Positions 1 to 64,000 of a stretch of 64,000 bases of DNA are shown here, piece after piece (within the stretch, counting starts at the first letter, position 1; each line of letters begins with the position of its first letter). Source of the stretch: Pelomonas sp. Root1444 (lineage in GTDB: Bacteria > Pseudomonadota > Gammaproteobacteria > Burkholderiales > Burkholderiaceae_C); contig NZ_LMFP01000003.1 in the NCBI RefSeq assembly GCF_001426885.1, positions 1 to 64,000 of the forward strand. The letters run 5' to 3'. The notes beneath the pieces were generated by a model that had not been told where the DNA came from, searched no databases, and was given only the letters and a program-made list of their open reading frames with translations. The translations under genes were made by a program, and so were the position numbers.

Positions 1-266
1 CGTGGACACAAGCATCCAGGTCCGGCTACCGGGCATCAAGGTGACTTGGGCGGACGCATACCGCCATACCACGTCGGGACTGCAAGATCGGCCAGATGAC
101 GCTGGAGGAGTGCGCCAAGGTCAGCCAAGTGGTGTGGGCCCGATTTGGAAACTTTTCCTAGGCAGCCCAGCCAAGTCACTCGGACATCAATCGCGCCGCG
201 ACTCCCCTGCCGTGTGCCGCCTCAAGTGCCGGCCGACGCCGACAGCCTGCGCCACCGAGAATGGAA

Positions 267-629
267 CTAGATACCGAACAACCGCTCGGTCTTCAGTCCC
301 AGTTCGAAGGCGAGTCGCACAGCGGCTTTTGTGTTGATGTCCGCACGAGTCGCCGCCACATAGCCGTTTGCCACCTTCAGCGCGCGGTGGACCGACGACA
401 CCGCCTCAGCAATCTCCTGGGCATCTCGTCGAAGGGCAATCGTCATCCGCAGGACCTGCAGGCCCCGATCTGCTTCACGCAAGTGCACCTGCAGCTGCCT
501 CTGCCATGGCTTGGAGCCCGGTACGGACTTGAGTACCGCCCGCACCAGATCGTCCAGGTCGCTGATCGCCTTCATCGCATCCGCCGTTGGCACAAGCGGC
601 TTGTCAGCCAAGGCTTTCATCGCATCCAT
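267..629 (-). CDS. Hypothetical helical protein, 120 aa
   Basis: The reading frame opens with a double MDAM/DAMKA-type start and continues as a soluble, mostly helical protein rich in Ala, Leu, Arg and Glu, with no signal peptide and no membrane segment. I do not recognise the family. It is favoured over the opposite-strand frames because its composition (balanced charge, few Cys/Pro) looks like a folded protein. No convincing ribosome binding site is visible. It lies apart from the secretion operon downstream and shares no overlap with a neighbour. Function is unknown. Confidence 0.45.
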   Translation of the reverse strand: MDAMKALADKPLVPTADAMKAISDLDDLVRAVLKSVPGSKPWQRQLQVHLREADRGLQVLRMTIALRRDAQEIAEAVSSVHRALKVANGYVAATRADINTKAAVRLAFELGLKTERLFGI

Positions 630-1335
630 GATGGGGCGGCATTATCGCTACCGCGCCGTTTCCGACCTTGAACGGCGGTCACGGTCGGACAATGTGGCTG
701 CTGCGCTCAACGACACGGCAACCTCATGCCGACTACAAGCTCGTTGCGAAGCTCGCTACGAACTAGCCCCGACCTGTTGAACGAGTGTGCGGAATACGCC
801 CGTACCCGGGTCAGCCTCGTTCGCCGGCATGGCGGCATCCACTACCGACTCTTCATGCCACCGGACCCATTCAGTCGGATCGCAGCGGTGGTCGCGACGC
901 CCAGTCCGCTTTTAGCCGGCTTGGTTGGCCGGCAACCAGGCGCACCGCACAGGACGGCACGATGTGTCGTGCTTGAGGAAGCCAGCCGGCTTTGCAACCG
1001 CGCGTAGGAACGCCGCACGGGTCTTGAGTTCCAGCTTGCGCATGCGCACGTCCTCAGCCATGCGTTGACGCAACGGTGAGATGGCCTCCTGGTCCTGCTC
1101 CTGTTGAAATGCGAGGCGAGTTGCCTCGCTGCTCAACTGTGGTAGGAGCGCTGGATCAATCGACTCTCACTGCCGCCGGAGCTGCTACCGCGCGAGCGGC
1201 TTAGTCCGCAGGCTGGTTGTCGCCATTGGCGTCGCATCCGGCTGCGGACAGCTTTGTGCCCAAAGCCGAAATTCACCGAGCTACAGCAACAGGCTGAGCT
1301 AATCATTCGCCGTATGTGTCCTACTCACACCCCTA
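630..1335. other. Region without a convincing gene
   Basis: No frame here has the look of a conserved protein. The best candidate is a 74-codon minus-strand frame at 912-1136 whose first 50 residues (charged, helical) are plausible but whose end is Pro/Cys-rich and unconvincing; it may be a decayed fragment. It separates the first hypothetical gene from the end of the secretion operon, which terminates at 1336. I see no clear rho-independent terminator. Confidence 0.4.
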
Positions 1336-1839
1336 CTATGGCTGCAAGCTGCTAAGAACAATTCGGCTGGAGCGCTGCACGCCACGGTGTGCCCCGGTCG
1401 AGTCCAACGCTTCATAGCCTAATAGCTTCCATCCCTCTGTCTCCGTAATGTTCGCATTAAGACAGCCCATGAGAGCACCCAGGGCCTCCGCTTCTCGCAA
1501 GGTAATGTGCATCGTTGCAACTCGCTCCGCGGCGTCGTAAGTGAAGCGATGCAGCGTTGCAGAATCCCTGACGCATAGCTCAGCTTCATGCAAACGATCA
1601 TCCAGTACGGCGGTGGCATTGCGTACCGCGGCCGAGGCCGAAGATGTAGCGAGCTGTGGTCCTACCGCTGGCTCGTTCGCTGCTAAGTCTTGGCTACGCC
1701 GGTAGGCCTCGACCTGCGGGATCAGCCACTTCGCGAACAGCCAGGCCGCAACGGCCAACACAATCAGCAGTGCCGCGAGCAATGCGCGCGACGGCCTCCT
1801 TGGCCGAAGTTCAAACCGAAGTTCAGCCGGCAACGGCAT
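1336..1839 (-). CDS. PilN-like single-pass membrane protein of the T2SS-like machine
   Basis: This 167-residue protein has a short Arg-rich cytoplasmic N-terminus, one membrane segment at about residues 17-38 (ALLAALLIVLAVAAWLF) and a periplasmic remainder. It is the last gene of the secretion operon and its start overlaps the end of the PilM-like gene by 17 bases, so the two are probably translationally coupled. Size, topology and position match PilN or the membrane half of GspL, which link the cytoplasmic ATPase platform to the periplasmic PilO/PilP layer. Sequence similarity to PilN is not recognisable by eye, so the assignment rests on context. Confidence 0.55.
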   Translation of the reverse strand: MPLPAELRFELRPRRPSRALLAALLIVLAVAAWLFAKWLIPQVEAYRRSQDLAANEPAVGPQLATSSASAAVRNATAVLDDRLHEAELCVRDSATLHRFTYDAAERVATMHITLREAEALGALMGCLNANITETEGWKLLGYEALDSTGAHRGVQRSSRIVLSSLQP

Positions 1840-2542
1840 GGTCGCCCTCCTGAATCGGGATCGCTGAGAATCCGACCGTCCCTGTGGCTACCGATGCATT
1901 GAGATCCAGTCGGTACGCTTGCAGCTGCTCGGACACCCGCATGCGCTGTAGGGCCTGCGCCTGCCGTCCCTCGTCCACCAGCAATGTTGAGCACTTGACC
2001 ACTTGCGCCCGCTTGTCGGTGTGCCAGGACGAAATCGACTCGTCATCAAAGCAAGCCACGCCATTCATTGAGCCAGCAGGCACGGAGGACCACCACGGAC
2101 GAATGCTCACCAGGTCGATCCGATGCTTGTCTGCCACGGACATGAGACTCTCGGCAAAGCCCACCGGACTGCAGCACGCTATCCACGGCCGATGCGGAGA
2201 CCACAGCGCCAAGCGAGCTTCCAACGATTGCCCGTTCTCGCTCGCCAATCGCGCAACGACGGCCTCCGCTTCCTCGATGGTTCGGACGCCAGGTACAGGT
2301 TCAACCCTGAGGAGACGGCACAAACTTCCGCCGAGCCAAATGCGCCAGGAAGTGCGTGCAGCGGTGCCCGCCCATTCATCCAAGAGGTCGCCCCATGCGC
2401 GATTAGCGAGTGACTGCACCACTGTTTCGGCACTACGACGGCGAATGGCAGCCACGCCCCCAGACAAATAGACGTCTATTCGGTCAGATCTGGCCAACCA
2501 CACGAAAGATTTCCTCCAAAGTGGTTTGGCCGCGCCCAACAT
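1823..2542 (-). CDS. PilM / GspL cytoplasmic-domain-like protein
   Basis: This 239-residue soluble protein has no signal peptide or membrane segment. It follows gspE and its N-terminus overlaps the end of gspE by 59 bases if the ATG at 2542 is used; a GTG at codon 14 (2503) would shorten the overlap. In type IV pilus and T2SS assembly the actin-like PilM, or the N-terminal half of GspL, sits between the ATPase and a PilN-like membrane protein, which is the place this gene occupies. Features such as DVYLSGGVAAIRR and IWLGGSLCRLLRV would fit the beta-strand/loop elements of an actin-like fold, but this is inference. Confidence 0.5.
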   Translation of the reverse strand: MLGAAKPLWRKSFVWLARSDRIDVYLSGGVAAIRRRSAETVVQSLANRAWGDLLDEWAGTAARTSWRIWLGGSLCRLLRVEPVPGVRTIEEAEAVVARLASENGQSLEARLALWSPHRPWIACCSPVGFAESLMSVADKHRIDLVSIRPWWSSVPAGSMNGVACFDDESISSWHTDKRAQVVKCSTLLVDEGRQAQALQRMRVSEQLQAYRLDLNASVATGTVGFSAIPIQEGDHAVAG

Positions 2543-4130
2543 GGCTTACGGCCTGCGTTAAAAGGGGACGCGTGATCCCGGTCGAATCGACAGCGTCAAA
2601 AGCCATGCGCTTGAGTTCGCTCACCTCCGCGCCGGCAAGGATGCGGTCTCGCAACAGGTCGCCGATCTGATGAACCTCCGCCACCACAAAGCGCCCTCGA
2701 TAACCCGTCCCATGGCAAGTCTCGCAGCCTTTCCCGCACGGCACTTCAGTCGGCAGGGATCCGAACTCCTGCTCATGTCGCTGCCACCAGCGCTCCTCCG
2801 CGACCGTTGGCCGCCGTCGGCTGCCGCAGTTGGCGCAGAGCCGGCGCATCAGGCGCTGCACAACCACGCCGTTCAGCGAGGACACGAAGCCGAACATGTC
2901 CAGCCTGAAGTGCCGGAAGCGACCGATGACGTCGAAGAGCGAGTTGGCATGCACGGTCGTGAAGACCAGATGCCCCGTCAGCGCCGATTGCACTGCGATC
3001 TCCGCGGTCTCGGCATCTCGAATCTCTCCAACCAAGATGCGGTCCGGGTCATGGCGCAGGATGCTGCGCAAGCCGCGGGCGAACGTCAGGCCCTTTTTTT
3101 CGTTGACCGGAATCTGCAACACGCCAGGCAATTCGTATTCCACCGGATCTTCGATGGTGATGATCTTTTCCTTGCCGGTGTTGATTTCGGACAGCGCCGC
3201 GTACACCGACGTTGTCTTTCCACTTCCTGTTGGCCCGGTCACCAACACCATGCCGTGCGGCAAGCTGGACAAGTGCCGAAGCCTGTCTCTGCTGTCGGGT
3301 TCGAAACCAAGCGCATCCAACGTGACCTCACGCCCGCTGGAACGCAGCGTCGATTTGTCCAGTAAGCGCAAAACAGCGTCTTCGCCGAAAACGCTGGGCA
3401 TGATGGAAACACGCAAGTCCACTTCGTGGCCGTCAAATCCGAATCGGAACCTACCGTCTTGGGGAAGTCGGCGCTCCGTAATATCGAGTTGTGCAAGCAC
3501 CTTGAGTCGCGAGATCACCTCTTCTGCTCGCGCCGCGCCGTCAAGCCGCTCGAACGCCGCCATGACGCCATCGAGGCGGTGCTTCACCCAGAGGCCTTGT
3601 CGGTCGCATTCAAAGTGGACATCACTCGCCCCAAGCTTCCAGGCTCCGACCAGTGCGCGGTCGACCAGTTGGACCACCGCAGGCACCACCTTGTCGGCCG
3701 AGGCTGCGCCCGTCGGTGCCTTTGAAGGCGGCGGATCCGGGCGACGCTGTCCCGCAGCAGCAACGCGCCACTCCGAAAGTTCTGCTCCGGTGGCAGCCAC
3801 CGGCTCCAACTGCTGTCCTATCAAGCGCCCCACAGAATCGAAGAGCTCCGTGTCCCACGGATCAGCCATCGCCAGGAGCGGCACATCGCCCTGCAATAGC
3901 GCTGCGCCCACCGGGATCTCCGTCTCAACAACCAGCAGCGTTACCGGCCCCACGTCGGCCAGACAGCGCACGCCCGCATCGCGGGCGAGCAAGGAGCGCC
4001 AGGGCCAGTCCGGACGTCGCGAAAACAAGGCGTCGAGCACGGTGCCGGCAACATCCGAGCTCCTTACCGCGGCCAGTTCAGCCAGCACTTGAGACGGCGA
4101 CACAGCAGTTGATAGCGTCTCGCGGTTCAT
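2484..4130 (-). CDS. gspE: Type II secretion / type IV pilus assembly ATPase (GspE/PilB family)
   Basis: This 548-residue secretion ATPase drives pseudopilus assembly at the inner membrane. A variable N-terminal domain (about 1-150) is followed by the T2SSE domain. The Walker A motif GPTGSGKTT lies near residue 300, followed by the Asp box (ITIEDPVEY), the Walker B region (ILVGEIRDAETAEIA) and the His box (LTGHLVFTTVHANS). A zinc-binding tetracysteine element (CANC then CGKGCETC) lies near residue 455, as in GspE and PilB. The start overlaps the gspF stop by four bases, showing tight operon coupling. All motifs needed for activity are intact and the length is normal for the family. Confidence 0.97.
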   Translation of the reverse strand: MNRETLSTAVSPSQVLAELAAVRSSDVAGTVLDALFSRRPDWPWRSLLARDAGVRCLADVGPVTLLVVETEIPVGAALLQGDVPLLAMADPWDTELFDSVGRLIGQQLEPVAATGAELSEWRVAAAGQRRPDPPPSKAPTGAASADKVVPAVVQLVDRALVGAWKLGASDVHFECDRQGLWVKHRLDGVMAAFERLDGAARAEEVISRLKVLAQLDITERRLPQDGRFRFGFDGHEVDLRVSIMPSVFGEDAVLRLLDKSTLRSSGREVTLDALGFEPDSRDRLRHLSSLPHGMVLVTGPTGSGKTTSVYAALSEINTGKEKIITIEDPVEYELPGVLQIPVNEKKGLTFARGLRSILRHDPDRILVGEIRDAETAEIAVQSALTGHLVFTTVHANSLFDVIGRFRHFRLDMFGFVSSLNGVVVQRLMRRLCANCGSRRRPTVAEERWWQRHEQEFGSLPTEVPCGKGCETCHGTGYRGRFVVAEVHQIGDLLRDRILAGAEVSELKRMAFDAVDSTGITRPLLTQAVSHVGRGQTTLEEIFRVVGQI

Positions 4131-5308
4131 CGGATGGATGCCGCGATATCAAAAACGGGCATGTATAGCAGGACCACCATGCCGCCCACCATCAGCGCCA
4201 CACCCGTGAGAAGCACCGGTTCGACGAGGCGGGTGGCACGCTCCACAAAGGTCTCGAAAGTTTGCCGATGGCGCTCGGCAATGGCACGAAGTACGCGATC
4301 AAAATCACCGCCGCGCTCGCCAGCGCGCATCAACCGCTCGGCAACTGGATCCGCGAGCCCAGCAGACATGAAAGCTGTCGAGGCCAGCGACCCGTGCTCG
4401 ATCCTTTGACGCGCCACATGAAGCCGCTCTTCGGTCAATGGGCTCTGAGCGATGCCAACACAAACATTCAGCGCTTCATGCAAGCTGTAGCCCCCTTGCA
4501 CCAACAAGGCCAACGCCTCGAAAAGACGTGCCTTCTCAAAGTTGCCAACTTGACGACCGAGCCATGGCCACGCCTGCAGGAGCCATGTGCCGAACAGTCT
4601 CGGCCGGGGACCGGTTGAAACCCATGCAACGATCAGCGCCAAGGACACTGCGGCGCCAAGCACCTTTTCGGAGTGCGCGGTCAAGAGCCCGCTGAAGGAG
4701 ATCAAGAGCCGCGTCGCAGTGCTAACGCCGGCACTTGCCTCCGCGTACAACGACGCCAAGCGCGGCACGACGACAAACAGCAGGAAGACGCCGATCAAGA
4801 GCCCCAGCCCGATGACCAACGCCGGATAGATAGCAGCACTGACCACCTTCCTGCGCAACGTCCCGACCAACTCGTCGAACCGCAGGAAAGCGTCAAGTGC
4901 GTGGGCCAGGTCGCTGGTTCTCTCGCTGGCTCGCACGGAGGCAATCAGAAGCGCCGGGAACCGACCAGAGTCGGCTAGCGCCGAGGAAAACGCCTTTCCT
5001 TCGCGGAGCCGGGCCAAGAGCTCTTCATAAACAGAGCTGGCCCCTGTTGCTGCCCCCAGCGCTTCCAGCGCTTCAACTACCGACAAGCCCGCCTGCAACA
5101 ACGCCCGCAGTTCCCGGCACCAAAGCGCGACGTCCAAGCGCTGGCCGCCTCCAATGCGCTTGCGCCAGCCCCGCGCCGGGCGCAATGCCAGCACCGTCAG
5201 CCCTTCGCTCGCCAAATGCGTCCGCGCCTCGGCGTCGTCTTTGGCGCGAACGTGCGCTTCCCTGATCCCAGTTACTGCCGGGTCAAAGATGCGTGCAACG
5301 AAATCCAT
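4127..5308 (-). CDS. gspF: T2SS inner-membrane platform protein (GspF/PilC family)
   Basis: This 393-residue polytopic platform protein sits in the inner membrane and couples the GspE motor to pseudopilin assembly. The frame extends upstream, but MDFVARIFDP at 5308 is the family-typical start and leaves ten bases after gspG. Two T2SSF domains are visible: RELRALLQAGLSVVEALEALGAATG, with a membrane segment near SAAIYPALVIGLGLLIGVFLLF, and a second repeat LLVQGGYSLHEALNVC ending in VALMVGGMVVLLYMPVFDIA. The GGDFD loop and the C-terminal hydrophobic anchor are present. The length is close to the usual 400 residues. It is overlapped by gspE downstream. Confidence 0.95.
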   Translation of the reverse strand: MDFVARIFDPAVTGIREAHVRAKDDAEARTHLASEGLTVLALRPARGWRKRIGGGQRLDVALWCRELRALLQAGLSVVEALEALGAATGASSVYEELLARLREGKAFSSALADSGRFPALLIASVRASERTSDLAHALDAFLRFDELVGTLRRKVVSAAIYPALVIGLGLLIGVFLLFVVVPRLASLYAEASAGVSTATRLLISFSGLLTAHSEKVLGAAVSLALIVAWVSTGPRPRLFGTWLLQAWPWLGRQVGNFEKARLFEALALLVQGGYSLHEALNVCVGIAQSPLTEERLHVARQRIEHGSLASTAFMSAGLADPVAERLMRAGERGGDFDRVLRAIAERHRQTFETFVERATRLVEPVLLTGVALMVGGMVVLLYMPVFDIAASIR

Positions 5309-5318
5309 TGATGCCGTT

Positions 5319-5747
5319 TCAGTTAGTGATGTCGGCATCGTCGCCCGAGCCGCCCGACGTCTTGTCACGTCCCAGGCTCACGATGTCGAAATCCCGTCCA
5401 CCACCGCCCGGCATCCGGTACTGGTATGGCGAACCCCAAGGATCGAGCGGGACGGCCCCTTTGAGGTAAGGCCCCCGCCAGCGCTCGGGCGTCGTTGAGG
5501 GCGAGACGAGCGCACGCAATCCTTGTTCTTTGCTCGGGTATTGCCCCATGTCCAATCGATAAGCCTCGACGGCCTTGTCCAGCGCAGCGATCTGCGCCCG
5601 GGCAGTGGTCACTTCCGAACGGCCAATCTGCCCCATCAGCCGCGGGCCGATGATGCCCGTCAGCAGGCCAATGATGAGAATGACGACCAACAACTCCAGT
5701 AGGGTGAAGCCGGAGCTGGGACGAGCGGGGTTAATGGGGCGGCTCAT
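5319..5747 (-). CDS. gspG: Major pseudopilin GspG
   Basis: This 142-residue protein is the main pseudopilus subunit. The start is set at MSRPINPARPSSGFTLLELL, with the ATG overlapping the preceding gene's stop by four bases. The class III prepilin signal is canonical: Gly before Phe+1 and Glu at +5 (G/FTLLELLVV), then a hydrophobic helix. The C-terminal half shows GspG hallmarks: MGQYPSKEQGLRALV, RWRGPYLKGAVPLDPWGSPYQY and a final Asp-rich segment resembling the calcium-binding loop (DKTSGGSGDDADITN). No prepilin peptidase is encoded in this window, so processing would need a PilD/GspO encoded elsewhere. Confidence 0.95.
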   Translation of the reverse strand: MSRPINPARPSSGFTLLELLVVILIIGLLTGIIGPRLMGQIGRSEVTTARAQIAALDKAVEAYRLDMGQYPSKEQGLRALVSPSTTPERWRGPYLKGAVPLDPWGSPYQYRMPGGGGRDFDIVSLGRDKTSGGSGDDADITN

Positions 5748-6229
5748 GGCAGCATCCTTGGCGTGAACATCCACTGCGACACATGGGTCGCCGCAGGTAA
5801 ATCTACAAAATTCAAACGTTGCGGCACTCGGCGCCACGTCGGCCTCTCCGACCTGCTGTGCACGCCGACGATGCCGCCCTGGGCGTCCCGTATCACCTGC
5901 CAATCCGCCTGGCCCGTCATGGGGTCGGGGTACAGTTGCCGCAGGTGGTGCCGCGGGTTTCCAAACCTCGGGTCCAGCACCAGATCTTCCAACCTTGCCG
6001 GAAAACGCTTGTCCAGGCTGGGCGTGCTTGCTCGGTAGTCGGCCAGGGCCTTGGCCATCGCATCGCCAACACGCAGCAGCTGCTGTTCCTTCGCGCGTCC
6101 GACCTGCTCGGCCCACCGCTGGGCGACGACAGCGCCTGCACCTGCCAGCACAGTCAACATCATCAGCACGTACAGCAGCGCGAAGCCGGCGGTACTGGCA
6201 GGCATTGGCCGCGGCTGGCGTAGGTGCAT
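5744..6229 (-). CDS. Pseudopilin-like protein without Glu+5
   Basis: This 161-residue protein starts at MHLRQPRPMPASTAGFALL, one base after the preceding stop, and overlaps gspG by four bases. A Gly-Phe processing site followed by a hydrophobic helix (ALLYVLMMLTVLAGAGAVVAQ) marks it as a pseudopilin, but the residue at +5 is Tyr, not Glu. Loss of Glu+5 is known for the tip minor pseudopilin GspK, although this protein is half the length of GspK. The C-terminal half has LYPDPMTGQADWQVI and GIVGVHSRSERP, as in PulG-like proteins. I infer a minor, possibly tip, subunit. Confidence 0.75.
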   Translation of the reverse strand: MHLRQPRPMPASTAGFALLYVLMMLTVLAGAGAVVAQRWAEQVGRAKEQQLLRVGDAMAKALADYRASTPSLDKRFPARLEDLVLDPRFGNPRHHLRQLYPDPMTGQADWQVIRDAQGGIVGVHSRSERPTWRRVPQRLNFVDLPAATHVSQWMFTPRMLP

Positions 6230-6230
6230 A

Positions 6231-6650
6231 TCACCAGTTCGCATAGAGCGTTCCGTCACTGGCCTGCCCCGCCGCCCCACTGTGGACGTCGTAGACACTG
6301 CCTCGCTCAGGCGCCCGCGGTGCCTGCACCTGCCAGGTGTCGCGCCGGTTCGTCACCGGATCGATCGGCACCTCGCGGAGATAGCGTTCACGAGCGAGTT
6401 CGTCCAGCTCGGCGGGATAACGTCCGCGGTCACCGTAGAACTTGTCGATGGCGTCTCTCAACGCAGTCAGGTTTTGCCGGAGCACGGTCTCACGGGAACG
6501 GTCCACATGTTGGGCATATCGAGGAGCAATGATGCCGAGCAGCAGCGCGACGACCGCCAAAACGACGATCAGCTCGATCACGGTGAAGCCACGCGCAGAA
6601 ATCCGAAGAGTGCTCACCAGCCCATCACCATTTCTTGAGAAGCTCGCCAT
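6231..6650 (-). CDS. Pseudopilin (GspG-like), third of four
   Basis: This 139-residue protein carries a class III signal, RG/FTVIELIVVLAVVALLLG, with Glu at +5. The body continues with DKFYGDRGRYPAELDELARERYLREVPIDPVTNRRDTWQV and ends with a DVHSGAAGQASDGTLYANW segment, a GspG-like layout of an N-terminal helix followed by a small beta sheet. It is read between two other pseudopilin genes and its start overlaps the upstream gene's end by 26 bases. It is probably a minor subunit of the same filament; which of GspH-J it replaces cannot be told from sequence alone. Confidence 0.85.
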   Translation of the reverse strand: MASFSRNGDGLVSTLRISARGFTVIELIVVLAVVALLLGIIAPRYAQHVDRSRETVLRQNLTALRDAIDKFYGDRGRYPAELDELARERYLREVPIDPVTNRRDTWQVQAPRAPERGSVYDVHSGAAGQASDGTLYANW

Positions 6651-7125
6651 TCAGCCCCCTGCCGTCTGAACTGGACTGCACGTCGTAGACGTCTGCACCT
6701 GGCCGAGGTGCATCGGCGGGGCTCTCGTAGCTGCGCAAGCGCCAACTGGCCTCAGCCGCCACCTCGGCCGGCGCGAAAGGATCACGCGGTAGCCGCCGCA
6801 GAAAGTACTGCCGGGGCCCGCCGATCCCCGGCACACCGTCGACCAATGCCAGTAGGTTGGGTGGGTAACCCGACGCTCCAGGTGGGCGCGGAATGGCGCC
6901 CATGTCCACCGCTCGCTTGTAAGCGTCGATGGCCGCGCGGATCTGCCATAGGGCATCCCGCAATGCATCCTCGCGGCGGCGTTGCACTGTCACTTCCGCC
7001 ATCGGCGCTACGCCCAGCGCCAATACAGAGAGGATGGCTAACACCACCATCAGCTCCACCAACGTGTAGCCGCGCCCGACGCCCTTGTGGCAGCTATCGC
7101 CATTACGGCGCTGCATCGCGATCAT
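6625..7125 (-). CDS. Pseudopilin (GspG-like), fourth of four
   Basis: This 166-residue protein has a signal of the form RG/YTLVELMVVLAILSVLA (Glu at +5; Tyr at +1 instead of Phe). After the helix it has RREDALRDALWQIRAAIDAYKRAVDMG, YPPNLLALVDGVPGIGGPRQYFLRRLPRDPF and a C-terminus YDVQSSSDGRGLNGELLKKW, resembling its neighbour's end (DVHSGAAGQASDGTLY). The two proteins are likely paralogues made by duplication. The start overlaps the secretin stop by four bases, so secretin and pseudopilins are co-translated. Confidence 0.85.
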   Translation of the reverse strand: MIAMQRRNGDSCHKGVGRGYTLVELMVVLAILSVLALGVAPMAEVTVQRRREDALRDALWQIRAAIDAYKRAVDMGAIPRPPGASGYPPNLLALVDGVPGIGGPRQYFLRRLPRDPFAPAEVAAEASWRLRSYESPADAPRPGADVYDVQSSSDGRGLNGELLKKW

Positions 7126-9479
7126 GGCAACACCTCGATGGCCACCGGCTCAGGCGGGAGCACCGTCGGCTGGTTGGTGTCGGCGCCAATCACGTTGAGC
7201 CGCGGCGCGCTCAAGTCAAGCCGCCCAGCTTTGGTGGCCACCAACGTCAGCTCCACGAGACCGCCGCGCCCTGTCATCAGCTTGCCCTCTGATCTCAGCA
7301 ACCCGATGTCGATCTGGCCCGATCTCTCGTCCACGGCCGAACTGATGTTGACCGGTGCACCCTGCGCCTGCCAGAACCCGCCCGCCTTGGGCTGCATCAA
7401 CCTCAGACGGCCGGGCCCTGAAATCAAACCGAAGTTCAGACCCTTGAGCGCTGCGGACACCTCGCCCATCAGCACTAGGTTGAACGGCTGGCCCACCCTC
7501 ACCTGTTCCGGCGCCTGCCAGCGCAGCGAGACTTGGTTGGGTGGCAACTCGTCGGCCGCCGACCCCGTCGGCCCTTGGGCAGGCAAGTCAGCAGGCGGGG
7601 CCCCAGATGCCGTTTGCATGGCCGCGCCCGCCGCAGAAGCCGTCTTTCCAGGCCGAGGGTCCGGCACGCTTTCCGGTGCTACCCGTCCCCCCACCTGGCG
7701 CAGCCGCGTGTAAGCCTCAGTGCCCACCCACAACTCCGTCTCGCTCGGGTCCATCTGACGCAGGTTGCGCACGATGCGCGGCGTGATTGACAGCACTAAT
7801 TCCGTCCGGCTGCCGTCATCCAACTGGCTGCCGAACAGCCGGCCCAGCAGCGGTATGTCACCCAAGCCAGGGAAGCGCGTGCCACTGCTCCGCTCTTCCT
7901 TGCTCAGCAGGCCAGCCAGTAGTTGAGTCTCGCCGTCTTTCAGCCGCAGGGCTGTGCTGGCATTGCGGGTGCTGATCTGGTAAGCCGTCGTGCCCGAGGC
8001 TGTTTTCAACTGGCTGGCCAGTGAGCTGACTTCCAAAGCCAGGCGGATCATGACCTCGTCGTTGGCATAGATCGTTGGTTCCAGGTCCAGCTTCAGACCG
8101 ACATCGATGTAGCTCACGCTGTCACCGACGAAGCCCAACTGCCCCGTCGTCGTCGTCACGATGGGCACCTTGTCCCCGATCAGCACCTTGGCCTTTTCGC
8201 GGTTCTTCGCCCTCACCCGCGGGTTGGCCAGCACTTGTGAGTCATTCACCTCGCGACGCAGGTTCAACGTTGCACCGCCCAGCGAGACGCCCACGCGATT
8301 GCTGCCCACATCGCGCAGTTGGTCCAACGTCAACGACGCCCCCGAACCTGCGGGGAGGAGCGTCAGGCCGACGCTGGTCGGCAGCTTCAGCCCCAGTTCC
8401 GTCAGCCGGCTGGAGCGCACTTCGAGCACTTCCAGCTCCAGGAGCACCTCGGGTTCCTGCGTGTCGTAGAGCCCGATCAGGCGTTCAGCGAGAGCCATGG
8501 TTTCAGGTGACTCGCGCAAGGACAGCATGTTGCTGCGGTCGTCCACGAACGGGTCTTTCACCTTCAGCATCGACTTCAAGAAGGCTGCCGCCCCTTTGGC
8601 TTCGGCATTTGCAAGGTAGTACACCCGAATCACCTGCTCCTGGTATTCGTGCTGCTTCTCCGGCGTGTTCGGATAGATCAACACGGTGCGCTCGTCCAGC
8701 ACCTTGCGCGCAAGTTGATGCGTGCTCACCAGCAGGTCCAGCGCGTCTTCCACCCGCACGTTCTTCAGGTAGACCGTTACGCGCAGGTCAGAACGGATAT
8801 CCTTGTCCAACACGAAGTTCAGACCACTGTAGCGGCTCACCACGTCCAGCACCTGGCGAAGACCCGCGTCGCGGAAGTCAAGCGACACCGGCCGCTGCTC
8901 AGCCAGGCCCAGTTGGGCGGCCTTGAGCTGTACGTCGCGCTGTGCCATCAAGATCTGTCGGCGCAGCGCCAGGAGTCCATCGTGGCGCGGGTTGGTCTTG
9001 AGCGCCTCTTCCACTGTGCTCAAGGCCGCCGCCGTCTGGCTGCGCGCCAGCAGCGCCTCAGCGTCACCTTGGACCGCACGCAAACGGCGCTCGTTGCGCA
9101 CGGCCAGCAACTGCTCAGCCACCCGTCCCGAACTGGGCTCCACCGCCAGCGCACGGTCCAGCAGGCGTTGCGCCTCGTCCAGTTGTCCTTGTACCCGCAG
9201 GCGCAAGGCCTCGGACAGCCACGAGTTCAGCGTGTCCGTGCGCAAGCGCAGGTAGTGGCTGCGTAACTGGGCATTCTCCGGCTCGCGCCGGAGACCTTGC
9301 TCTAGCGCGATGAGCGCCTCTTCGGACCGGCCCGCGGCCTGTAGGCGCTCGGCCTCCATCTGCACAGGGTGGGCGCAGCCAACCATCGCGAGAATCAGCG
9401 CCATCGCCAGCAAACACAACACAACAGCGCGTCCCGAAGCCCCGCTCCGCGCCTGGGCGACGGCATGCATCCCGCTCAC
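7122..9479 (-). CDS. Lipoprotein secretin with TPR, STN and cohesin-like domains (GspD/MshL type)
   Basis: This 785-residue protein should form the outer-membrane channel. It starts with a lipoprotein signal; the lipobox MVGC puts the modified Cys at residue 35. Residues about 40-190 are helical TPR-like repeats (EEALIALEQGLRREPENAQLRSHY). An STN/N0-type domain follows (VSLDFRDAGLRQVLDVVSRYSGLNFVLD), then the secretin core with LLELEVLEVRSSRL, VPIVTTTTGQ and a TELVLSITPRIVR end. The last 130 residues (VSLRWQAPEQVRVGQPFNLVLMGEV...) resemble a cohesin beta-sandwich, seen in some secretins but not in classical GspD. The order PilO-PilP-secretin recalls MSHA or pilus loci. Confidence 0.9.
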   Translation of the reverse strand: MSGMHAVAQARSGASGRAVVLCLLAMALILAMVGCAHPVQMEAERLQAAGRSEEALIALEQGLRREPENAQLRSHYLRLRTDTLNSWLSEALRLRVQGQLDEAQRLLDRALAVEPSSGRVAEQLLAVRNERRLRAVQGDAEALLARSQTAAALSTVEEALKTNPRHDGLLALRRQILMAQRDVQLKAAQLGLAEQRPVSLDFRDAGLRQVLDVVSRYSGLNFVLDKDIRSDLRVTVYLKNVRVEDALDLLVSTHQLARKVLDERTVLIYPNTPEKQHEYQEQVIRVYYLANAEAKGAAAFLKSMLKVKDPFVDDRSNMLSLRESPETMALAERLIGLYDTQEPEVLLELEVLEVRSSRLTELGLKLPTSVGLTLLPAGSGASLTLDQLRDVGSNRVGVSLGGATLNLRREVNDSQVLANPRVRAKNREKAKVLIGDKVPIVTTTTGQLGFVGDSVSYIDVGLKLDLEPTIYANDEVMIRLALEVSSLASQLKTASGTTAYQISTRNASTALRLKDGETQLLAGLLSKEERSSGTRFPGLGDIPLLGRLFGSQLDDGSRTELVLSITPRIVRNLRQMDPSETELWVGTEAYTRLRQVGGRVAPESVPDPRPGKTASAAGAAMQTASGAPPADLPAQGPTGSAADELPPNQVSLRWQAPEQVRVGQPFNLVLMGEVSAALKGLNFGLISGPGRLRLMQPKAGGFWQAQGAPVNISSAVDERSGQIDIGLLRSEGKLMTGRGGLVELTLVATKAGRLDLSAPRLNVIGADTNQPTVLPPEPVAIEVLP

Positions 9480-9525
9480 ATCAACCTTTCGTCTTGGTTC
9501 AGGCCAGATCGCGCATGCCTGCCGT

Positions 9526-10077
9526 CTAGGGCAGTGTGCCCGCCGCTGCGGCAGTTGGCATCGGCAACACCACGGGTTCAGAAGCCGCCGGGTGGCGCAA
9601 ACGCAGCTCGCGCGGACCTATGGCCTCCACTTCGTAGCCGCTGCTCAGCACCAGCCCGGGCTTGGCTGCCAGCAACTGTCCCCCGTCGCTGAGGAACACA
9701 CTCTTTTCATCTTCCGGGCTCGTGAAGCTGCCGGCGATGCGGGGTGATGCTGGGGGCAGCAATGCGGCAGCCATTGCCGCTGTAGCATTGGCCATCGCCG
9801 GGCCGTTGGGCAGCCTAATGCTCGGCTCACCGGCCGAGGCGGCGCGGGGGAAAAATGGATCGGCAAGGGCCGCCTCGCGCAACGTGGACGATTTGCCGGC
9901 GCGAACGCCCAAGGCTGGCACGCGAGGCACGGGCGGCGCAACCAGGGTTTCAGAAGCAGGTGATACCTCCACTGGTTCGGGCCACCACAGCGCCCAAGCG
10001 GTGGCAAACACGCTGGCGAACAAGGCCCAACCCAGCGGCGAGCGGAATCGGGGCGTGGAGGCCTGCGACCTGCTCAC
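9526..10077 (-). CDS. PilP/GspC-like inner-membrane periplasmic protein
   Basis: This 183-residue protein has one N-terminal membrane segment (LGWALFASVFATAWALWW), a Pro/Ala-rich periplasmic linker and a small C-terminal beta domain (GSFTSPEDEKSVFLSDGGQLLAAKPGLVLSSGYEVEAIGPRELRLRHPA) that looks like the homology region of GspC or the PilP beta domain. That domain contacts the secretin in pili and T2SS. It overlaps the PilO-like gene by four bases and precedes the secretin gene by 46 bases. Assignment rests on topology, the beta domain and gene order. Confidence 0.7.
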   Translation of the reverse strand: MSRSQASTPRFRSPLGWALFASVFATAWALWWPEPVEVSPASETLVAPPVPRVPALGVRAGKSSTLREAALADPFFPRAASAGEPSIRLPNGPAMANATAAMAAALLPPASPRIAGSFTSPEDEKSVFLSDGGQLLAAKPGLVLSSGYEVEAIGPRELRLRHPAASEPVVLPMPTAAAAGTLP

Positions 10078-10622
10078 TTGGGATTGGCTCCAGGCGTGAA
10101 TAAGAACTCGACACGCGCCAACACGCCTTGCACTGCGGGCGCATCACTCTCGATGCGAGTCAGGTCTAGAGACTTGAAGGCTAGGGCCTGCGGCCAAGTG
10201 GTCAGCATGCCCGCCATCCAGGCCTTCACTCCTGGGTAAGGGCCTTGGAGCTCGAATGACACGACGGTCGTGAAGCCGGCGCCGTCCGCCGCCTGGTGAC
10301 TCGGAGCCATCATCAGCCGGCGTGTATTGACGCCCAGGCGAAGTTCGGCTTCCAGGGCGGTTTGGGCTAGGCGGTCGAATGGTCGCACGGCCGCCTCGCG
10401 CGCCTCTGGCGCCGTGATAAGGGCGGTACGTACATCAGGCTGCACCACTGAAGAGGAGCGAAAAGCTGAAGACGCAAGGCTGTCTGCTTTTCCGTCTTGA
10501 ACCCGATTGACACGCCCCTGCGCGATGCCAATCTCAAGCCAGAAACATACCATACCTACAGCAAGAACAAGCGCGACCCCGATCAATGGTCTATCTATTC
10601 GGCAGAGTTGCCACCAAAACAT
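10074..10622 (-). CDS. PilO/GspM-like inner-membrane assembly protein
   Basis: This 182-residue protein has a single N-terminal membrane segment (PLIGVALVLAVGMVCFWLEIG), then a periplasmic part ending in a ferredoxin-like stretch: TTVVSFELQGPYPGVKAWMAGMLTTWPQALAFKSLDLTRI. The phrase F.L.G.Y..V..F/WL..L...P is typical of PilO and GspM. It is the first gene of the secretion operon. A perfect 18-bp palindrome lies 34 bases upstream of its start. The downstream PilP-like gene overlaps it by four bases. Confidence 0.75.
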   Translation of the reverse strand: MFWWQLCRIDRPLIGVALVLAVGMVCFWLEIGIAQGRVNRVQDGKADSLASSAFRSSSVVQPDVRTALITAPEAREAAVRPFDRLAQTALEAELRLGVNTRRLMMAPSHQAADGAGFTTVVSFELQGPYPGVKAWMAGMLTTWPQALAFKSLDLTRIESDAPAVQGVLARVEFLFTPGANPK

Positions 10623-11090
10623 TTGCGCCCCATTTCTGTCAATAGAAGCTCAAGCCTGAATTGCGCAATTCAGTTCATCATCCCCAGCCCTTCAATCGAG
10701 AAGGGCGCTGATTGTGACGAAAAATTCGCAAACAACAAGGCCCTAACCACATCCTCCGCCATATGGCCCATCAAGCCGATGAATTAAATATCTAAACACG
10801 ATTAATAAGATTATCCAGATTGGTAGCCCCCTGTCAACAGCAAGTTGGCGCCGAATGCTGGTGCTTGAAGGTGGAAAATGTGACGCACGCGGTGGCGTTG
10901 GCAGCAATAGCAACTGCGTGAAAGCGACTGCAACGCCGTACAACCATTCAATGAAAAGCCAAATTGTTATGCCTGTTAGCCGCAACTCACGCTTCAAGCG
11001 GCGAAATTGCGAGCGGCATCTATCGTACCGTGTTTATGCAAAAAGTCCCGTCAACCGAAGCGACCACCAATGCGATAATAAAAAACGCCC
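10623..11090. other. AT-richer intergenic region, probable promoter of the secretion operon
   Basis: This 468-bp gap separates the immunity-like gene from the secretion operon on the same strand. It is visibly richer in A and T than its surroundings. It holds an 18-bp palindrome at 10656-10673. An 84-codon minus-strand frame (10743-10997) with two hydrophobic stretches could encode a small membrane protein, but its composition is odd and I do not call it a gene. The secretion operon is likely transcribed from here. Confidence 0.5.
10656..10673. promoter_or_regulatory. Perfect 18-bp palindrome upstream of the secretion operon
   Basis: CTGAATTGC is followed directly by its exact reverse complement. 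It lies 34 bases upstream of the first codon of the PilO-like gene, a usual place for a repressor or activator dimer site. No matching regulator gene is next to it. Confidence 0.4.
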
Positions 11091-11540
11091 TCATTCACAA
11101 ACCGCACGAATACCAGAACGGAACTTTGTAGAATCCCCGCCAACTTTGAACACGGAGCATCGTTTTGCCTCGGGCATTATCCGATGGGCCAGTCGCGCAT
11201 TGCCGCCACCGTATGAGCAAATCATCCATGCCTCGGCTTTTCCGATTGATTTTGGGAAATTCCAGTAATATTCATTTGCGCCTTTTGAAATTGGCGCCAG
11301 TATGACATTATCACTCCTTTCCTTATGAATCTTGCCTTCAATAATCTCAAGTCCCTTCAAAAACAGCACTGTTGAGTCATTGATAAGAGTCCATCCATCT
11401 ACCATATCGGCAGCCTCATCAACTTGGCGGAACTGCGGACACTCCTGGCATAGCGCCATCTTTGGTAAGAATGCGATGCCAAGCATGGAAATGACAAAGG
11501 GAAGCCGACCGAGGCTGCGAGCCAGAGATAATTTGGTCAT
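11091..11540 (-). CDS. Exported STY0301-like protein, candidate immunity protein of the RHS toxin
   Basis: This 149-residue protein begins with a Sec signal (RLPFVISMLGIAFLPKMALCQ) and matures near ECPQ. The mature part has the layout I associate with the STY0301 family: an N-terminal CP, a GW (VDGWTLINDS), ILAPI, a central W, MICSYGG with a Cys, LAH and a late C (KRCSVF). The start codon overlaps the RHS toxin stop by four bases, so toxin and partner are co-translated. An exported partner next to a toxin whose C-terminus looks like a peptidoglycan amidase fits a periplasmic immunity protein. Base composition is lower in GC than the secretion operon, as is common for toxin/immunity modules. 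Confidence 0.65.
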   Translation of the reverse strand: MTKLSLARSLGRLPFVISMLGIAFLPKMALCQECPQFRQVDEAADMVDGWTLINDSTVLFLKGLEIIEGKIHKERSDNVILAPISKGANEYYWNFPKSIGKAEAWMICSYGGGNARLAHRIMPEAKRCSVFKVGGDSTKFRSGIRAVCE

Positions 11541-14074
11541 TTCTTCTTCTCCTCTTGTTTAGGAAACAGAATTACCCTGAAGTCTTTCGCATTGTTACTT
11601 TGCGTTGGATTTGTGAGGCTCACCTCACGAACGGTACGCTCTTGAACCTTCTCGCCTCGGTCCTTCATTGATTTCCACTGATCCACCATTTTTATACTTC
11701 CATTGGCTCGCGTAGGAACACTTAGCAGGCCAGCGTGCTGGCCGGTATCTTTGGACTCAAACTTCCCTTGCTCATTAAAATTCCCGATCGCAGTGCCCGG
11801 GGGGGTGTCTTTATCAACCTTCGACCCCGCCCTCCACTCACTGGTAGGAACATTTCCAACCGTCTTCTGTACTAGCACCACACATTGGGCTTCGCCAGCC
11901 CTGTTAAGAAAAAGATCATGGCCGACCAAGGAAGCAGGATTCTGAAATGCACGCGACTCATATACCTTTCCGTCAATCGTCTTCTCCTCCTCACCATCGG
12001 GATCGGTTCTGTTTAACGGATCATCGCTAACGTAGGTATACAAATTCATATCTACTTTGTACCCTACCGGATCCACTTGCAGAAACCGTCCAATTGTTGG
12101 ACTATATATCCGCGCCTTGTAGTAGTACACCCCGAGTTCAGCTAAGTAGGTCTGCCCTGTGTACGCAAAGCGCCCCTGATTAACTGCGCTGGGCACACCG
12201 TAGGCGTCATAGGCGTTGACATAGAGCGTAGCGCCTGCGCTGTTCGTCGCGGAAATCACCGACCCCTGACGATCCCCATGCAGAAACTGTCGATTGCCGA
12301 CACCTACGGCACTGCCGGCGTAACTGACCAGGGGCTGGTCAACCCCGTTGCCGGCGACGTACCGCTTGGCGATCGCCCCGTTCTGGTACTCTGCGATAAG
12401 CGTGCTGCCGCTGTAGACGAACTGCGTGGATTGACTGCCCGAAGTAAGCTTGTAAAGTCGACCCAGTGGATCATAGGCCAACGTGGCGTTATGGCCGCCG
12501 ACGGCAGAAACCAAGCGGTTCTCGGCGTCATAACCGTAGGTGGTGTTGGCATCAGCAGTGAGGTTGCCGTTGGCGTCGTAGCTGAAGGCCCTGCCGCTGA
12601 CAGAGGTATACTGGTTGAGGCCATTGGCGACATAGTTTCCCGTCGCGCTGCCTTTCTCGCGATACTGAAAATTGTCGTTGCTGTATGCCATCTGCTTGAT
12701 TTGGCCAGCCGGGTTATACGATGCAGTTTCGTTGAAGGCATAATTGGCATCCGTCGGCGCAAGCCCGTTGAAGTAATTACGCGACCAGCTGTCATACTGA
12801 AACGTCGTCGTCGCAGATGCTGTGCCGCCCGTGTAAAGCGCGCTGACTCGGTCCTGGCTGTCAAATCCGATCTGAATCAACACCGGGCTGTCGGCAGTGG
12901 AGCCCTCCTTGATGAAATTCAGTTGGTCCAACCCATCATATTCATATCTGAATGGCGTCCCGTCTGCATGCGTGATGAGGACGCGATTGCCATTGAGGTC
13001 GTATTTGTGGGAAGCGGTATAGGTCGTTCCCCCGACGCTGGTGGCTTCACTGGCCAGTTGGCCAAAACCGTCGTAAACCGTTGCAATGCCAGAGCCGCTC
13101 GGGCCGCCAAAGTTGGTGTAGCGGGGATGGTCCTGCAGGTCATAGCCCATATAGACGTCGGTATCAACGGCGCTGTCCGGGACGTCCTTCAGTGTATTGC
13201 GATTGAGGGCGTCATAGGCGTAGTTGATGACCCGCATGTCTCGCTTGGTCAGCTTAGTTCGGTTACTGTTGTTGTCGTAGCTATATTGCTCGACATCGGT
13301 AGTACTAAACTGGCCCGGCGTGGTTTTGCTCGGGAAGTACATCTTGCTCACCCGACGCAAGCCGTCATAGTCCAGATGGGTGACGTTGCCGTTCGCGTCT
13401 TTCTGGTCTGTAAGCAACGAGAAGGTATTGGTGGCCGTGGCAGTGCCGCCATAAGTATTGGTGACGTAGTCCATTTGAAGACCCGGGACGTTATAAGCCC
13501 GAGTCTCGACGGTCATCTGGAAATACGTGTTATACGAAAAACGAGTGATCCGATCCGGCCCATCGCTGCCTTCGGCGCCTAAGGTGCAGGCGTCGGCCGG
13601 GAGGCCGCCGTAGATCGCAGGATTCATGCGCACCGTTTTGCAGATAACTTGATTCCAATCGTCGTAGCTGTACTGCACCAGCCCCACGGTTTGCCCGTCG
13701 GTTCCGACTTGGGATTCAGTGGCTTTGCGCCCAAGACTGTCGTAAGCGTAGACGGTTTTGCGGTTCGGCGTGAAGTTCGAACCCCAGTTCACGGGCGCAA
13801 CGGTATCGTTTTGCCAAGTCGTCAGCACGCCTTCTTCGACCGACAACAGCACGCCGCGCGTGGGGTCGTAGGTATTACGAACGGCCGGCCAGGGGGCCAA
13901 GCCATTTGCTGAAGGCTTGATCACACCGATGACTTGCCGGTTGCTGTTATAGCGCGTGGCAGTCAAATAAGCCTGATATGTCTGGGCGGCCTGTGCCACT
14001 TCGTGCAGCAGAAGCGCCGGCAGTGCCAAACAAACAGCAGCAACGAGTTTGGAGAGGATCATGGACGATTTCAT
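11537..14074 (-). CDS. Sec-exported RHS/YD-repeat protein with BPSL0067-like amidase C-terminus (polymorphic toxin)
   Basis: This 845-residue protein starts with a clear Sec signal (SKLVAAVCLALPALLLHEVAQA). Residues about 40-640 are YD/RHS repeats (YAYDALNRNTLKDV, YEYDGLDQLN, YDAENRLVSAVGG). The RHS-associated core follows: ARIYSPTIGRFLQVDPVGYKVDMNLYTYVSDDPLNRTDPDG, near residue 693. The variable C-terminal 150 residues contain QCVVLVQ (C731), GQHAGLL (H780) and MVDQW (D798), with GTAIGNF between, the arrangement I recall for BPSL0067-family NlpC/P60-like proteins. The usual DPxGL self-cleavage motif is not obvious. It is the third gene of an exported RHS operon and is followed by its likely immunity gene. 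Confidence 0.85.
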   Translation of the reverse strand: MKSSMILSKLVAAVCLALPALLLHEVAQAAQTYQAYLTATRYNSNRQVIGVIKPSANGLAPWPAVRNTYDPTRGVLLSVEEGVLTTWQNDTVAPVNWGSNFTPNRKTVYAYDSLGRKATESQVGTDGQTVGLVQYSYDDWNQVICKTVRMNPAIYGGLPADACTLGAEGSDGPDRITRFSYNTYFQMTVETRAYNVPGLQMDYVTNTYGGTATATNTFSLLTDQKDANGNVTHLDYDGLRRVSKMYFPSKTTPGQFSTTDVEQYSYDNNSNRTKLTKRDMRVINYAYDALNRNTLKDVPDSAVDTDVYMGYDLQDHPRYTNFGGPSGSGIATVYDGFGQLASEATSVGGTTYTASHKYDLNGNRVLITHADGTPFRYEYDGLDQLNFIKEGSTADSPVLIQIGFDSQDRVSALYTGGTASATTTFQYDSWSRNYFNGLAPTDANYAFNETASYNPAGQIKQMAYSNDNFQYREKGSATGNYVANGLNQYTSVSGRAFSYDANGNLTADANTTYGYDAENRLVSAVGGHNATLAYDPLGRLYKLTSGSQSTQFVYSGSTLIAEYQNGAIAKRYVAGNGVDQPLVSYAGSAVGVGNRQFLHGDRQGSVISATNSAGATLYVNAYDAYGVPSAVNQGRFAYTGQTYLAELGVYYYKARIYSPTIGRFLQVDPVGYKVDMNLYTYVSDDPLNRTDPDGEEEKTIDGKVYESRAFQNPASLVGHDLFLNRAGEAQCVVLVQKTVGNVPTSEWRAGSKVDKDTPPGTAIGNFNEQGKFESKDTGQHAGLLSVPTRANGSIKMVDQWKSMKDRGEKVQERTVREVSLTNPTQSNNAKDFRVILFPKQEEKKK

Positions 14075-14091
14075 TGTGTAATCTCAATGCC

Positions 14092-16077
14092 TCAGTAGCA
14101 GCTGGCCAAGCCTGCCTTGGGTTTGATTTCACCGATTCGGTTGCCAAAGCTGTCGTATTGATAGCAGGTACGACGAACCTGGAGGGCACCTTCGGCATAG
14201 GCCGAGACCGTCACGCCGCGAAGCTCCAGGTTATTGGCCGCGTTGGCTGGACCGTAGTCGTAGTCGGTAATGATTTCGTCTGCTGCCCCCCCCGTGCAAC
14301 CGCTGCCATCGGCAATGGTTGCGGTGGCCAAGCAGGTGCGCTCGCGCGTCAACAGATAGACCGGCGCGCTAGCTTGCGCATACCCTGTCGCACTGGTTTT
14401 GAAATAAGCATAAAGCGGCGTGTAGGTGTAGCGAATCTCAGGCCTCACACTGACGCCACCGGAAATCACGGCAGGCTTGCGCACGCGTGAAACTTGACCA
14501 GAATTTGGTTCGTATTCGAAATCAGTTTGATTGCCGTTCCCGTCCCTAATCCAAATCGCTTGATTGCAGGTTTTGCGGTTAGTGCAAGTCGCGGGATAAG
14601 AAGCCGTCTGAACGGTGACGCCGTTTTTCGTGATGGAATTGATGTTGAGGCGGGCGTCGTAGCCATAAACGGTCGACACACCAGTCAATGTGTCAGTAAT
14701 ACTTTGCAGCAGGTTGCGTCGGTCTTTTGAGAGCCTAATGACCTGATCCCAGCTCTGTATCAGCCAAGCTCCAAATTCAACATGCGAGTCGACCGAGGTG
14801 ACGCACCTTCCGCCGCAACCGGAACGCGACTCGCCCGGATATTGCCCAGCAACTGCGGGATAATATGTCATCTGTGCAGAACCCGCTGTCGACGTTTTCA
14901 AGGTCGCGGTTCCCTTGGAGGTATACCAAGCATACAAATCTGTGTTTCCTGCTACGACCAGTTCCGTATCGTAGGCATACGTTACTTCGGGTACGTTTGC
15001 GCGAGTGCTCTTGATGCCGATTAAGCGCGTCGCACGGAAGTTTGGATCACCCATCGACGCCGGCTTTTTAAAGGGCGCATGCTTATACTCAGTGGTGCCA
15101 CCTTCTGAATCCGTGACAATCAAGCTTCCCGGCGCCAAAAACATGGAGCGAGGCATGCCCGACGGCCACGTATAGGTTGCACGCGGCCAATTCACCGTCA
15201 AGCCAGGGCACGCCGAATTGACGTCAGGATACGGATTCAGGCCGGTCGGAATGCAATAGTCGATCGCGTTGTTTATTGCCACAACATATCGCGGCGCTTG
15301 CTCGCCCCAACCCACCCCAGGAATTGAATTGTTCGACGGATCATCGTTCGGCACGGCGGTATTTTGTGTCGAATAAATATATTTGAGCTGATATCCGGTA
15401 TTGGTAGTGACGCTCTGTGCAATTTCACCGCCATAATAGTAAATGGTAAATCCGTTGGCAGCTTGAATATTTTTGATCGTGAGAGGGATTCCCAAGTTCG
15501 AAAGATTTCGAGCGTCGAAGCCTGCGAACGACGCAAAAGTCGACGTTGACCCATCAGGCTTCGTCCAAACCATGGTCGGCTCCGTTGTACCATTCGCGGG
15601 AACGACCTCCAGTATGTTGCGTGGGTCGCCGTTATACGACGTAAAAGTGCCATCAGCGTTGATGGAAAAATCGAAGGATCCTCCCGTATCGTAGGCGCGC
15701 ATCACATAAACCCACGCAGCCGGATTATTTGCTTGCCCGGGCGGTATATGGCGGAGTGTCAGCCTTAATACACCGGTAAACTTGTCCTTTGGACCCTGCA
15801 AGCCAGAGACGTATTCATCGCCTGCCCACCCCGTGTTTACCATATTGCCAGCGTAGGTTGAAATCGAATGCTCAAGCCCCAAGGCTTTGCTGCCTATGGT
15901 CACATCGACCAATGTCGGGGACGGCCGACCACTCATCGCGCTGACACCGTGTCTATTGATCATGTCGTAAGGTGGCGGGTCCAGACGGCCCGCGCAGGCG
16001 GCTCCGCATCCCAATGCTAATAACCATGTAGCTGTAACAATGCCAAAAGGTTTGGAGGAAATGCAGTTCGCAATCAT
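14092..16077 (-). CDS. Sec-exported RHS repeat protein (N-terminal shell half)
   Basis: The frame opens earlier, but the ATG at 16077 starts a good Sec signal (ISSKPFGIVTATWLLALGCGAACAG), giving 661 residues. The first 400 residues resemble the N-terminal beta-propeller/plug region seen before YD repeats (PTLVDVTIGSKALGLEHSIST, a Cys-containing insertion), and the last 200 are YD repeats (VYGYDARLNINSITKNG, YQYDSFGNRIGEIKPKAG). It lacks the RHS core and any toxin domain. The next gene starts 17 bases later with its own signal peptide and continues the repeats, so the two may form one two-chain cocoon or may be a split ancestral gene. Confidence 0.85.
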   Translation of the reverse strand: MIANCISSKPFGIVTATWLLALGCGAACAGRLDPPPYDMINRHGVSAMSGRPSPTLVDVTIGSKALGLEHSISTYAGNMVNTGWAGDEYVSGLQGPKDKFTGVLRLTLRHIPPGQANNPAAWVYVMRAYDTGGSFDFSINADGTFTSYNGDPRNILEVVPANGTTEPTMVWTKPDGSTSTFASFAGFDARNLSNLGIPLTIKNIQAANGFTIYYYGGEIAQSVTTNTGYQLKYIYSTQNTAVPNDDPSNNSIPGVGWGEQAPRYVVAINNAIDYCIPTGLNPYPDVNSACPGLTVNWPRATYTWPSGMPRSMFLAPGSLIVTDSEGGTTEYKHAPFKKPASMGDPNFRATRLIGIKSTRANVPEVTYAYDTELVVAGNTDLYAWYTSKGTATLKTSTAGSAQMTYYPAVAGQYPGESRSGCGGRCVTSVDSHVEFGAWLIQSWDQVIRLSKDRRNLLQSITDTLTGVSTVYGYDARLNINSITKNGVTVQTASYPATCTNRKTCNQAIWIRDGNGNQTDFEYEPNSGQVSRVRKPAVISGGVSVRPEIRYTYTPLYAYFKTSATGYAQASAPVYLLTRERTCLATATIADGSGCTGGAADEIITDYDYGPANAANNLELRGVTVSAYAEGALQVRRTCYQYDSFGNRIGEIKPKAGLASCY

Positions 16078-16127
16078 GGTTTCAGACTCTTTGCTGATGA
16101 ACGATGCTTTTGAGGTATTGACTGGCA

Positions 16128-16148
16128 TAAAGACTAAAGACTAAAGAC
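16128..16148. repeat. Three perfect copies of a 7-bp tandem repeat
   Basis: TAAAGAC is repeated three times exactly, lying between the stop of the Ig/YD-repeat gene (its last base is the first base of that stop) and the start of the RHS gene. The spacing between a possible upstream ribosome site and the gene would change with copy number. Confidence 0.7.
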
Positions 16149-16885
16149 TATTCCGTAACAGCTGATCGATTACCAGCTTTGTCGTATCTGTAGTCAGTCT
16201 TCACATTGCCGTTGGTCTTGACGGTATTCAGTCTACCTAATGCGTCATACACGTAGTTTTCCGTCACGGCGACGCCTGTGGAAATAGCACCTGCGGTCAC
16301 TGGGGTAGCAGCGAGGGCGGCAGAGCAGCTGCCAGCATTGCATGCCTTGACAGAATAGGTATAGCTTGTCCCGCTCACCGCTGCGAGGTCCGAATAGCCG
16401 GTAGAAGACAGCGTCGTTAAAAGCGCGCCATTCCGAGAAAGTTGATAGCTTGTAGCCCCGCCCGTCACAGCCCAGTTCACGACAATGATGGTTTGATTGA
16501 TCCCAGCCTTGATAAACGAAGGTGCCGTGGGTGCCGACAGTACTACGCTGATGTTCACGCTTCCCGAAGTCGAGCAAATCGGCGGGGATGACGTTGGAGG
16601 CTGGAAGCAGTCCTTTACGTAATAGCTGTATGACCCCTGAGCCTTGCCAGAAAAAGGGAAAGATCCGCTGGCTGAATTGGACTTAGACGCAACGGCCTGA
16701 TTGGTCGCGTTATCGTACAAAGTCACCGTTGACTGCGAAGACTGCGCCGAGGAATAGTTCACCGCGTAACTGCCGTCGTAGCTGGTTGCCGGCGTCACCG
16801 TCAAGGAAATCGCGCTTGCGAGTCCTGCCACGGCGAATAACAGGACGCCGAGCAGACCTCGCCGGATAGTCGAAGCAGTCATCAT
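16148..16885 (-). CDS. Exported fibronectin III/Ig-like protein with C-terminal YD repeats
   Basis: Starting at MMTASTIRRG (16885, or the adjacent ATG at 16882) the 245-residue protein has a Sec signal (RGLLGVLLFAVAGLASA). It then carries an Ig-like stretch (YDGSYAVNYSSAQSSQSTVTLYDN), a fibronectin III-like domain (APTAPSFIKAGINQTIIVVNWAVTGGATSYQLSRNGA ... YTYSVKACNAGSCSA) and two YD repeats at its end (NYVYDALGRLNTVKTNGNVKTDYRYDKAGNRSAVTE). It is the first gene of the RHS operon. It could be a surface or adaptor component that docks on the RHS shell through its own YD repeats; that role is inference. Confidence 0.75.
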   Translation of the reverse strand: MMTASTIRRGLLGVLLFAVAGLASAISLTVTPATSYDGSYAVNYSSAQSSQSTVTLYDNATNQAVASKSNSASGSFPFSGKAQGSYSYYVKDCFQPPTSSPPICSTSGSVNISVVLSAPTAPSFIKAGINQTIIVVNWAVTGGATSYQLSRNGALLTTLSSTGYSDLAAVSGTSYTYSVKACNAGSCSAALAATPVTAGAISTGVAVTENYVYDALGRLNTVKTNGNVKTDYRYDKAGNRSAVTE

Positions 16886-17419
16886 TTGGATTTCACCCAC
16901 GGAAGCCATAAACGGTTTGCGATAGAAGTATTGATCGCCCACAAGAGCGAGTTGATAAAACTGAAGTAGGTTTTTTAAGTCCAGCCCTACATGAGCAGGG
17001 TAACGCATCCAGTTCTCACGCTCCGCTGCGTGCCTCAGAGAGGAGCAGAGGATTTGATGAACGCAGTGAAATGACCCGGGGGTCGACTGAACAACATGCG
17101 CCTTCGAACACAAGCAATGTCAAGCCTTTCCCTGTCGTTGACTGATGCAAATAACCCTGCATCTCTATCAATTTTTTTACTCGCCTGTGATAACCAGTGA
17201 TCGCGCTACCAGTGGGCCTCAATATAGGCGAATTGGTAGACGAGTCCCACAGGGTAAAAACGGTGAAAAATCCCATACACATAGGGCTTATGGTGGTCTC
17301 CAACTTGGTGCGGCAGGTCACTCATCAAGCGCCCTGGCGCAGCGGCCTCCATGTGAGTTGGATGCCGCTGTCCCTGACAACGGAGACCACGACACGGTAA
17401 AGGTTGCCGGCCTTAGGCT

Positions 17420-17743
17420 GATCAGGCGCTGGCGCCAGCCGGCGCGGATGGCGGGGAGCACGTGTTCGAACAGCGCTTAGCAGACGGCGCCATGGCGCTG
17501 AGCAGAGAGGTAGGTCACCCCGTCATAGCCGGCCTCTGTGGCGAGGGCCGGCATCGGCCGAGGCGCGTCGAAACTGCAGTGTGGGTAGTCGGCCGCATAG
17601 GGCGTCAGGTCGCCGACCATGCCGCACAGCGCAGCAGCGCCATTCAGCGGCAGCAACGTCTGTTCGCGGCGTCCGAAGGCCCCGTAGCCGGCTGTCTCAG
17701 GGCAGTCGGGGAAGTGCGCCACCCGCCGACATGCGACCAGCAA
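17420..17743 (-). pseudogene. RES-domain (NAD+-degrading toxin type) remnant with in-frame stop
   Basis: Read on the minus strand, this stretch gives DLTPYAADYP, then GYDGVTYLSAQRHGAVC, an in-frame TAA at 17477-17479, then ALFEHVLPAIRAG in the same frame. The pattern G-x-D-G-I/V-x-Y-x-S-x-R followed by a small-residue turn and ALF is the C-terminal signature of RES domains, which act as NAD+ phosphorylase or hydrolase toxins with an Xre antitoxin. The stop codon falls inside that signature and no start region or antitoxin is visible, so it is a remnant. The family match is by eye and moderate. Confidence 0.35.
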
Positions 17744-17795
17744 ACCAGGCGACCGCTATGGGCACGAAGTTGCTGTAGGCACGTCGACATCGAAT

Positions 17796-17829
17796 GACCG
17801 GAACCGGCTGGAAACCAGCCGGTCCGGTC
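17796..17829. repeat. Long imperfect palindrome (15-bp stem, one bulge, AAA loop)
   Basis: The left arm (17796-17811) and right arm (17815-17829) pair over 15 bp with one unpaired A, around an AAA loop. It lies 64 bases downstream of the recombinase stop. There is no T-run, so it is not a standard terminator; it could be a protein-binding, recombination or RNA-processing site. Confidence 0.6.
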
Positions 17830-17892
17830 TCCCGGGAGCCCCGTTGCGAGCGGCCGACCCGGCCCGCTGGGCGGCGACGACCGCTGCCTCGC

Positions 17893-18525
17893 TCAGATTT
17901 CCGTCTGTTCGGAGATCTCGAGTGCGTCATCAACCTCAATGCCGAGGTACCGCACCGTTGACTCCAATTTTGTGTGCCCAAGCAGCAGCTGCACGGCGCG
18001 CAAATTCCTGGTCCGCCGATAGATCAGCGTCGCCTTTGTCCTTCGCACCGAATGCGTCCCGTAGTCGGCAGGGTCAAGGCCGAGTTCCTCCACCCAGCCT
18101 TCCAGGATTCGGGCGTACTGTCGCGTTCCTAGATGCGGCGAGCAGTGCATGCGACTTGGGAACAGGAAACCGTCGGATCTCAGTCCAGCTTGCTTGATCC
18201 AACGCTGAACGGCTTCGCGGGTTACCGCCGTGATCTCGAACTGGACGGGGCGCTGAGTCTTTTGCTGCATCACCACCGCGCGGCTGGCCACAGCGTCGCC
18301 GTGGCAGACATCTCGTACCTTGAGCGAGACGAGGTCGCAACCTCGAAGCTTGCTGTCGATGCCCAAGTTGAACAGCGCGAGCTCACGAACGCGGTTCTCC
18401 ATTTGGAGCCGGACACGGAGTGCCCAGATGTCCTTGACCTTGAACGGCGCCTTCTGGCCGACGATCTTGCCCTTGTTCCACGGCTCGCGCGACAGGGGGT
18501 TGGCGGTGTTGGCTGCTGATCCCAT
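17893..18525 (-). CDS. Core-only tyrosine recombinase, copy 1
   Basis: Starting at MGSAANTANPLSREPW (18525) the protein has 210 residues. It lacks the usual N-terminal arm- and core-binding domains of phage integrases. The catalytic fold has an Arg in LRGCDLVSLKVRDV, HSVRRTKATLIYRR (HxxR), LLLGHTKLESTVRYLG (second His and nucleophilic Tyr). It is nearly identical to a second copy starting at 21580, including the upstream leader (GGGAGA-type ribosome site). The family is widespread in beta- and gamma-proteobacteria as short stand-alone recombinases of unknown target. It could mobilise the genes lying between the two copies. Confidence 0.9.
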   Translation of the reverse strand: MGSAANTANPLSREPWNKGKIVGQKAPFKVKDIWALRVRLQMENRVRELALFNLGIDSKLRGCDLVSLKVRDVCHGDAVASRAVVMQQKTQRPVQFEITAVTREAVQRWIKQAGLRSDGFLFPSRMHCSPHLGTRQYARILEGWVEELGLDPADYGTHSVRRTKATLIYRRTRNLRAVQLLLGHTKLESTVRYLGIEVDDALEISEQTEI

Positions 18526-18650
18526 GATGGTCTCCCATCGAGTTGAGGGCCAGCAAGCATGCGCCGGGGGCCGCCCGCGTCGATAGGGGTGGCGCGTCGC
18601 CAGCTTCGATGCGGATTGTCTGCGTAGCACGTTTGCTATACATTTAAGCG

Positions 18651-18935
18651 ATGCGCTCCGCCACGTTTCCCCCCATCCGCGTCGAGCCCGAGGTTCGGGC
18701 CGAAGTCGAAGCCGTCTTGCGGGACGGCGAGTCGCTGACCCAGTTCATCGAGCAGGCGGTCGTTGCGGCCGCAGCTTGGCGTCGCGTGCAGGCCGAGTTC
18801 GTCAACCGTGGCGAGGCGGCGATTGAGCGTTGGAAGCAAGAAGGCGGAGGCCGTACGGTCGACGAGGTCATGGCCGGTTTGCAGGGTCGCCTTGACGAGG
18901 CGAAACGTCGAGCAGCTGAACGCACTGGCCGGTGA
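18651..18935 (+). CDS. YlcI/YnfO-like antitoxin (RHH type)
   Basis: This 94-residue protein has the layout of small antitoxins: an N-terminal ribbon-helix-helix-like segment (FPPIRVEPEVRAEVEAVLRDGESLTQFIEQAVVAAAAWRRVQAEF) and a charged C-terminal tail (RWKQEGGGRTVDEVMAGLQGRLDEAKRRAAERTGR) that would wrap the toxin. Its stop overlaps the toxin start by four bases (GTGA), the usual arrangement. It probably represses the operon. It is divergent from recombinase copy 1. Confidence 0.8.
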   Translation: MRSATFPPIRVEPEVRAEVEAVLRDGESLTQFIEQAVVAAAAWRRVQAEFVNRGEAAIERWKQEGGGRTVDEVMAGLQGRLDEAKRRAAERTGR

Positions 18936-19258
18936 AGCCCGTTTACAGCGTCACGCTTCTGGAAGAGGCAGTTGCGGACCTTCAGCGCCTGGAGGACTTC
19001 GCCATCGAACGTGAGCTCGCAAGTGAAACGCCGGATTGGACGACGCCTCAACGTGCGCTCGACGCGATCAGCGAGGGGATGCGCCTACTGTCCTGGTCGC
19101 CTTTCACGTGCCGGAAGGCGGAACTGGGGAATGGCCGCTCGAGGGAATTGGTCGTGCCGTTTGGCAGCGCGGGCTATGTTGTGCTGTTCGAAATCGTCGG
19201 CAACGACGTGGTCGTAGGTGCTGTTCGCCACCAGCGCGAAGAGGACTACCGCCACTGA
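18932..19258 (+). CDS. RelE/ParE-family toxin
   Basis: This 108-residue protein begins at a GTG inside the antitoxin stop. It shows the ParE/RelE fold order: YSVTLLEEAVADLQRLEDFAIER (first strand and helix), a second helix with WTTPQRALDAISEGMRLL, SPFTCRKAE and the beta strands SRELVVPFGSAGYVVLFEIVGNDVVVGAVRHQREEDYRH. RELVV..G..GYV and the late R(H/Q)..E.DY are typical of ParE toxins, which inhibit gyrase; RelE-type mRNA cleavage cannot be excluded. It forms a unit with the antitoxin between the two recombinases. Confidence 0.85.
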   Translation: MKPVYSVTLLEEAVADLQRLEDFAIERELASETPDWTTPQRALDAISEGMRLLSWSPFTCRKAELGNGRSRELVVPFGSAGYVVLFEIVGNDVVVGAVRHQREEDYRH

Positions 19259-19594
19259 AGTCGGGCACTAGGCCAGCCGGCCGACGTAGCAAGGCGACGG
19301 CTCGTGTCGAGCCATGCTTATCGCCTCCTTGCAGTCGCCCTGGCAGCTTCGTGCCCATAGCAGACCTCGGTCGAAGTAAGGGTCCAGGCTGGTCTGCGAC
19401 ATTCGCAGGCCGATGCCTGACCGGCAGCTTCACCCACGGGACCGGTCGCTCGACCACGGCGCAAGCATCGTGGCGGCACGAGCGACCGCTCTCGCCCGCC
19501 GCGACAGTCGCATCCCGACCCATTGCTGTCTGCTGCAAGCGGGGACGCGCCCGAAAGCGGTCACGCAGCTCAGTAGGGCCGGGTGTCAACGCAG
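19259..19594. other. Non-coding region with diverged repeat
   Basis: No gene. Most of this 336-bp stretch is occupied by a non-coding repeat copy read on the minus strand (listed separately), related to stretches near 22.1 kb and 24.6 kb. Confidence 0.6.
19440..19562 (-). repeat. Diverged non-coding repeat, copy 1
   Basis: Read on the minus strand it runs through GGGTCGGGATGCGACTGT, GGGCGAGAGCGG, CGATGCTTG and GTCGAGCGACCGGT. The same ordered blocks recur at 22115-22195 and 24590-24760 on the plus strand. Copies lie between the genes of the island, not inside them. Confidence 0.6.
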
Positions 19595-20041
19595 CTAGCG
19601 GCCCGGACCCGGCAGGACGATGGCCGCGACCAAGAATGCAATGGCCCAATACTTGGTCTGGGTAGCGAAGCGGGCATAGGCGCCTTCGTTGTTTCGGCGG
19701 TCGTAGTGATCGGCTACGTAGCTCGCCAGGTGCGCGACCCAGAAGAAGACTGCCGCACACATGACGTAGGCGTTAATGCCGCGTAAGGTTGCGCCGTTGC
19801 CTCTCTTGTTCGGCAGGTAGAAGGTACCCGTGTACAGGCTATAGCCCATGTACGCAAGCCCGATCAGGCACACGATGACGTACCAGACGCGCTGCGCTGC
19901 AGGCACTTCGTTCGGAGTCCAGACCTTCGGAGATCTGAACACGGGGCTCCAGGTGCTGTCTTCACCGAAGGATGCATTGCAGCGAGGGCAGACCACGGCG
20001 TCTGGTTGCAAGGTTGCGTCGCACTGGGGGCAGTGGAACAT
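19595..20041 (-). CDS. Zinc-ribbon membrane protein, 148 aa
   Basis: The N-terminus has a zinc ribbon with two CxxC knuckles (CPQCDATLQPDAVVCPRC). After a linker come about three membrane segments (VWYVIVCLIGLAYMGYSLY, INAYVMCAAVFFWVAHLASYVAD, YWAIAFLVAAIVLP). I do not know a function for this layout. A second zinc-ribbon membrane protein of similar plan lies at 24163-24471, suggesting a common cassette type. It sits alone between non-coding repeat DNA and a hydrolase gene. Confidence 0.8.
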   Translation of the reverse strand: MFHCPQCDATLQPDAVVCPRCNASFGEDSTWSPVFRSPKVWTPNEVPAAQRVWYVIVCLIGLAYMGYSLYTGTFYLPNKRGNGATLRGINAYVMCAAVFFWVAHLASYVADHYDRRNNEGAYARFATQTKYWAIAFLVAAIVLPGPGR

Positions 20042-20154
20042 TGGATCTGTCTGGTGATGCTTTGCAGCCAGCCTACTGGAAAACGGTCACTGGCGACCGG
20101 CGGCTTGTGGCCGGGACCACCCGCTCGTGGTTACGCCGGCAGCCGCCACACAGG

Positions 20155-20844
20155 CTACCCGACGGCCTGCACGAACTGCTGGATTGCCCTTGCAGCCTCG
20201 GTTGGCGCCGCTTGAAGAAGGCAATGTGGGCCAGAGATCTGCACCACGCGCGCCGCAGGCTGAATGGCACGAATGATGTCCCCCGCTGAGGCCGGGACCA
20301 CGCGGTCCTCGCTCGCACGCAGGTACAGGATGGGAGCGTTGACCCGACCCAAGTCCGAAGCGACATCGACCGAGAGAACGGCCTTCAAACGTGATCGCAG
20401 CGCTGTGGTTGAAACACCCGCCAGCGCTGAGCCGAGAGCAGTTCGGAGCTTTGGCGTTTCAAACCGTCCCAAGAGCAAGGCCGCTGCAAGGCGCGTGGGC
20501 ACCACCTTGACAGGGGCCAGCCCGGTCAGATTCTTGAGCAGCGATAGACCGGGGTACGGGTTGCGTACAAAGGTGCAGCAAAGGATGAGGCCCATGACCC
20601 TCCCGGGGTGATTCGCCGCCAGTGAGATGGCAATCGGGCCGGAGAAGGATTCACCCAACAAGATCAGCGGGCCCTCGGCCGGCAGACTTGCTTCTGCCAA
20701 GCGCTCAAGTACGGAATACCCGGCCGGTGGCGCCGATGGGTACCGCACCACCTCGACTTGAACTTTGCCAGCTAGCGCCTCTACGAGGGGATCGAACAGC
20801 GAGCCTGTGCCATCCATGCCAGGCAACAAAACCAGGGTGGTCAT
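20155..20844 (-). CDS. Alpha/beta hydrolase, 229 aa
   Basis: The true start is MTTLVLLPGMDGTGSLF (20844); the frame runs on upstream into recombinase-proximal DNA. The oxyanion loop LLPGMDGTG, the nucleophile elbow GESFSG (Ser in LLGESFSGPIAIS), a late acid region (LYLRASEDRVVP) and the catalytic His (SGPHCLLQAAP) are all present. No signal peptide, so it is cytoplasmic. It is a small esterase-like enzyme with unknown substrate, transcribed in the same direction as recombinase copy 2. Confidence 0.88.
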   Translation of the reverse strand: MTTLVLLPGMDGTGSLFDPLVEALAGKVQVEVVRYPSAPPAGYSVLERLAEASLPAEGPLILLGESFSGPIAISLAANHPGRVMGLILCCTFVRNPYPGLSLLKNLTGLAPVKVVPTRLAAALLLGRFETPKLRTALGSALAGVSTTALRSRLKAVLSVDVASDLGRVNAPILYLRASEDRVVPASAGDIIRAIQPAARVVQISGPHCLLQAAPTEAARAIQQFVQAVG

Positions 20845-20956
20845 GAAAGGAGTATCGAGCGTAGCCGTGACCTCCACCTCAGCTTGCAGAGCCAATTGCA
20901 GCCCTTTCGTGCGGACGCCGGAAGCCCATGGCCGGCGGCGTCGGCCGTCTCTGCCC

Positions 20957-21580
20957 TCAGATCTCGGTCTGCTCGGAGATCTCGAGGGCGTCATCGACCT
21001 CGATTCCCAGGTACCTCACCGTGGACTCCAGTTTGGAGTGCCCCAGTAGCAGTTGCACCGCCCGCAGGTTCTTGGTGCGCCGATAGATCAGCGTGGCCTT
21101 GGTCCTTCGCATCGAGTGGGTCCCGTAGTCGGCTGGGTCGAGCCCGAGTTCCGTCACCCAGCCTTCAAGAATTCGTGCGTACTGGCGGGTTCCCAGGTGC
21201 GGCGAGCCGTGCATGCGGCTAGGGAACAGGAAGTCCTCGGACCTCAGTCCGGCCTGCTTGATCCACCGCTGCAACGCGTCCCGGGTCGCCGCTGTGATCT
21301 CGAACTGCACTGGGCGCTGGGTCTTGTGTTGCATCACGACGGCGCGGCTAGCCACAGCATCCCCATGGCAAACATCTCGCACCTTGAGCGAAACGAGGTC
21401 GCAGCCTCGCAGCTTGCTGTCGATGCCTAGGTTGAAGAGCGCGAGTTCGCGGACCCGGCTTTCCATCTGAAGACGAACTCGTAGTGCCCAGATGTCCTTG
21501 ACCTTGAACGGTGCCTTCTGGCCGACGATCTTGCCCTTGTTCCACGGCTCACGCGGCAGAGTGCCGTTTGCTGATCCCAT
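20957..21580 (-). CDS. Core-only tyrosine recombinase, copy 2
   Basis: This 207-residue protein starts MGSANGTLPREPWNKGK and is nearly identical to copy 1 over its full length. All catalytic elements are present (Arg in LRGCDLVSLK, HSMRR, LLLGHSKLESTVRYLG). Similarity at DNA level extends past the stop by several bases and past the start to about 21620, so the gene was copied with its leader. Both copies point the same way, about 3 kb apart, and enclose the toxin-antitoxin pair, a zinc-ribbon protein and the hydrolase. Confidence 0.9.
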   Translation of the reverse strand: MGSANGTLPREPWNKGKIVGQKAPFKVKDIWALRVRLQMESRVRELALFNLGIDSKLRGCDLVSLKVRDVCHGDAVASRAVVMQHKTQRPVQFEITAATRDALQRWIKQAGLRSEDFLFPSRMHGSPHLGTRQYARILEGWVTELGLDPADYGTHSMRRTKATLIYRRTKNLRAVQLLLGHSKLESTVRYLGIEVDDALEISEQTEI

Positions 21581-21662
21581 GATGGTCTCCCATCTAGTTG
21601 AGGGCCACCAAGCATGCGCTCAAGCTGTGTCTGCGGCTCCTTTTGGCAGAGTCACGGGATGG

Positions 21663-21692
21663 CAACCGCAACCGCAACCGCAACCGCAACGG
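21663..21692. repeat. Hexanucleotide tandem repeat (CAACCG, five units)
   Basis: Four exact CAACCG units and one CAACGG lie in the leader between the recombinase leader and the small membrane protein gene. Confidence 0.8.
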
Positions 21693-21809
21693 CAGCGGCG
21701 CGGCGCGGCATTGGCCTCACACTGCCGGCCACCTGCGGTCGTTCGCAGGTGTCCCGTTTCGGGTACCCTGGTTGCGACGACAAACGGCCCCCGCCTAACC
21801 GAGTCAATC

Positions 21810-22067
21810 ATGCCTGACCTTGTGACGTTGAATCTCTTCATTCTCTGGGCGGCGCTCTGTCCACTGATCGCTTCGCGGCTCACTCGTCGGCCGCTAGTCG
21901 CAGCTGGTGTGACGACTCTGAGCGGTGGCTTCGCTTTGGTCCTGCTTCACATGCTGGGTTACGGCGCATTGGAGGCAGCCGGATGGTCGCCGTACGTAGG
22001 CATGGTGATTTGCGTCGCGCTGATCACGGCTTTGGCAGTCCACCGTCGTAGGGCAAACGCTGGTTGA
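21810..22067 (+). CDS. Small three-helix membrane protein, 85 aa
   Basis: The start at MPDLVTLNLF gives a protein with three hydrophobic segments (LFILWAALCPLIASRL, PLVAAGVTTLSGGFALVLLHMLG, GMVICVALITALAVHRRRANAG) and a positive C-terminus. The frame extends further upstream but without a start as good as this ATG. I do not recognise a family. It is a single-gene cassette in the island, on the plus strand, followed by a non-coding repeat. Confidence 0.6.
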   Translation: MPDLVTLNLFILWAALCPLIASRLTRRPLVAAGVTTLSGGFALVLLHMLGYGALEAAGWSPYVGMVICVALITALAVHRRRANAG

Positions 22068-22114
22068 ACTAGCGCTGTTTTTGACGCCCGCTTATGGGTG
22101 GTCTGACGGCGATG

Positions 22115-22195
22115 GACCAACTACCGCTTTGGGTCGTAATGCGACTGTTGCGGGGGCGAGAGCGGACCTCGGGCCTGCACGATGCTTGTCGGCAT
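22115..22195 (+). repeat. Diverged non-coding repeat, copy 2
   Basis: Contains GGGTCGTAATGCGACTGT, GGGGGCGAGAGCGG, CGGGCCTGCACGATGCTTG in the same order as the other two copies. It lies between the small membrane protein gene and the H-NS gene. Confidence 0.6.
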
Positions 22196-22262
22196 AGCTG
22201 GGCAGCAATCGCCACCTACACTCGGTCGGCCCGGCCGGCTGGGCTGAGACAACTCCGCGCTG

Positions 22263-22610
22263 ATGACTGCAACTGACTTTTCTAAGCTTTCCTATCCCGA
22301 ACTCCTGAAGCTCAGCGATGAGCTAAATAAGCAGATCGAGGCGCAACGCGCCGAAGAGCTGAAGGTCCTCGCTGACGGCTACGTCAAGAAGGCGCAGGCC
22401 GCTGGCTTCACCCTCCAAGAGGCCATCGAAGCGCTGCGTCCGTATACCTCAGACGCGAGATCCAGAAAGCGCGTCAACGGTCCGGCGAAAGCGCTGTATC
22501 AAGATCCCGCGAACCCTGCCAATACTTGGAGTGGACGCGGCATGCCAGCCAAATGGCTGGCTGCCTACGAAAGCCAGGGCCGATCACGGGACGAGTTCAG
22601 GGTGAACTGA
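22263..22610 (+). CDS. H-NS-family DNA-binding protein
   Basis: This 115-residue protein has an N-terminal coiled-coil dimerisation segment (YPELLKLSDELNKQIEAQRAEELKVLADGYVKKAQAAGFTLQEAIEAL). The C-terminal domain carries the H-NS DNA-binding loop in its beta-proteobacterial form (ALYQDPANPANTWSGRGMPAKWLAAYESQGRS). Proteins of this type silence AT-rich foreign DNA. Its location inside a mobile-looking island suggests it came with the island and may silence it or the host's other islands. Confidence 0.92.
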   Translation: MTATDFSKLSYPELLKLSDELNKQIEAQRAEELKVLADGYVKKAQAAGFTLQEAIEALRPYTSDARSRKRVNGPAKALYQDPANPANTWSGRGMPAKWLAAYESQGRSRDEFRVN

Positions 22611-22718
22611 TCTGGGGCGGTTCGAAGCTGCCGGCGTCTGCTACGCGCGGCCGCCGCCGTGACCTGCACCCTTCCCGCCATGCCAAGTTGAAGTAGCAGG
22701 AGTCCGCTCATCAGGAGA

Positions 22719-22994
22719 ATGACGGACATGAGGAAGAGCAAGTTCACCGAGGAACAGATCATTGGGTTCCTGAAGCAGGCCGAGGCAGGGCTGGCCGTGG
22801 CGGAGATCTGCCGCAAGGGCGGGTTCTCAGACGCGACGTTCTACAAGTGGCGAGCCAAGTTCGGCGGCATGGAGGCGAGCGACGCCCGGCGGCTGCGAGA
22901 GCTCGAAGCAGAGAACGCCAAGCTCAAGAGTCTGCTGGCCGACGCCCACCTGGACATCCATGCGCTCAAGAGCGTGCTCGGCGTAAAAAGATAG
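22719..22994 (+). CDS. IS407-group transposase OrfA
   Basis: This 91-residue protein is a helix-turn-helix DNA-binding subunit (FTEEQIIGFLKQAEAGLAVAEICRKGGFSDATFYKWRAKFGGM) followed by a leucine-zipper-like helix (RRLRELEAENAKLKSLLADAHLDIHALKSVLGVKR). It binds the terminal repeats. It ends within the frameshift window GTAAAAAGATAG. Confidence 0.95.
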   Translation: MTDMRKSKFTEEQIIGFLKQAEAGLAVAEICRKGGFSDATFYKWRAKFGGMEASDARRLRELEAENAKLKSLLADAHLDIHALKSVLGVKR

Positions 22995-23866
22995 CCCCAC
23001 AGGCCAAGCGGGAAGCCGTCGGGCGGCTGATCAACGAGCATCAGCTGTCCGAGCGGCGGGCCTGCCGACTTGTGGGGCTAAGCCGAGACAGCTACCGGCA
23101 TCCACCGGTGGCGAGCGCGCAGACCGCGGCTCTCAAGGCCAAGATCGTCGAGATTGCACATGCGCGCCGACGGTTTGGATACCGACGCGTGCACGACCTG
23201 CTGCGACTGGACTTCCCCGGCGTCAATCACAAGCGCGTGTATCGGCTGTACAGCGCCGCGAACCTGGCAGTGCGCAAACGCAAGAAGGTGCGGCGCCCGC
23301 CTGCCGAGCGCACGCCGTTGAACATCGCCACCCAGGTCAATGAGGTGTGGAGCATGGACTTCGTCAGCGACAGCCTGGCCAACGGACGGCGCCTGAAGTG
23401 CCTCACCGTTGCCGACGACTTCAGCCACGAGGCCGTGGACATCGCGGTGGACTACGGCATCAGTGGCCAGTATGTGGTCCGGCTGCTGGATCAGGCTGCG
23501 CGGTTCCGCGGCTACCCAGCCGCGGTGAGAACAGACAACGGGCCGGAGTTCACCAGCAGGGCCTTCATCGCATGGGCGCAAAGCCACGGCATCCGACACA
23601 TCCTGATCGAGCCGGGTCGACCCATGCAGAACGGCTACATCGAGAGCTTCAACGGCCGGTTCCGGGACGAATGTCTGAACGAGCATTGGTTCGAGACATT
23701 GAAGCAGGCCCGAACTGAGATCGCCGCTTGGCGGCGTGACTACAACGAGGTCCGTCCGCACAGCAGCATCGGACGAATACCGCCGGCGCAATTTGCTGAG
23801 CAGCACCGCAGAAACGCGACCGATCCCGCCCAGCACGCCGGACCCATCAACACAGAGATCCAGTAA
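22985..23866 (+). CDS. IS407-group transposase OrfB (DDE integrase), read by -1 frameshift
   Basis: The catalytic subunit begins after the A5 run at 22985-22989, where a -1 slip joins orfA to KKIAPQAKREAVGRL. The DDE core is complete: MDFVSDSLANGRRLKCLTVADDF (first Asp), RTDNGPEFTS (second Asp) and PGRPMQNGYIESFNGRFRDECL (Glu). The fusion OrfAB is the active transposase. About 294 residues, normal for the family. Confidence 0.95.
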   Translation, partial: KKIAPQAKREAVGRLINEHQLSERRACRLVGLSRDSYRHPPVASAQTAALKAKIVEIAHARRRFGYRRVHDLLRLDFPGVNHKRVYRLYSAANLAVRKRKKVRRPPAERTPLNIATQVNEVWSMDFVSDSLANGRRLKCLTVADDFSHEAVDIAVDYGISGQYVVRLLDQAARFRGYPAAVRTDNGPEFTSRAFIAWAQSHGIRHILIEPGRPMQNGYIESFNGRFRDECLNEHWFETLKQARTEIAAWRRDYNEVRPHSSIGRIPPAQFAEQHRRNATDPAQHAGPINTEIQ

Positions 23867-23923
23867 CCTTCAACCAGGACTCCGACCTATTCATTGGCAC
23901 GGCGGTTGGGGGCAGGTCAGCCG

Positions 23924-24162
23924 AACCAAGATTTGTTCCGGAACTCGACTGCCAGCCGGTAGTCACCGATACGGACGGCGCATTCCTCGACGTGTGTGCG
24001 CCATTCTGGCGCGCTGGTCATGCGTGCGTCGGAAATGTGCCCATAGCCGAAGTTCCAGACCCAGAGTGATGGACAGCACTGCAGCGAAGCGGACGATCCG
24101 GCACCCTTGTCCTTGTTGCCGTGAAGCAGCAAACGCAGGTTCAGTGGTGCGTTGCGGTTGAC
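23924..24162 (-). pseudogene. Gene fragment cut by the insertion sequence (possibly DUF72)
   Basis: The minus strand reads FGYGHISDARMTSAPEWRTHVEECAVRIGDYRLAVEF then RNKSWFG and runs into the right end of the IS at the target duplication. The phrase LAVEFRNKSWF resembles a conserved segment of DUF72 proteins. No continuation of that family is visible on the other side of the IS, so this is at most a fragment. The stretch also shares the phrase CTTCGGCTATGGGCAC with repeat copy 3, so it could instead be non-coding repeat DNA. Confidence 0.25.
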
Positions 24163-24471
24163 TCACTTGCGACCGAAGAAGCCAACTACGGGCGCAGCAG
24201 CCCAAACAATCGCGGCAAATGCAAGCGCCCAGGCGAGTACAAACAAGGTCTTACCGGCAGACATGCTTCCGAAGAAGCCTCCAATCATCGCAAGCACCAT
24301 AAAGCCGAGCCAAACAGCTCCGCCAACGAAAAGTCTGAGGATGGTGCGGGCAACGGCGTTCGCTAGGGTTTCCGGCTGTTCAATGTCCACAAACTCTGAA
24401 CCGCTGCAGCGAAAACATGCTGCAGCCTCGGGCGCTAGTTCGATCCGACAAGTTGCGCAGTACTTGGGCAC
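24163..24471 (-). CDS. Zinc-ribbon membrane protein, 102 aa
   Basis: An N-terminal zinc ribbon (CATCRIELAPEAAACFRC) is followed by two or three membrane segments (ILRLFVGGAVWLGFMVLAMIGGFF and TLFVLAWALAFAAIVWAAAPVVGFF). The plan is like the 148-residue protein at 19595-20041, though sequence identity is low. Function is not known. It is a single gene on the minus strand within the cassette island. Confidence 0.75.
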   Translation of the reverse strand: MPKYCATCRIELAPEAAACFRCSGSEFVDIEQPETLANAVARTILRLFVGGAVWLGFMVLAMIGGFFGSMSAGKTLFVLAWALAFAAIVWAAAPVVGFFGRK

Positions 24472-24868
24472 TTACACGTCCTGACGCGGCAAAGCCTGAT
24501 CGTAGTCTCGACCAACGGTACTTGGCTCGCGCCCGATTCGGGGCGACCGTTGGACGCCGATGTCTGCTTCCCGCCTACTGCGGCTACACGATCAACTTCG
24601 GCTATGGGCACGTTGCTGACGCCCCGAGGCGCGGGCCTGCGACCGTACCGGGTCGTGATACGCCTATGGAGCGGGCGAGAGCAGCGGTTCGTGCCTGCAT
24701 GGTGCTTGAGCCGCGGTCGAGTGACCGGTTTCGGGGAGTGGAACAGCCGGTCAGAGCCAGGAGCCTTCAATGACCGGTCTGCGTGGGCGCTGTCGTTGAG
24801 GCACTGGCCCCGCGAATGACTCAGATTTCCCTTGAGCCAGAATCACGTCGGCGAGATTCTCCGGGCGC
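24472..24868. other. Non-coding region with diverged repeat
   Basis: No gene is visible in this 397-bp stretch. Its centre is occupied by repeat copy 3 (24590-24760), after which it reaches the end of the LysR gene. It marks the right edge of the cassette-like island as I see it. Confidence 0.55.
24590..24760 (+). repeat. Diverged non-coding repeat, copy 3 (longest)
   Basis: Blocks GGGTCGTGATACGCC, GCGGGCGAGAGC, GCCTGCATGGTGCTTG, GTCGAGTGACCGGTTTC and AGCCGGTCAG occur in the same order as in the minus-strand copy near 19.5 kb. The two copies match imperfectly for over 100 bases. Confidence 0.6.
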
Positions 24869-25795
24869 CTACCGCTTACCTTCCATGGACTCGACGGCAG
24901 CGATGAGTGACTGACGCAACATCTGCGCGGCCGGCCCGAGTCGCTGATCGACACGATGCGCCAGGAACGCCTGCAACTGCGCCTGGCCGCCCGGGCCGAA
25001 TGCCTGCACCGGGATACGGACCAAGCGGCCACCCTGTATGTCTGCTTCCACTTGCCAAGCGGGCAAACGTCCCCAACCCACGCCGGCCGCTATCAACGCG
25101 TGCTTCACACTCTGTGAATGCACCCGCCAGGTCCTGGGCGACAGCACACCTATGTCGCGACCCTTGGTGAGTGGAGATGGATCGGCCAGCACGATCTGAA
25201 GATCGTCGGCGAGTTCGTGCGGCCCCGGCTGCCAGCCCTCGCGTATCCGCTGTGCCAACGGACTGGCGGCAGCCACGACAGGCACTACTGTCACCGGCGC
25301 GAGCGCATGCAAAACGATACGCCGGTCACGAAACTCCTCACCGACGGTGATGGCCAGCACACAACGGCCTTGCTGCAGGGCTGAAATCGGCTCGCCCAAC
25401 GGGGCAACAGTGACGTCCGCTTGCACCGAGGGGAACGCCTCGTTCATCGCGCGCAGTGCCTGGCATGCGAGCGGCAGCGGGAACAGGGTATCTACCACGA
25501 CCGGCAACTGCAGCTCGAGACCGGCGCCCAAGCCATGCGCCCGCGCCCGCATCCCGTCAACCTTGAGCAGCACCGCGCGCGCGTCCTCCAGCAGCGCCCG
25601 CCCGTGGAGCGTCAGCTCAGGGCGGCGCTTGCTACGGTCGAATAACTGCACGCCGAGTTCTTCCTCAAGGGAGGACACCGCATGGCTGACTGCCGACTGC
25701 GCGCGCCGCAGGCGGGCGGCGCCTGCACGGAACCCTCCAGCGTCGGCGATGGCAACGAAGGTCCGGATCTGTCCGAGCGTGAGAGCGTCCAGCAT
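24869..25795 (-). CDS. LysR-family regulator
   Basis: The start MLDALTLGQIRTFVAIADAGGF (25795) gives 308 residues. The N-terminal winged helix-turn-helix is typical (ARLRRAQSAVSHAVSSLEEELGVQLFDRSKRRPELTLHGRALLEDARAVL), followed by a substrate-binding co-inducer domain (LPVVVDTLFPLPLACQALRAMNEAFPSVQADVTVAPLGEPISALQQGRCVLAI). It is divergent from the SnoaL-like and MFS genes, 76 bases away, and probably controls them. The co-inducer is unknown. Confidence 0.93.
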   Translation of the reverse strand: MLDALTLGQIRTFVAIADAGGFRAGAARLRRAQSAVSHAVSSLEEELGVQLFDRSKRRPELTLHGRALLEDARAVLLKVDGMRARAHGLGAGLELQLPVVVDTLFPLPLACQALRAMNEAFPSVQADVTVAPLGEPISALQQGRCVLAITVGEEFRDRRIVLHALAPVTVVPVVAAASPLAQRIREGWQPGPHELADDLQIVLADPSPLTKGRDIGVLSPRTWRVHSQSVKHALIAAGVGWGRLPAWQVEADIQGGRLVRIPVQAFGPGGQAQLQAFLAHRVDQRLGPAAQMLRQSLIAAVESMEGKR

Positions 25796-25871
25796 TGATC
25801 TACCGTTTCGATCTGTTCGAGCGAAATTATGTGACTTCACATGATCGGAAGGCCCGAGCAAAGTCGCTGCC

Positions 25872-26315
25872 ATGAACCAACTGACTCACCCCACCGATGC
25901 TCCCCGTGCTTTCCAAGCCGCTTGGAATGCGCATGACATGAACGCACTCGCGGCGCTCTTCCACCCCGACGCGAGATTCGTCAACCGGTTCGGCCGCTAC
26001 GTGCGCGGCGTGGACGCCATCGTTGCCATGCACGCCCCGATCCATACCACCGTGTACAGCGACTCGGTCATGGACAACGAGCTGATCGACGTATTGCCGT
26101 TGGGCGAGGGGGTGAGCGTGGTGCACTTCTGGAGCCGTCTCGCCCTAGGCAAGGCCCATCCGGCGGGCGCGCATACGGTGGACACAGTCATCCTGGCGGT
26201 CCTGACTTGCGAAGAAGGCGCATGGAGATTCCATGCCTTCGAAAACGTCACCTTGCTAGACCCACGCACAGGACGGACGATGCTGAGGGCGCAGGCATCG
26301 CCGGTAGCGGGTTGA
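25872..26315 (+). CDS. SnoaL-like / SgcJ-type small protein
   Basis: This 147-residue protein has the nuclear-transport-factor-2-like fold signature: FQAAWNAHDMNALAALFHPDARFVNRFGRYVRGVDAIVAMHAPIHTT, then VHFWSRL, and a final EGAWRFHAFENVTLLDP. The W/A..HD...L..LF..DA.F pattern is typical of SgcJ/EcaC and SnoaL-like families. These act as small isomerases, cyclases or stress proteins; the substrate is unknown. It is co-directional with the MFS gene 23 bases downstream. Confidence 0.88.
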   Translation: MNQLTHPTDAPRAFQAAWNAHDMNALAALFHPDARFVNRFGRYVRGVDAIVAMHAPIHTTVYSDSVMDNELIDVLPLGEGVSVVHFWSRLALGKAHPAGAHTVDTVILAVLTCEEGAWRFHAFENVTLLDPRTGRTMLRAQASPVAG

Positions 26316-26338
26316 ATTCCGAACCGGTGAGCTGCGCA

Positions 26339-27502
26339 ATGGACCGAAAGACTTTGACAGGCTGGCCTGCAGCGCTGCTACTCATTGGAGCCGGCATCGT
26401 GTCTGCAGTGCAGGTGGGCAAGGCGCCAGCCGCCATGGAGGAGATGCGCCGGACGCTGGGGCTGTCGCTCCACGCAGCTTCGTGGCTGCTGTCGGCCATC
26501 GGCATCGTCGGTGCGCTGATTGGCGTCGGTGTCGGCGGCGCGGCGGATCGCCTGGGCGCCAAGAGGGTGGCGATCGCCGGCCTGATGCTGCAGGGCACCG
26601 CGGCCGCGGGCGCCGCCCTCTTCCCTTACCTGCCGGTGGTGTTCGCCGCGCGCGTCTTCGAGGGCTTGGGCTTCCAGGCCACCACGGTGGCAGTACCCGC
26701 GCTCATTGCGACCGCAATGCCCAGAGATACGAGAGCCCCGGCACTTGCGGCCTGGAGCACTTTCATGCCGGTAGGATTGTGCGTTGCCCTGGCGGGCGCA
26801 CCGCTATTGCTGACGCACGGGTGGCAAGCGCTGTGGTGGGCGAGCGCCCTCCTCGCGTTTGCATGGGCCGTGCTATTGCTGATCTGGGCACCGCGCGAGC
26901 CGCAGCGTGAACGGCACCGATTTCCTGCCGCGGCGTTGCTCGAGGTGGTTCACGCAAGCGGGCCGCGCCTGCTCGGAGTCCTCTTCTTCCTGTTCAGCGC
27001 CACTTATTTTTCGCTGGCCGGCTTTCTGCCCGTGTTGCTAATGCAGGCAGGTGTACAAGACCCCTCGCACGCCAGCCGCTTGGCGGGCTGGGCTGTCTTG
27101 GCAGGCGCAGCAGGCAACCTGCTTGGAGCTTGGCTGCTCGCACGTGGGGTGTGCGCCCAGCGCTTGGTCCGTGCTGCCTTCTTGTTGACCGCAATCTGCA
27201 CCACGGGCGTGCTGATGATCAATTCCGGTGTGGTGCTTCGGTACGCGCTGTGCCTGGTCTTCTGCGTGCTGTCGGCGCTGATTCCCCCAGCGCTGTTTGC
27301 CCAGGTGCCTCTGCGAGCCCCGCGGCCTGAGCTTGCGGGTGCAACAACCGGAATCATGATGCAGGGCAACAGTCTAGGCTTGGTGCTTGGTCCGGCATTG
27401 GCCGGAGCGGCGCAAGCGCGCTGGAGTTGGCCGGCAGTGGCCCTTCTCGTCGCTTCGTTTTGCGCAACAGCGATGGCTGCAGCCGTCGGCGGAAAACGCT
27501 AG
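26339..27502 (+). CDS. MFS transporter, 12-TM type
   Basis: The start MDRKTLTGWPAALLLIGAG (26339) gives 387 residues with about twelve membrane helices. The MFS loop signature between helices 2 and 3 is present (GVGGAADRLGAKRVAIAG). It resembles the drug/metabolite exporter branches, but no substrate can be inferred. It is probably co-transcribed with the SnoaL-like gene and controlled by the divergent LysR protein. Confidence 0.9.
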   Translation: MDRKTLTGWPAALLLIGAGIVSAVQVGKAPAAMEEMRRTLGLSLHAASWLLSAIGIVGALIGVGVGGAADRLGAKRVAIAGLMLQGTAAAGAALFPYLPVVFAARVFEGLGFQATTVAVPALIATAMPRDTRAPALAAWSTFMPVGLCVALAGAPLLLTHGWQALWWASALLAFAWAVLLLIWAPREPQRERHRFPAAALLEVVHASGPRLLGVLFFLFSATYFSLAGFLPVLLMQAGVQDPSHASRLAGWAVLAGAAGNLLGAWLLARGVCAQRLVRAAFLLTAICTTGVLMINSGVVLRYALCLVFCVLSALIPPALFAQVPLRAPRPELAGATTGIMMQGNSLGLVLGPALAGAAQARWSWPAVALLVASFCATAMAAAVGGKR

Positions 27503-27821
27503 CGCTGGGCTCGGCGGTCTTGACATTCGCCACGATGGTCGAGATGGCGTGAGCTGTTTTCAAGAGAACACTCGCCAGTCGATGTGCTGCGAGCCGGGGA
27601 GGTCGACGACTGAAGCGGCAAGACTGATCGTTGTCAGATGCCAGCGCGGTCAGGGAAGGTCTGCACAACGCGACGCGACGTGCCGGTCGCTGACCGCGCA
27701 ACTTGGCCATTAATCAGCGCGTCCTTAGTGAGGCAGCTACTTGGCGCTCGGCCGAGCGCACGGTCCCGGCCATTTGACGACACTGGCGAACGGCTGCTCT
27801 GCAACCGCGCGATCCAGTCAT
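27503..27821. other. Intergenic, nothing recognised
   Basis: A 319-bp gap between convergent genes (MFS on plus, cupin on minus). I see no gene, no clear terminator hairpin with a T-run and no repeat. Confidence 0.5.
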
Positions 27822-28304
27822 TCAGTAGAGCTCGCCGTCCTTGTGCGTGAAGAGCCATCTGCCGTCTTCACCAAGGCGCGCAGCGATGTCGTCGTCCGGG
27901 TAGTTGGCTTGATCCCCTGCAGTTCTGTCACCGACCACAAGATAGAGACACTCGTGATCGCTGCGGTTGACCAGCATGTGGGCATCCCCGCTGCCCGCGC
28001 GGAACCCCGCACACATCCCGGGCGCGAGCACGGTTTCTCCCGCGTCTGTGACAAGCGTCGGAGCCCCGGCCAGGACGAAGACAAACTCGTCCTGCCGCAG
28101 GTGCGCATGCCGCAGCGCCGACACGGCGCCTGGAGCCAGCGCAACCCAGTTGACGCCGAAATTCGACAGGCCGAAAACATCGCCCAGCGGTCGTACCAGC
28201 CGGCCCGACATTCGCGAAGCAAAGGGCTCGGGGTAGTTGCTTGGCTTGCTTCGTGCCGCAGCCTGGTGAGCGTGGATGGCGATGGGCTGCTTGTCTTGGT
28301 TCAT
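27822..28304 (-). CDS. Cupin-domain protein, 160 aa
   Basis: The start is MNQDKQPIAIHAHQ (28304). One cupin barrel is visible: LAPGAVSALRHAHLRQDEFVFVLAGAPTLVTDAGE (metal site with H..H.....E), then LAPGMCAGFRAGSGDAHMLVNRSDHECLYLVVGDR (second motif with His). The end has the DDDIAARLGEDGRWLFTHKDGELY tail common in a cupin subfamily of proteobacteria. Likely a metal-dependent enzyme or sensor, cytoplasmic. It follows the ABM-type gene by 40 bases. Confidence 0.9.
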   Translation of the reverse strand: MNQDKQPIAIHAHQAAARSKPSNYPEPFASRMSGRLVRPLGDVFGLSNFGVNWVALAPGAVSALRHAHLRQDEFVFVLAGAPTLVTDAGETVLAPGMCAGFRAGSGDAHMLVNRSDHECLYLVVGDRTAGDQANYPDDDIAARLGEDGRWLFTHKDGELY

Positions 28305-28344
28305 GGGCTGTCCTATTGCTGCCGGTTCTGATCGACTGGATGGG

Positions 28345-28626
28345 TCAGAGCGTGCCCTGCTCCATGTTGTGCAAATAGTTGAACTCCGGCGCATCGACGC
28401 CCGCCAGACGACGGATCTCCACCAAGCGGTCGGCCTCAAAGAAGGCTTTGGCCTGCGCGAGCGAGGTCCACCTGGAAAAGTGAGCGACACGACTGCGATC
28501 GAACTCGTCGTGCAGCAAGTGATAGCTCTGCTCTCCGGCCTCCTTGCGGATGCCCGCGGCCTCGTCGAGGACCTGCTTCCAGATGGGAAAGTCCTTGACG
28601 GCATGAACGATGAGTACGTGGTCCAT
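28345..28626 (-). CDS. ABM-type (antibiotic biosynthesis monooxygenase-like) small protein
   Basis: From MDHVLIVHAVKDFPIWKQVL (28626) the protein has 93 residues in a dimeric alpha/beta barrel layout (DFPIWKQVLDEAAGIRKEAGEQSYHLLHD ... VAHFSRWTSLAQAKAFFEADRLVEIRRLAGVDAPEF). ABM-like proteins act on quinones or serve as small oxygenases; the substrate is not inferable. It lies between the MFS/small protein pair and the cupin gene, all on the minus strand. Confidence 0.8.
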   Translation of the reverse strand: MDHVLIVHAVKDFPIWKQVLDEAAGIRKEAGEQSYHLLHDEFDRSRVAHFSRWTSLAQAKAFFEADRLVEIRRLAGVDAPEFNYLHNMEQGTL

Positions 28627-28760
28627 GGGTGCCCGATGTTTCTCAGTGGGGCGAGGGTCAGGCAACACAGATCTTCGTGCCGTCGGGCTCGCGGCCGGGC
28701 CGCTGCCCGTTTGCAGCCATAGGCCAAGAAACTTGCTTCTTTGCTCAGCGCTCATGAGGT

Positions 28761-28901
28761 TCAGGAACACAGCGGAAGGAGCTGCAACCACGCTGCGACG
28801 TGCTCGGGCGCCAGCCATTCGCGAAAAATCAGGGCGCCGGCCGCCAACAGCAACAGCGCCGGCAACGCGCATCGCCAGAACCCGACGGTGAGGCGCTTCA
28901 T
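28761..28901 (-). CDS. Small single-pass membrane protein, 46 aa
   Basis: The ATG (28901) overlaps the MFS stop by four bases, which supports a real gene. The product MKRLTVGFWRCALPALLLLAAG continues into LIFREWLAPEHVAAWLQLLP and has one membrane helix. It may be a small accessory subunit of the transporter upstream. I know no family for it. Confidence 0.55.
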   Translation of the reverse strand: MKRLTVGFWRCALPALLLLAAGALIFREWLAPEHVAAWLQLLPLCS

Positions 28902-30151
28902 GCCGGCATCCTGCTCAGAGCCGGTCGCGCGATCTCGTGGTCGTCGATGGGCCAGTGGAGCGCCGCAGCAAGCACGCCCAGCGCCATCGCGCACATCCAT
29001 ATCAAGTCGTAGGACTGGGTCTGCTCGAACAGATAGCTGCCCATCCAGACGCCAAGAAACGATCCCAACTGGTGGCCGAAGAAGACGAAACCGAACAGCG
29101 TGGTGATGTAGCGCAGGCCGAAGACCTGCGAGACCAGGCCGTTGGTCAGCGGCGCCGTGCCCAGCCAGAGGAAGCCCATCACTCCGGCAAACAGATACAG
29201 ACTGATGGGGCTCAGCGGCAGGAGCACGAACAGCGCCATCGCCGCCGCGCGCAGCAGGTAAATGCCGGCCAACAGGTGCTTTCTGCGATGGCGCGCACCA
29301 AGGAGCCCGAAGCAGTAGGTGCCTAGCACGTTCGCCAGCGCAATGATCGCCAAGGCAGTGACGGCATGGGCAGGCGCCATGCCTTTGTCCAGCAGATAGG
29401 CGGGCAGATGCGTGGCGATGAAAGCGAGCTGGAATCCGCAGGCCAGGAAACCCAAGTTGAGCATCCAGAAGCCCGAATGGCTGAATGCCTCCTTCAGCGC
29501 GGCGGGCAATAGCTGCTCAGCCTCGGTGGTCATCGATACCGCGCTCTCACTGCGCAAGGGGAAGGCGAGCGGCATCACGAGCAGCATGGCAAGGGCCAAG
29601 GCGGACAAGGCGCCGGGCCAGCTCCATGCGCTCAGGAGTTGCTGCGCGGCCGGCACCAGGGCGAACTGCACGAGGCCGCCGATGGCCCCTGACAGGCCGA
29701 GGGCCCAGCTGCGCCGCTCGGGCGCCACCAGCCGGCTGATGGCGCCGTACACCGCGCCGAAGGTCGTGCCGGACAAGCCGATGCCAATGCATACGCCAGC
29801 AGCCCAGACAAAGCCCGCCGGCGTGTCCGCATGCAACATGAGGAACAGACCCACGGCGTAGAACAGCAGCCCTCCGGCGATGACCTTGGCGGAGCCGAAG
29901 CGGTCGGCGACCATGCCGGTGAAGGGCTGCGCGATGCCCCAGCTCAGGTTCTGAATCGCCATGGCGAACCCGAAGGTCTCGCGCGACCAGCCCCGGTCCA
30001 GGGTTACGGGTAACAGGAACAGGCCCTGCACATGGCGCACACCCAGCGCCAGGCCCATGACAATGCCGCCGGCCAGGACCAGAACCCAGGCTTGCTGCCA
30101 CCAGGGGGCAGGCAGACTTGTTGATTGCGAGGGCGAGGAATCGGTTTGCAT
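28898..30151 (-). CDS. MFS transporter (monocarboxylate/oxalate-type branch)
   Basis: This 417-residue protein has twelve membrane helices. The N-terminal half GVRHVQGLFLLPVTLDRGWSRETFGFAMAIQNLSWGIAQPFTGMVADRFGSAKVI is typical of the MFS branch that includes OxlT/MCT-like carriers; GMVADRFG is the MFS loop motif. A long central loop follows (LRSESAVSMTTEAEQLLP). It is divergent from the LysR gene at 30235, which likely regulates it. Its stop overlaps a 46-residue membrane protein gene. Confidence 0.93.
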   Translation of the reverse strand: MQTDSSPSQSTSLPAPWWQQAWVLVLAGGIVMGLALGVRHVQGLFLLPVTLDRGWSRETFGFAMAIQNLSWGIAQPFTGMVADRFGSAKVIAGGLLFYAVGLFLMLHADTPAGFVWAAGVCIGIGLSGTTFGAVYGAISRLVAPERRSWALGLSGAIGGLVQFALVPAAQQLLSAWSWPGALSALALAMLLVMPLAFPLRSESAVSMTTEAEQLLPAALKEAFSHSGFWMLNLGFLACGFQLAFIATHLPAYLLDKGMAPAHAVTALAIIALANVLGTYCFGLLGARHRRKHLLAGIYLLRAAAMALFVLLPLSPISLYLFAGVMGFLWLGTAPLTNGLVSQVFGLRYITTLFGFVFFGHQLGSFLGVWMGSYLFEQTQSYDLIWMCAMALGVLAAALHWPIDDHEIARPALSRMPA

Positions 30152-30234
30152 GGGATCTCCCTTTTGCGGCCATTACAGGATTTGCGGGCCTGTGCTTCAA
30201 TCGATCTTCTCGCCGCACCACATGCGCCGCAGGA

Positions 30235-31167
30235 ATGTCACTCCCGCTCGTTCGCCTGTCGTTTCTGGACCTGATTCGCGGTTTTGTCGCGGTCGGGCGG
30301 CGCATGAGCATCACGCTCGCGTCGCAGGACCTGTGCCTCACGCAATCGGCGGTCAGCCGCCAGATCAACGCCCTGGAGGAGCAGTTGGGCGTCAAGCTGC
30401 TGGTCCGCAGCTACCGCTCCATCGCCTTCACGCCCGAGGGTGAGCGCTTGTTCCGAAGTGCCGATGGCGCCGTGCAGCAGCTGCAGGATGTGGTCGGCGA
30501 GATCCACAAGACCGGCGTGCTCAAGCCGGTCATGTTGAGCGCGACCATTGGCGTCACCGGCTTGTGGCTGCTGCCGCGGCTGAGCCGCTTTCAGAAGCGC
30601 CATCCGGGCGTGGACCTGCGTGTCTCGGCGAACAACCGGGTCGCCGATCTGCGCGCCGAAGGCGTAGACCTGGCCATTCGCTACACCACGGCGGCCTTGG
30701 CGCCCGAGGGGGCCGTCCGCCTGTTCGGCGAATCCGTCGCACCGGTGGCGCATCCCTCCCTGGGCCTCAAGTCCTTGCGCTCGGCGCAAGCCCTGGCCAA
30801 GCTGTCGCTGCTCGAATTCGACAACCCGCTGCATCCCTGGCTGCAATGGGGGGACTGGCTCAGCGCGCGCGGCTGGGCTGATGTGAAGCACCGGGGTGTG
30901 CTTCACTTCAATCAGTATGATCAGGTGATCCAGGCAGCCCTCGATGCGCAGGGCGTGGCATTGGGGCGGCTGGAGCTGATCCAGCCCCTGCTGGATGCGG
31001 GCAGGCTGGTGTTGCTGGCCCCGCCCAGGCACGGCGCCGAGATGACGCATGCCTATTGGCTCATCGCCGCCAGCGAGCACCCGCGGGCCGATGTACGCCG
31101 GGTGGCGGAGTGGATCGTGAGCGAAGCACAGAGCTCCCGCGAGCTCGCCGAGTCCGGCGCCGCGTAG
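30235..31167 (+). CDS. LysR-family regulator (GcvA-like)
   Basis: Starting at MSLPLVRLSFLDLIRGFVAVGRRMS (30235) the protein has 310 residues. The HTH reads SITLASQDLCLTQSAVSRQINALEEQLGVKLLVRSYRSIAFTPEGERLF. The effector domain has LWLLPRLSRFQKRHPGVDLRVSANNRVADLRAEGVDLAIRYT, typical of the GcvA-like group. It is divergent from the MFS gene by 83 bases and convergent with the isomerase-like gene. Co-inducer unknown. Confidence 0.93.
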   Translation: MSLPLVRLSFLDLIRGFVAVGRRMSITLASQDLCLTQSAVSRQINALEEQLGVKLLVRSYRSIAFTPEGERLFRSADGAVQQLQDVVGEIHKTGVLKPVMLSATIGVTGLWLLPRLSRFQKRHPGVDLRVSANNRVADLRAEGVDLAIRYTTAALAPEGAVRLFGESVAPVAHPSLGLKSLRSAQALAKLSLLEFDNPLHPWLQWGDWLSARGWADVKHRGVLHFNQYDQVIQAALDAQGVALGRLELIQPLLDAGRLVLLAPPRHGAEMTHAYWLIAASEHPRADVRRVAEWIVSEAQSSRELAESGAA

Positions 31168-31186
31168 CCTTTCAGCTTTCAGCCAC

Positions 31187-31797
31187 TCAGGCCTGCGTGC
31201 AGCGAGCCAGCGCATCATCAAGGCGGTCGTTGCCCCAGAACATCTCGTCGCCGACGAAGAATGTGGGCGCGCCGAACACACCCCGGTTCGCTGCGGCCTC
31301 GGTTTGCTGGCGCAGCCGCAGCTTGTTCGCATCGGACACTGCCTCATCAAGGATTGCGTGGGCCGGCAGGCCGAGCTGCGTGAGCACCTCCGCCAGCACA
31401 TCACGGGAATCGATTTCGCTGTCCTGCGCGAAGTTGAGTGACATTACCCGCCGGCAATAGGCGCCCATCCAGTCCTGTTGGGCGCCCACCAGAGCGACGC
31501 GCAGAGACAGCACAGAGGCGCGAGGGAAGGTCGAGGGCCGAGTCCAAGGCAGGCGGTACTTCTCGCACTCCCGCGCCATGTCCTGCCAGACATAGTCGCC
31601 CTTGGCCTTTTGCAGCACGAAGGGCGAGTTGCTCCAGCCCAGGCTGCGAAAGATGGGGCCCAGCAGAAAGGGCCGCCAGTGGATTTTCACGCCCAGCCGG
31701 TCAGCTGCCGCCTCGATACGCATCACGCTCAGATAGCTGTAGTTGCTCGCGAACTCGAACCAGAACTCGATGACTGGGGGTTGGCGTGCTCATTCAT
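31187..31797 (-). pseudogene. 2-hydroxychromene-2-carboxylate isomerase-like gene with apparent frameshift
   Basis: The body (ORF to 31726) is a DsbA-fold HCCA isomerase: RIEAAADRLGVKIHWRPFLLGPIFRSLG, FPRASVLSLRVAL, and GVFGAPTFFVGDEMFWGNDRL. The family N-terminus FWFEFASNYSYLSV is present just upstream but has no start codon in frame. An ATG at 31797 overlaps the preceding stop (ATGA) and gives MNEHANP before losing frame at the G5 run 31776-31780 (C5 on the coding strand). One extra base there would give MNEHANPPVIEFWFEFAS, an ideal start. The gene is either frameshifted or carries a sequencing error. Confidence 0.8.
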
Positions 31798-32651
31798 TGC
31801 TCTTCGCTCTCATGGACGACCAGGCAGCGCAACTCGATGCTCTCGCGAAGCGGGGCGTCGGGCGGAATCTCGGGCAGGTCGAAGGCCGAGTGCAAGGTGA
31901 AACGGGCCACACCGCTGAGCCGGGAGTCGTACTGCTTGAACACCAGCGCCTCGTGACGATCCATCTCCGGAAAGTAGGACCAGCGATGCCGCTGTGAATG
32001 CTTCGCGAGATAGATTTCCCCGGTGCGGCGGGGGTATCGAACCTCGCTCTCGACGAGGTCCGCGGCGCTGACCGTGCGGGCATCGCAGACCGCGAGTGGC
32101 GTGTCCAGCACCGGCCCCTTGATGGAGCGCCAGATGTTGACGATGCCGTAGCGCCCGACACGGGCAGCCGCGTGCGCATCGCCAATGACCAGGGCCAATC
32201 GCCTGCGACCCGAGGCCTCGGTGTAATCGTTGTGGATGCGGCCGTTGGCGGCGGCCATGCCGGCACTTGAGCTGCGGCCAAAGCTCAAGGCGCTGCGGCC
32301 CGCTTCGCGTCGACGAATCAGGTGATCGAAGACATGAGCGTGGCGTGCCCCGGTGGCGGCGAGCGCCAGCTCGATGGCCTCCTGATAGTAGACCGCCTGG
32401 ACCGCAGCCTCATCGAGGAAGTCGACAACCGTGGTGGGCGCATCCCACAGCGCGAAGCCTTCACGTTCAAGGCAAGGTCTCTCGCTGGCCTTGCGGGCAT
32501 CCGCGATAAGCGTCTCGTGCAGGTCGTACCCGCAGTTCTCCCAGGGCGTGCCTGCCGGTGGTTCGCAGACATAGCTGTAGGGACGTTCAGCGGTGGGTTT
32601 CAGGTAGTTCAGGCCCGCCCGGATATCCGGCCTGGCAAGTTGCGACGTCAT
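31794..32651 (-). CDS. CmcJ/NvfI-family oxidoreductase
   Basis: From MTSQLARPDIRAGLNYLKPTAERPYSYV (32651) the protein has 285 residues. The pattern of a long N-terminal domain, then ANGRIHNDYTEASGRRRL with the His/Asp pair, YGIVNIWRSIKGPVLDTPLAVCDARTV, then RHRWSYFPEMDRHEALVFKQYDS and FTLHSAFDLPEIPPDAPLRESIELRCLVV, is typical of the CmcJ/NvfI family (cephamycin CmcJ and fungal NvfI relatives). These are iron/2-oxoglutarate-type hydroxylases or related enzymes. The stop overlaps the next gene by four bases. The substrate here is unknown. Confidence 0.88.
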   Translation of the reverse strand: MTSQLARPDIRAGLNYLKPTAERPYSYVCEPPAGTPWENCGYDLHETLIADARKASERPCLEREGFALWDAPTTVVDFLDEAAVQAVYYQEAIELALAATGARHAHVFDHLIRRREAGRSALSFGRSSSAGMAAANGRIHNDYTEASGRRRLALVIGDAHAAARVGRYGIVNIWRSIKGPVLDTPLAVCDARTVSAADLVESEVRYPRRTGEIYLAKHSQRHRWSYFPEMDRHEALVFKQYDSRLSGVARFTLHSAFDLPEIPPDAPLRESIELRCLVVHESEEQ

Positions 32652-32825
32652 AGGGGTTCCGGCTTTTGAACACGGAACCATTGAACCCAGTCGAGGCACC
32701 GACCTCAATCGACTTTCCGGTTCCTCCGCATGCGCAACAGGAATGTCGTGCGGCAGGGAATTCGTTTGATGACGGGCGCGGTGAACGCTTGAATGAGCCC
32801 ACCCTTTCGATGAGGCGGTGCAGGC

Positions 32826-33155
32826 ATGATGTGGATGAGAAAGCCCTGGAGCCCCACGGTCGTGCATGTCGATTTTGCGAAGTCCTACTGCATCACCGCT
32901 TCAAGAGACGTGTGGGTCATGTGCCTGGCAGGCACGGCGTGGTTGACGCGGGATGGCTGCCTCTCCGATCAGATTCTTTCGCCGGGCGATGTGACGCGCG
33001 TCTCCAAGGCCGATGCTGCCCTCGTCACCGGCATGCCGCGCTGCAGGCTTGGGATTACCGAGAAGCGCGAACACCTCGCTGACTTGCAGGGCATGACGAC
33101 GGCCGTGACGTCAGCAGCGGTTAGTCCCGTCGAGACCGCTGGTGAGATCAAGTAG
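32826..33155 (+). CDS. DUF2917 protein, 109 aa
   Basis: The core VWVMCLAGTAWLTRDGCLSDQILSPGDVTRVSKADAALVTGMPRCRLGI matches the DUF2917 pattern (V.V..G.AWVT.....D..L..G........A.V.A.P.....), a small beta-sandwich/cupin-like protein common in Burkholderiales. No function is established. It is divergent from the CmcJ gene; the LysR/MFS genes do not include it. Start at 32826 or the adjacent ATG at 32829. Confidence 0.7.
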   Translation: MMWMRKPWSPTVVHVDFAKSYCITASRDVWVMCLAGTAWLTRDGCLSDQILSPGDVTRVSKADAALVTGMPRCRLGITEKREHLADLQGMTTAVTSAAVSPVETAGEIK

Positions 33156-33677
33156 AGGTCACCGGCCAGCGACTGCTTGTCGCAGCAATTCCAAGTTGGG
33201 TGGCTGGGCACTTCCGTGCGAGAGCACCAGTTCGCCCCTTCGAGCTGTAGACATTCACGCCGGGTTGACGGACGGACCGGTGGCCCGGGAAGGCTGCTTT
33301 GCCGTCGACGGCGGTCATGGCTGCCACCGCGTCTTCAGTTGAGCCGATGGCGGCTTCGCGTCCCGGAGGATGAGCCTGGCAACTTGCCGCGGAGGACGGC
33401 AGCCGCTGCAAAGCCGTCGCCTGGCTCGGCAGCCGGGCGGGGTCAACAGCGCAGGGGTTTGGCGGCGAATCGAAACTTTGACGTCAAGCGTTGGCCTTCC
33501 GCTCCCCCCGCGGTCTGACACATTGCCATCAAGTCCGAAGCATTGCTATCTAGCTCCATACCGTCAACCAGGCGATCCCGTTCGACGCCTGCGTCGCGCT
33601 TGATTCCCCTGCGATTTCATCGAGGTCGACGCAGCACCTTACGCGTAGATTGGGACCATCAGGCCCAGGAGCGTCTC
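33156..33677. other. Intergenic, nothing recognised
   Basis: About 520 bp, GC-rich, with no frame that looks like a protein. A few phrases recall the non-coding repeats of the cassette island but I could not align them. The last part is the leader of the AlpA-like gene. Confidence 0.4.
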
Positions 33678-33896
33678 ATGCAAGCAGCAGACCAAACCGC
33701 CAATCCCGAGTTGCCGCTTCCGGCGTTCCTGCGCCTGCCCGTCGTTTTGCGCAGAACAGGGCTGGGCCGTTCGACGATCTACCGGATGATCGCCAACAAG
33801 GAATTCCCTGGGCAAGTTCGGATTGGGGCCAGGGCGGTGGCCTGGCGTCAGAACGACATCGACGAATGGATCGACGCCAGGCCATCGACGCATTGA
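33678..33896 (+). CDS. AlpA-family regulator (excisionase-like)
   Basis: From MQAADQTANPELPLPAFLRLPVVLRRTG (33678) the 72-residue protein is a winged helix-turn-helix of the AlpA type: FLRLPVVLRRTGLGRSTIYRMIANKEFPGQVRIGARAVAWRQNDIDEWID. AlpA proteins activate prophage or island integrase genes. There is no integrase next to it now. Its end overlaps the tail of the opposite-strand transposase-like gene. Confidence 0.9.
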   Translation: MQAADQTANPELPLPAFLRLPVVLRRTGLGRSTIYRMIANKEFPGQVRIGARAVAWRQNDIDEWIDARPSTH

Positions 33897-34987
33897 TTTC
33901 CATCCATCAGATGGGCCGCTCCCCGCTCAGGCGCGCACGCGCCAACGTCGCCTTTGGTGATCGACGCAGAGCCGCTGCGGTGAGTTCCACCCCCCATGCC
34001 ACGCAGCGAAGCGGACTCCTCAAGGATGCGGCGCAGCGGGGTGGCAATGATGATCCGATCTGCGGAACGGGATCGGCAGGCCGCCATCTGTTCGCTGAGC
34101 GTGGCCTTCGCCCGTTCGAAGTGGCGGGCTACCGACGCAGCCGAACAGAGCCCGTGAGTGACAGCGAGGCAGGCTACCAATGCCCGTCCACGCGCCGCGA
34201 GTGCGCTTGAACCAGCCCGAAGTTCAAGCGGTCCTGAAGGGTGAATCCTTGCTGCCACCCACGCCTCCAGGAGCACAAGAGCCCCGCCGATGTCGTAGCT
34301 GCCACCGGCAGCGATCAATGCCGCCGCAGCGCCCTCTACGGCCTTCGCCATTGTCGGCTGAGGGCCCACGCCGCCGGTGGCCAGCTCGAGCCCCCGGACA
34401 AGCTCCCAGGCACGCCAATCCTCGTCAGACGGGCGCTTCGCTATCCACTGCCTCAAGGCGGCGCGCGCCGCGGGCACCGGTTGTCCGAAGTGACTCAGCA
34501 TCGGTCGAGTATCAAACCCCTTCGACGGCGTCAACCCGAGCGCCACCCTCAAACCACCGTTAGGGTGGTGCGTCGGCGTCGCGCACAACTTTTGCAGCAC
34601 CGGTCGCCATGCGAGCATGCGCAGCTCGTGGCGCAGCGCTTCAACGGATTCGATGGGCAGCGCCCGGAACGGGCCGGCAAGCACCGGACTGCGAACCGGC
34701 TGCGCTTCGCGAACCCAACGCGACAGGACGTTCCCGAAAGCGCGTGCCACCCCGCCCACCGCGTCGTCCGAGCGGATCTGTGCGATCGCGTGTATCTCGG
34801 TGGGCATGAGCAGGAAGTCGATGAGCACCCTGCCCGAGCGCTGATGCGCACCGATGAGCCGGTTTCGGATTCGGCCAGCGAGTGACGGTTGCACGAGGAA
34901 GTCCCGTCCGACCGCGGCCTGCCAGCACAAGCTCCAGGTCCTGGCCTTGGGATCCGGCCCTTTTCCGGTGGTGGTCGCACTGCACAT
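33848..34987 (-). CDS. REP-associated tyrosine transposase-like protein with degenerate HUH motif
   Basis: The 379-residue protein follows the RAYT order: an N-terminal part RDFLVQPSLAGRIRNRLIGAHQRSGRVLIDFLLMPTEIHAI, a middle part SPVLAGPFRALPIESVEALRHELRMLAWRPVLQKLCATP, and a DnaA-C-like HTH (ARGRALVACLAVTHGLCSAASVARHFERAKATLSEQM). In active RAYTs the first part ends in MPNHVHxL. Here the first metal-binding His is Glu (MPTEIHAI), so catalysis is probably lost. It may be a domesticated DNA-binding relative. It lies divergent from the lasso peptide precursor; its 379 residues exceed the usual RAYT length. Confidence 0.55.
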   Translation of the reverse strand: MCSATTTGKGPDPKARTWSLCWQAAVGRDFLVQPSLAGRIRNRLIGAHQRSGRVLIDFLLMPTEIHAIAQIRSDDAVGGVARAFGNVLSRWVREAQPVRSPVLAGPFRALPIESVEALRHELRMLAWRPVLQKLCATPTHHPNGGLRVALGLTPSKGFDTRPMLSHFGQPVPAARAALRQWIAKRPSDEDWRAWELVRGLELATGGVGPQPTMAKAVEGAAAALIAAGGSYDIGGALVLLEAWVAARIHPSGPLELRAGSSALAARGRALVACLAVTHGLCSAASVARHFERAKATLSEQMAACRSRSADRIIIATPLRRILEESASLRGMGGGTHRSGSASITKGDVGACAPERGAAHLMDGNQCVDGLASIHSSMSF

Positions 34988-35299
34988 GAAGCAATGACGA
35001 TTGCGCCCTGGATTCCCTCATCCCCAATTCATCAATATCCGCTCGAACGTTCGGTTCGGGAAAACAACCCCAGAGAGCCTCCGCCGGCCACGCAGCCGAA
35101 CAAGTAGACCTTCGTTGTCCCAGGCCGTCCCAGGCCGGTCCGCCTGGCCACGCGCAGGTGAAACCCATCCGAAGGTCGACCGAACGCCGAAAGGGATCGC
35201 CTCCATCCCATCGACCGACCGGGCGCCGCGGACTACCTTGAGGCCGCCCGAAGTCCAGAAGGCCAAGGGCATTCGCAACCTCAACTGAAGGAGTCCATC
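34988..35299. other. Leader region of the lasso peptide operon
   Basis: This 312-bp region separates the divergent transposase-like gene from the precursor gene. It must hold the promoter of the lasso operon. I see a small hairpin (CCAGGC, six-base loop, GCCTGG at 35130-35147) and the ribosome site AAGGAG at 35288-35293, seven bases from the ATG. No clear -35/-10 pair stands out. Confidence 0.5.
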
Positions 35300-35434
35300 A
35301 TGGACAAGACTTTCCAACCCGAACTGGACCTGCAAGTCGTCGAACTGGGCGACGCCAAGGAGCTGACCATGGGCATCCCCAACCAGGTCAACTCGGAAGA
35401 CAACCCGCAGGTCCCGCACAAGCTGCAGGACTGA
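35300..35434 (+). CDS. Lasso peptide precursor (rubrivinodin-like)
   Basis: This 44-residue peptide is too short for ordinary ORF calls. The leader is residues 1-24, ending LTM; Thr at position -2 is the conserved leader residue of proteobacterial lasso precursors. The predicted core has 20 residues, beginning GIPNQVNSE and ending DNPQVPHKLQD. Gly1 would be joined to the side chain of Glu9, a nine-membered ring, leaving an 11-residue tail. From memory, the published Rubrivivax rubrivinodin core also has Pro3 and the block NSEDNP followed by a second Pro. It is followed by a hairpin and then by the B, C and D genes. The ribosome site AAGGAG is ideal. Confidence 0.92.
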   Translation: MDKTFQPELDLQVVELGDAKELTMGIPNQVNSEDNPQVPHKLQD

Positions 35435-35443
35435 GCGAGCTCC

Positions 35444-35470
35444 GCGCGCGCCACCCACTCCGGCGCGCGC
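35444..35470 (+). terminator. Attenuator-like hairpin between precursor and processing genes
   Basis: A perfect 9-bp GC-only stem (35444-35452 with 35462-35470), a 9-base loop and a short TTT tail, starting ten bases after the precursor stop. Hairpins at this place are known in proteobacterial lasso operons and should raise precursor mRNA over the enzyme genes. Confidence 0.8.
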
Positions 35471-35668
35471 TTTGATGCTTCCCCGCAAGGACGTACGGCG
35501 CACCGCAGCTCAACGAACGCGCCCACACCGCACCGCAATCGCCCTGCGTCCACGTCCTTGCATTCGATTCCGGGCGCGTCCGGCACTGATCAGTCGACCT
35601 GTATCGGGACGCGCCAAAAGCGCTGGCGAGTACTTGCCCGCAACAAGCCAGAACGCTGAGGAGTCTTG

Positions 35669-36388
35669 ATGCAACCTGCCCCCTCGAGTCCGACTCTGAG
35701 ATTGGCCTGCCATGTCCGGGCCTGCAACGCCGACGGCCAGACCATCCTGCTGGACTTGCGGCGCAACCGGTATCTCGGCATCGGAAGGCAGGCTTCGACG
35801 GCGTTGGCCGCCCTCGTGCAGGGCTGGCCGACCAGCCTGCCGCCCAACGATGCATCGCCGGCCCCAGTCGGCGAGTTCACCCGGCAGCTCATCTCTCAAG
35901 GGCTGCTCACCGACAAAGCATTCGGTCTGCCGCCCGCTCCCGCTGCGGAGGAAGCGACGGCGTCGCTCGACCTCGTGGACGCAAATCCAAATGCCGATAT
36001 TGGCGCGAGGCACGTCGCCCATTTCCTCAAGAGCGCGGCTCTCACGGCCTGGTGGCTCCGCAGCCGCACCCTGTACGACATCGCCCTGAAGGTCGCCGCA
36101 CGCCGGGAGCGGCTCACGGCGCCGACGCCGCCGTCGCTCGAAGCCATCAGGGTGGCCACCGCCGTCTACGAGACGCTGCGGCCACTGGTCTTCACGGCAC
36201 GCGAGAGATGCCTGCACGACTCGCTGACCCTCGTCTGCTTCCTCGCCACGCAAGACCTGCCCTCGCGATGGGTGGTCGGGGTCAAGACCTGCCCTTTCGG
36301 CGCGCACGCATGGGTCCAAAGCGGCCGCACGGTCCTGAACGATCAACACGAGTACGTTCGCGGCTTCCGCCCCATCCTCGTCGTGTAG
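35669..36388 (+). CDS. Lasso peptide B protein (fused leader-binding B1 and protease B2)
   Basis: This 239-residue protein starts at ATG 35669 (GAGGAG ribosome site). Residues about 8-90 are the PqqD-like leader-binding domain (LRLACHVRACNADGQTILLDLRRNRYLGIGRQASTALAALVQGW). Residues about 105-239 are the transglutaminase-like B2 peptidase with catalytic C181 (ERCLHDSLTLVCFLA), H213 (FGAHAWVQ) and D225 (NDQHEY). It binds the leader and cleaves it from the core. B1 and B2 are one protein here, as in most proteobacteria. It precedes the cyclase by nine bases. Confidence 0.95.
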   Translation: MQPAPSSPTLRLACHVRACNADGQTILLDLRRNRYLGIGRQASTALAALVQGWPTSLPPNDASPAPVGEFTRQLISQGLLTDKAFGLPPAPAAEEATASLDLVDANPNADIGARHVAHFLKSAALTAWWLRSRTLYDIALKVAARRERLTAPTPPSLEAIRVATAVYETLRPLVFTARERCLHDSLTLVCFLATQDLPSRWVVGVKTCPFGAHAWVQSGRTVLNDQHEYVRGFRPILVV

Positions 36389-36397
36389 CCGATCGCC

Positions 36398-38188
36398 ATG
36401 TTCCGCTACATCGCCATTTCATGGGACGAGTCGCAGCCGGTCTGCACCGCGGCGGCGCGCCAGCTCAGCATGAGCTGGCAGTCACGCCCAGCTTGGGACG
36501 GCGCCCTCGTTCGCCCGGGGCTGCACGTTTTCACGACCGGCTCCAGAACCGGCATCAACGAGGCGCACCCGCTGCCCGGGGGCGCGGGTGTCGTGCTGGG
36601 CAAGCTGTTTCGCCGCCGCGAGCTTGACGCGCCTCCCGCGCGTCACGTGCGCCTCAACGACCGGGAGGCTGCCGGCATCGTCGACAGCGGTGCCAGCAGC
36701 CTCGTCACCGATTTCTGGGGACGCTATGTCGCCTTCGTGCAGGCGACGTCCGGCGCCTTCGTGCTTCGCGATCCCAGTGGCACGCTGCCCTGCTTCCGAA
36801 CTCGACATGAAGGGGTCGAAATCGTCTTCTCCTGGCTCGAGGACGCTCTGGAGATGCTGGGCGACGCGAAACCCTTCGCTGTGAACTGGGACGCGTTGAC
36901 CGCCCAGTTGCGCCTCGGCGTCCTCAGCGGGCGGGAAACCGCACTGGACGGCGTGTCCCAGGTGCTCCCGGGCGAGCTGGTCGAATTGCACGCCGGTCGC
37001 GCAGCCGTCTTGTGGAGCGCAATCGATGTCGCACGCTCACCGGAGCCGTGCCATGCCGAGGAAGCCACTTGTCGGCTCCGGGCAACCGTGCAGGCCTGCA
37101 CCCGCGCCTGGGCGGCCTGCTACGACACCTTGCTGCTGCGGCTGTCCGGCGGCGTCGACTCCTCCATCGTCCTGAGCTGCCTCGGCCCAGGCAGCACGCT
37201 CGCCGACGTGATCGGCGTCAACTACCACTCCCCCGGTGCCGACAGCGACGAGCGGACGTATGCACGACTGGCCGCCGCACGTGCCGGTCGGGACCTGCTG
37301 GAGCGCGAGCGCGACGCGGGCTTCCGTATCGAGCAAGTCCTTCAGGCGGCGCGCATGCCGGCACCGATCCCCTACGTCGGCTGGATGAATGCCGCCACGG
37401 ACGCCAGACTGGCCAGCGCGTACGCGGCGCCGGCGATGTTCACCGGCGCCGGCGGTGATCCGCTTTTCTATGAATACCCGCGCTGGTGGCCGGCTGCCGA
37501 CTACCTGCATGACAGGGGCATCGATGCCGGTTTCCCGGCGGCGGCAATGGACGCCGCCCGTCTCGGCAGACTGTCGGTCTGGCGCACCGCTGCGCTGGCG
37601 CTCAGGGAGCGCGTCCGGCCGGACCTTGCCGCCAGGACCCCGGGGAGCTTTGAAGGCCTGCTCGCACCAGCCCTCCAGCGGCAAAGGATCGAAGCGCGCC
37701 GCTTCACCCATCCCGCACTTTGCGAAGCGGACGCCCTGCCGCTGGGCAAGTACATGCAGGCCATCGCGCTGATGTACCCCCTCGGGTACTACGACCCGTT
37801 CGAGCAGTCCTGCGCGCCGGAACTGGTCAATCCGCTCTTCTCGCAGCCGCTGGTGGAGCTGTGCCTTCGCCTGCCAACCTATGTGCTGACGCAGGGCGGC
37901 CGCGGTCGCGCCCTGGCAAGGCGGGCGTTCGCGGCCGATCTCCCGCCCCAGATCACCAACCGGCGCTCCAAAGGCGGGATGGAGGAGCACATCAAGGCGG
38001 TGCTGGACGCCAACATCGAGCGGGTGCGCTGCCTGCTGCTCGACGGCGAGCTCAGTCGCCGCGCCATGATCGAGCGCGCCCGGCTCGAGGAGCTGCTGTC
38101 CGGCAGGCCCACGGCGCTTGCAGGCGCCGTCAGCCAGATCCATGCTTTGGCGGCGGTGGAGGCATGGTTGACGCGCTGGACCCGATAG
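36398..38188 (+). CDS. Lasso peptide cyclase (asparagine synthetase-like C protein)
   Basis: This 596-residue enzyme activates the Glu9 side chain with ATP and closes the ring onto Gly1. An N-terminal glutaminase-like domain (MFRYIAISWDE...) lacks the catalytic Cys2 of true asparagine synthetases, as expected for lasso cyclases. The synthetase domain has the pyrophosphatase loop SGGVDS at residues 250-255 and a late block NPLFSQPLVELCLRLPTYVL, then a Lys-rich ITNRRSKGGMEEHIKAVL. The length is normal. It follows the B gene by nine bases and precedes the ABC exporter by 22. Confidence 0.96.
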   Translation: MFRYIAISWDESQPVCTAAARQLSMSWQSRPAWDGALVRPGLHVFTTGSRTGINEAHPLPGGAGVVLGKLFRRRELDAPPARHVRLNDREAAGIVDSGASSLVTDFWGRYVAFVQATSGAFVLRDPSGTLPCFRTRHEGVEIVFSWLEDALEMLGDAKPFAVNWDALTAQLRLGVLSGRETALDGVSQVLPGELVELHAGRAAVLWSAIDVARSPEPCHAEEATCRLRATVQACTRAWAACYDTLLLRLSGGVDSSIVLSCLGPGSTLADVIGVNYHSPGADSDERTYARLAAARAGRDLLERERDAGFRIEQVLQAARMPAPIPYVGWMNAATDARLASAYAAPAMFTGAGGDPLFYEYPRWWPAADYLHDRGIDAGFPAAAMDAARLGRLSVWRTAALALRERVRPDLAARTPGSFEGLLAPALQRQRIEARRFTHPALCEADALPLGKYMQAIALMYPLGYYDPFEQSCAPELVNPLFSQPLVELCLRLPTYVLTQGGRGRALARRAFAADLPPQITNRRSKGGMEEHIKAVLDANIERVRCLLLDGELSRRAMIERARLEELLSGRPTALAGAVSQIHALAAVEAWLTRWTR

Positions 38189-38210
38189 CAGGCCGCACCC
38201 TGTAGACGGC

Positions 38211-40043
38211 ATGTCGACGTTTCGCGAGCTGGTGGCCGCCCTCCATGTGCTGACCGACGGTGCCGGCCGAACCGTCGCCTGGCGCGTGTGCGCGGCGAAC
38301 CTGCTGGCGATTTCGACCGGCGCGCTGGCGGGCTTGGCGCCTCTGGCGCTGAAGGAGATGGTCGACGCCGCAGCGAGGGCCGCGACGAAGCCGCGCCCGG
38401 TCGCGTCGCTGGCCATGTTCGGCGTTGTGTACATCGGCTGCCTCGGCCTGGGCCGGCTTCTGACGGAGATTCGGCCCTGGCTGATGAGCGGCGCCGAGCA
38501 GCACCTCTACGCCGGGCTGCGCCAGCGCTACTTCAAGCACCTGCTGGATCTGCCGCTGGCATTCCACCTGAACAAACGCACTGGTGCGGTGATCCACGCA
38601 TTGCAGCAAGGCATCTCCGGCTACCAGATCATCATGTTCCACGCCGTCAACAGCATCGTCCCGGTGCTGGTCGAAGCGGCCACCGTGATCGTCGTGCTGA
38701 TGTCGCTCGGACAGCCTGCGCTGACGGCGACATTCGCAGCGACCGCCCTCGCCTATTTCGCGGTCATGGCCTGGGGCACCTCGGGCATGGCTGCAACGGC
38801 GCAGGCCGTCGCGGACGCGGGCAGCGATGTCCACGCGAGGCTCACCGACGGTCTCATCAACTTCGAGCCGATCAAGTGCTTCGGCGCGGAGCGACGAACG
38901 CTCCATGGTTTCGAGCTGTCGTGCTTCGCACTTGTGCGCTGCTGGTCGGAGTTGCAGCGTCGGCGCCTCCGACTCGGGCTTTCGATCGCCGCCGTGTTTG
39001 TGCTGTCGATGGCCGCGTCACTTGCGCTGGCGACACAGGGTGCGGCGAACGGCACGCTGACCGTTGGCGGCTTCGTGCTGGCCAACGTCTACATGCTTCA
39101 GGTCATTCGTCCCCTTGAGGCTTTGAGCAGCGCCGTGCGCGACGTGTTCCAGGGCCTGGCGTTCGTCCGTCCTCTGCTGGGCGTGTTCGACACGGCCCCG
39201 GAGACATCACGCGAGGGCGAGCGCGCGACCCTGATCGGCTCTGGCGCCGCGCCGCCGCCCGGCGACCCCGTGCTGCGCCTGGGGCGCCGGCCACCGCCTC
39301 ATGTCAGCATCCGCGGCGTGCGCCTGGCCTTCGACGCGGGCACTCCCGTACTGAGCAATTTCAGCCTGGAAGTGCCGCCGGGTCGCTCGACGGCCATCGT
39401 GGGCGCCAGCGGCTGCGGCAAGTCATCACTGGTGAGGCTGCTGCTGCGGCTGCGCGAGCCGGATGCCGGCAGCATCCTGCTGGACGGTGTCGCCATCGAC
39501 ACCTTGCCGATCGACGCCCTCCGCTCCTTGATCGCGGTCGTGCCGCAGGACGTCGTTCTCTTCAACACGACGCTCGCCGCGAACATCGGGCTCGGCAAGG
39601 ACGACGCGACGCCAGGGGAAATCGAGCGCGCCGCACGCCTTGCAGGGCTGCACGACTTCGTTGCAACCCTTCCCCACGGCTACGGCACGCCGATCGGCGA
39701 ACGCGGTCTGAAGCTATCGGGCGGCGAACGCCAGCGCATCGCCATTGCGCGGGCGATCCTGAGGGATCCGGATATCTTCGTGTTCGACGAGGCAACCTCG
39801 ATGCTGGACGGCCCGACCGAGCGGGCGATCCTGCGCAACCTGCGAGAGATATCTGTGGGTCGCACCACCATCACCATCGCCCACCGACTGTCCGCCATCC
39901 AGGATGCCGACCTCATCGCGGTGGTCGGCAGTGGCATGGTCATCGAGCAAGGTGACCACGAGACGCTGCTGGCCAGGGACGGCGTCTACGCCGCCATGTG
40001 GCGGGCGCAGAAGGCGGGCATTCGGCCCGGCGAGCGCGGATGA
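38211..40043 (+). CDS. Lasso peptide ABC exporter (D protein)
   Basis: This 610-residue half transporter would work as a homodimer in the inner membrane to export the lasso peptide and give self-immunity. Six membrane helices lie in the first 320 residues. The ATPase domain has Walker A GASGCGKSS (398-406), the signature LSGGE (502-506), Walker B IFVFDEAT (D526, E527) and an H-loop in TITIAHRLSAI. There is no peptidase domain. It is the last plus-strand gene of the production operon and converges on the isopeptidase gene with 13 bases between. Confidence 0.95.
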   Translation: MSTFRELVAALHVLTDGAGRTVAWRVCAANLLAISTGALAGLAPLALKEMVDAAARAATKPRPVASLAMFGVVYIGCLGLGRLLTEIRPWLMSGAEQHLYAGLRQRYFKHLLDLPLAFHLNKRTGAVIHALQQGISGYQIIMFHAVNSIVPVLVEAATVIVVLMSLGQPALTATFAATALAYFAVMAWGTSGMAATAQAVADAGSDVHARLTDGLINFEPIKCFGAERRTLHGFELSCFALVRCWSELQRRRLRLGLSIAAVFVLSMAASLALATQGAANGTLTVGGFVLANVYMLQVIRPLEALSSAVRDVFQGLAFVRPLLGVFDTAPETSREGERATLIGSGAAPPPGDPVLRLGRRPPPHVSIRGVRLAFDAGTPVLSNFSLEVPPGRSTAIVGASGCGKSSLVRLLLRLREPDAGSILLDGVAIDTLPIDALRSLIAVVPQDVVLFNTTLAANIGLGKDDATPGEIERAARLAGLHDFVATLPHGYGTPIGERGLKLSGGERQRIAIARAILRDPDIFVFDEATSMLDGPTERAILRNLREISVGRTTITIAHRLSAIQDADLIAVVGSGMVIEQGDHETLLARDGVYAAMWRAQKAGIRPGERG

Positions 40044-40056
40044 CCATGTCGCGGAC

Positions 40057-42450
40057 CTACCGGAATTCAGCGGCGCGGGCACATGCCGGCCGGGCGTCAT
40101 CCGCCTGCTTCAGCACCACCATCTGGTCCCACCGCTCGTACTGCTGCCTCAGGCTCGCCTCGGTCTCCGTCGGGATGAGGACCTCCGTCCTCTTCTCGCC
40201 CTTGAGCCAGAAGCGATACCAATCCACATTCCCTTGCAGCGAGATCATGCGCTCGCTGGGTCGGGACAGCGCATGCGCGCCTTCGGGGATCATGACCATC
40301 TCGACCGGTTTGTACTGCCGGCGCAGCAGCGCATACACATCCCAGTTGTTGTGCACCTCGTTGCCGTAGGTCTCGATCCGCATCGCCGCCCGGATGCAGT
40401 CGGTGTGAAGCGACGGATCGTTGGCCACCCAGCGCATGCGAGATGCGCCGTACGGGCCACCCTCATTCGCACGCTCCTTGTGCACCAGGGTCCCATCGAC
40501 GACCGAGTAGGTGATCGCAAGGGAGAACAGCGTATTCGCGTCACCGTCGAGCAGCGTGGCGGCACGGATGGGCACGTCGGAGAAAGTCACCAGGTTCAGT
40601 ACCGACTCACCGGTGGCGCTCCAGCCCATGATGCCCACCTTTTCCCGGTCGACCAGGCCGTCCGCGACCAGCGCCTCGATGGCTGCGCGCACGCCGTCGG
40701 CAAAAGCGATCCGACGGCCCCGCTCATCGGTCGGACCGCCAGCCGATGGACCCAAGGGAAGGGCCAGCACGAGGATGCTCTCGCGCAGGAAGGCTCGTCC
40801 CGCAAAGCCGCTCGTGAAGCCGTCATAGACGTTCGAGCCGTCGCGGTAGAAGCGCGTGGGCGAGAAGCCGTAGGCCTGGATCACCAGAGGACGCCGAACT
40901 CGCGGATTGAAATTCGTCGGAACCATCAAGCCGCCCTTCCACGGCCTGCCCTTGGCATCCGTCCACCCGTACTCACGCATGCTGCCCCACTGTTCGATCG
41001 AGTACTGCGGGTTGAGCGTCGTGAGGCGAACCACCGCCCCCGCCGGGCCCGCGGCGACGATGTCCGGCGGCTGGTTCAGCGCCTGCTCGACCCGCAGGCG
41101 CCATGCGCCAGCGGACGCGGCCTGGCCCGCCTCTGCCTTGCCTTCCTCGACGATCTCAAGCCAGGCGCCATCCGCGCTGCGCACGAAGGTCCGGCGCCGC
41201 TCCCCGTCCTTCACGACAAAGGCGCCAGACTTGCCAGCGATGCGATTGACCGCCTTCAGGCGCGTCTCAAGCACGGCGAGATCCTTCCACCGGCCGGATT
41301 CAGGCCAGTACTCGATGATGTGCGAGGCCGAATCAGCGCCTGCGTCACCTTCCCGCACCGGCAGGAACGTGCCGGCGATGACGACAGACCGCCCGCCGTC
41401 CTGCCACAGGCGGTCGGAGCGCCGCTGGTTATCCTGCATGGAGTCATCGGGCGCGTCGACCACCGCCCGCTCTCGACCGTCAACCAGGTCATAGGCCACC
41501 AGCCGTCGTGTCACGTAGCTCGAAGGTCGCGAGAAGTACCCGAGCGGATCCATGCGCAGCGACGGCCCGTATTTCGCCATCATGTCGGCGACGTAGGGGT
41601 ACTGCTTCGCCCAGGCGAGCTGCCGCTGCGGCTCGTACCGTGGCAGCAGCAGCCACCGGCCGTCCGGAGAAATGCTGGCGCTGGGCAAGCCCAGGCTGGA
41701 CTCGGCGAACGGCTCGCCGAGCGCTCGCGCCCCAGTCCCCGAGGCGGTCTCCGCCACGAAGTACTGGTAGCGCCGCTGCTGCTTGCGCAGGTCGTTCTGG
41801 CCGAAGTGGACGCTCCAGAACGAGTTCGTCCCGACCACGACGCTGCGCGCACCGGGCGGCATGGCGGGATTGGGCACCGGCGCGACATAGACGACGCGCC
41901 GCAGGTCATCCGTGAGGTCGAAGGCGGCCACCCCGAAAGCCGCGAACGTCAGTTGCGTGACCTGGCGGGTCGGCAGGTCGAGCCGGTAGGCCTGATAGGG
42001 CTCATCGTTCATCCGTGCGCGGAACACGAGAACCCGGTCGCCATGCCAACGAACGTCCTGCACTGCCGGGTAGGCGTCGTTTTCGTCCTTTTGCGCCTTG
42101 ACGGCCAGCAGCCGCACAGGCGCCGCGGGCCGCGACGCGGCGAGGTTGCCGGGACTCACGTCGAGCAGCAGGATCTCGAACCAGTTGGTGTCGGTCGCCA
42201 CGTCGGCCCGGCGCGTGACGATGAACGCACGTTCGCCATCCGGCGAGACCTGGGTCCGCAGCGTTTCGTCATCGTGTCCGACCGGCTGGATGATCCGGGT
42301 GAACTCGATGACGTCCCTGACGGTCGGTCCGACGGGGGCGTCCGCGAGCACGCTGGACCCCCAAGCCAGCAGAAGAAGGGTCAAAGCCAGTTGCCGCAGG
42401 ACGGGCACGAGGCCGGTCCGGGCGAGAAATGTGGATGGTTCAGGCAGCAT
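40057..42450 (-). CDS. Exported S9-family lasso isopeptide hydrolase (IsoP type)
   Basis: The start MLPEPSTFLARTGLVPVLRQ (42450) gives 797 residues with a Sec signal ending near SSVLADA. A beta-propeller precedes the alpha/beta-hydrolase domain. The nucleophile elbow is GIMGWSATGES, the catalytic His is in PEGAHALSRPSERM. Prolyl-oligopeptidase relatives in lasso clusters (AtxE-type) cut the isopeptide bond of their own peptide, linearising it. The gene sits with a TonB receptor and sigma/FecR pair, the standard uptake half of such clusters. It should act in the periplasm. Confidence 0.9.
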   Translation of the reverse strand: MLPEPSTFLARTGLVPVLRQLALTLLLLAWGSSVLADAPVGPTVRDVIEFTRIIQPVGHDDETLRTQVSPDGERAFIVTRRADVATDTNWFEILLLDVSPGNLAASRPAAPVRLLAVKAQKDENDAYPAVQDVRWHGDRVLVFRARMNDEPYQAYRLDLPTRQVTQLTFAAFGVAAFDLTDDLRRVVYVAPVPNPAMPPGARSVVVGTNSFWSVHFGQNDLRKQQRRYQYFVAETASGTGARALGEPFAESSLGLPSASISPDGRWLLLPRYEPQRQLAWAKQYPYVADMMAKYGPSLRMDPLGYFSRPSSYVTRRLVAYDLVDGRERAVVDAPDDSMQDNQRRSDRLWQDGGRSVVIAGTFLPVREGDAGADSASHIIEYWPESGRWKDLAVLETRLKAVNRIAGKSGAFVVKDGERRRTFVRSADGAWLEIVEEGKAEAGQAASAGAWRLRVEQALNQPPDIVAAGPAGAVVRLTTLNPQYSIEQWGSMREYGWTDAKGRPWKGGLMVPTNFNPRVRRPLVIQAYGFSPTRFYRDGSNVYDGFTSGFAGRAFLRESILVLALPLGPSAGGPTDERGRRIAFADGVRAAIEALVADGLVDREKVGIMGWSATGESVLNLVTFSDVPIRAATLLDGDANTLFSLAITYSVVDGTLVHKERANEGGPYGASRMRWVANDPSLHTDCIRAAMRIETYGNEVHNNWDVYALLRRQYKPVEMVMIPEGAHALSRPSERMISLQGNVDWYRFWLKGEKRTEVLIPTETEASLRQQYERWDQMVVLKQADDARPACARAAEFR

Positions 42451-42548
42451 GGTGCAGTCCCGGGAGCGAGGCCCGAGCCCGAAGATCAGTCTGGGAAAGC
42501 GCGCCGTAGGAGACGGCCGCGGCAAGCGTTGGTGGCTGCGAGGAAGCG

Positions 42549-45500
42549 CTACCAGCTCATGGACAGGCGCATGTTCACGTAGCGGCCACGCCAGTCGCCC
42601 TGCGTGACGTCGTAGTAGGGTGAGGTCCCGACGAACTCGGGCAGTCGATCACCCGCATTGGCGACGGCCAACGCCAGGCGGGCCTCCTTCATCCCCGGCA
42701 GGCGCAGCCCCAGGCGCTTGAGGTCCAGCGTGGCCGCGACGTCGTAGACCCAGAAGTCGCCGAGCGGCCGCTCGCTTGGCGACATGTCCCGGTAGCCCCC
42801 CAGGTAGCGGCCGGTCAGGCCCGCGGTCCAGCTGCCGTGGTCCACACCGGCGAAGAGCCGGCCCTTCCACTTGGGCGACCAATAGTCGATGGCACGGCGA
42901 GCCAGCCGGTGCTCCACCGCAGCGCCGGGCGAGACGGCGACGTCGTACCGGGTCGTGCGGGTCGCGCTGGCGGCCAGCGTCCACTTGGCGCCTGCGGCCT
43001 TCCAGGCATGCGCGATCTCCATGTCGACGCCTGCGGTGTTGACCCCACCAAAGTTCACCTCCGAGTACAGCACCCGGGTGACCTCGCCGGGGGCGCCGCC
43101 CGAGGCCGGCGAGCGCGTGATGAAACCAGGAAACAGCGCTTCGTTGTCCAGCACCACCTGGGGCCACAACAGCGAAATGAGGCCATCGATGTTCACGCGC
43201 CAGGCGGTCATGGCCAGCCGGGTGCCCGCCGCAGACTCGGGCTCCCACACCGCGCCCAATGAATACGCCCGTCCCTTCTCCGGCCGAAGGTCTGCATTGG
43301 CAGCACGCCGCACCTCACCGCCGGCGATGGGCGCGTTCGCCCGGGCCGGGTCGACCAGTCCGAAGTCGTCGGTCGTGTAGCTCTCCTCGTTGACCTGGGT
43401 CTGCAGCAGCGTGGGCGGCTTGAACGACGTCGCCGCCGAGGCGCGCAGCAGCGTCGTCCGGGTAGGCCGCAGCTCAAGGCCGGCCTGGTAGGTGTTCGCG
43501 CTGCCGAAGTCGCTGTAGCGATCGCGCCGCCCCGCCACTGTGACCGCAGCCGTCTCCCAGCTCGGGCCGTTCGCTGCACGGGCCCGCCAAAGCGGGACGC
43601 GGATCTCGCCGTACACCGCGCCATTGGAGCGGCTGCCGCCAATGTCAAAGCTGCCCGGCGTCACCGTCAGGAAGCGGTCACGCGCGGCCTCGGCGCCAGC
43701 GATCAGATCGACGCTGCCGGCAGGCAGGATCAACGCAGAGCCCCGCACGAACAATCCGACCTGGTCCTTGCGACCATGGTTCTCGCGAATCGTGTCCGAC
43801 CAGATCGACCTCAACACCTCTTCACTGGCCGCACGGCCCGTCGTGAACGGATTGAGCGCCGCAGCCGTGCCCGTGGCGGCCAGTGCCGCGGTGCGCGCGG
43901 CGACGTTCGCGGTCGTGTTCGCCACACGGCGCTCGCCGTCGTCACGCGTGGTCGATATGGACGCCTCGATGTCCCACCCGGCAGCCAGCTCACCACGCGC
44001 GCCCACAAGAGCCCGCACGAAGTTGGTATCGCGGGAGAAGGTCTCTGCGCCGTTCTCCAGCCCCAGCCGCGCCGTCACGCGGACCGGCACGCCGAATGGG
44101 TTGTGCGGGTTGGTGGATGGGACAAGCACGTTGTTCAGCACGATGCCACCCTGCTCGGCCCGCAGACGGTCCCTTGCATACGTCATTTCACCGAACAGCG
44201 ACCAAGCCTCGCCCAAGCGCCGTTCGCCGGCCAAATGCAGCGCCAGATTCTGGCTGCCATGGACCAGCGCCATGCCATGGCCGTTGACCATCGGGTTGCA
44301 CAGGTTGGCCTGGCCGGCGTTCCCGGCGAAGCTGGCCACCGTCAGCGGTTCTCCCGTTGCGACCACGGGGATGGCCGCAAAGCGCGAGGTCAGACCTGGC
44401 AGGTTCGCGTTGGACACGTTGGTGACCGTCCCCGGCGTGCACGAGCGCGTGCGGGCGTCCACGCCGCCGAAGCGCCGATAGTCGGCGTCCTGGAAGAAGC
44501 CCCGCTCGGCCATCGTCAGCGGCGTCGCCCTGCTGTACGAACCCAGCAGCACGTAGGAACCGGCTTCATCGCGACCGCCCGTGCCGAGCGAGATGCCGCC
44601 ATCGCCGGTGTCCTTGCCCGAGGCCACGCGTGCATCCAAGGCAAGCCCGTCGATGGACTTTTTCAGGATGACGTTGACCACACCGGCCAGGGCGTCGCCG
44701 CCGTAGACGGCGGACGATCCGACCGGCACGATCTCGATGCGCTCGACCGCAGCCATCGGGATCAGATTCAGGTTGAAGAAGTTGCCCGAGGAGGAACCGA
44801 CGGCCTGCACGCGGCGGCCGTTAATCAGGACCAGCGTCGATCCGAGCGGCAGGCCGCGCAACTGCACCGAGCCCTGCCCGGTGGTGGGTCCCGAACCGCC
44901 CTCCCCCGGACTCACCGACGCTTCGTTGAGGCTGCTGATGAACCGCTCAAGGGTCGGCTGCCCGCTGCGGTCGATGTCAGCGCGCGAGTAGACATTGACC
45001 GGCGCCGGGCCGTCCGCATCGATGCGCTTCAGGCGCGAACCCGTGACCTCGACCCGCGTGAGCGATGTCGGGGTCTGCGCATCCTCGGAAGAAGCAGCGG
45101 CACCATTCGACGCCGAAGACGGGGGCTCCGGAGCAACCGACGTGGCGTTGGAGGATGCCGCCGCCAGCGAGAAGGATCCCGGCGATACGCCAGCGGCCGG
45201 CCCGGATGCCGGCGTGGCTGTCGACGCCGCCCTGACCCTGACCACAATGGAACCGTCGGGCATCAGGACCGGTTCAAGTCCTGAATCGTCGAGCGCCCGC
45301 GAGATCGCCTCGGCGGCTGTCAGCTGCCCCGCGACGGCCCTGGACCGGCGCCCGGCAACCGCGACCGGATCGAACAGCACCGACACACCGGTCTGTCTTG
45401 CGATCGACCGCAGCGAGTCGGCCAGCGCCTGCGACGGCTGGTCGATGCGGTACCTTGCCATGCTGGTCGGTTCCGCCGCGCCGGCCAGTCCGCAACTCAA

Positions 45501-45575
45501 GAAGAGCGCGACGAACGCGCCTCCCGTTAAACGGCTCGCGCCCATACCCCTGTCACTGAAGACTTTGCGTTTCAT
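42549..45575 (-). CDS. TonB-dependent receptor with STN signalling domain (FecA type)
   Basis: This 1008-residue outer-membrane receptor has a signal peptide (GAFVALFLSCGLAGAAEPT), an STN domain (YRIDQPSQALADSLRSIARQTGVSVLFDPVAVAGRRSRAV ... GSIVVRV) at about 41-114, a low-complexity linker, a plug (RVEVTGSRLKRIDADGPAPVNVYSRADIDRSGQPTLERFISSLNEA), and a 22-strand barrel ending in a terminal aromatic (RLSMSW). The STN domain contacts FecR. It probably imports the lasso peptide and reports its presence to the sigma factor. It lies 98 bases upstream of the isopeptidase, same strand. Confidence 0.94.
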   Translation of the reverse strand: MKRKVFSDRGMGASRLTGGAFVALFLSCGLAGAAEPTSMARYRIDQPSQALADSLRSIARQTGVSVLFDPVAVAGRRSRAVAGQLTAAEAISRALDDSGLEPVLMPDGSIVVRVRAASTATPASGPAAGVSPGSFSLAAASSNATSVAPEPPSSASNGAAASSEDAQTPTSLTRVEVTGSRLKRIDADGPAPVNVYSRADIDRSGQPTLERFISSLNEASVSPGEGGSGPTTGQGSVQLRGLPLGSTLVLINGRRVQAVGSSSGNFFNLNLIPMAAVERIEIVPVGSSAVYGGDALAGVVNVILKKSIDGLALDARVASGKDTGDGGISLGTGGRDEAGSYVLLGSYSRATPLTMAERGFFQDADYRRFGGVDARTRSCTPGTVTNVSNANLPGLTSRFAAIPVVATGEPLTVASFAGNAGQANLCNPMVNGHGMALVHGSQNLALHLAGERRLGEAWSLFGEMTYARDRLRAEQGGIVLNNVLVPSTNPHNPFGVPVRVTARLGLENGAETFSRDTNFVRALVGARGELAAGWDIEASISTTRDDGERRVANTTANVAARTAALAATGTAAALNPFTTGRAASEEVLRSIWSDTIRENHGRKDQVGLFVRGSALILPAGSVDLIAGAEAARDRFLTVTPGSFDIGGSRSNGAVYGEIRVPLWRARAANGPSWETAAVTVAGRRDRYSDFGSANTYQAGLELRPTRTTLLRASAATSFKPPTLLQTQVNEESYTTDDFGLVDPARANAPIAGGEVRRAANADLRPEKGRAYSLGAVWEPESAAGTRLAMTAWRVNIDGLISLLWPQVVLDNEALFPGFITRSPASGGAPGEVTRVLYSEVNFGGVNTAGVDMEIAHAWKAAGAKWTLAASATRTTRYDVAVSPGAAVEHRLARRAIDYWSPKWKGRLFAGVDHGSWTAGLTGRYLGGYRDMSPSERPLGDFWVYDVAATLDLKRLGLRLPGMKEARLALAVANAGDRLPEFVGTSPYYDVTQGDWRGRYVNMRLSMSW

Positions 45576-45608
45576 CTCGTCTCTCGCGTCGCCGAAGTGG
45601 TGATGACA

Positions 45609-45636
45609 AGATGACGAGGCCGCTCGAAAGATTTCC
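45609..45636 (-). promoter_or_regulatory. Putative FecI-type ECF promoter of the receptor gene
   Basis: On the minus strand a GGAAAT box (45636-45631) is followed after 16 bases by TCATCT (45614-45609), 33 bases upstream of the receptor start. The -35 element matches that of the E. coli fecA promoter as I remember it. It would let the adjacent ECF sigma factor drive the receptor and isopeptidase genes. Confidence 0.4.
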
Positions 45637-45649
45637 GCCAGGGCTTGCC

Positions 45650-46711
45650 CTACTGTGGAGGAAGCAGCTCCAAACGTCCGTCGCGCTCCAGCGCCCGCAG
45701 ACCATGGAGCGCGGCGACGGCGCGAGCGAAACCGTTGCTGTCGCCCGTTCGGTACAAGCCACTGACGCGCAACCTCGACCCGTACCCATCCCCTGACAGC
45801 ACGATGGGAACCCGGCTGTAGCGGTTCATCTCGGCGACGGCTTCTACGAGCGGCGCATCGTCGAAGACCACCTCGCTGCGCTTCCAGGCCAACATCTGGT
45901 CGATGCGCGGCCGGTCCATCTTCTGGGTGGCCGGTCCGCCAGACCTGCTGGCCTTGATCAGGCGCATCCGCTCGCCGACTTGCATCAGGACTTCCTTGGC
46001 CGGCGCGATGCCTTGGCGCCGGTCCGCCGCCGCAGGACGGACAGCCACCCGCCCCTCGATCAGCGTGACGGCCAGTCCATCGTCGACAGGCCCGCCGCCA
46101 GCGAGCCTCACGTTGAACACCGTGCCCAAGGCCACAACCTCGCTGTCTGCCGCGCGCACGACAAACGGTCGGCTCGGATCCTTCGCGACCTCGAAGAGCG
46201 CTTCTCCGGACTGGATCCGGACCAGGCGCTGTGCCCGATCCGCCTGCACGCGCACCCGCGTGTCCGTGTTCAGGGACATGCGCGTTCCATCGTCAAGCAC
46301 CACCAACCGCTGTTCCCCCACCCCTGTGGCGTACGTGTCGGTCTCGCGTCCGAGCTGAAATGCCAGACCCGCTCCGACGGCGAACACCGCGGCAAGTGCT
46401 GCGAGCACCCAGCCCCCCCCCCAGCGACGCCCGCCACGCTTGCCGTCGGCCTGCGCCGTCCCGGACGACACGCTCGCATAGGCATCGGCAAGCTTCAACT
46501 GAGGTACTGCCTGCCAGACCTCCGTGCAGCGCTCGAACGCCAGGCGGTGCACCGCGGAACGGGACTGCCAGTCAAGGCACTCGCGCTCCATGCGCGGCGA
46601 CCGGTCGGGCCCGTGCAGGCGGGCAATCCAGACGGCCGCCTCGGCGGCAATCTCTGGCGTCACGTCGATCGGCGGATCGTCGCGCGAAGACCCGGCGCCG
46701 GAGGTGTTCAT
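45650..46711 (-). CDS. FecR-family anti-sigma regulator
   Basis: The ATG at 46711 overlaps the sigma stop by four bases and gives 353 residues. The N-terminal cytoplasmic domain (DUF4880-like: EIAAEAAVWIARLHGPDRSPRMERECLDWQSRSAVHRLAFERCTEVW) would bind the sigma factor. A membrane segment follows (GGWVLAALAAVFAVGAGLAFQLG). The FecR periplasmic domain (YATGVGEQRLVVLDDGTRMSLNTDTRV) and a C-terminal STN-like part (MLAWKRSEVVFDDAPLVEAVAEMNRYSRVPIVLSG) would contact the receptor. Confidence 0.95.
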   Translation of the reverse strand: MNTSGAGSSRDDPPIDVTPEIAAEAAVWIARLHGPDRSPRMERECLDWQSRSAVHRLAFERCTEVWQAVPQLKLADAYASVSSGTAQADGKRGGRRWGGGWVLAALAAVFAVGAGLAFQLGRETDTYATGVGEQRLVVLDDGTRMSLNTDTRVRVQADRAQRLVRIQSGEALFEVAKDPSRPFVVRAADSEVVALGTVFNVRLAGGGPVDDGLAVTLIEGRVAVRPAAADRRQGIAPAKEVLMQVGERMRLIKASRSGGPATQKMDRPRIDQMLAWKRSEVVFDDAPLVEAVAEMNRYSRVPIVLSGDGYGSRLRVSGLYRTGDSNGFARAVAALHGLRALERDGRLELLPPQ

Positions 46712-47193
46712 GGCCACCAGCCTTCCATCGCACGCGTGACCAGCAACGCTGCCTTCGCGATGTGCTTCTCCACGGCGCTCACACTCAATCGCTGCTCCTG
46801 CGCGATCTCGCCATAGCTCAGGCCCTCCACCCGGTGCGCCAGGAAGATCCTGCGCGTCTTCGGGTCGAGCTCCGCCAGGCTTTCGCTCAACCGCGCGATC
46901 CTCTCCCGCGCCAGCAGGATCGTCTCCGCGGTCGGCATCGCGTCGGCGATCTCGATCTCGTCGAGCATCACCTGTTCACCGCGATTGCGGCTGTTGCGGT
47001 AGTCATCGATCGACAGGTTCAATGCGGCGCGCATGAGAAAGGCCTCTGGCTCGTCAACCGATTGCCGGCGCTCATAGCAGGCAAGCCTGAGCCATGCTTC
47101 CTGCACCAGATCATCAGCATCATGCCGGGTGCGGCCGCGGCGCATGAGCGCAGCCCTGACACGCGAGATGACGGCCTCCCAATTCCTGACCAT
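46708..47193 (-). CDS. FecI-type ECF sigma factor
   Basis: This 161-residue ECF sigma has sigma region 2 (DADDLVQEAWLRLACYER, FLMRAALNLSIDDYRNSRNR) and region 4 (LSESLAELDPKTRRIFLAHRVEGLSYGEIAQEQRLSVSAVEKHIAKAALLVTRAMEGWWP). FecI-family proteins typically have HRVEGLSY.EIA. It should be held by FecR and released when the receptor binds its ligand. It heads the operon sigma-FecR-receptor-isopeptidase. A paralogue with strong similarity lies at 53207-53686. Confidence 0.95.
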   Translation of the reverse strand: MVRNWEAVISRVRAALMRRGRTRHDADDLVQEAWLRLACYERRQSVDEPEAFLMRAALNLSIDDYRNSRNRGEQVMLDEIEIADAMPTAETILLARERIARLSESLAELDPKTRRIFLAHRVEGLSYGEIAQEQRLSVSAVEKHIAKAALLVTRAMEGWWP

Positions 47194-47612
47194 CGCATTG
47201 CACCATCACAAACCGAAAGTCGAGACCAACAGCCGTCATCTTAGGCAGTTAGGACTTTTTTGACGAGAGACCGCGCCTCGACGACCCGGCCATCTTCGCG
47301 CCTGCAGACCGAACGAAAACAGCGCTACCTGTCAGTCGCCCGCGAAGCGCGAGCGGCCCCCGGCCCAACACCTCCGGCCCTTGCGTTCCGGGCCCGCCCG
47401 CATCTTCCTCGCCGGTCGCCGCCGGCCGCCGGCAAAACCCGCGGCGCGACCCCGCCACCAGCCCGAACAGTGCCATCCCCACCGAACGCTGATCCCGTCA
47501 CTGACGGAACGGTGTTGAGCCTGCGCGCAAAGCTAACCACCATTTCGCACGGCGGGACCGACTGACCCCAGCCGTTCGCCAGCGAGCAACCAGAACCGAG
47601 GAGCATGCCGCG
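47194..47612. other. Divergent intergenic region, nothing recognised
   Basis: About 420 bp between the sigma gene (minus) and the LuxR-side genes (plus). It must carry promoters in both directions. I see no clear palindrome or long repeat. Very GC-rich in its middle part. Confidence 0.4.
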
Positions 47613-47957
47613 ATGAGCCGAATCACCGATGCCGCAATCGCCCCACCGCCAGACGAGCGCACCGGCGTCCCGGCTCGCCGCACCGCCTGGCGCATCAAGC
47701 TGGTGAGGGTGCCATCGGGTGTCGCAGCCGGCTCGAGCCTGCGCCTGCATGGCAACGCGAGGACGGAGTGCTGGAGCCTCTTCAGCACCCGCGAAGAGTT
47801 CCACGCCTGCTCGACGAGCGACCCCATGCGGTTCAGCGACCCGCTCCTTTTTGCCCAGATGAAAAGGGAGTTCGATCATGTCTTTGACCGACCCGATCCG
47901 CCCGACGTCCACGGCGGAGCGCACCAGCCGCTCCAACGACAACGACCAGGCCCTTGA
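47613..47957 (+). CDS. Small hypothetical protein upstream of the LuxR gene
   Basis: This 114-codon frame has a ribosome-site-like GAGGAG some 17 bases upstream of its ATG. The sequence TAWRIKLVRVPSGVAAGSSLRLHGNARTECWSLFSTREEFHACSTSDPMRFSDPLLFAQMKREFDHVFDR looks like a folded protein, but the last 27 codons overlap the LuxR-type gene in another frame and look random. Either the true end is later than needed or the gene has lost its stop. Family unknown. Confidence 0.4.
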   Translation: MSRITDAAIAPPPDERTGVPARRTAWRIKLVRVPSGVAAGSSLRLHGNARTECWSLFSTREEFHACSTSDPMRFSDPLLFAQMKREFDHVFDRPDPPDVHGGAHQPLQRQRPGP

Positions 47958-48663
47958 CGCCATCGTCCAGGTCGCCCTGGCAGCCGACCCGCCGGATCTG
48001 CTCGACCGGCTGATGAACGCGACAATTGCCATCGGCGCGACGGCCAGTGTCTACACCGTCGTGATCCCAGAAGACGGCAGCGAGCCGTCCTGCTTCAGCC
48101 TGTTTGCATGCCATCCGCGTTTCGCGCAGGCCCAGGACAACCGCCGTCCCCTGCTCAACCACCCCTGGTTCCGGTTCGCCCGCAGCCGATCAACACCGGG
48201 CACTGACCACGAGGTCCATACCACGCAGGCGGAGGATGCGGAAGCCATCCGCCTGGCCAGCGAGTACGGCTTCAAGTCCGCCCTGATCATTCCCACGCCC
48301 GCCGGCGTCGACCTGAGTCGCGTTGAGATGCTGTGCCTGGGCAGCGACAACGCGGACGACTTCGAAGGCGAGCACGCCCGCGTCATACGGACCCTCGCAA
48401 GAGCACTGGCCGCGGAACTGCACGACTGGATGACCGGCTACCTGCGCAACTACCTGCGCCAGAGCGCGCGCCTGCAGCCGACGGATCTCGACCTGTTGTC
48501 CATGGAGCGCCGGGGCCTGGGCACCAAGGAGATCGCGCAGCGCACCGGCATGAGCCTGGCCTCGGTCGATTCCCGCTTCCAGCGCATCAACTCGCGCCTG
48601 AACTGCCCCAACCGCAAGGCGTCGGCGAAACGGGCCGCCGAGTACGGCTTGCTCAACTGCTGA
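47878..48663 (+). CDS. LuxR-type regulator with N-terminal autoinducer-binding-like domain
   Basis: This 261-residue protein starts MSLTDPIRPTSTAERTS with the ribosome site AAGGGAG. Residues about 20-185 have the autoinducer-binding fold layout (IATASVYTVVI..., HPWFRFARS, AIRLASEYGFKSALIIPTPAGVDLSRVEMLCLGS). The C-terminal HTH is LDLLSMERRGLGTKEIAQRTGMSLASVDSRFQRINSRLNCPNRKASAKRAAEYGLL, typical LuxR solo. No LuxI synthase is seen. It lies beside the sigma/FecR genes, divergent from them, and may regulate lasso production. Confidence 0.88.
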   Translation: MSLTDPIRPTSTAERTSRSNDNDQALDAIVQVALAADPPDLLDRLMNATIAIGATASVYTVVIPEDGSEPSCFSLFACHPRFAQAQDNRRPLLNHPWFRFARSRSTPGTDHEVHTTQAEDAEAIRLASEYGFKSALIIPTPAGVDLSRVEMLCLGSDNADDFEGEHARVIRTLARALAAELHDWMTGYLRNYLRQSARLQPTDLDLLSMERRGLGTKEIAQRTGMSLASVDSRFQRINSRLNCPNRKASAKRAAEYGLLNC

Positions 48664-48753
48664 CGCCGTCGGTGATCGCGACGTCCAGCTCCCCTGCCCG
48701 GCATGCCGAGCGTCCAGCGCCGCCGGACACGAGCTCCCCGTACCGGCAGGCCA

Positions 48754-49680
48754 TCAGTCGCCTATGCGGCGGCCTCCAATCTCGGCCCTTTCCTCCTGGA
48801 CCACACGCTCCATCATGCGGCCTGGCGCCACGGTGCGCTTGTACTCGCCGAAGCTCATGAAATCATGGATGAGGCCGGCCGCCGCAGCACTGGGCCTGTT
48901 GTCCCGCCACCCCCAGTAGTCGCTATGGCCGGCGCCATCCACGGGCCGCACTTCGACGCGGCCCGGCGAAGCAGGCACATCCCCGTGGCGCCCGATCGCC
49001 GATGGAAGGAACCCGTCCCCTGCGACGGTCTGCCCGATTGGAAACGCCCCGGCCAACACGAGATCCGCCTTGGAATGCAGCACTTGAACCTGCGCCGGCG
49101 CTTGAAATGCCGCAGCCAGCCTGCCGCCCGGAAGAACCGCGAACGTCGGTACCGCCGCTGCCAGAAGCGACACCTTGCGGATCGGCGTCTTGAAGTCCGC
49201 CGTGTCCACCAGCAAGCGGATCGTCTCCAGGATCACGCGGCAGCCCATCGAGTGACCGATGAAAGACAGGTTCAAGACGTCTCGAAGGCCAAGGATGTAG
49301 GCGCTCAGAACCGCCGCTGCCTGCTGTGCCGTTTCGATGGTTGCGGGATAGATCAGGAAGTCGACGATGTCCAGAGGCCCCGCGAAGCTTGCGTCCCCTG
49401 GCCAGAACGCATCTCCGAGCACCGACTCCAGCCGTTCGCCCGCTCCAGGGTCCAACAACCCTTTCTGGCGGCTGCGGAAGCCCGCATACGCCTGCTGTGC
49501 CTCGAAACGGTTGTTGTTGAATCCATGGACCAGCACCAACAGGTCTCGCTGGGTTTGGCCGATGCCGTTGCTCCAGACCACCCCGCAGGGGCGACGAACG
49601 TCGCCGCCCTCCGGCTGCTGGCGCATGTCCAGCATCAGGTTGGCGGTGTACCCCTGGAAGTCGCCAACGTATCGAGCCAC
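48754..49680 (-). CDS. Alpha/beta hydrolase (DUF900-like), 308 aa
   Basis: The frame starts at a GTG (49680). It has the DUF900-type pattern: RDLLVLVHGFNNNRFEAQQAY, then a nucleophile elbow FIGHSMGCRVI, KVSLLAAAVPTFAVLPGG and a late His in VDGAGHSDYWGWRDNRP. No signal peptide. It is the third gene of a small minus-strand operon: exported hydrolase, membrane protein, this protein. Probably an esterase/lipase acting inside; substrate unknown. Confidence 0.85.
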   Translation of the reverse strand: MARYVGDFQGYTANLMLDMRQQPEGGDVRRPCGVVWSNGIGQTQRDLLVLVHGFNNNRFEAQQAYAGFRSRQKGLLDPGAGERLESVLGDAFWPGDASFAGPLDIVDFLIYPATIETAQQAAAVLSAYILGLRDVLNLSFIGHSMGCRVILETIRLLVDTADFKTPIRKVSLLAAAVPTFAVLPGGRLAAAFQAPAQVQVLHSKADLVLAGAFPIGQTVAGDGFLPSAIGRHGDVPASPGRVEVRPVDGAGHSDYWGWRDNRPSAAAAGLIHDFMSFGEYKRTVAPGRMMERVVQEERAEIGGRRIGD

Positions 49681-49687
49681 CGCATGT

Positions 49688-50695
49688 CTACCTGGTGAAC
49701 TTGATCGACGAGATGCTGTTCAGCAGGTCCTTGGCGAGGGGCGCCAAGGCACCGCCAAGCGCCGCCTTCAGCACGACACCCATGAACAGTGACGGATCCC
49801 CCGCCAACGCGGCGAAGCCGTCGATCAGAGACACCACGGGATCGAACGCCTTGCTGTCGAAGTCTGGCTGGGACGCCATGACGAGCGCGACAAAGAGGAC
49901 GACCGCCCCGAGCACCATGGCCCACATCTGGTTCAGATCTTCCCAGCGGCAGCAGGTCACGGTCTGGAACGCATCGAGCTGCCTCTTCATGAGCATGCGC
50001 ACCCGCGCATAGCGCTCGGAGTCCGCCTTGGTGGGCGGCGGCGGCGCCTCTTCCGAGATGAAAGCCTTCCAGGCGGCTGCATCCGTCCCGTTGGAGCCCC
50101 GAGTGAAGAAGGCATACAGGTGCGGATACAGCCCCGGGTTGTTCAGAACGACGTCTGCGCCATCCTGTACCTGGGACATCATCCGGGAGGTCTCAAGCTC
50201 GAAGACCGCCCTGTCGACGCCACGCCAGCGAAGTACCGCGGTGGAAGGGTGCGGTTCGGCCGGCTGAGCTTGACCGGACGTGAGATGGAAGAACTCCGCG
50301 TAAGCCGCTTCGGCGTCGTAGGGAACTGCGCCAGCCGGCGTGTCGGCCGTCGTCGCGTCGCGGCCAACCGGCACGTCGTAGTGATCGCTCCCTCCGAGCA
50401 CTGCAGCCGACAGCAGGCCGGGCTTCGCGACCTGCAGCGCATCCGGGATGGCCGACTTGTGCTGCGACAGCCAACGAATCACCGCCGTGCGGTGGAACTT
50501 GCCCCGGATGGAGAACAGCTTCTTGTAGGACTCGAGCAGCGCGACAACAAGCCCCCCGGTGCCGGCCAGCACCGCCAGATAGGTTCCAAGTGTCGAGGTC
50601 AGGTTGGTCAGCGCCTTTGCAGATTCGTCCGCCGCCATCGCTGTGTTGGCCGCAAGCGCCAGCGCAAGCACCGCGGCCATCTTCATCGCTCCCAT
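49688..50695 (-). CDS. Exported/membrane protein between two hydrolases
   Basis: The ATG at 50695 (MGAMKMAAVLALALAANTAMAADES) gives 335 residues with a signal peptide or anchor. A membrane segment is visible near LGTYLAVLAGTGGLVVALLES, and others at WAMVLGAVVLFVALVMA and PSLFMGVVLKAALGGALAPLAKDL. The centre is a soluble domain with a W- and D-rich stretch. I do not recognise the family. Its position between two alpha/beta hydrolases suggests a complex or shared pathway. Confidence 0.6.
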   Translation of the reverse strand: MGAMKMAAVLALALAANTAMAADESAKALTNLTSTLGTYLAVLAGTGGLVVALLESYKKLFSIRGKFHRTAVIRWLSQHKSAIPDALQVAKPGLLSAAVLGGSDHYDVPVGRDATTADTPAGAVPYDAEAAYAEFFHLTSGQAQPAEPHPSTAVLRWRGVDRAVFELETSRMMSQVQDGADVVLNNPGLYPHLYAFFTRGSNGTDAAAWKAFISEEAPPPPTKADSERYARVRMLMKRQLDAFQTVTCCRWEDLNQMWAMVLGAVVLFVALVMASQPDFDSKAFDPVVSLIDGFAALAGDPSLFMGVVLKAALGGALAPLAKDLLNSISSIKFTR

Positions 50696-50709
50696 CGTTG
50701 CTCTCCCTG

Positions 50710-51819
50710 TCATTTGACCGCGACCATCCGGCCGTAGAAGTCGAGGATCTTCGTCATGGCCGGCACGCGAAACCGGTCGGCCTCGATCAGGAGCTCATGA
50801 CGCGCACCGTCGATCCGTTGCGGGCCGCCGCCGTCGCAGGCGCGCTCCTTGGTACTCGCGTATGAGGCGCAGAACTCGGCCTGAGCTTCAGGCATCACCG
50901 CCGTGTCGTCGCCGGCCTGAAGGACCAAGACCGGCGTGACGATCTTGGCCGCATCCGCCAGCTGCTTGTCCGAGGCAGCGCACGCTTCGGAAACCCAGCC
51001 TCGGGTTGGGCCGCCAAGCCGGACCTCAGGATGATCGGCTTCATCCTTCAGGACCCGCGCCCAGCGTGCGGGCGAACGCGTGTACTCATTGCTTGCCTCG
51101 TCGTAGGCGACGTGGGAGTACGGGCGTGCACGACCTCCCGCCCATGACTGGCTCATGAACCAACCCGTCCACCTGAACCAGGCGCAGCTGCTGTCCGCCG
51201 AGATGAGTATCTTCGCGTTCGGCTGATGCATCGGCGACGACAACGCCGCCGCCTGGAAAGCTCCCGGGAACCGTTGCAGATGCCTCGTCGCAACGCCTCC
51301 ACCCATTGAGTGCGCCAGAAGCAGCAGCTTCTTGTGTCCGTTGCGGTTCACAACCTGCTGCAGGAAGCGATCAAGGTCGTCGACGTAGTCGTCGAAGTCA
51401 CCGACATGCCCCTTCTGCGGCTCATCGGCCAGGATCCGCTCCGAGAAGCCCTGCCCCCGGTGGTCGTACACATACACGGAGTACCGTTGCCGGACAAGGT
51501 CAGCCACGACCTCCTGGTACTTGAGCAGATTCTCGGTTCGCCCGGTGACGATGACGACCGCGGCCTTTTCGTTCGGGACCACCACCGAGGCGTATGCCAG
51601 CTTCAGGCCGCCAACCCCGACGAAGGTAGCGCGCTTCACGCGCTGCGCCCACAACACCTCGACTTCGTCGGTGAACCGGTTCGCGAACGACGACTCCGTG
51701 ATCAGTCCATAGCGATCCGGGTCATCAGCCGCCGCGGCTGTACCCAGTACACCGATCCAGGCAACCGCCGCGAGCACCGCTGCTGCCACCCCATCACGTC
51801 CCCGTCCGATAGTCCACAT
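50710..51819 (-). CDS. Exported serine hydrolase (monoacylglycerol lipase-like)
   Basis: This 369-residue protein has a Sec signal (VLAAVAWIGVLGTAAAADDP). The hydrolase 4 fold is clear: VVIVTGRTENLLKYQEVVADLVRQRYSVYVYDHRGQGFSERI, the nucleophile elbow LAHSMGGGVATRHLQRFPGAFQAAALSSPM, the acid region PVLVLQAGDDTAVMPEAQ and the His in RIDGARHELLIEADRFR. These are PldB/monoglyceride lipase features, lysophospholipase-like. It is probably periplasmic. First gene of the three-gene operon. Confidence 0.9.
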   Translation of the reverse strand: MWTIGRGRDGVAAAVLAAVAWIGVLGTAAAADDPDRYGLITESSFANRFTDEVEVLWAQRVKRATFVGVGGLKLAYASVVVPNEKAAVVIVTGRTENLLKYQEVVADLVRQRYSVYVYDHRGQGFSERILADEPQKGHVGDFDDYVDDLDRFLQQVVNRNGHKKLLLLAHSMGGGVATRHLQRFPGAFQAAALSSPMHQPNAKILISADSSCAWFRWTGWFMSQSWAGGRARPYSHVAYDEASNEYTRSPARWARVLKDEADHPEVRLGGPTRGWVSEACAASDKQLADAAKIVTPVLVLQAGDDTAVMPEAQAEFCASYASTKERACDGGGPQRIDGARHELLIEADRFRVPAMTKILDFYGRMVAVK

Positions 51820-52160
51820 GGCAGCGCCTCCAGACCCGAAAGCATGTTCGGACGGGCCCCCTGCCCGGTTCCCATCTCTAGCCTCACGGAATCGGGTCCG
51901 CTCCTCGAGGCGCGCCGATTCTGGGCTTGACGCAAAGGCGGCAAATCCTCACTGTTGATGACACCAGCGTCGGGACTCGGTCACCCGGATACCCGTATGC
52001 ATCGTCGCGCGCTACCAGTGCCACGGCCCAGGCCTGCTGACCAGGGGCCCGCGTTGCCCGCTTTTGCGACGGCGCGTCGCCTCAGCGCCAGGGCTGGACG
52101 TCACGGCTGCTGATTTGTCGAGCCTCCAGCCGGAGATCGGAACGCCGAGCGATGCACGAC
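51820..52160. other. Intergenic, nothing recognised
   Basis: A 341-bp gap between the hydrolase operon and the second FecR gene, all on the minus strand. No frame looks like a protein. The promoter of the hydrolase operon should be here. I see no strong hairpin. Confidence 0.45.
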
Positions 52161-53204
52161 CTACGGTTCAGCGAGCTCCACCCGATCCGGCCTTTCGCGG
52201 ATGATCAAGCCGTGCAGCTTGGCGACGGCACGGGCAAAACGAGCGTTGTCGCCCGTCTGGAACGCGCCGCTGATCCTCTTTCCGCTCAGCGCGACAGGCA
52301 GGGCGATCGACAACACGCTGTACCGATTCATCTCTGCCACCGCCTCGGCCAGGGACACGTCATCAAAGACGGCCTCCCCGCGCCTCCAGGCTAGCACCTG
52401 GTCCATCCGGGGCCGATCCACAAGCGCCGCGCTTGCGCCGGCCGCCGATCCAGCTCGGCGGACGCGAAGTCGTTCCCCGGGTTTCAACGCGAGCGGGTCG
52501 CCAAGACCGGTTCCTGCGCCATCGCCGGCGGTCTCACGAACGATCACCTGCCCCTCAAGCAGCGTCACGGCAAGCCCGCCATCGGCCTTCTCAGCCGATG
52601 CGACGCCCACCACAAAACTGGTCCCCGTCGCAACGACATCCACGCCGGCGGCTTGAACCACGAACGGTCGCGCGGCGTCCTCGGCGACCTCGAACAGCGC
52701 CTCGCCAGCGTCCAGCGCGACGACCCGCCGAGCCTGGCCGAGCGCCGCGCGCACCCGGCTCGCCGTGTTCAGCGACATGCGCGTGCCGTCCGGCAGGACC
52801 ACCGTCCGCTGCTCGCCAACGCCAGTGGCATAGGTCTCTCCGCCCGGCCACATCACCAGTACCGCCAAACCAGCAAGCCCGCATGCAGCAACAACCGCTC
52901 CGACCGCGACTTGGACCCACTGCCCCGCCCTGCGACGCCGCCGACCGGCGCTGGAGGCTCCGGCATAAGCGGTCAACGTGACCCCGGACACGTCCTGCCA
53001 GGTGTCGGTGCAGCGCTCGAATGCCCGGCGGTGTGCCGCCGAACGCGACTGCCACTCCCGCCACTCGCGCTCCATGCGAGGGGATCGGTGCGGACCATGC
53101 AGCCGCGCGACCCAAACTGCGGCCTCGGCAGCCAACTCGCGCGTCACCGTCGGCTGTGCACCCCGGCTCTTTCCCTGCCCGACAGGGTCACCCTCCGGGA
53201 GCAC
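52161..53204 (-). CDS. FecR-family anti-sigma regulator, second copy
   Basis: The start is taken as the GTG at 53204, two bases after the sigma stop, giving 347 residues; the frame upstream is shadow. It has the same architecture as the lasso-linked FecR: DUF4880-like N-terminus (ELAAEAAVWVARLHGPHRSPRMEREWREWQSRSAAHRRAFERCTDTWQ), one membrane segment (VQVAVGAVVAACGLAGLAVLVMW), FecR domain (YATGVGEQRTVVLPDGTRMSLNTASRV) and a C-terminal signalling part (MDQVLAWRRGEAVFDDVSLAEAVAEMNRY). No TonB receptor follows it. Confidence 0.93.
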   Translation of the reverse strand: MLPEGDPVGQGKSRGAQPTVTRELAAEAAVWVARLHGPHRSPRMEREWREWQSRSAAHRRAFERCTDTWQDVSGVTLTAYAGASSAGRRRRRAGQWVQVAVGAVVAACGLAGLAVLVMWPGGETYATGVGEQRTVVLPDGTRMSLNTASRVRAALGQARRVVALDAGEALFEVAEDAARPFVVQAAGVDVVATGTSFVVGVASAEKADGGLAVTLLEGQVIVRETAGDGAGTGLGDPLALKPGERLRVRRAGSAAGASAALVDRPRMDQVLAWRRGEAVFDDVSLAEAVAEMNRYSVLSIALPVALSGKRISGAFQTGDNARFARAVAKLHGLIIRERPDRVELAEP

Positions 53205-53206
53205 GG

Positions 53207-53686
53207 CTACCAGCCTTCCATCCAGGTGGTCAGCTGCAGCGTGGCCTTGGCGATGTGCTTCTCCACCGTGCTGGTGCTCAACCCATGCCGCCTGGCAATC
53301 GCCTGGTAGGTGAGGCCCTCCACCCGGTGGGACAGGAAGATTTCGCGCGTCTTCTCGTTCAAACGGCTCAGGCACACGCTCAGGCGCGCCATGCGCTCCC
53401 GCGCAAGCAGCACGTCCTCGGCCGCGGGCGTGGCGTCAATGAGAACCACATCCTCGACGAGCAGCTCCTCGCCGCGACTCACGCGCGATCGATGCGCATC
53501 GATCGACAGATTGAGCGCCGCCCTCATCAGGAAAGCTTCTGGCTGCTCGACCGGCTGCTCCCGCTCGTAGCAGGCCAGCCGCACCCAAGCCTCCTGCACG
53601 AAGTCCTCGGCATCCTGCTCGGACCGGCCACGCCTCATCAGCGCCGCCCGCACGCGGGAGAAAACCGGCAGCCAGTCCTTGATCAC
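53207..53686 (-). CDS. FecI-type ECF sigma factor, second copy
   Basis: This 159-residue protein is similar along its length to the sigma factor at 46708-47193: FVQEAWVRLACYEREQPVEQPEAFLMRAALNLSIDAHRSRVSRGEEL, then KTREIFLSHRVEGLTYQAIARRHGLSTSTVEKHIAKATLQLTTWMEGW. It starts at a GTG that overlaps the stop of the gene upstream (GTGA), an unusual coupling. With its FecR it forms a duplicated pair lacking a receptor in this window. Confidence 0.93.
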   Translation of the reverse strand: MIKDWLPVFSRVRAALMRRGRSEQDAEDFVQEAWVRLACYEREQPVEQPEAFLMRAALNLSIDAHRSRVSRGEELLVEDVVLIDATPAAEDVLLARERMARLSVCLSRLNEKTREIFLSHRVEGLTYQAIARRHGLSTSTVEKHIAKATLQLTTWMEGW

Positions 53687-54363
53687 CGCCCCGCCTTCGA
53701 ACCAGGCACTGACACGCCTCCCGGGGCAAGAACCGCAAACCCGCCAGCAAAACGGCGACGACCCGGAGCACCCCCTAGCGCCCGCGCCGGCGCCGGCGCC
53801 TTCTCCAGCAGACGCTCCGCCCGCTGCAGCACTTCGACGACGAAGTCCAACGCTGTCTCAGGGTCGACAAACTGACCGTGTCGGTCGATCGCTTGAACGA
53901 GCTTGGCGTGTACCGATCCAACTATGCGTTCGCCAGATACCAGCGCCCGATGAAGCGGCGTCGGGAGCCTAAGATCCAATGCGTTCTGCCCAGACAAGCG
54001 TGCATGCACGCTTCTAACCAACAGCGATGCGGCGCCGACCGGCGTTGCACACAACCCGGTCTCATCTCCGAGCAACTCCGCGCCAACTGTGAGCCGCAAG
54101 GCCTCGACGCCACGGTGGACGAGATCCGCACCGACACTTGCGGAGAGGGACCCGTCCGTGGCCCTCCGCATCCAGGCACCTAGTAGCTCAAACTCGCCGC
54201 CACCCGCGCTGCCAAGCGCCCAGTAGACCGGGGTCCCCGAGTTCGACCCGTCACGCACTGGCAGGACGGCCTTGCAGAAGTGCCCCACGACATACCGCTT
54301 GCATAACGGACGACTTCGCCAACTCGTTCTTTGCACACCGGCGTCAGTAACTCCCATCGGCAT
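53683..54363 (-). CDS. Hypothetical protein coupled to the second sigma factor
   Basis: Starting at MPMGVTDAGVQRTSWR (54363) or MGV (54357) the protein has 226 or 224 residues. It begins with a possible conserved core (AVLPVRDGSNSGTPVYWALGSAGGGEFELLGAWMRRATDGSLSASVGADLV), then a helical part (IVGSVHAKLVQAIDRHGQFVDPETALDFVVEVLQRAERLLEK). The end is Gly/Pro/Arg-rich. Its stop overlaps the start of the sigma gene (GTGA), which supports a real, co-translated gene. I do not recognise the family. One C-box-like site lies just upstream of its start. Confidence 0.5.
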   Translation of the reverse strand: MPMGVTDAGVQRTSWRSRPLCKRYVVGHFCKAVLPVRDGSNSGTPVYWALGSAGGGEFELLGAWMRRATDGSLSASVGADLVHRGVEALRLTVGAELLGDETGLCATPVGAASLLVRSVHARLSGQNALDLRLPTPLHRALVSGERIVGSVHAKLVQAIDRHGQFVDPETALDFVVEVLQRAERLLEKAPAPARALGGAPGRRRFAGGFAVLAPGGVSVPGSKAGR

Positions 54364-54434
54364 ACCCTCGCTCAAGAGCACGGGACGAGTTCGCGGTTCC
54401 GTCCATCCCACTGCAGGCCAAAGACACAAATGCT

Positions 54435-54459
54435 ACTTTACGTCTGTATACCCAAAGTC
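54435..54459 (+). promoter_or_regulatory. C-box-like operator, site 1
   Basis: The site has half-sites ACTTTACGTC and TACCCAAAGTC separated by a four-base TGTA. It is one copy of a 31-bp imperfect direct repeat (54433-54463). The pattern resembles the C-box bound by restriction-modification controller proteins such as C.PvuII. It lies between the regulator gene and the divergent hypothetical/sigma operon. Confidence 0.55.
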
Positions 54460-54623
54460 ATCAACAGGGGCGACGAATGCCAAGCGATGCGTGAAGGGAA
54501 GCGGGAGCCGGTAGACCTCACAAAACGAGCCGTGTCGCTGCGCCTTGACAAGCAAACTCCACAGGAGTGATCAGCGGACTGGCCGAGAGCAAATGCGTCG
54601 GTCGTCGGCAGGCTCGAATTGCT

Positions 54624-54648
54624 ACTTTAAGTCTGTAGACCCATAGTC
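54624..54648 (+). promoter_or_regulatory. C-box-like operator, site 2
   Basis: The better copy: ACTTTAAGTC, TGTA, GACCCATAGTC. The spacing of 11-bp half-sites by four bases and the GT-centred spacer agree with C-boxes. It ends 23 bases before the start of the controller gene, where autoregulation would be expected. Confidence 0.6.
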
Positions 54649-54671
54649 ATCCAAATTGGAAGCTCTGATGC

Positions 54672-54902
54672 ATGTCAGGGCGTCGCACAACCGGATCGGC
54701 AAGGGAGCGTTTAGCGCATCACCTCCGTTCGCTCCGGGCTGCGCATGGCATGTCGCAGGAAGCCCTCGCCGACTTGGCAGACCTGCACCGGACCTACGTC
54801 GGTTCTATCGAGCGTTGCGAGAGGAACGTATCTCTCGACAACGTCGAACGCCTGGCTGCAGCGTTGGGCGTCGACATCTGCCAGCTTTTGGCCCCGAGAT
54901 GA
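54672..54902 (+). CDS. XRE-family controller (C-protein-like) regulator
   Basis: This 76-residue protein is a single helix-turn-helix domain: LAHHLRSLRAAHGMSQEALADLADLHRTYVGSIERCERNVSLDNVERLAAALGVDICQLLAPR. Size and sequence pattern are those of C-proteins that control restriction-modification systems, and also of small XRE regulators of mobile elements. No restriction or methylase gene is near. A C-box-like site directly upstream suggests autoregulation. It precedes the type IV secretion operon and may set its expression. Confidence 0.9.
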   Translation: MSGRRTTGSARERLAHHLRSLRAAHGMSQEALADLADLHRTYVGSIERCERNVSLDNVERLAAALGVDICQLLAPR

Positions 54903-55104
54903 CATCGGATTAACAGCGCCGATGGCGTGGAGTTGGCTCGGCCGGCGCGGAGCGCCGATAGCGGTCCTCTCGGCGCGACAGGGCCGCTGAATCTTCCCCA
55001 GAAGTCATCGCCACCAATGGCGGGTACGGAACCTAGATTTTCGACAGGCGGCGCAGCTTTTCGCCCCTCCCTCGAAGCATCGGTTCCTCAACCTGGATCC
55101 CGCC

Positions 55105-55659
55105 ATGGAAGCACACACGACAAAGGGCATGCCCCGGCCGACGCCAGGCTGGATAAGCCTGACACACCTTGCTGCATCATCTGCGATGGCTCTGGGGCTC
55201 GCCGTCCTGAGCCCCACCGTCCGCGCGGTCGATGGCTGCACTGTGCTCCTGTGTTTGGCGGCCCCGAGCTGGCGTGCGATACCGCAGTGCGTGCCGCCCA
55301 TCAGGGAGCTTCTCCACGACCTGGCCCGCGGCAGGGCGTTCCCATCGTGCGCCATGGCCGGCGGCGGCAACAGCGCCGTGCATGCCTGGGCCAGCGCACC
55401 GGACTTCTGTCCGCCCCACTACACCCGCGTCCAAGACGGTCCGAACGGTCCGATTTACGCCTGCGATTTCCAAGGCGCCATCGCCGTGACGGTCGACGGC
55501 ATGCCGTTCGCAAGAACCTGGTGGTCGATAGGGGGCGACGCGGTGACCGAGTTCAGCGCGGCGGCCAAGACCCGGCTCGGCAGCTGGGACAGCCGCTTCG
55601 ACGACGACTTCGCCGCCTGGCTGGCCACGCGCCCTTTCCCCACGGACTCGAGCAACTGA
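55105..55659 (+). CDS. trbM: TrbM/KikA/MpfK-family conjugation protein
   Basis: This 184-residue protein has a signal segment (LTHLAASSAMALGLAVLSPTVRA) and then the TrbM core: DGCTVLLCLAAPSWRAIPQCVPPIRELLHDLARGRAFPSCAMAGGG. The regularly spaced Cys residues (CTVLLC, QC, SC, FC, AC) are diagnostic. TrbM-type proteins are periplasmic mating-pair formation factors of unclear role. It begins the type IV secretion operon, seven bases before virB1. Confidence 0.9.
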   Translation: MEAHTTKGMPRPTPGWISLTHLAASSAMALGLAVLSPTVRAVDGCTVLLCLAAPSWRAIPQCVPPIRELLHDLARGRAFPSCAMAGGGNSAVHAWASAPDFCPPHYTRVQDGPNGPIYACDFQGAIAVTVDGMPFARTWWSIGGDAVTEFSAAAKTRLGSWDSRFDDDFAAWLATRPFPTDSSN

Positions 55660-55666
55660 GCAGCAC

Positions 55667-56197
55667 ATGGACGCGTCAGCATTCCTCGCGCTTGCCGTCA
55701 CGTGCGCTCCGGCCATCCACATCGACACCAGCCGCGCGCTGGTGAGTGTCGAAAGCGGCTTCAACCCCTGGGCCATCGGCGTGGTCGGTGGCGCCCTGGT
55801 CCGCCAGCCCCGCCATCGTGCCGAAGCGCTGGCCACCGCTCGGGCGCTAGAACACAACGGCTGGGAGTTCAGCGTCGGGCTCGGTCAGATCAATCGGCGC
55901 AACTTCTCGCGACTGGGCCTGACGCTCGAGTCGGCCTTCGACCCCTGCGCGAACCTGGCTGCCATGCAGGCCGTGCTCGCCGACTGCTTCGACCGCGCTG
56001 GCGCACTCGCCCGCAGCACCAGCCAGACCGCGCTGAGACGCGCCCTCTCCTGCTACTACAGCGGCAACTTTGCAACCGGCTTCGAGCACGGCTACGTGGG
56101 CAAGGTCGTCGCCGCAACAAGCCTTCCCAAGCGTTCCGGATCCCCTGCCCGCCACCCGCTTCCGCTGCCTCCAAGGAGCTCTCATGAAACGCAGTGA
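55667..56197 (+). CDS. virB1: VirB1/TrbN-like lytic transglycosylase
   Basis: This 176-residue protein has the lysozyme-like domain: ALVSVESGFNPWAIGVVGG with the catalytic Glu, SVGLGQINRRNFSRLGLTLESAFDPCANLAAMQAVLADCF, and RRALSCYYSGNFATGFEHGYVGKVVAA. It opens peptidoglycan for the channel. The N-terminus has only a weak signal. Its end overlaps the virB2 start by 14 bases. Confidence 0.94.
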   Translation: MDASAFLALAVTCAPAIHIDTSRALVSVESGFNPWAIGVVGGALVRQPRHRAEALATARALEHNGWEFSVGLGQINRRNFSRLGLTLESAFDPCANLAAMQAVLADCFDRAGALARSTSQTALRRALSCYYSGNFATGFEHGYVGKVVAATSLPKRSGSPARHPLPLPPRSSHETQ

Positions 56198-56477
56198 TCA
56201 GTTCAATCGACTGGCCACCGCCGCCGCCGCACAGGCGATGGCCATCATGCCGCCCTCCGCTCTCGCGGAAGGGTTCGAGAAGGTAAACAGCAACGTCGAT
56301 GCCGTGGTTGTCCTCTTGGTATCGATCGCGATTGCAGTCGTGACGATCGCCATCATGTGGGCCGGATTCAAGATCATCTTTCAGGGCGCACGTCTTGCCG
56401 ACGTGGCCAACATCTTGATCGGCAGCACCCTCATCGGCGGCGCAAGCGCTATCGCTGCGCTGATCGCCGGCTCCTGA
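56184..56477 (+). CDS. virB2: VirB2/TrbC major pilin
   Basis: Starting at MKRSDQFNRLATAAAAQAM (56184) with ribosome site AAGGAG, the 97-residue protein has an N-terminal signal region and two hydrophobic helices (VDAVVVLLVSIAIAVVTIAIMWAGFKIIF and VANILIGSTLIGGASAIAALIAG) around a short polar loop, the pilin layout. It would form the conjugative pilus. Confidence 0.93.
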   Translation: MKRSDQFNRLATAAAAQAMAIMPPSALAEGFEKVNSNVDAVVVLLVSIAIAVVTIAIMWAGFKIIFQGARLADVANILIGSTLIGGASAIAALIAGS

Positions 56478-56492
56478 TCCGCAGAGGCCGCG

Positions 56493-56825
56493 ATGCAAAG
56501 CGAAGCGATCTACAAGGGTGCCACTCGCCCGGCCATGAAGATGGGCATCCCCCTTGTCCCGTTGGTGGTGCTGATCGGCGCAGGCATGCTGGTGATGATG
56601 TGGGGCGGCGCCCTGCTGAGCTGGTGGGTGGCGCTCGGCGTGGTCCTGGCTATCGTCCCGGCGCTGATCTGGATGCGCTGCGTCACCGCGAAGGACGACC
56701 AGCGCTTTCGGCAGATGTTCATCGCCCTGAAGCTGCGGCAGCATGACCGAAACCGCCGGTTCTGGCATGCGCGCAGCTACGCACCTACCCTCTTCCGGGG
56801 AGCCCGCGATGCTTGGCACGTCTGA
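56493..56825 (+). CDS. virB3: VirB3/TrbD inner-membrane protein
   Basis: This 110-residue protein has the VirB3 pattern: IYKGATRPAMKMGIPLVPLVVLIGAGMLVMMWGGALLSWWVALGVVLAIVPALIWMRCVTAKDDQRFRQMFIALKLR. Two adjacent membrane helices and the final basic segment are normal for the family. It works with VirB4 in pilin handling. Its end overlaps the virB4 start by 17 bases. Confidence 0.93.
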   Translation: MQSEAIYKGATRPAMKMGIPLVPLVVLIGAGMLVMMWGGALLSWWVALGVVLAIVPALIWMRCVTAKDDQRFRQMFIALKLRQHDRNRRFWHARSYAPTLFRGARDAWHV

Positions 56826-59310
56826 CAACAGCGCCTCTGGCAGCGCGTCGAACGCTTCCCGCACCACCCGCCCGCGTGTCGCGCGCCCGCACTTCTGGGC
56901 TCAGGCACGCAAGGAGAACCCCCTCGGCGCCTTCATCCCGTTCTCGTCGCTGGTCAGCGCCCATGACGTGATCACGAGGGGCGGTGACTACCTGCGGGTC
57001 TGGCGCCTCAATGGTGTGACCTTTGAGAGCGTCGACGAGCACCGCATCGCGGAACGCCATGAGGCGCTATGCAGCCTGCTGCGCAACCTCGCTGGCGGCC
57101 AGTGGTCGGTGTGGACACACCGCCTGCACCGCTTCGTCACCGACCGCCTACAGGATCCAGAGCAGCCGGGGTTCGCGCGTGACCTGTCGTGCGCCTACCA
57201 AGCCAAGCTTGGGGAGCGGCAAATGATGAGCAACGAGCTCTACCTGACGCTCGTCTACCGACCAAATGCCTCCGGCGTCGCTCGCGCCTTGCAACCTCGC
57301 CAGCGCACCCGTACGACCATCGCCGAGGGGCAAGAGGATGCGCTCCGCGTCCTGGATGAGCGTTCCGCGCTCGTATCCCGGGTGTTGCGGGGCTTTGGCC
57401 CGCGGCTTCTGGGCACGCGCAAATACAAGGGTCGCACCTACTCCGAAGTGGCCGAGTTCCTGGGCTACCTGGTCAACGGCACCTGGCGGCCCATCCCCTG
57501 CACGGCCGGACCGCTCTATCGGATCTTGCCTAACGCCCGTCTGTCCTTTGGCGGGGACAAGCTGGAGCTGCGCCAAGGCGACCGGCGCCGCAGCGCGGCC
57601 CTCGTTGACATCAAGGAGTACGCGGACGCTGTGGAGCCCGGCGTGTTGAACGCCCTGCTCTACGAGGACAGCGAGTTCATCGAGACGCAGAGCTTCTCGA
57701 TCCTGCCAAGGCGCCAAGCCGTGCGAGCCCTTGAACTCCAGCGTGATCAGCTCATTGCGAGTGACGACGTTGTGATCACCCAGATCGCGGACATGGACAC
57801 GGCACTCAACGAGCTGGGCGACGGTCAGTTCTGCATGGGCGAGTACCACTACACCCTCATGGTGTTTGGCAGCGACGCGACCGATGCCGGTCGTCGTGCC
57901 GCCCGGGTGATTGGAGCCGTCGGAGAGTCGTCGAGCCTGCAGATGGCGCCGGTCGACCTGGTCGCCGACGCAGCCTGGTTCGCCCAGATGCCAGGCAATT
58001 GGAAATGGCGACCACGGGACGCCAGACTCTCGTCGCGGGCCTTCGCTGCGCTGGCCAGCGCTCACAACTTCGCCAGTGGCAAACGCGATGGCAATCCGTG
58101 GGGCGAGGCCCTGGCACTCCTGCGCACGCCGTCGGGCCAGCCGTTTTACCTGAACCTGCACAGCAGTCCTGAAGACCGGGACTCTGAGGACGAGAAGCTC
58201 CCGGGCAACACGCTGCTGATCGGCTCCACCGGCGTGGGCAAGACCACACTGGAAATGTTCCTGCTGACGCTCACCCGCAAATGGCAGCCGGCGCCGCGCC
58301 TGGTGCTCTTCGACCTGGACCGAGGCTGCGAGATCGCCCTGCGTGCCCTTGGCGGCAGCTACTTCACCCTGGAAGCGGGCAAACCCACCGGTTGCAACCC
58401 GCTGCAATGGGAGCCGACACCGTCGCGTGTCCAGTTCTGGGACCGGTTGGTCAGAACCTTGGTCACCACGCCAGCCATGCCCCTCATGCCGGTCGACGAG
58501 CGCGCCATCGCCCACGCCGTACAGGCTGTCGCGATGATGCCCAAAGCGCTCAGGCGGCTGTCGGCCGTCCGCCAAAACCTACCGAAGGCCGGCGAGAACA
58601 GCCTGTTCGAGCGGCTCGGCCGCTGGTGCGACGGCGGTCCGCTGGGTTGGGTGTTCGACCAAGCGCACGACCGGCTGCAACACCTGAGCGCAGCGCAGGT
58701 GATCGGATTCGATACGACCGAGTTTCTGGACCTGCCCGAGGTGCGCACACCGGTCATGATGTACCTCCTGCAAGTCATGCAGGAACTGGTCGACGGCCAG
58801 CGCCTGATCTACGTGATCTCCGAGTTCTGGAAGGCGCTCGACCACGAGGTCTTCAGCGAGTTTGCCAAGAAGACGCAGAAAACGATCCGCAAGCAGAACG
58901 GCCTGGGCGTTTTTGACACCCAGAGCCCGTCGGATGTGCTGAACCACCCCATCGGCCGCACGATGGTCGAGCAAAGCGTCACCAAGATCTTCCTGGCAAA
59001 CCCGGAAGCAGTTCGCGAGGAATACATGGACGGCTTCGGGCTGACCGGTGCTGAGTTTGAGATCGTGCGCGGCCTCAGCGCCCAGGGCGGGCGGCGCTTT
59101 CTGGTCAAGCAGGGCCACGCCAGCGCCATCTGCGAACTGGACCTGGCCGGCCTGGAAGACTTCATCACCGTTCTGTCGGCCACCACCGACAACGTCGCGC
59201 TGCTCGACTCCCTGCGTGAACGGCACGGCAACGATCCGTTTCAATGGCTTCCCGAGCTTCAGAGGCAAGTGAAAGATCACGGCTCCCGTAACCCAAAGAG
59301 AGCAGCATGA
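56809..59310 (+). CDS. virB4: VirB4/TrbE ATPase of the type IV secretion system
   Basis: The ATG at 56809 (MLGTSDNSASG), preceded by GGGGAG, is preferred over an earlier in-frame ATG because it gives a short overlap with virB3; the product has 833 residues. The CagE/TrbE domain is N-terminal. The Walker A motif GSTGVGKTT is at residues 472-480. The Walker B region reads LIYVISEFWKAL; Ser671 stands where most homologues have Asp, followed by the conserved Glu672. The motor powers pilus assembly and transfer at the inner membrane. Its stop overlaps the next gene by four bases. Confidence 0.95.
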   Translation: MLGTSDNSASGSASNASRTTRPRVARPHFWAQARKENPLGAFIPFSSLVSAHDVITRGGDYLRVWRLNGVTFESVDEHRIAERHEALCSLLRNLAGGQWSVWTHRLHRFVTDRLQDPEQPGFARDLSCAYQAKLGERQMMSNELYLTLVYRPNASGVARALQPRQRTRTTIAEGQEDALRVLDERSALVSRVLRGFGPRLLGTRKYKGRTYSEVAEFLGYLVNGTWRPIPCTAGPLYRILPNARLSFGGDKLELRQGDRRRSAALVDIKEYADAVEPGVLNALLYEDSEFIETQSFSILPRRQAVRALELQRDQLIASDDVVITQIADMDTALNELGDGQFCMGEYHYTLMVFGSDATDAGRRAARVIGAVGESSSLQMAPVDLVADAAWFAQMPGNWKWRPRDARLSSRAFAALASAHNFASGKRDGNPWGEALALLRTPSGQPFYLNLHSSPEDRDSEDEKLPGNTLLIGSTGVGKTTLEMFLLTLTRKWQPAPRLVLFDLDRGCEIALRALGGSYFTLEAGKPTGCNPLQWEPTPSRVQFWDRLVRTLVTTPAMPLMPVDERAIAHAVQAVAMMPKALRRLSAVRQNLPKAGENSLFERLGRWCDGGPLGWVFDQAHDRLQHLSAAQVIGFDTTEFLDLPEVRTPVMMYLLQVMQELVDGQRLIYVISEFWKALDHEVFSEFAKKTQKTIRKQNGLGVFDTQSPSDVLNHPIGRTMVEQSVTKIFLANPEAVREEYMDGFGLTGAEFEIVRGLSAQGGRRFLVKQGHASAICELDLAGLEDFITVLSATTDNVALLDSLRERHGNDPFQWLPELQRQVKDHGSRNPKRAA

Positions 59311-59714
59311 ACCGCCTGACCTACCTGATCAACTCAGTGACGCTTGTGCTGATCGCCGGCGCCGCAGACGCCCAGTTCGTCAAGGGCAACGAGGCCGTCA
59401 GGTTCCTGCCGGACGGCACCAAAACGATTGAGACGCCGCCGCTTCCGTCCGCCACGCTTGGAACGCCATGCCCCGCGAAAAACCCAGCTTGCACCGCCAG
59501 CGGCTGGCGGATGGTTGAAACGGCCGAAGGCCTTCTGGAGTGCACGGAAATCTATGCGCGTCCGGGAACATGCCGACCTTCAACTTACGGCACCGAGAAA
59601 CGGCCTCGCCTTTGGATAGTGAAGCTCAAGGGCGCCTGGATGCAATGCGAGCTCCCAGATGTCTTGAGCAAATGCGTCAGCACCAAAGCCCTCCCTAACG
59701 CCACCATTCAGTAG
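59307..59714 (+). CDS. Small exported Cys-containing protein in the T4SS operon
   Basis: This 135-residue protein has a signal peptide (YLINSVTLVLIAGAADAQ) and six Cys in the mature part (CPAKNPACTASGW, ECTEIYARPGTC, QCELPDVLSKC). It overlaps virB4 by four bases and precedes virB6, the place where VirB7 or entry-exclusion proteins often lie. There is no lipobox, so a VirB7 role is unlikely. Function unknown. Confidence 0.7.
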   Translation: MNRLTYLINSVTLVLIAGAADAQFVKGNEAVRFLPDGTKTIETPPLPSATLGTPCPAKNPACTASGWRMVETAEGLLECTEIYARPGTCRPSTYGTEKRPRLWIVKLKGAWMQCELPDVLSKCVSTKALPNATIQ

Positions 59715-59727
59715 ATGAGGTGCAGCG

Positions 59728-60819
59728 ATGTTCACATGGGTTGGATCCCAATTTGAGAACGTTCTGGACACCTACTGTCTCGGGGTGGTCTCGAGATTAA
59801 TGGGAGCGCTGGCGCCGATTGCATTGGCGACCCTAACCCTCTGGGTTGCGCTTTACGGATGGGCAGTTCTTCGGAACGAGGTGTCGGACACCGTGCCGAC
59901 CTTCATGTGGAAGGCTTTCAAGATTGGGCTTGTACTCGCGCTCTCTTTGGAGTCCGGTCTCTACATCACCAATATCGCTGACACGGCGAACGCGCTTGCA
60001 ACGGGCGTCGCCACGACATTCCTTCCGTCAACTGCGGGCACAACGATGATCACCAGCCCGTACGCGATTCTTGACGCCTTCAACGACAAGGCTAGTCAGC
60101 TGGTCGTCGATCTGCTGAAGGAAGCTGGCATCACGCGCCTGGATCTACTGTTCGCAGCGGTCGTGACCGCCTTTGCAAACGTCGTATTCCTTTGCATCGC
60201 ACTTTTCGTTGTCACGCTCTCCAAGGTCTTTCTCACCTTCGTGATTGCGATCGGTCCGGTTTTTGTTCTCGCGTTGGCATGGAGGCCCACAGCCCGCTTC
60301 TTCGACAGCTGGCTCTCGGTGCTGTTGAACGCGGTCGTACTCACTTGGTTCGCCTTCTTTGCGCTCGGCCTCAGTGCCTATATGGGTGGCACCCTTGTCC
60401 AGACGATTCAGGATCAAGGCGGTTTTGTCGGCCCGACGTTCAACCCGGTGGCCGAGTCATTGAAGTACTGCATCGTCATGATTTTGATGTCCATCATCTG
60501 CTTCCAGGCCCCCAGCCTTGCTTCCGCGCTCACCGGCGGCGCCGCTATTCAGCAGGGAATTCAGATGATCCAGAACGTCATGATGGTCTCGGGTCTGCGT
60601 TCGCGGTCGGGCCCCAGTTCCAGCGGAGCAACCGCTGGCGGCACGGTTCGAGCCGGCACCGGCGTGTCGTACGCCGCCGGCCGAGCGGCGGGAGCGGCGG
60701 GAGCGGCTGTGTCCGCCGCGCGCGGCGTCGCGTCCGGTGCGCGGGCCCCTGCACGCGACGGAACCGAGGCCAGTCGAGTTCCTTCCTACAACCTCGCCGC
60801 CATGCGCGATCAGTCGTGA
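59728..60819 (+). CDS. virB6: VirB6/TrbL polytopic channel protein
   Basis: This 363-residue protein has about six membrane helices (LMGALAPIALATLTLWVALYGWAVL, AFKIGLVLALSLESGLYITN, LLFAAVVTAFANVVFLCIALFVVTLSKVFLTFVIAIGPVFVLALAW, WLSVLLNAVVLTWFAFFALGLSAY, SLKYCIVMILMSIICF). The central amphipathic/hydrophobic block is typical of VirB6. The C-terminus is an Ala/Gly/Ser/Arg-rich tail. It forms part of the inner-membrane channel. Confidence 0.92.
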   Translation: MFTWVGSQFENVLDTYCLGVVSRLMGALAPIALATLTLWVALYGWAVLRNEVSDTVPTFMWKAFKIGLVLALSLESGLYITNIADTANALATGVATTFLPSTAGTTMITSPYAILDAFNDKASQLVVDLLKEAGITRLDLLFAAVVTAFANVVFLCIALFVVTLSKVFLTFVIAIGPVFVLALAWRPTARFFDSWLSVLLNAVVLTWFAFFALGLSAYMGGTLVQTIQDQGGFVGPTFNPVAESLKYCIVMILMSIICFQAPSLASALTGGAAIQQGIQMIQNVMMVSGLRSRSGPSSSGATAGGTVRAGTGVSYAAGRAAGAAGAAVSAARGVASGARAPARDGTEASRVPSYNLAAMRDQS

Positions 60820-60845
60820 CCGGCTGATTAATCAGGAGTGAAATC

Positions 60846-61541
60846 ATGAATCTACGTCTCAAACTCACTGCGGCCGCATTGATTGCGTGCGGCTCCAACG
60901 GCGCCCAAGCCAGCGGCATCCCGGTGATTGACGTTGCCAACCTGGTACAGACCATCCAGCAGGTGCTCAACGACATCACGGAGATCAACAACCAAGTTCA
61001 ACTAATCAGCCAGCTTCAGGCGCAATTGAACAGCGTCAACGGCGTGCGCAATCTTGGCAACGTATTCAACAGCCCTGCGTTGATGAACTACGTGCCATCG
61101 GAAGCTTTCATACAGCTGAATGCGGTCGCCGCCGCCGGTTATGCAGGCCTCGGCTCCACGGGCAAGTCGTTGCGCGACGCCGCGATGATCTACAACTGCA
61201 TGGACCTAACGGGCGTCGCGCGCACACGCTGCCAGGCCACGCTTGCTCAGCCTTACGAACACAAGGGCCTGCTCCAGGACGCCATGACAGCGGCGTCCGG
61301 ACGACTCGCCCAGATCCAGGCGTTGATGGGACAGATCAACGCCACCACCGACCAAAAGTCGGTGCAGGAGATTCAAGCCCGTATCGGCGCGGAGAACGCG
61401 CTGCTGGCGCACGAGATGTCGCAACTGCAGATGCTGCAAAGCATGGCTGAGAACGAAGACCGCATCGCCCGCTCGCGAGACAGGGAGCGTCAGTACGAAG
61501 GACTGACCCGCGCAGGCAAGGTTGCTTCCTACCTGCACTGA
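60846..61541 (+). CDS. virB5: VirB5/TrbJ-type pilus-tip protein
   Basis: This 231-residue exported protein has a signal (LKLTAAALIACGSNGAQAS), then the VirB5/TrbJ pattern GIPVIDVANLVQTIQQVLNDITEINNQVQLISQLQAQLNS and long helices (NATTDQKSVQEIQARIGAENALLAHEMSQLQMLQSMAENEDRIARSRDRER). It is placed after virB6, an order different from the A. tumefaciens virB operon but common in Trb-like systems. It is probably a pilus-tip adhesin or assembly factor. Confidence 0.92.
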   Translation: MNLRLKLTAAALIACGSNGAQASGIPVIDVANLVQTIQQVLNDITEINNQVQLISQLQAQLNSVNGVRNLGNVFNSPALMNYVPSEAFIQLNAVAAAGYAGLGSTGKSLRDAAMIYNCMDLTGVARTRCQATLAQPYEHKGLLQDAMTAASGRLAQIQALMGQINATTDQKSVQEIQARIGAENALLAHEMSQLQMLQSMAENEDRIARSRDRERQYEGLTRAGKVASYLH

Positions 61542-61578
61542 CGCGCAAGCCCAAGCGCTTCCATCGACGAGGTACCTC

Positions 61579-62352
61579 ATGAACGCTGACCTGATGCCAG
61601 GTAAAGCCACTGCATTGCCTGATCGCTCCCAGGACGATCCCGTCGCCGATCAGCCCATCGCAACATGGTGCGCCAGCAAGGAATGGGAGGTGGACCGGGC
61701 GGAGATGCTCGAACGCTCCGAACGGCGAGCCTGGATGGTGGCTGCGGCAGGCATGGCGACCGGACTGATCGGGATCGCTGCGGTCTTTGTCCAAGGGCCG
61801 CTACGCCGCATCGTCGAGATTCCCATCGTGGTTGACAAGGTCACGGGAGAAGCGACCGTCCAGCAGCGGCTCAGCGTCGAAACCGTCCCACCCATGGAGG
61901 CGCTGGACAAGCACAACCTCGCCGCCTTTGTTCGCGCACGCGAAGGCTACAACTGGATGTTCCTGCAAAGGGACTTCGACCAGGTCGCGCGCATGGCCGT
62001 GCCTGCGGTGTTCGGCGACTACGACCGCCAGTTCGAAGGCCCGGATGCCCTGCATAAGAAGCTCGCAGGCGCGGAAGACTGGCGCATCAACATCGTCGGC
62101 GTCCGCCTCGCCGCCACAGCACGACGGGGAAACGGAGGCGAGGCTACTGTGACGTACGACAAGGTTGTGCGACATACGGACCGAAGCCTTCCGGAGGTCA
62201 AGGCAAGGCACGTCGCCACCGTCGTCTACCAGTACCAACCCAAGGTCCTCGCCAAGGAGAAGGATCGGCTGGAGAACCCCTTCGGGTTTGTCGTCACGGC
62301 CTACCGGTCGGATCCGGAGATCAACACGGCGGTCCAGGAGAGCAAACCATGA
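61579..62352 (+). CDS. virB8: VirB8 bitopic assembly protein
   Basis: Starting at MNADLMPGKATALPD (61579) the 257-residue protein has a cytoplasmic N-terminus, one membrane segment (WMVAAAGMATGLIGIAAVFV) and a periplasmic NTF2-like domain (RIVEIPIVVDKVTGEATVQQRLSVETVPPMEALDKHNLAAFVRAREGYNWMFLQRDFDQVARMAVP ... RHVATVVYQYQP). EGYN and FVVTAY are family features. It nucleates the channel. Its stop overlaps virB9. Confidence 0.95.
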   Translation: MNADLMPGKATALPDRSQDDPVADQPIATWCASKEWEVDRAEMLERSERRAWMVAAAGMATGLIGIAAVFVQGPLRRIVEIPIVVDKVTGEATVQQRLSVETVPPMEALDKHNLAAFVRAREGYNWMFLQRDFDQVARMAVPAVFGDYDRQFEGPDALHKKLAGAEDWRINIVGVRLAATARRGNGGEATVTYDKVVRHTDRSLPEVKARHVATVVYQYQPKVLAKEKDRLENPFGFVVTAYRSDPEINTAVQESKP

Positions 62353-63251
62353 GGTTCCTGGTCAGCCTCACCGCGGCGCTTGCATTGACGATGGCGGCAA
62401 GAACGGGAGCCTCCTCTGTCCCCGGCGATCCGCGCTTGCGTGAGGTCGTCTACGACCCGAAGGCCGTCGTCAGCGTTCCGGTCAAACGCGGGGTCGTGAC
62501 CTTGGTGGTTCTGGGCGACGACGAAGCTATCACCGAGGTGGCCTCGGGCATGGGTGCGGACTGCGCCAGGGCGGATGCCGTGTGGTGCGTGGCCGCGCAG
62601 CCGGGGGGCCGGACCGTCTTCGTCAAGCCCAAGACTTCGGCCGGTGCACCGAACAACCTTGCCGTCGTCACCGACCAGCGGATCCACAACCTGCGCTTCG
62701 TCGTCTTGGCCGACGGCGACGCCAAGTCGCCGGTGTACCGCCTCACCGTCAAGCCGCCACAGGCGCCCGATCCGCAGCGTGTCGCCCTGCGGCGTCCCGT
62801 CTTGCCAGACCTGCCGCCTCTGCCGGTTGAGCCTGCCCCGGAGCAAGTTGTCGCAGAGCGCCTCCTGGCCAAGCCGAAGGTCAAGAACACACAGTACTCG
62901 CTGTCGGAAGGACGCGACTCCCAGGACATCTCGCCGACGCTGGTCTTCGACGACGGTCGGTTCACCTACCTTCGCTTTCCAGGCAACCGCGAGGTACCGG
63001 CCGTCTTCCACGTTCTCGGGGACGGCACGGAAACGCTGGTGAACACCCGCATGGAGGACGACCTCCTGGTGGTGGACCGCGTCACCCGACGGCTGATCCT
63101 GCGCGCTGGCTCGGCTGTGGTGGGCCTTTGGAATGAGGCGTTTGACCTGGAAGGGCTACCGCCCGCCAACGGCACGACCGTGCCGGGCGTCCAGCGGGTG
63201 CTCAAGCCTCGGGGCGCCGCCGCCCAGTCCTCTACGGGAGCAGCGCCATGA
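62349..63251 (+). CDS. virB9: VirB9/TrbG outer-membrane complex protein
   Basis: This 300-residue exported protein has a signal (FLVSLTAALALTMAARTGASS), an N-terminal domain (DPRLREVVYDPKAVVSVPVKRGVVTLVVLGDDEAI) and a C-terminal beta domain (ISPTLVFDDGRFTYLRFPGNREVPAVFHVLGDGTETLVNTRMEDDLLVVDRVTRRLILRAGSAVVGLWNEAFD), which is the VirB7/VirB10-binding part. It is overlapped at both ends by four bases (ATGA). Confidence 0.95.
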   Translation: MRFLVSLTAALALTMAARTGASSVPGDPRLREVVYDPKAVVSVPVKRGVVTLVVLGDDEAITEVASGMGADCARADAVWCVAAQPGGRTVFVKPKTSAGAPNNLAVVTDQRIHNLRFVVLADGDAKSPVYRLTVKPPQAPDPQRVALRRPVLPDLPPLPVEPAPEQVVAERLLAKPKVKNTQYSLSEGRDSQDISPTLVFDDGRFTYLRFPGNREVPAVFHVLGDGTETLVNTRMEDDLLVVDRVTRRLILRAGSAVVGLWNEAFDLEGLPPANGTTVPGVQRVLKPRGAAAQSSTGAAP

Positions 63252-64000
63252 GCAAGAACTCGGAGAACCAGCCATTTGATGGTGCAGACGACAACGGCGG
63301 GGATCCGCCGGACGACACGCTGAGCCCGCTGCCCGGCGAGTTCGGCATTCCCAACGTCGCTGCGCAACGCCGCATCGAGGTTTCCAAGAAGGGGCTCGTG
63401 GCTGTTGCCCTGCTCGCGGGAAGCATTGTCGCCGTCTCGGCGTTCGGCATCCAGCGCTTCGCCGCCAGCGGCAAGAGGGTCGAGAACGAAGACAGCAAGC
63501 CGGCGCGCGACAAACCCATTTCTGCTGGCGCCGAACCACGGAGTCTGGAGGTGTCCGCCACACCTGCATCGGCCTCGGAGAATGCTGCGAGGGTCAGAAT
63601 CCCTGCCATCACCGCCACAGCCGAAGAGATCGGGGAGCCCATCGGCATTCGACGCAGCCGGTCCAGCACGGCTCCCGGCCAGGACAGCAGGGACGACAAG
63701 CGCATCTCGCCGGAAGACGCGCCGGTTCTCCTGCTCAGCACCCGCGCGGCAGGTCTGTCAGCCCACGGACGGCCCATCCGAACGCCGGCGACGCCCTCGG
63801 TGTCGGGGACGACGGATGACGCCGACTCGGACACAGCGGACGTCTCGAATCCAGCTGATCCCATGGCAGCAACCTCGCGCAATCTGAAGGGGTATCAACG
63901 CCAGCTGCAGGGCCTGCTCGACAATCTGACCAAGACGACCGCGATGGCGTCCGGTGGCGCCGCTCCTGCCGCTTCGCCGTTGGTCCCGCCCGCACCGCCG
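63248..64000 (+). CDS. virB10: VirB10/TrbI channel protein (cut by the window end)
   Basis: At least 251 residues are visible. The N-terminus (MSKNSENQPFDGADDNGGDPPDD) is cytoplasmic, followed by one membrane segment (LVAVALLAGSIVAVSAFGIQRFA) and a Pro/Ser-rich periplasmic linker, the layout of VirB10. The start overlaps virB9 by four bases. The conserved C-terminal barrel lies beyond the window. No virB11 or virD4 is visible in this window. Confidence 0.92.
   Translation, partial: MSKNSENQPFDGADDNGGDPPDDTLSPLPGEFGIPNVAAQRRIEVSKKGLVAVALLAGSIVAVSAFGIQRFAASGKRVENEDSKPARDKPISAGAEPRSLEVSATPASASENAARVRIPAITATAEEIGEPIGIRRSRSSTAPGQDSRDDKRISPEDAPVLLLSTRAAGLSAHGRPIRTPATPSVSGTTDDADSDTADVSNPADPMAATSRNLKGYQRQLQGLLDNLTKTTAMASGGAAPAASPLVPPAPP

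Follow-up and report, generated by a model that had tools for sequence, protein, structure and literature searches.

A predicted rubrivinodin-like lasso peptide locus of Pelomonas sp. Root1444 with export and isopeptidase/uptake genes and a RAYT-like upstream neighbor

Results

Gene content of the lasso locus

The window (the whole stretch of DNA analyzed here, 64,000 nucleotides from contig NZ_LMFP01000003.1 of Pelomonas sp. Root1444) carries a lasso peptide locus whose biosynthetic part opens with a 44-residue ORF on the plus strand (precursor A, 35300-35434), composed of the leader MDKTFQPELDLQVVELGDAKELTM and the core GIPNQVNSEDNPQVPHKLQD and matching PF19399 (DUF5974) with 53.1 bits (E 2.9e-14) against a cut-off (gathering score) of 38.5. 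Its residues include Thr at position -2 and Gly 1 and Glu 9 of the core, which bears out the precursor described in the original prediction. This ORF is not a chance occurrence, because it lies 234 bp ahead of B, which is followed by C and D on the same strand, and because the A-B-C order recurs in relatives.

Gene B (35669..36388, plus strand, starting at ATG 35669) encodes a fused leader-binding/cysteine protease matching NF033537 (63.3 bits, cut-off 33), and its protease triad C181, H213, D225 is invariant in 17/17 rows of an alignment that leaves out the B of L071, in which a stop falls within the stretch; the RRE (PqqD-like) part yields a sub-threshold match (E 0.05, residues 16-53). Gene C (36398..38188, plus strand) encodes an asparagine synthetase-like lasso cyclase with SGGVDSS at residues 250-256; it matches Asn_synthase PF00733 over the cut-off (E 1.5e-21), the SGG.DS motif is invariant in 22 rows, and none of the NCBIfam lasso cyclase models reaches its cut-off on this protein. 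Gene D (38211..40043, plus strand) encodes an ABC exporter with membrane and ATPase domains. The family matches, full length and common strand of these genes confirm the claim that intact B, C and D follow the precursor, and the A-B-C order, often with D, recurs in related loci (among the best 80 of 99 relatives, which were kept for this comparison).

The span originally assigned to the locus, 35300..40043, proved too short, as the locus reaches to 47193 on the minus strand and to 33848 upstream. Overlooked in that first reading were an isopeptidase, a TonB receptor, FecR, FecI and the upstream gene u379.

The minus-strand side comprises an AtxE2-like lasso isopeptidase of the S9 family (40057..42525), a TonB-dependent receptor (42549..45575) and, by family matches, a FecR-like anti-sigma factor (45650..46717) and a FecI-like ECF sigma factor (46708..47193). 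The isopeptidase matches PF00326 over the cut-off, its triad S616, D709, H731 (numbered from 42465) is invariant in 21/21 rows, and AtxE2 provides the sole matches among solved structures at E up to 0.001 (5txc, E 1.4e-8); the N-terminus read from the first in-frame ATG (42450) is signal-peptide-like by eye. Since the protein scores 126 of 400 bits with NF033523, under the curated cut-off, it is classified as a divergent AtxE2-type relative with a predicted isopeptidase activity. The receptor shows plug and barrel matches over the cut-off and an N-terminal STN match slightly below it (27.2 of 28.4 bits). Receptor, FecR and FecI form one divergent unit, found in the same order in many relatives, and the exporter D is also present in 18/23 related loci showing the isopeptidase.

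The RAYT-like gene u379

Divergent from the precursor lies u379 (33848..34987, minus strand), the product of which is predicted to combine a fold resembling that of RAYTs (REP-associated tyrosine transposases) with a helical, HTH-like C-terminal region. The structural model (pLDDT 84) has as its best Foldseek match in the PDB 4er8, the complex of a RAYT with a REP hairpin (E 2.1e-5). Recognition of this relationship required a fold search: the u379 profile gave a single chance-level match against solved structures, and Pfam Y1_Tnp was found in only 2/19 u379 rows. NF047646 (a RAYT model) matches 27/27 members at E up to 1 (E 0.24 for the u379 of the window). In all 27 aligned rows Glu64 replaces the first His of the HUH motif and Tyr is absent at 119-130, while the remainder is conserved (mean column identity 54%) despite the missing His/Tyr; the alignments omit L047 and L079, whose stretches are interrupted by a stop, along with L084, which represents the same locus as L047.

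The gene accompanies 30/33 assessable related Burkholderiales lasso loci and 0/44 non-Burkholderiales loci. Within the family it occurs in 13/250 genomes, namely the 13 with strong precursor matches; the precursor search matched 18 genomes, with the remaining hits (G165, G266, G021, G215 and G060; E 7.2e-4 to 0.07, sub-cut-off) judged to be chance by score alone. A search for papers linking lasso clusters with RAYTs, which left most subscription journals outside its scope, found none.

The CCGAAC(G/A) motif and other upstream elements

Three copies of a CCGAAC(G/A) motif are located between u379 and the precursor, comprising an inverted CCGAACG on the u379 side (35048..35054, minus strand), a CCGAACA at -204 from the precursor start (35096..35102, plus strand) and a CCGAACG at -120 (35180..35186, plus strand). 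The -120 copy is present in 17/18 loci of the first sighting (0.3 expected) and in 17/19 held-out loci (0.4 expected), the latter fraction overstating independence since L086 is almost the same as L087 and L088, and two further held-out loci, L076 and L078, are similar to loci of the first set. Distances between the two direct sites fall into two groups, 82-87 bp in 14 loci and 91-96 bp in another 14, with a single locus at 61 bp; a helical-phase test on this spacing ignores the relatedness of the loci and, therefore, is not relied upon. Motif counts at chance level upstream of B (4/36, 4.5 expected), FecR (1/20, 1.7 expected) and the isopeptidase (0/8, 0.9 expected) serve as a control.

Several further observations on the motif were set aside. 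An excess upstream of the TonB receptor (10/13, 1.8 expected) was discounted, given that the window site at 45746 is inside the FecR ORF; the other sites lie at similar distances. A genome-wide regulon defined by the two-site motif was rejected (8 matches in the strain's own genome, 8 in a reversed control), as was the reading of GAAC-N11-CGTT in the second site as an ECF promoter, its spacing being too short.

A putative sigma-70-like promoter of the precursor is located at 35211..35239 on the plus strand (TCGACC, 17 bp, TACCTT; the -35 element was read by eye), and a loose -10 pattern is found in 25/37 loci by raw count. A G+C-rich hairpin following A (35444..35470, plus strand) may act as an attenuator before B; the folding evidence is weak, because 8/200 shuffles fold at least as stably as the 35425-35490 segment (-28.4 kcal/mol, z -1.78).

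Regulator or passenger

We propose u379 to be a cluster-specific, transposase-derived DNA-binding regulator, a reading to which we give about even credence. Somewhat more tentative, and falling just short of an even judgment, is the fuller version, by which a dead RAYT would have been domesticated as the dedicated regulator of a lasso-cluster clade including the rubrivinodin locus. Part of this fuller version is an operator set of CCGAAC(G/A) sites, two direct before the precursor (mostly 82-96 bp apart) and one inverted before u379.

The main competing explanation, rather doubtful yet to be taken seriously, is that u379 is a passenger RAYT-like gene hitch-hiking with the cluster and that the CCGAAC motif serves some other regulator, e.g., FecI/FecR. 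The transposase origin of the family is consistent with such a passenger, as are the enrichment of the motif also upstream of fecI (11/17 loci, 2.2 expected) and the existence of three loci (L075, L076, L089) that carry u379 and lack the -120 site. However, loss of the catalytic His/Tyr in all 27 aligned rows with conservation of the rest would be unexpected for a mobile gene, and the inverted motif is found 48-76 bp before u379 in 21/32 loci, as for self-regulation. The three loci without u379 bear on both sides of this question: all of their genomes retain a copy elsewhere, which speaks against a passenger, but in one of them (L166) this copy is apart from any lasso gene, whereas in the other two it lies beside a second lasso locus.

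The core and the predicted product

Across the compared precursors, which were taken from Burkholderiales only, Glu occupies core position 9 in 32/35 distinct related cores and the remaining three have Asp9 with Glu8, whereas positions 2 to 8 vary. These counts are shaped by the patterns used for picking precursors: one set of related loci required Thr at -2 together with an acid within core positions 6-10, and the other required the Thr and not the acid, so that the Thr -2 count is uninformative and Glu9 is slightly favored. The 32/35 occurrence of Glu9 supports a ring between Gly1 and Glu9, and the predicted product (core minus water) has a monoisotopic mass of 2210.07 Da. No exact copy of the core was present among the precursors of the related loci compared, and a text search of the accessible literature with pieces of it found no paper. 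Together with the DUF5974 precursor, the B triad and the SGG.DS motif of C, these cores support the original proposal, in which the locus yields a new lasso peptide resembling rubrivinodin, with the ring predicted to join Gly1 and Glu9.

It is improbable that the cluster is silent or decayed, i.e., that intact genes yield no lasso peptide or that the core fails to thread. Gene loss does happen in this cluster family, as the shortened C of the relative L048 (residues 1-94 only) shows, but the window genes are full-length with catalytic residues present, and Gly1 and an acid at position 9 are kept across loci while the cores vary. Still less probable is a ring closed elsewhere, through another cleavage site or with Asp10 as acceptor: Asp10 directly follows Glu9, but Glu9 is the sole acid of the window core within the 7 to 9 residues of the lasso rings known to us, and position 9 is acidic in all 35 distinct cores compared.

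Discussion

Taken together, the locus is very probably a lasso cluster equipped with export and isopeptidase/uptake modules. From the observed genes, catalytic residues, conservation and motif a working scheme can be proposed, in which the steps from cleavage by B through opening by the isopeptidase are inferred from homology. The precursor would be transcribed from the putative promoter about 65 bp upstream; B would cut after Met-1, with Thr -2 as the recognition residue; C would activate Glu9 and close the nine-residue ring onto Gly1 with the tail threaded; and D would export the 2210.07 Da lasso peptide. The TonB receptor, which carries an STN-like domain, may then bind the peptide and signal via FecR to FecI, which may raise the expression of receptor and isopeptidase, and the isopeptidase would linearize the imported peptide. 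Additional control of precursor transcription is proposed for u379, probably at the CCGAAC(G/A) sites between it and the precursor.

As a natural product, the peptide enlarges a known lasso peptide clade by one predicted member, and the whole locus carries greater weight than the peptide alone. We know of no agreed function for isopeptidase-type lasso clusters, and the combination of exporter, receptor, sigma factor and isopeptidase in one locus makes the role of an exported/re-imported signal or carrier testable in one strain. If u379 is indeed a regulator, (i) it would provide a handle for switching on possibly silent clusters of this clade, and (ii) it would represent a transposase domain without chemistry turned into a pathway-specific DNA-binding protein.

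The closest comparison is with rubrivinodin, the locus of which, in Rubrivivax gelatinosus, was reportedly described by Hegemann in 2013. For rubrivinodin, substitution of the ribosome site is reported in PMC7549694 and PMC5067487. A one-contig Rubrivivax genome (L180/L182) encodes GAPSLINSEDNPAFPQRV, which we take to be the rubrivinodin core and by which we match this locus to rubrivinodin. Its locus shares with the window the DUF5974 precursor, the B, C, isopeptidase, TonB, FecR, FecI and u379 neighbors and the three motif copies, although the direct copies are 61 bp apart as compared to 84 in the window. The window core differs from this one and, hence, is not rubrivinodin itself: it is two residues longer, and 9/18 positions are identical and 9/18 different. 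Pro3 and the NSEDNP block are kept as originally claimed, but the accompanying estimate that about half of the other positions differ was too low; the figure is 9/11 of the other comparable positions, because only Gly1 and Pro15 are common beyond that block and Pro3.

No D gene was detected by tblastn at the locus taken for that of rubrivinodin (L182), whereas the window has one, and for this reason its whole-locus architecture is better described as rubrinodin-like. The rubrinodin cluster, said to originate from a 2022 paper by Xiu, combines an ABC exporter and an isopeptidase with a TonB receptor and FecI/FecR (PMC9266682). The window has all components of this hybrid type as defined there, namely D, isopeptidase, TonB receptor and FecI/FecR, the likeness being one of these gene types. 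Within the rubrinodin cluster, toxin-antitoxin genes are also mentioned (PMC10926693). Since the pairing of exporter and isopeptidase has been published for rubrinodin and is common among related loci, the peptide is counted as a new member of a kind already known.

In the astexin/AtxE2-type clusters of alphaproteobacteria, according to PMC9266682, D is absent and a GntR-like regulator precedes the precursor. Isopeptidase, TonB receptor and a sigma/anti-sigma pair are common to those clusters and the window, where u379 takes the place of the GntR-like regulator. Subclass 2.1 of the TnpAREP/RAYT proteins has a C-terminal HTH (PMC6006769), and u379 resembles it in the predicted N-terminal Y1-transposase fold and in the helical, HTH-like C-terminal extension (judged by eye on the model). 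Unlike these proteins, u379 lacks the first HUH His and the catalytic Tyr and is tied to one type of biosynthetic locus. The genome that carries the window also encodes the RAYTs L169 and L170, both of which retain the HUH motif and the catalytic Tyr, and a third RAYT-like protein of that genome (L171, below cut-off) has H-Y-D at the place of HUH.

The precursor and its relatives

The part of this locus deserving specialist attention is a transposase-derived gene, u379, together with conserved sites upstream of the lasso precursor; the peptide itself is ordinary, a predicted newcomer within an already known clade. The precursor gene (35300-35434; 44 residues; leader MDKTFQPELDLQVVELGDAKELTM, core GIPNQVNSEDNPQVPHKLQD) matches Pfam DUF5974 over cut-off and, as the original prediction had rightly read it, is followed on the same strand by B, C and D genes of the expected families (Pfam/NCBIfam-type profile matches). 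The window covers the first 64 kb of a 1.44-Mb contig of a 5.9-Mb genome, in which genome-wide search returned just one precursor match and a single lasso B gene above the PF13471 cut-off.

Comparison of 37 precursors (35 distinct cores, Burkholderiales loci only) supports the predicted ring closure at Glu9, since Gly1 is kept in 35/35 cores and Glu9 in 32/35 (the remaining three have Asp9 with Glu8), while positions 2 to 8 vary; part of these precursors were picked by a pattern demanding an acid anywhere in positions 6 to 10, not specifically at 9. The closest cores are GIPAPVYTEDNPQVPAKF (locus L071; 12/18 positions shared with the window core) and GTPSQERSEDNQQFPHKIVT (locus L073, a Rubrivivax MAG; 11/20). 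Among 81 genomes of the genus of R. benzoatilyticus JA2, one carries the core GAPSLINSEDNPAFPQRV, which we take to be rubrivinodin of R. gelatinosus; the likeness to that peptide originally proposed amounts to 9 of 18 common positions. The longer C-terminal tail was also read correctly, giving a core of 20 residues, but is nothing special, because 13 of the 35 distinct cores have this length.

A tree of 37 C proteins places the window protein in a group with 12 others (100/100), mostly labelled Paucibacter, Methylibium, Rhizobacter, Rubrivivax, Pelomonas and Roseateles, with that of L073 adjoining it (97/96); the eight included loci from its own genus form a separate group (97/97). As judged from this placement and from C identities of 56–67% to the surrounding tree group (best 80 of 99 relatives) vs. 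46–52% to loci of its own genus, the window cluster is of a different lineage from those of its genus mates, through transfer or differential loss. A lasso cyclase is found at E <1e-150 in 9/20 genus genomes, its own counted, and at E 1e-5 in 13/20, the extra four being weak.

L048, one of two lasso loci in a genus relative (G156:C54), has C reduced to its first 94 residues (8993-9274) with D directly after, and is apparently a decayed cluster retaining precursor, isopeptidase and receptor. L089 (Roseateles cellulosilyticus) has tandem precursor genes (5384-5500 and 5574-5690) with differing cores ahead of a single B-C-D set. L075 (NZ_JAIVFV010000131.1), recorded as Nostoc sp. CHAB 5836, has a precursor almost identical to that of Paucibacter L076 and is most likely a contaminating betaproteobacterial contig.

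The isopeptidase, receptor and sigma-factor half

The extent first assigned to the cluster was correct for A–D and overlooked isopeptidase, TonB receptor, FecR and FecI genes, which are located beyond D and oriented toward it. The AtxE2-like isopeptidase has Ser616, Asp709 and His731 invariant in 21/21 rows, and its only matches among solved structures are two AtxE2 entries. Plug and barrel of the TonB receptor score over cut-off and its STN domain just under; FecR and FecI were identified beside it by family match. From the families of B, C and D and of these genes, roles in maturation, export, signalling and linearisation may be assigned.

This architecture is already published, because the rubrinodin cluster is described with an equal gene set (ABC transporter, isopeptidase, TonB receptor and FecI/FecR) in the review PMC9266682, according to which isopeptidase clusters, rubrinodin excepted, are without an ABC transporter. 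Within the best 80 of 99 relatives, an isopeptidase was seen in 23/36 Burkholderiales loci; D accompanies it in 18 of these 23 and was not seen in five, so the exporter–isopeptidase hybrid is ordinary in this clade. At ten of the 13 loci without isopeptidase, the contig ends 0 to 5 kb past the last gene found; L082 proceeds directly to the TonB receptor with neither D nor isopeptidase, and L091 and L094 have D with no isopeptidase within 8 kb behind it. In the presumed rubrivinodin locus no D was seen, unlike in the window.

A second FecI/FecR pair (52161-53686, minus strand) lies about 5 kb from the lasso pair, with no adjacent receptor gene in the ORF list. Conjugation (type IV secretion) genes occupy 56743-63251, starting about 9.5 kb past the lasso locus: VirB4-like (56743-59310), VirB6/TrbL (59728-60819), VirB8 (61522-62352) and CagX/VirB9-like (62349-63251).

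A transposase-derived gene beside the precursor

The u379 gene (33848-34987, minus strand; 379 codons, start at 34987) is transcribed away from the precursor. Its protein has no Pfam match and scores only E 0.24 against the REP-associated tyrosine transposase (RAYT) model, although that model matches 27/27 u379 relatives with E no higher than 1 (best 3e-10). A confident structure model was obtained (27 rows; pLDDT 84). Its top PDB match is 4er8, a RAYT in complex with a REP hairpin (E 2.1e-5; TM-score 0.68 on the target, but 0.32 on the query because the match is confined to the first part of u379), and IS200-type transposases come next. In the HUH motif, Glu replaces the first His and the second His is kept, each in 27/27, and Tyr is missing from residues 119-130, the expected catalytic Tyr region, also in 27/27; this first His and the catalytic Tyr are both present in two RAYTs of the same genome (L169, L170). 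The C-terminal part is helical in the predicted structure and, by eye and from the model, with no convincing family match, resembles the HTH extensions that PMC6006769 reports in TnpAREP subclass 2.1.

Among the best 80 of 99 relatives, u379 is found in 30/33 Burkholderiales loci with the upstream side covered (sequence ends before that side in L064, L070 and L091, which are excluded) and in 0/44 non-Burkholderiales loci, some on short contigs. The genomes of the three exceptions (L082, L090, L093) each carry a copy elsewhere; copies lie beside a second lasso locus in genomes G223 and G053. Genome G143, whose lasso cluster is without u379, has its copy (L166; G143:C5, 8928-9869, minus strand) away from lasso genes, none of which was found in the roughly 8 kb to each side. 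A profile search found u379 in 13/250 family genomes, the same 13 that have strong precursor matches among 299 genomes (five further, weak matches were judged chance); the two sets of genomes overlap at least in part. Two other genes near u379 encode a DUF2917-like protein (32826-33155, plus strand; under the cut-off at E 2.5e-5) and a protein of 357 aa that has no Pfam match (31794-32867, minus strand).

Conserved sites and a proposed regulator

When 18 intergenic regions were read, CCGAACG stood out by its constant position. At -150 to -95 relative to the start of the precursor, CCGAAC(G/A) occurs in 17/18 of these first-read loci (0.3 expected from dinucleotide shuffles) and 17/19 further loci (0.4 expected), and is absent there from L075, L076 and L089. 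A second direct copy stands 82–96 bp further upstream in 28 loci; the presumed rubrivinodin locus, found later, has the motif and a second direct copy 61 bp further upstream. An inverted copy precedes u379 by 48–76 bp in 21/32 loci. The motif is at chance level upstream of B, FecR and isopeptidase, and enriched upstream of fecI (11/17, 2.2 expected). A TACCTT-like -10, recognised in 25/37 loci, is placed 54–56 bp downstream of the first site wherever both occur, so that this site would fall near -65 of the transcription start; about -65 is a usual place for activators to bind.

We propose that u379 may bind this motif as a regulator. It occupies the position upstream of the precursor where other isopeptidase clusters have a GntR-like regulator, according to the review PMC9266682. 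No paper linking lasso clusters with RAYTs was found in the literature searched, which did not include key papers. Two observations count against a regulatory role: the three loci lacking the -120 site (L075, L076, L089) have u379, and the genome has the spaced motif pair at other places too. At loci without u379, both direct sites are kept in L090 and L093 and one in L082, which fits the prediction for a diffusible regulator.
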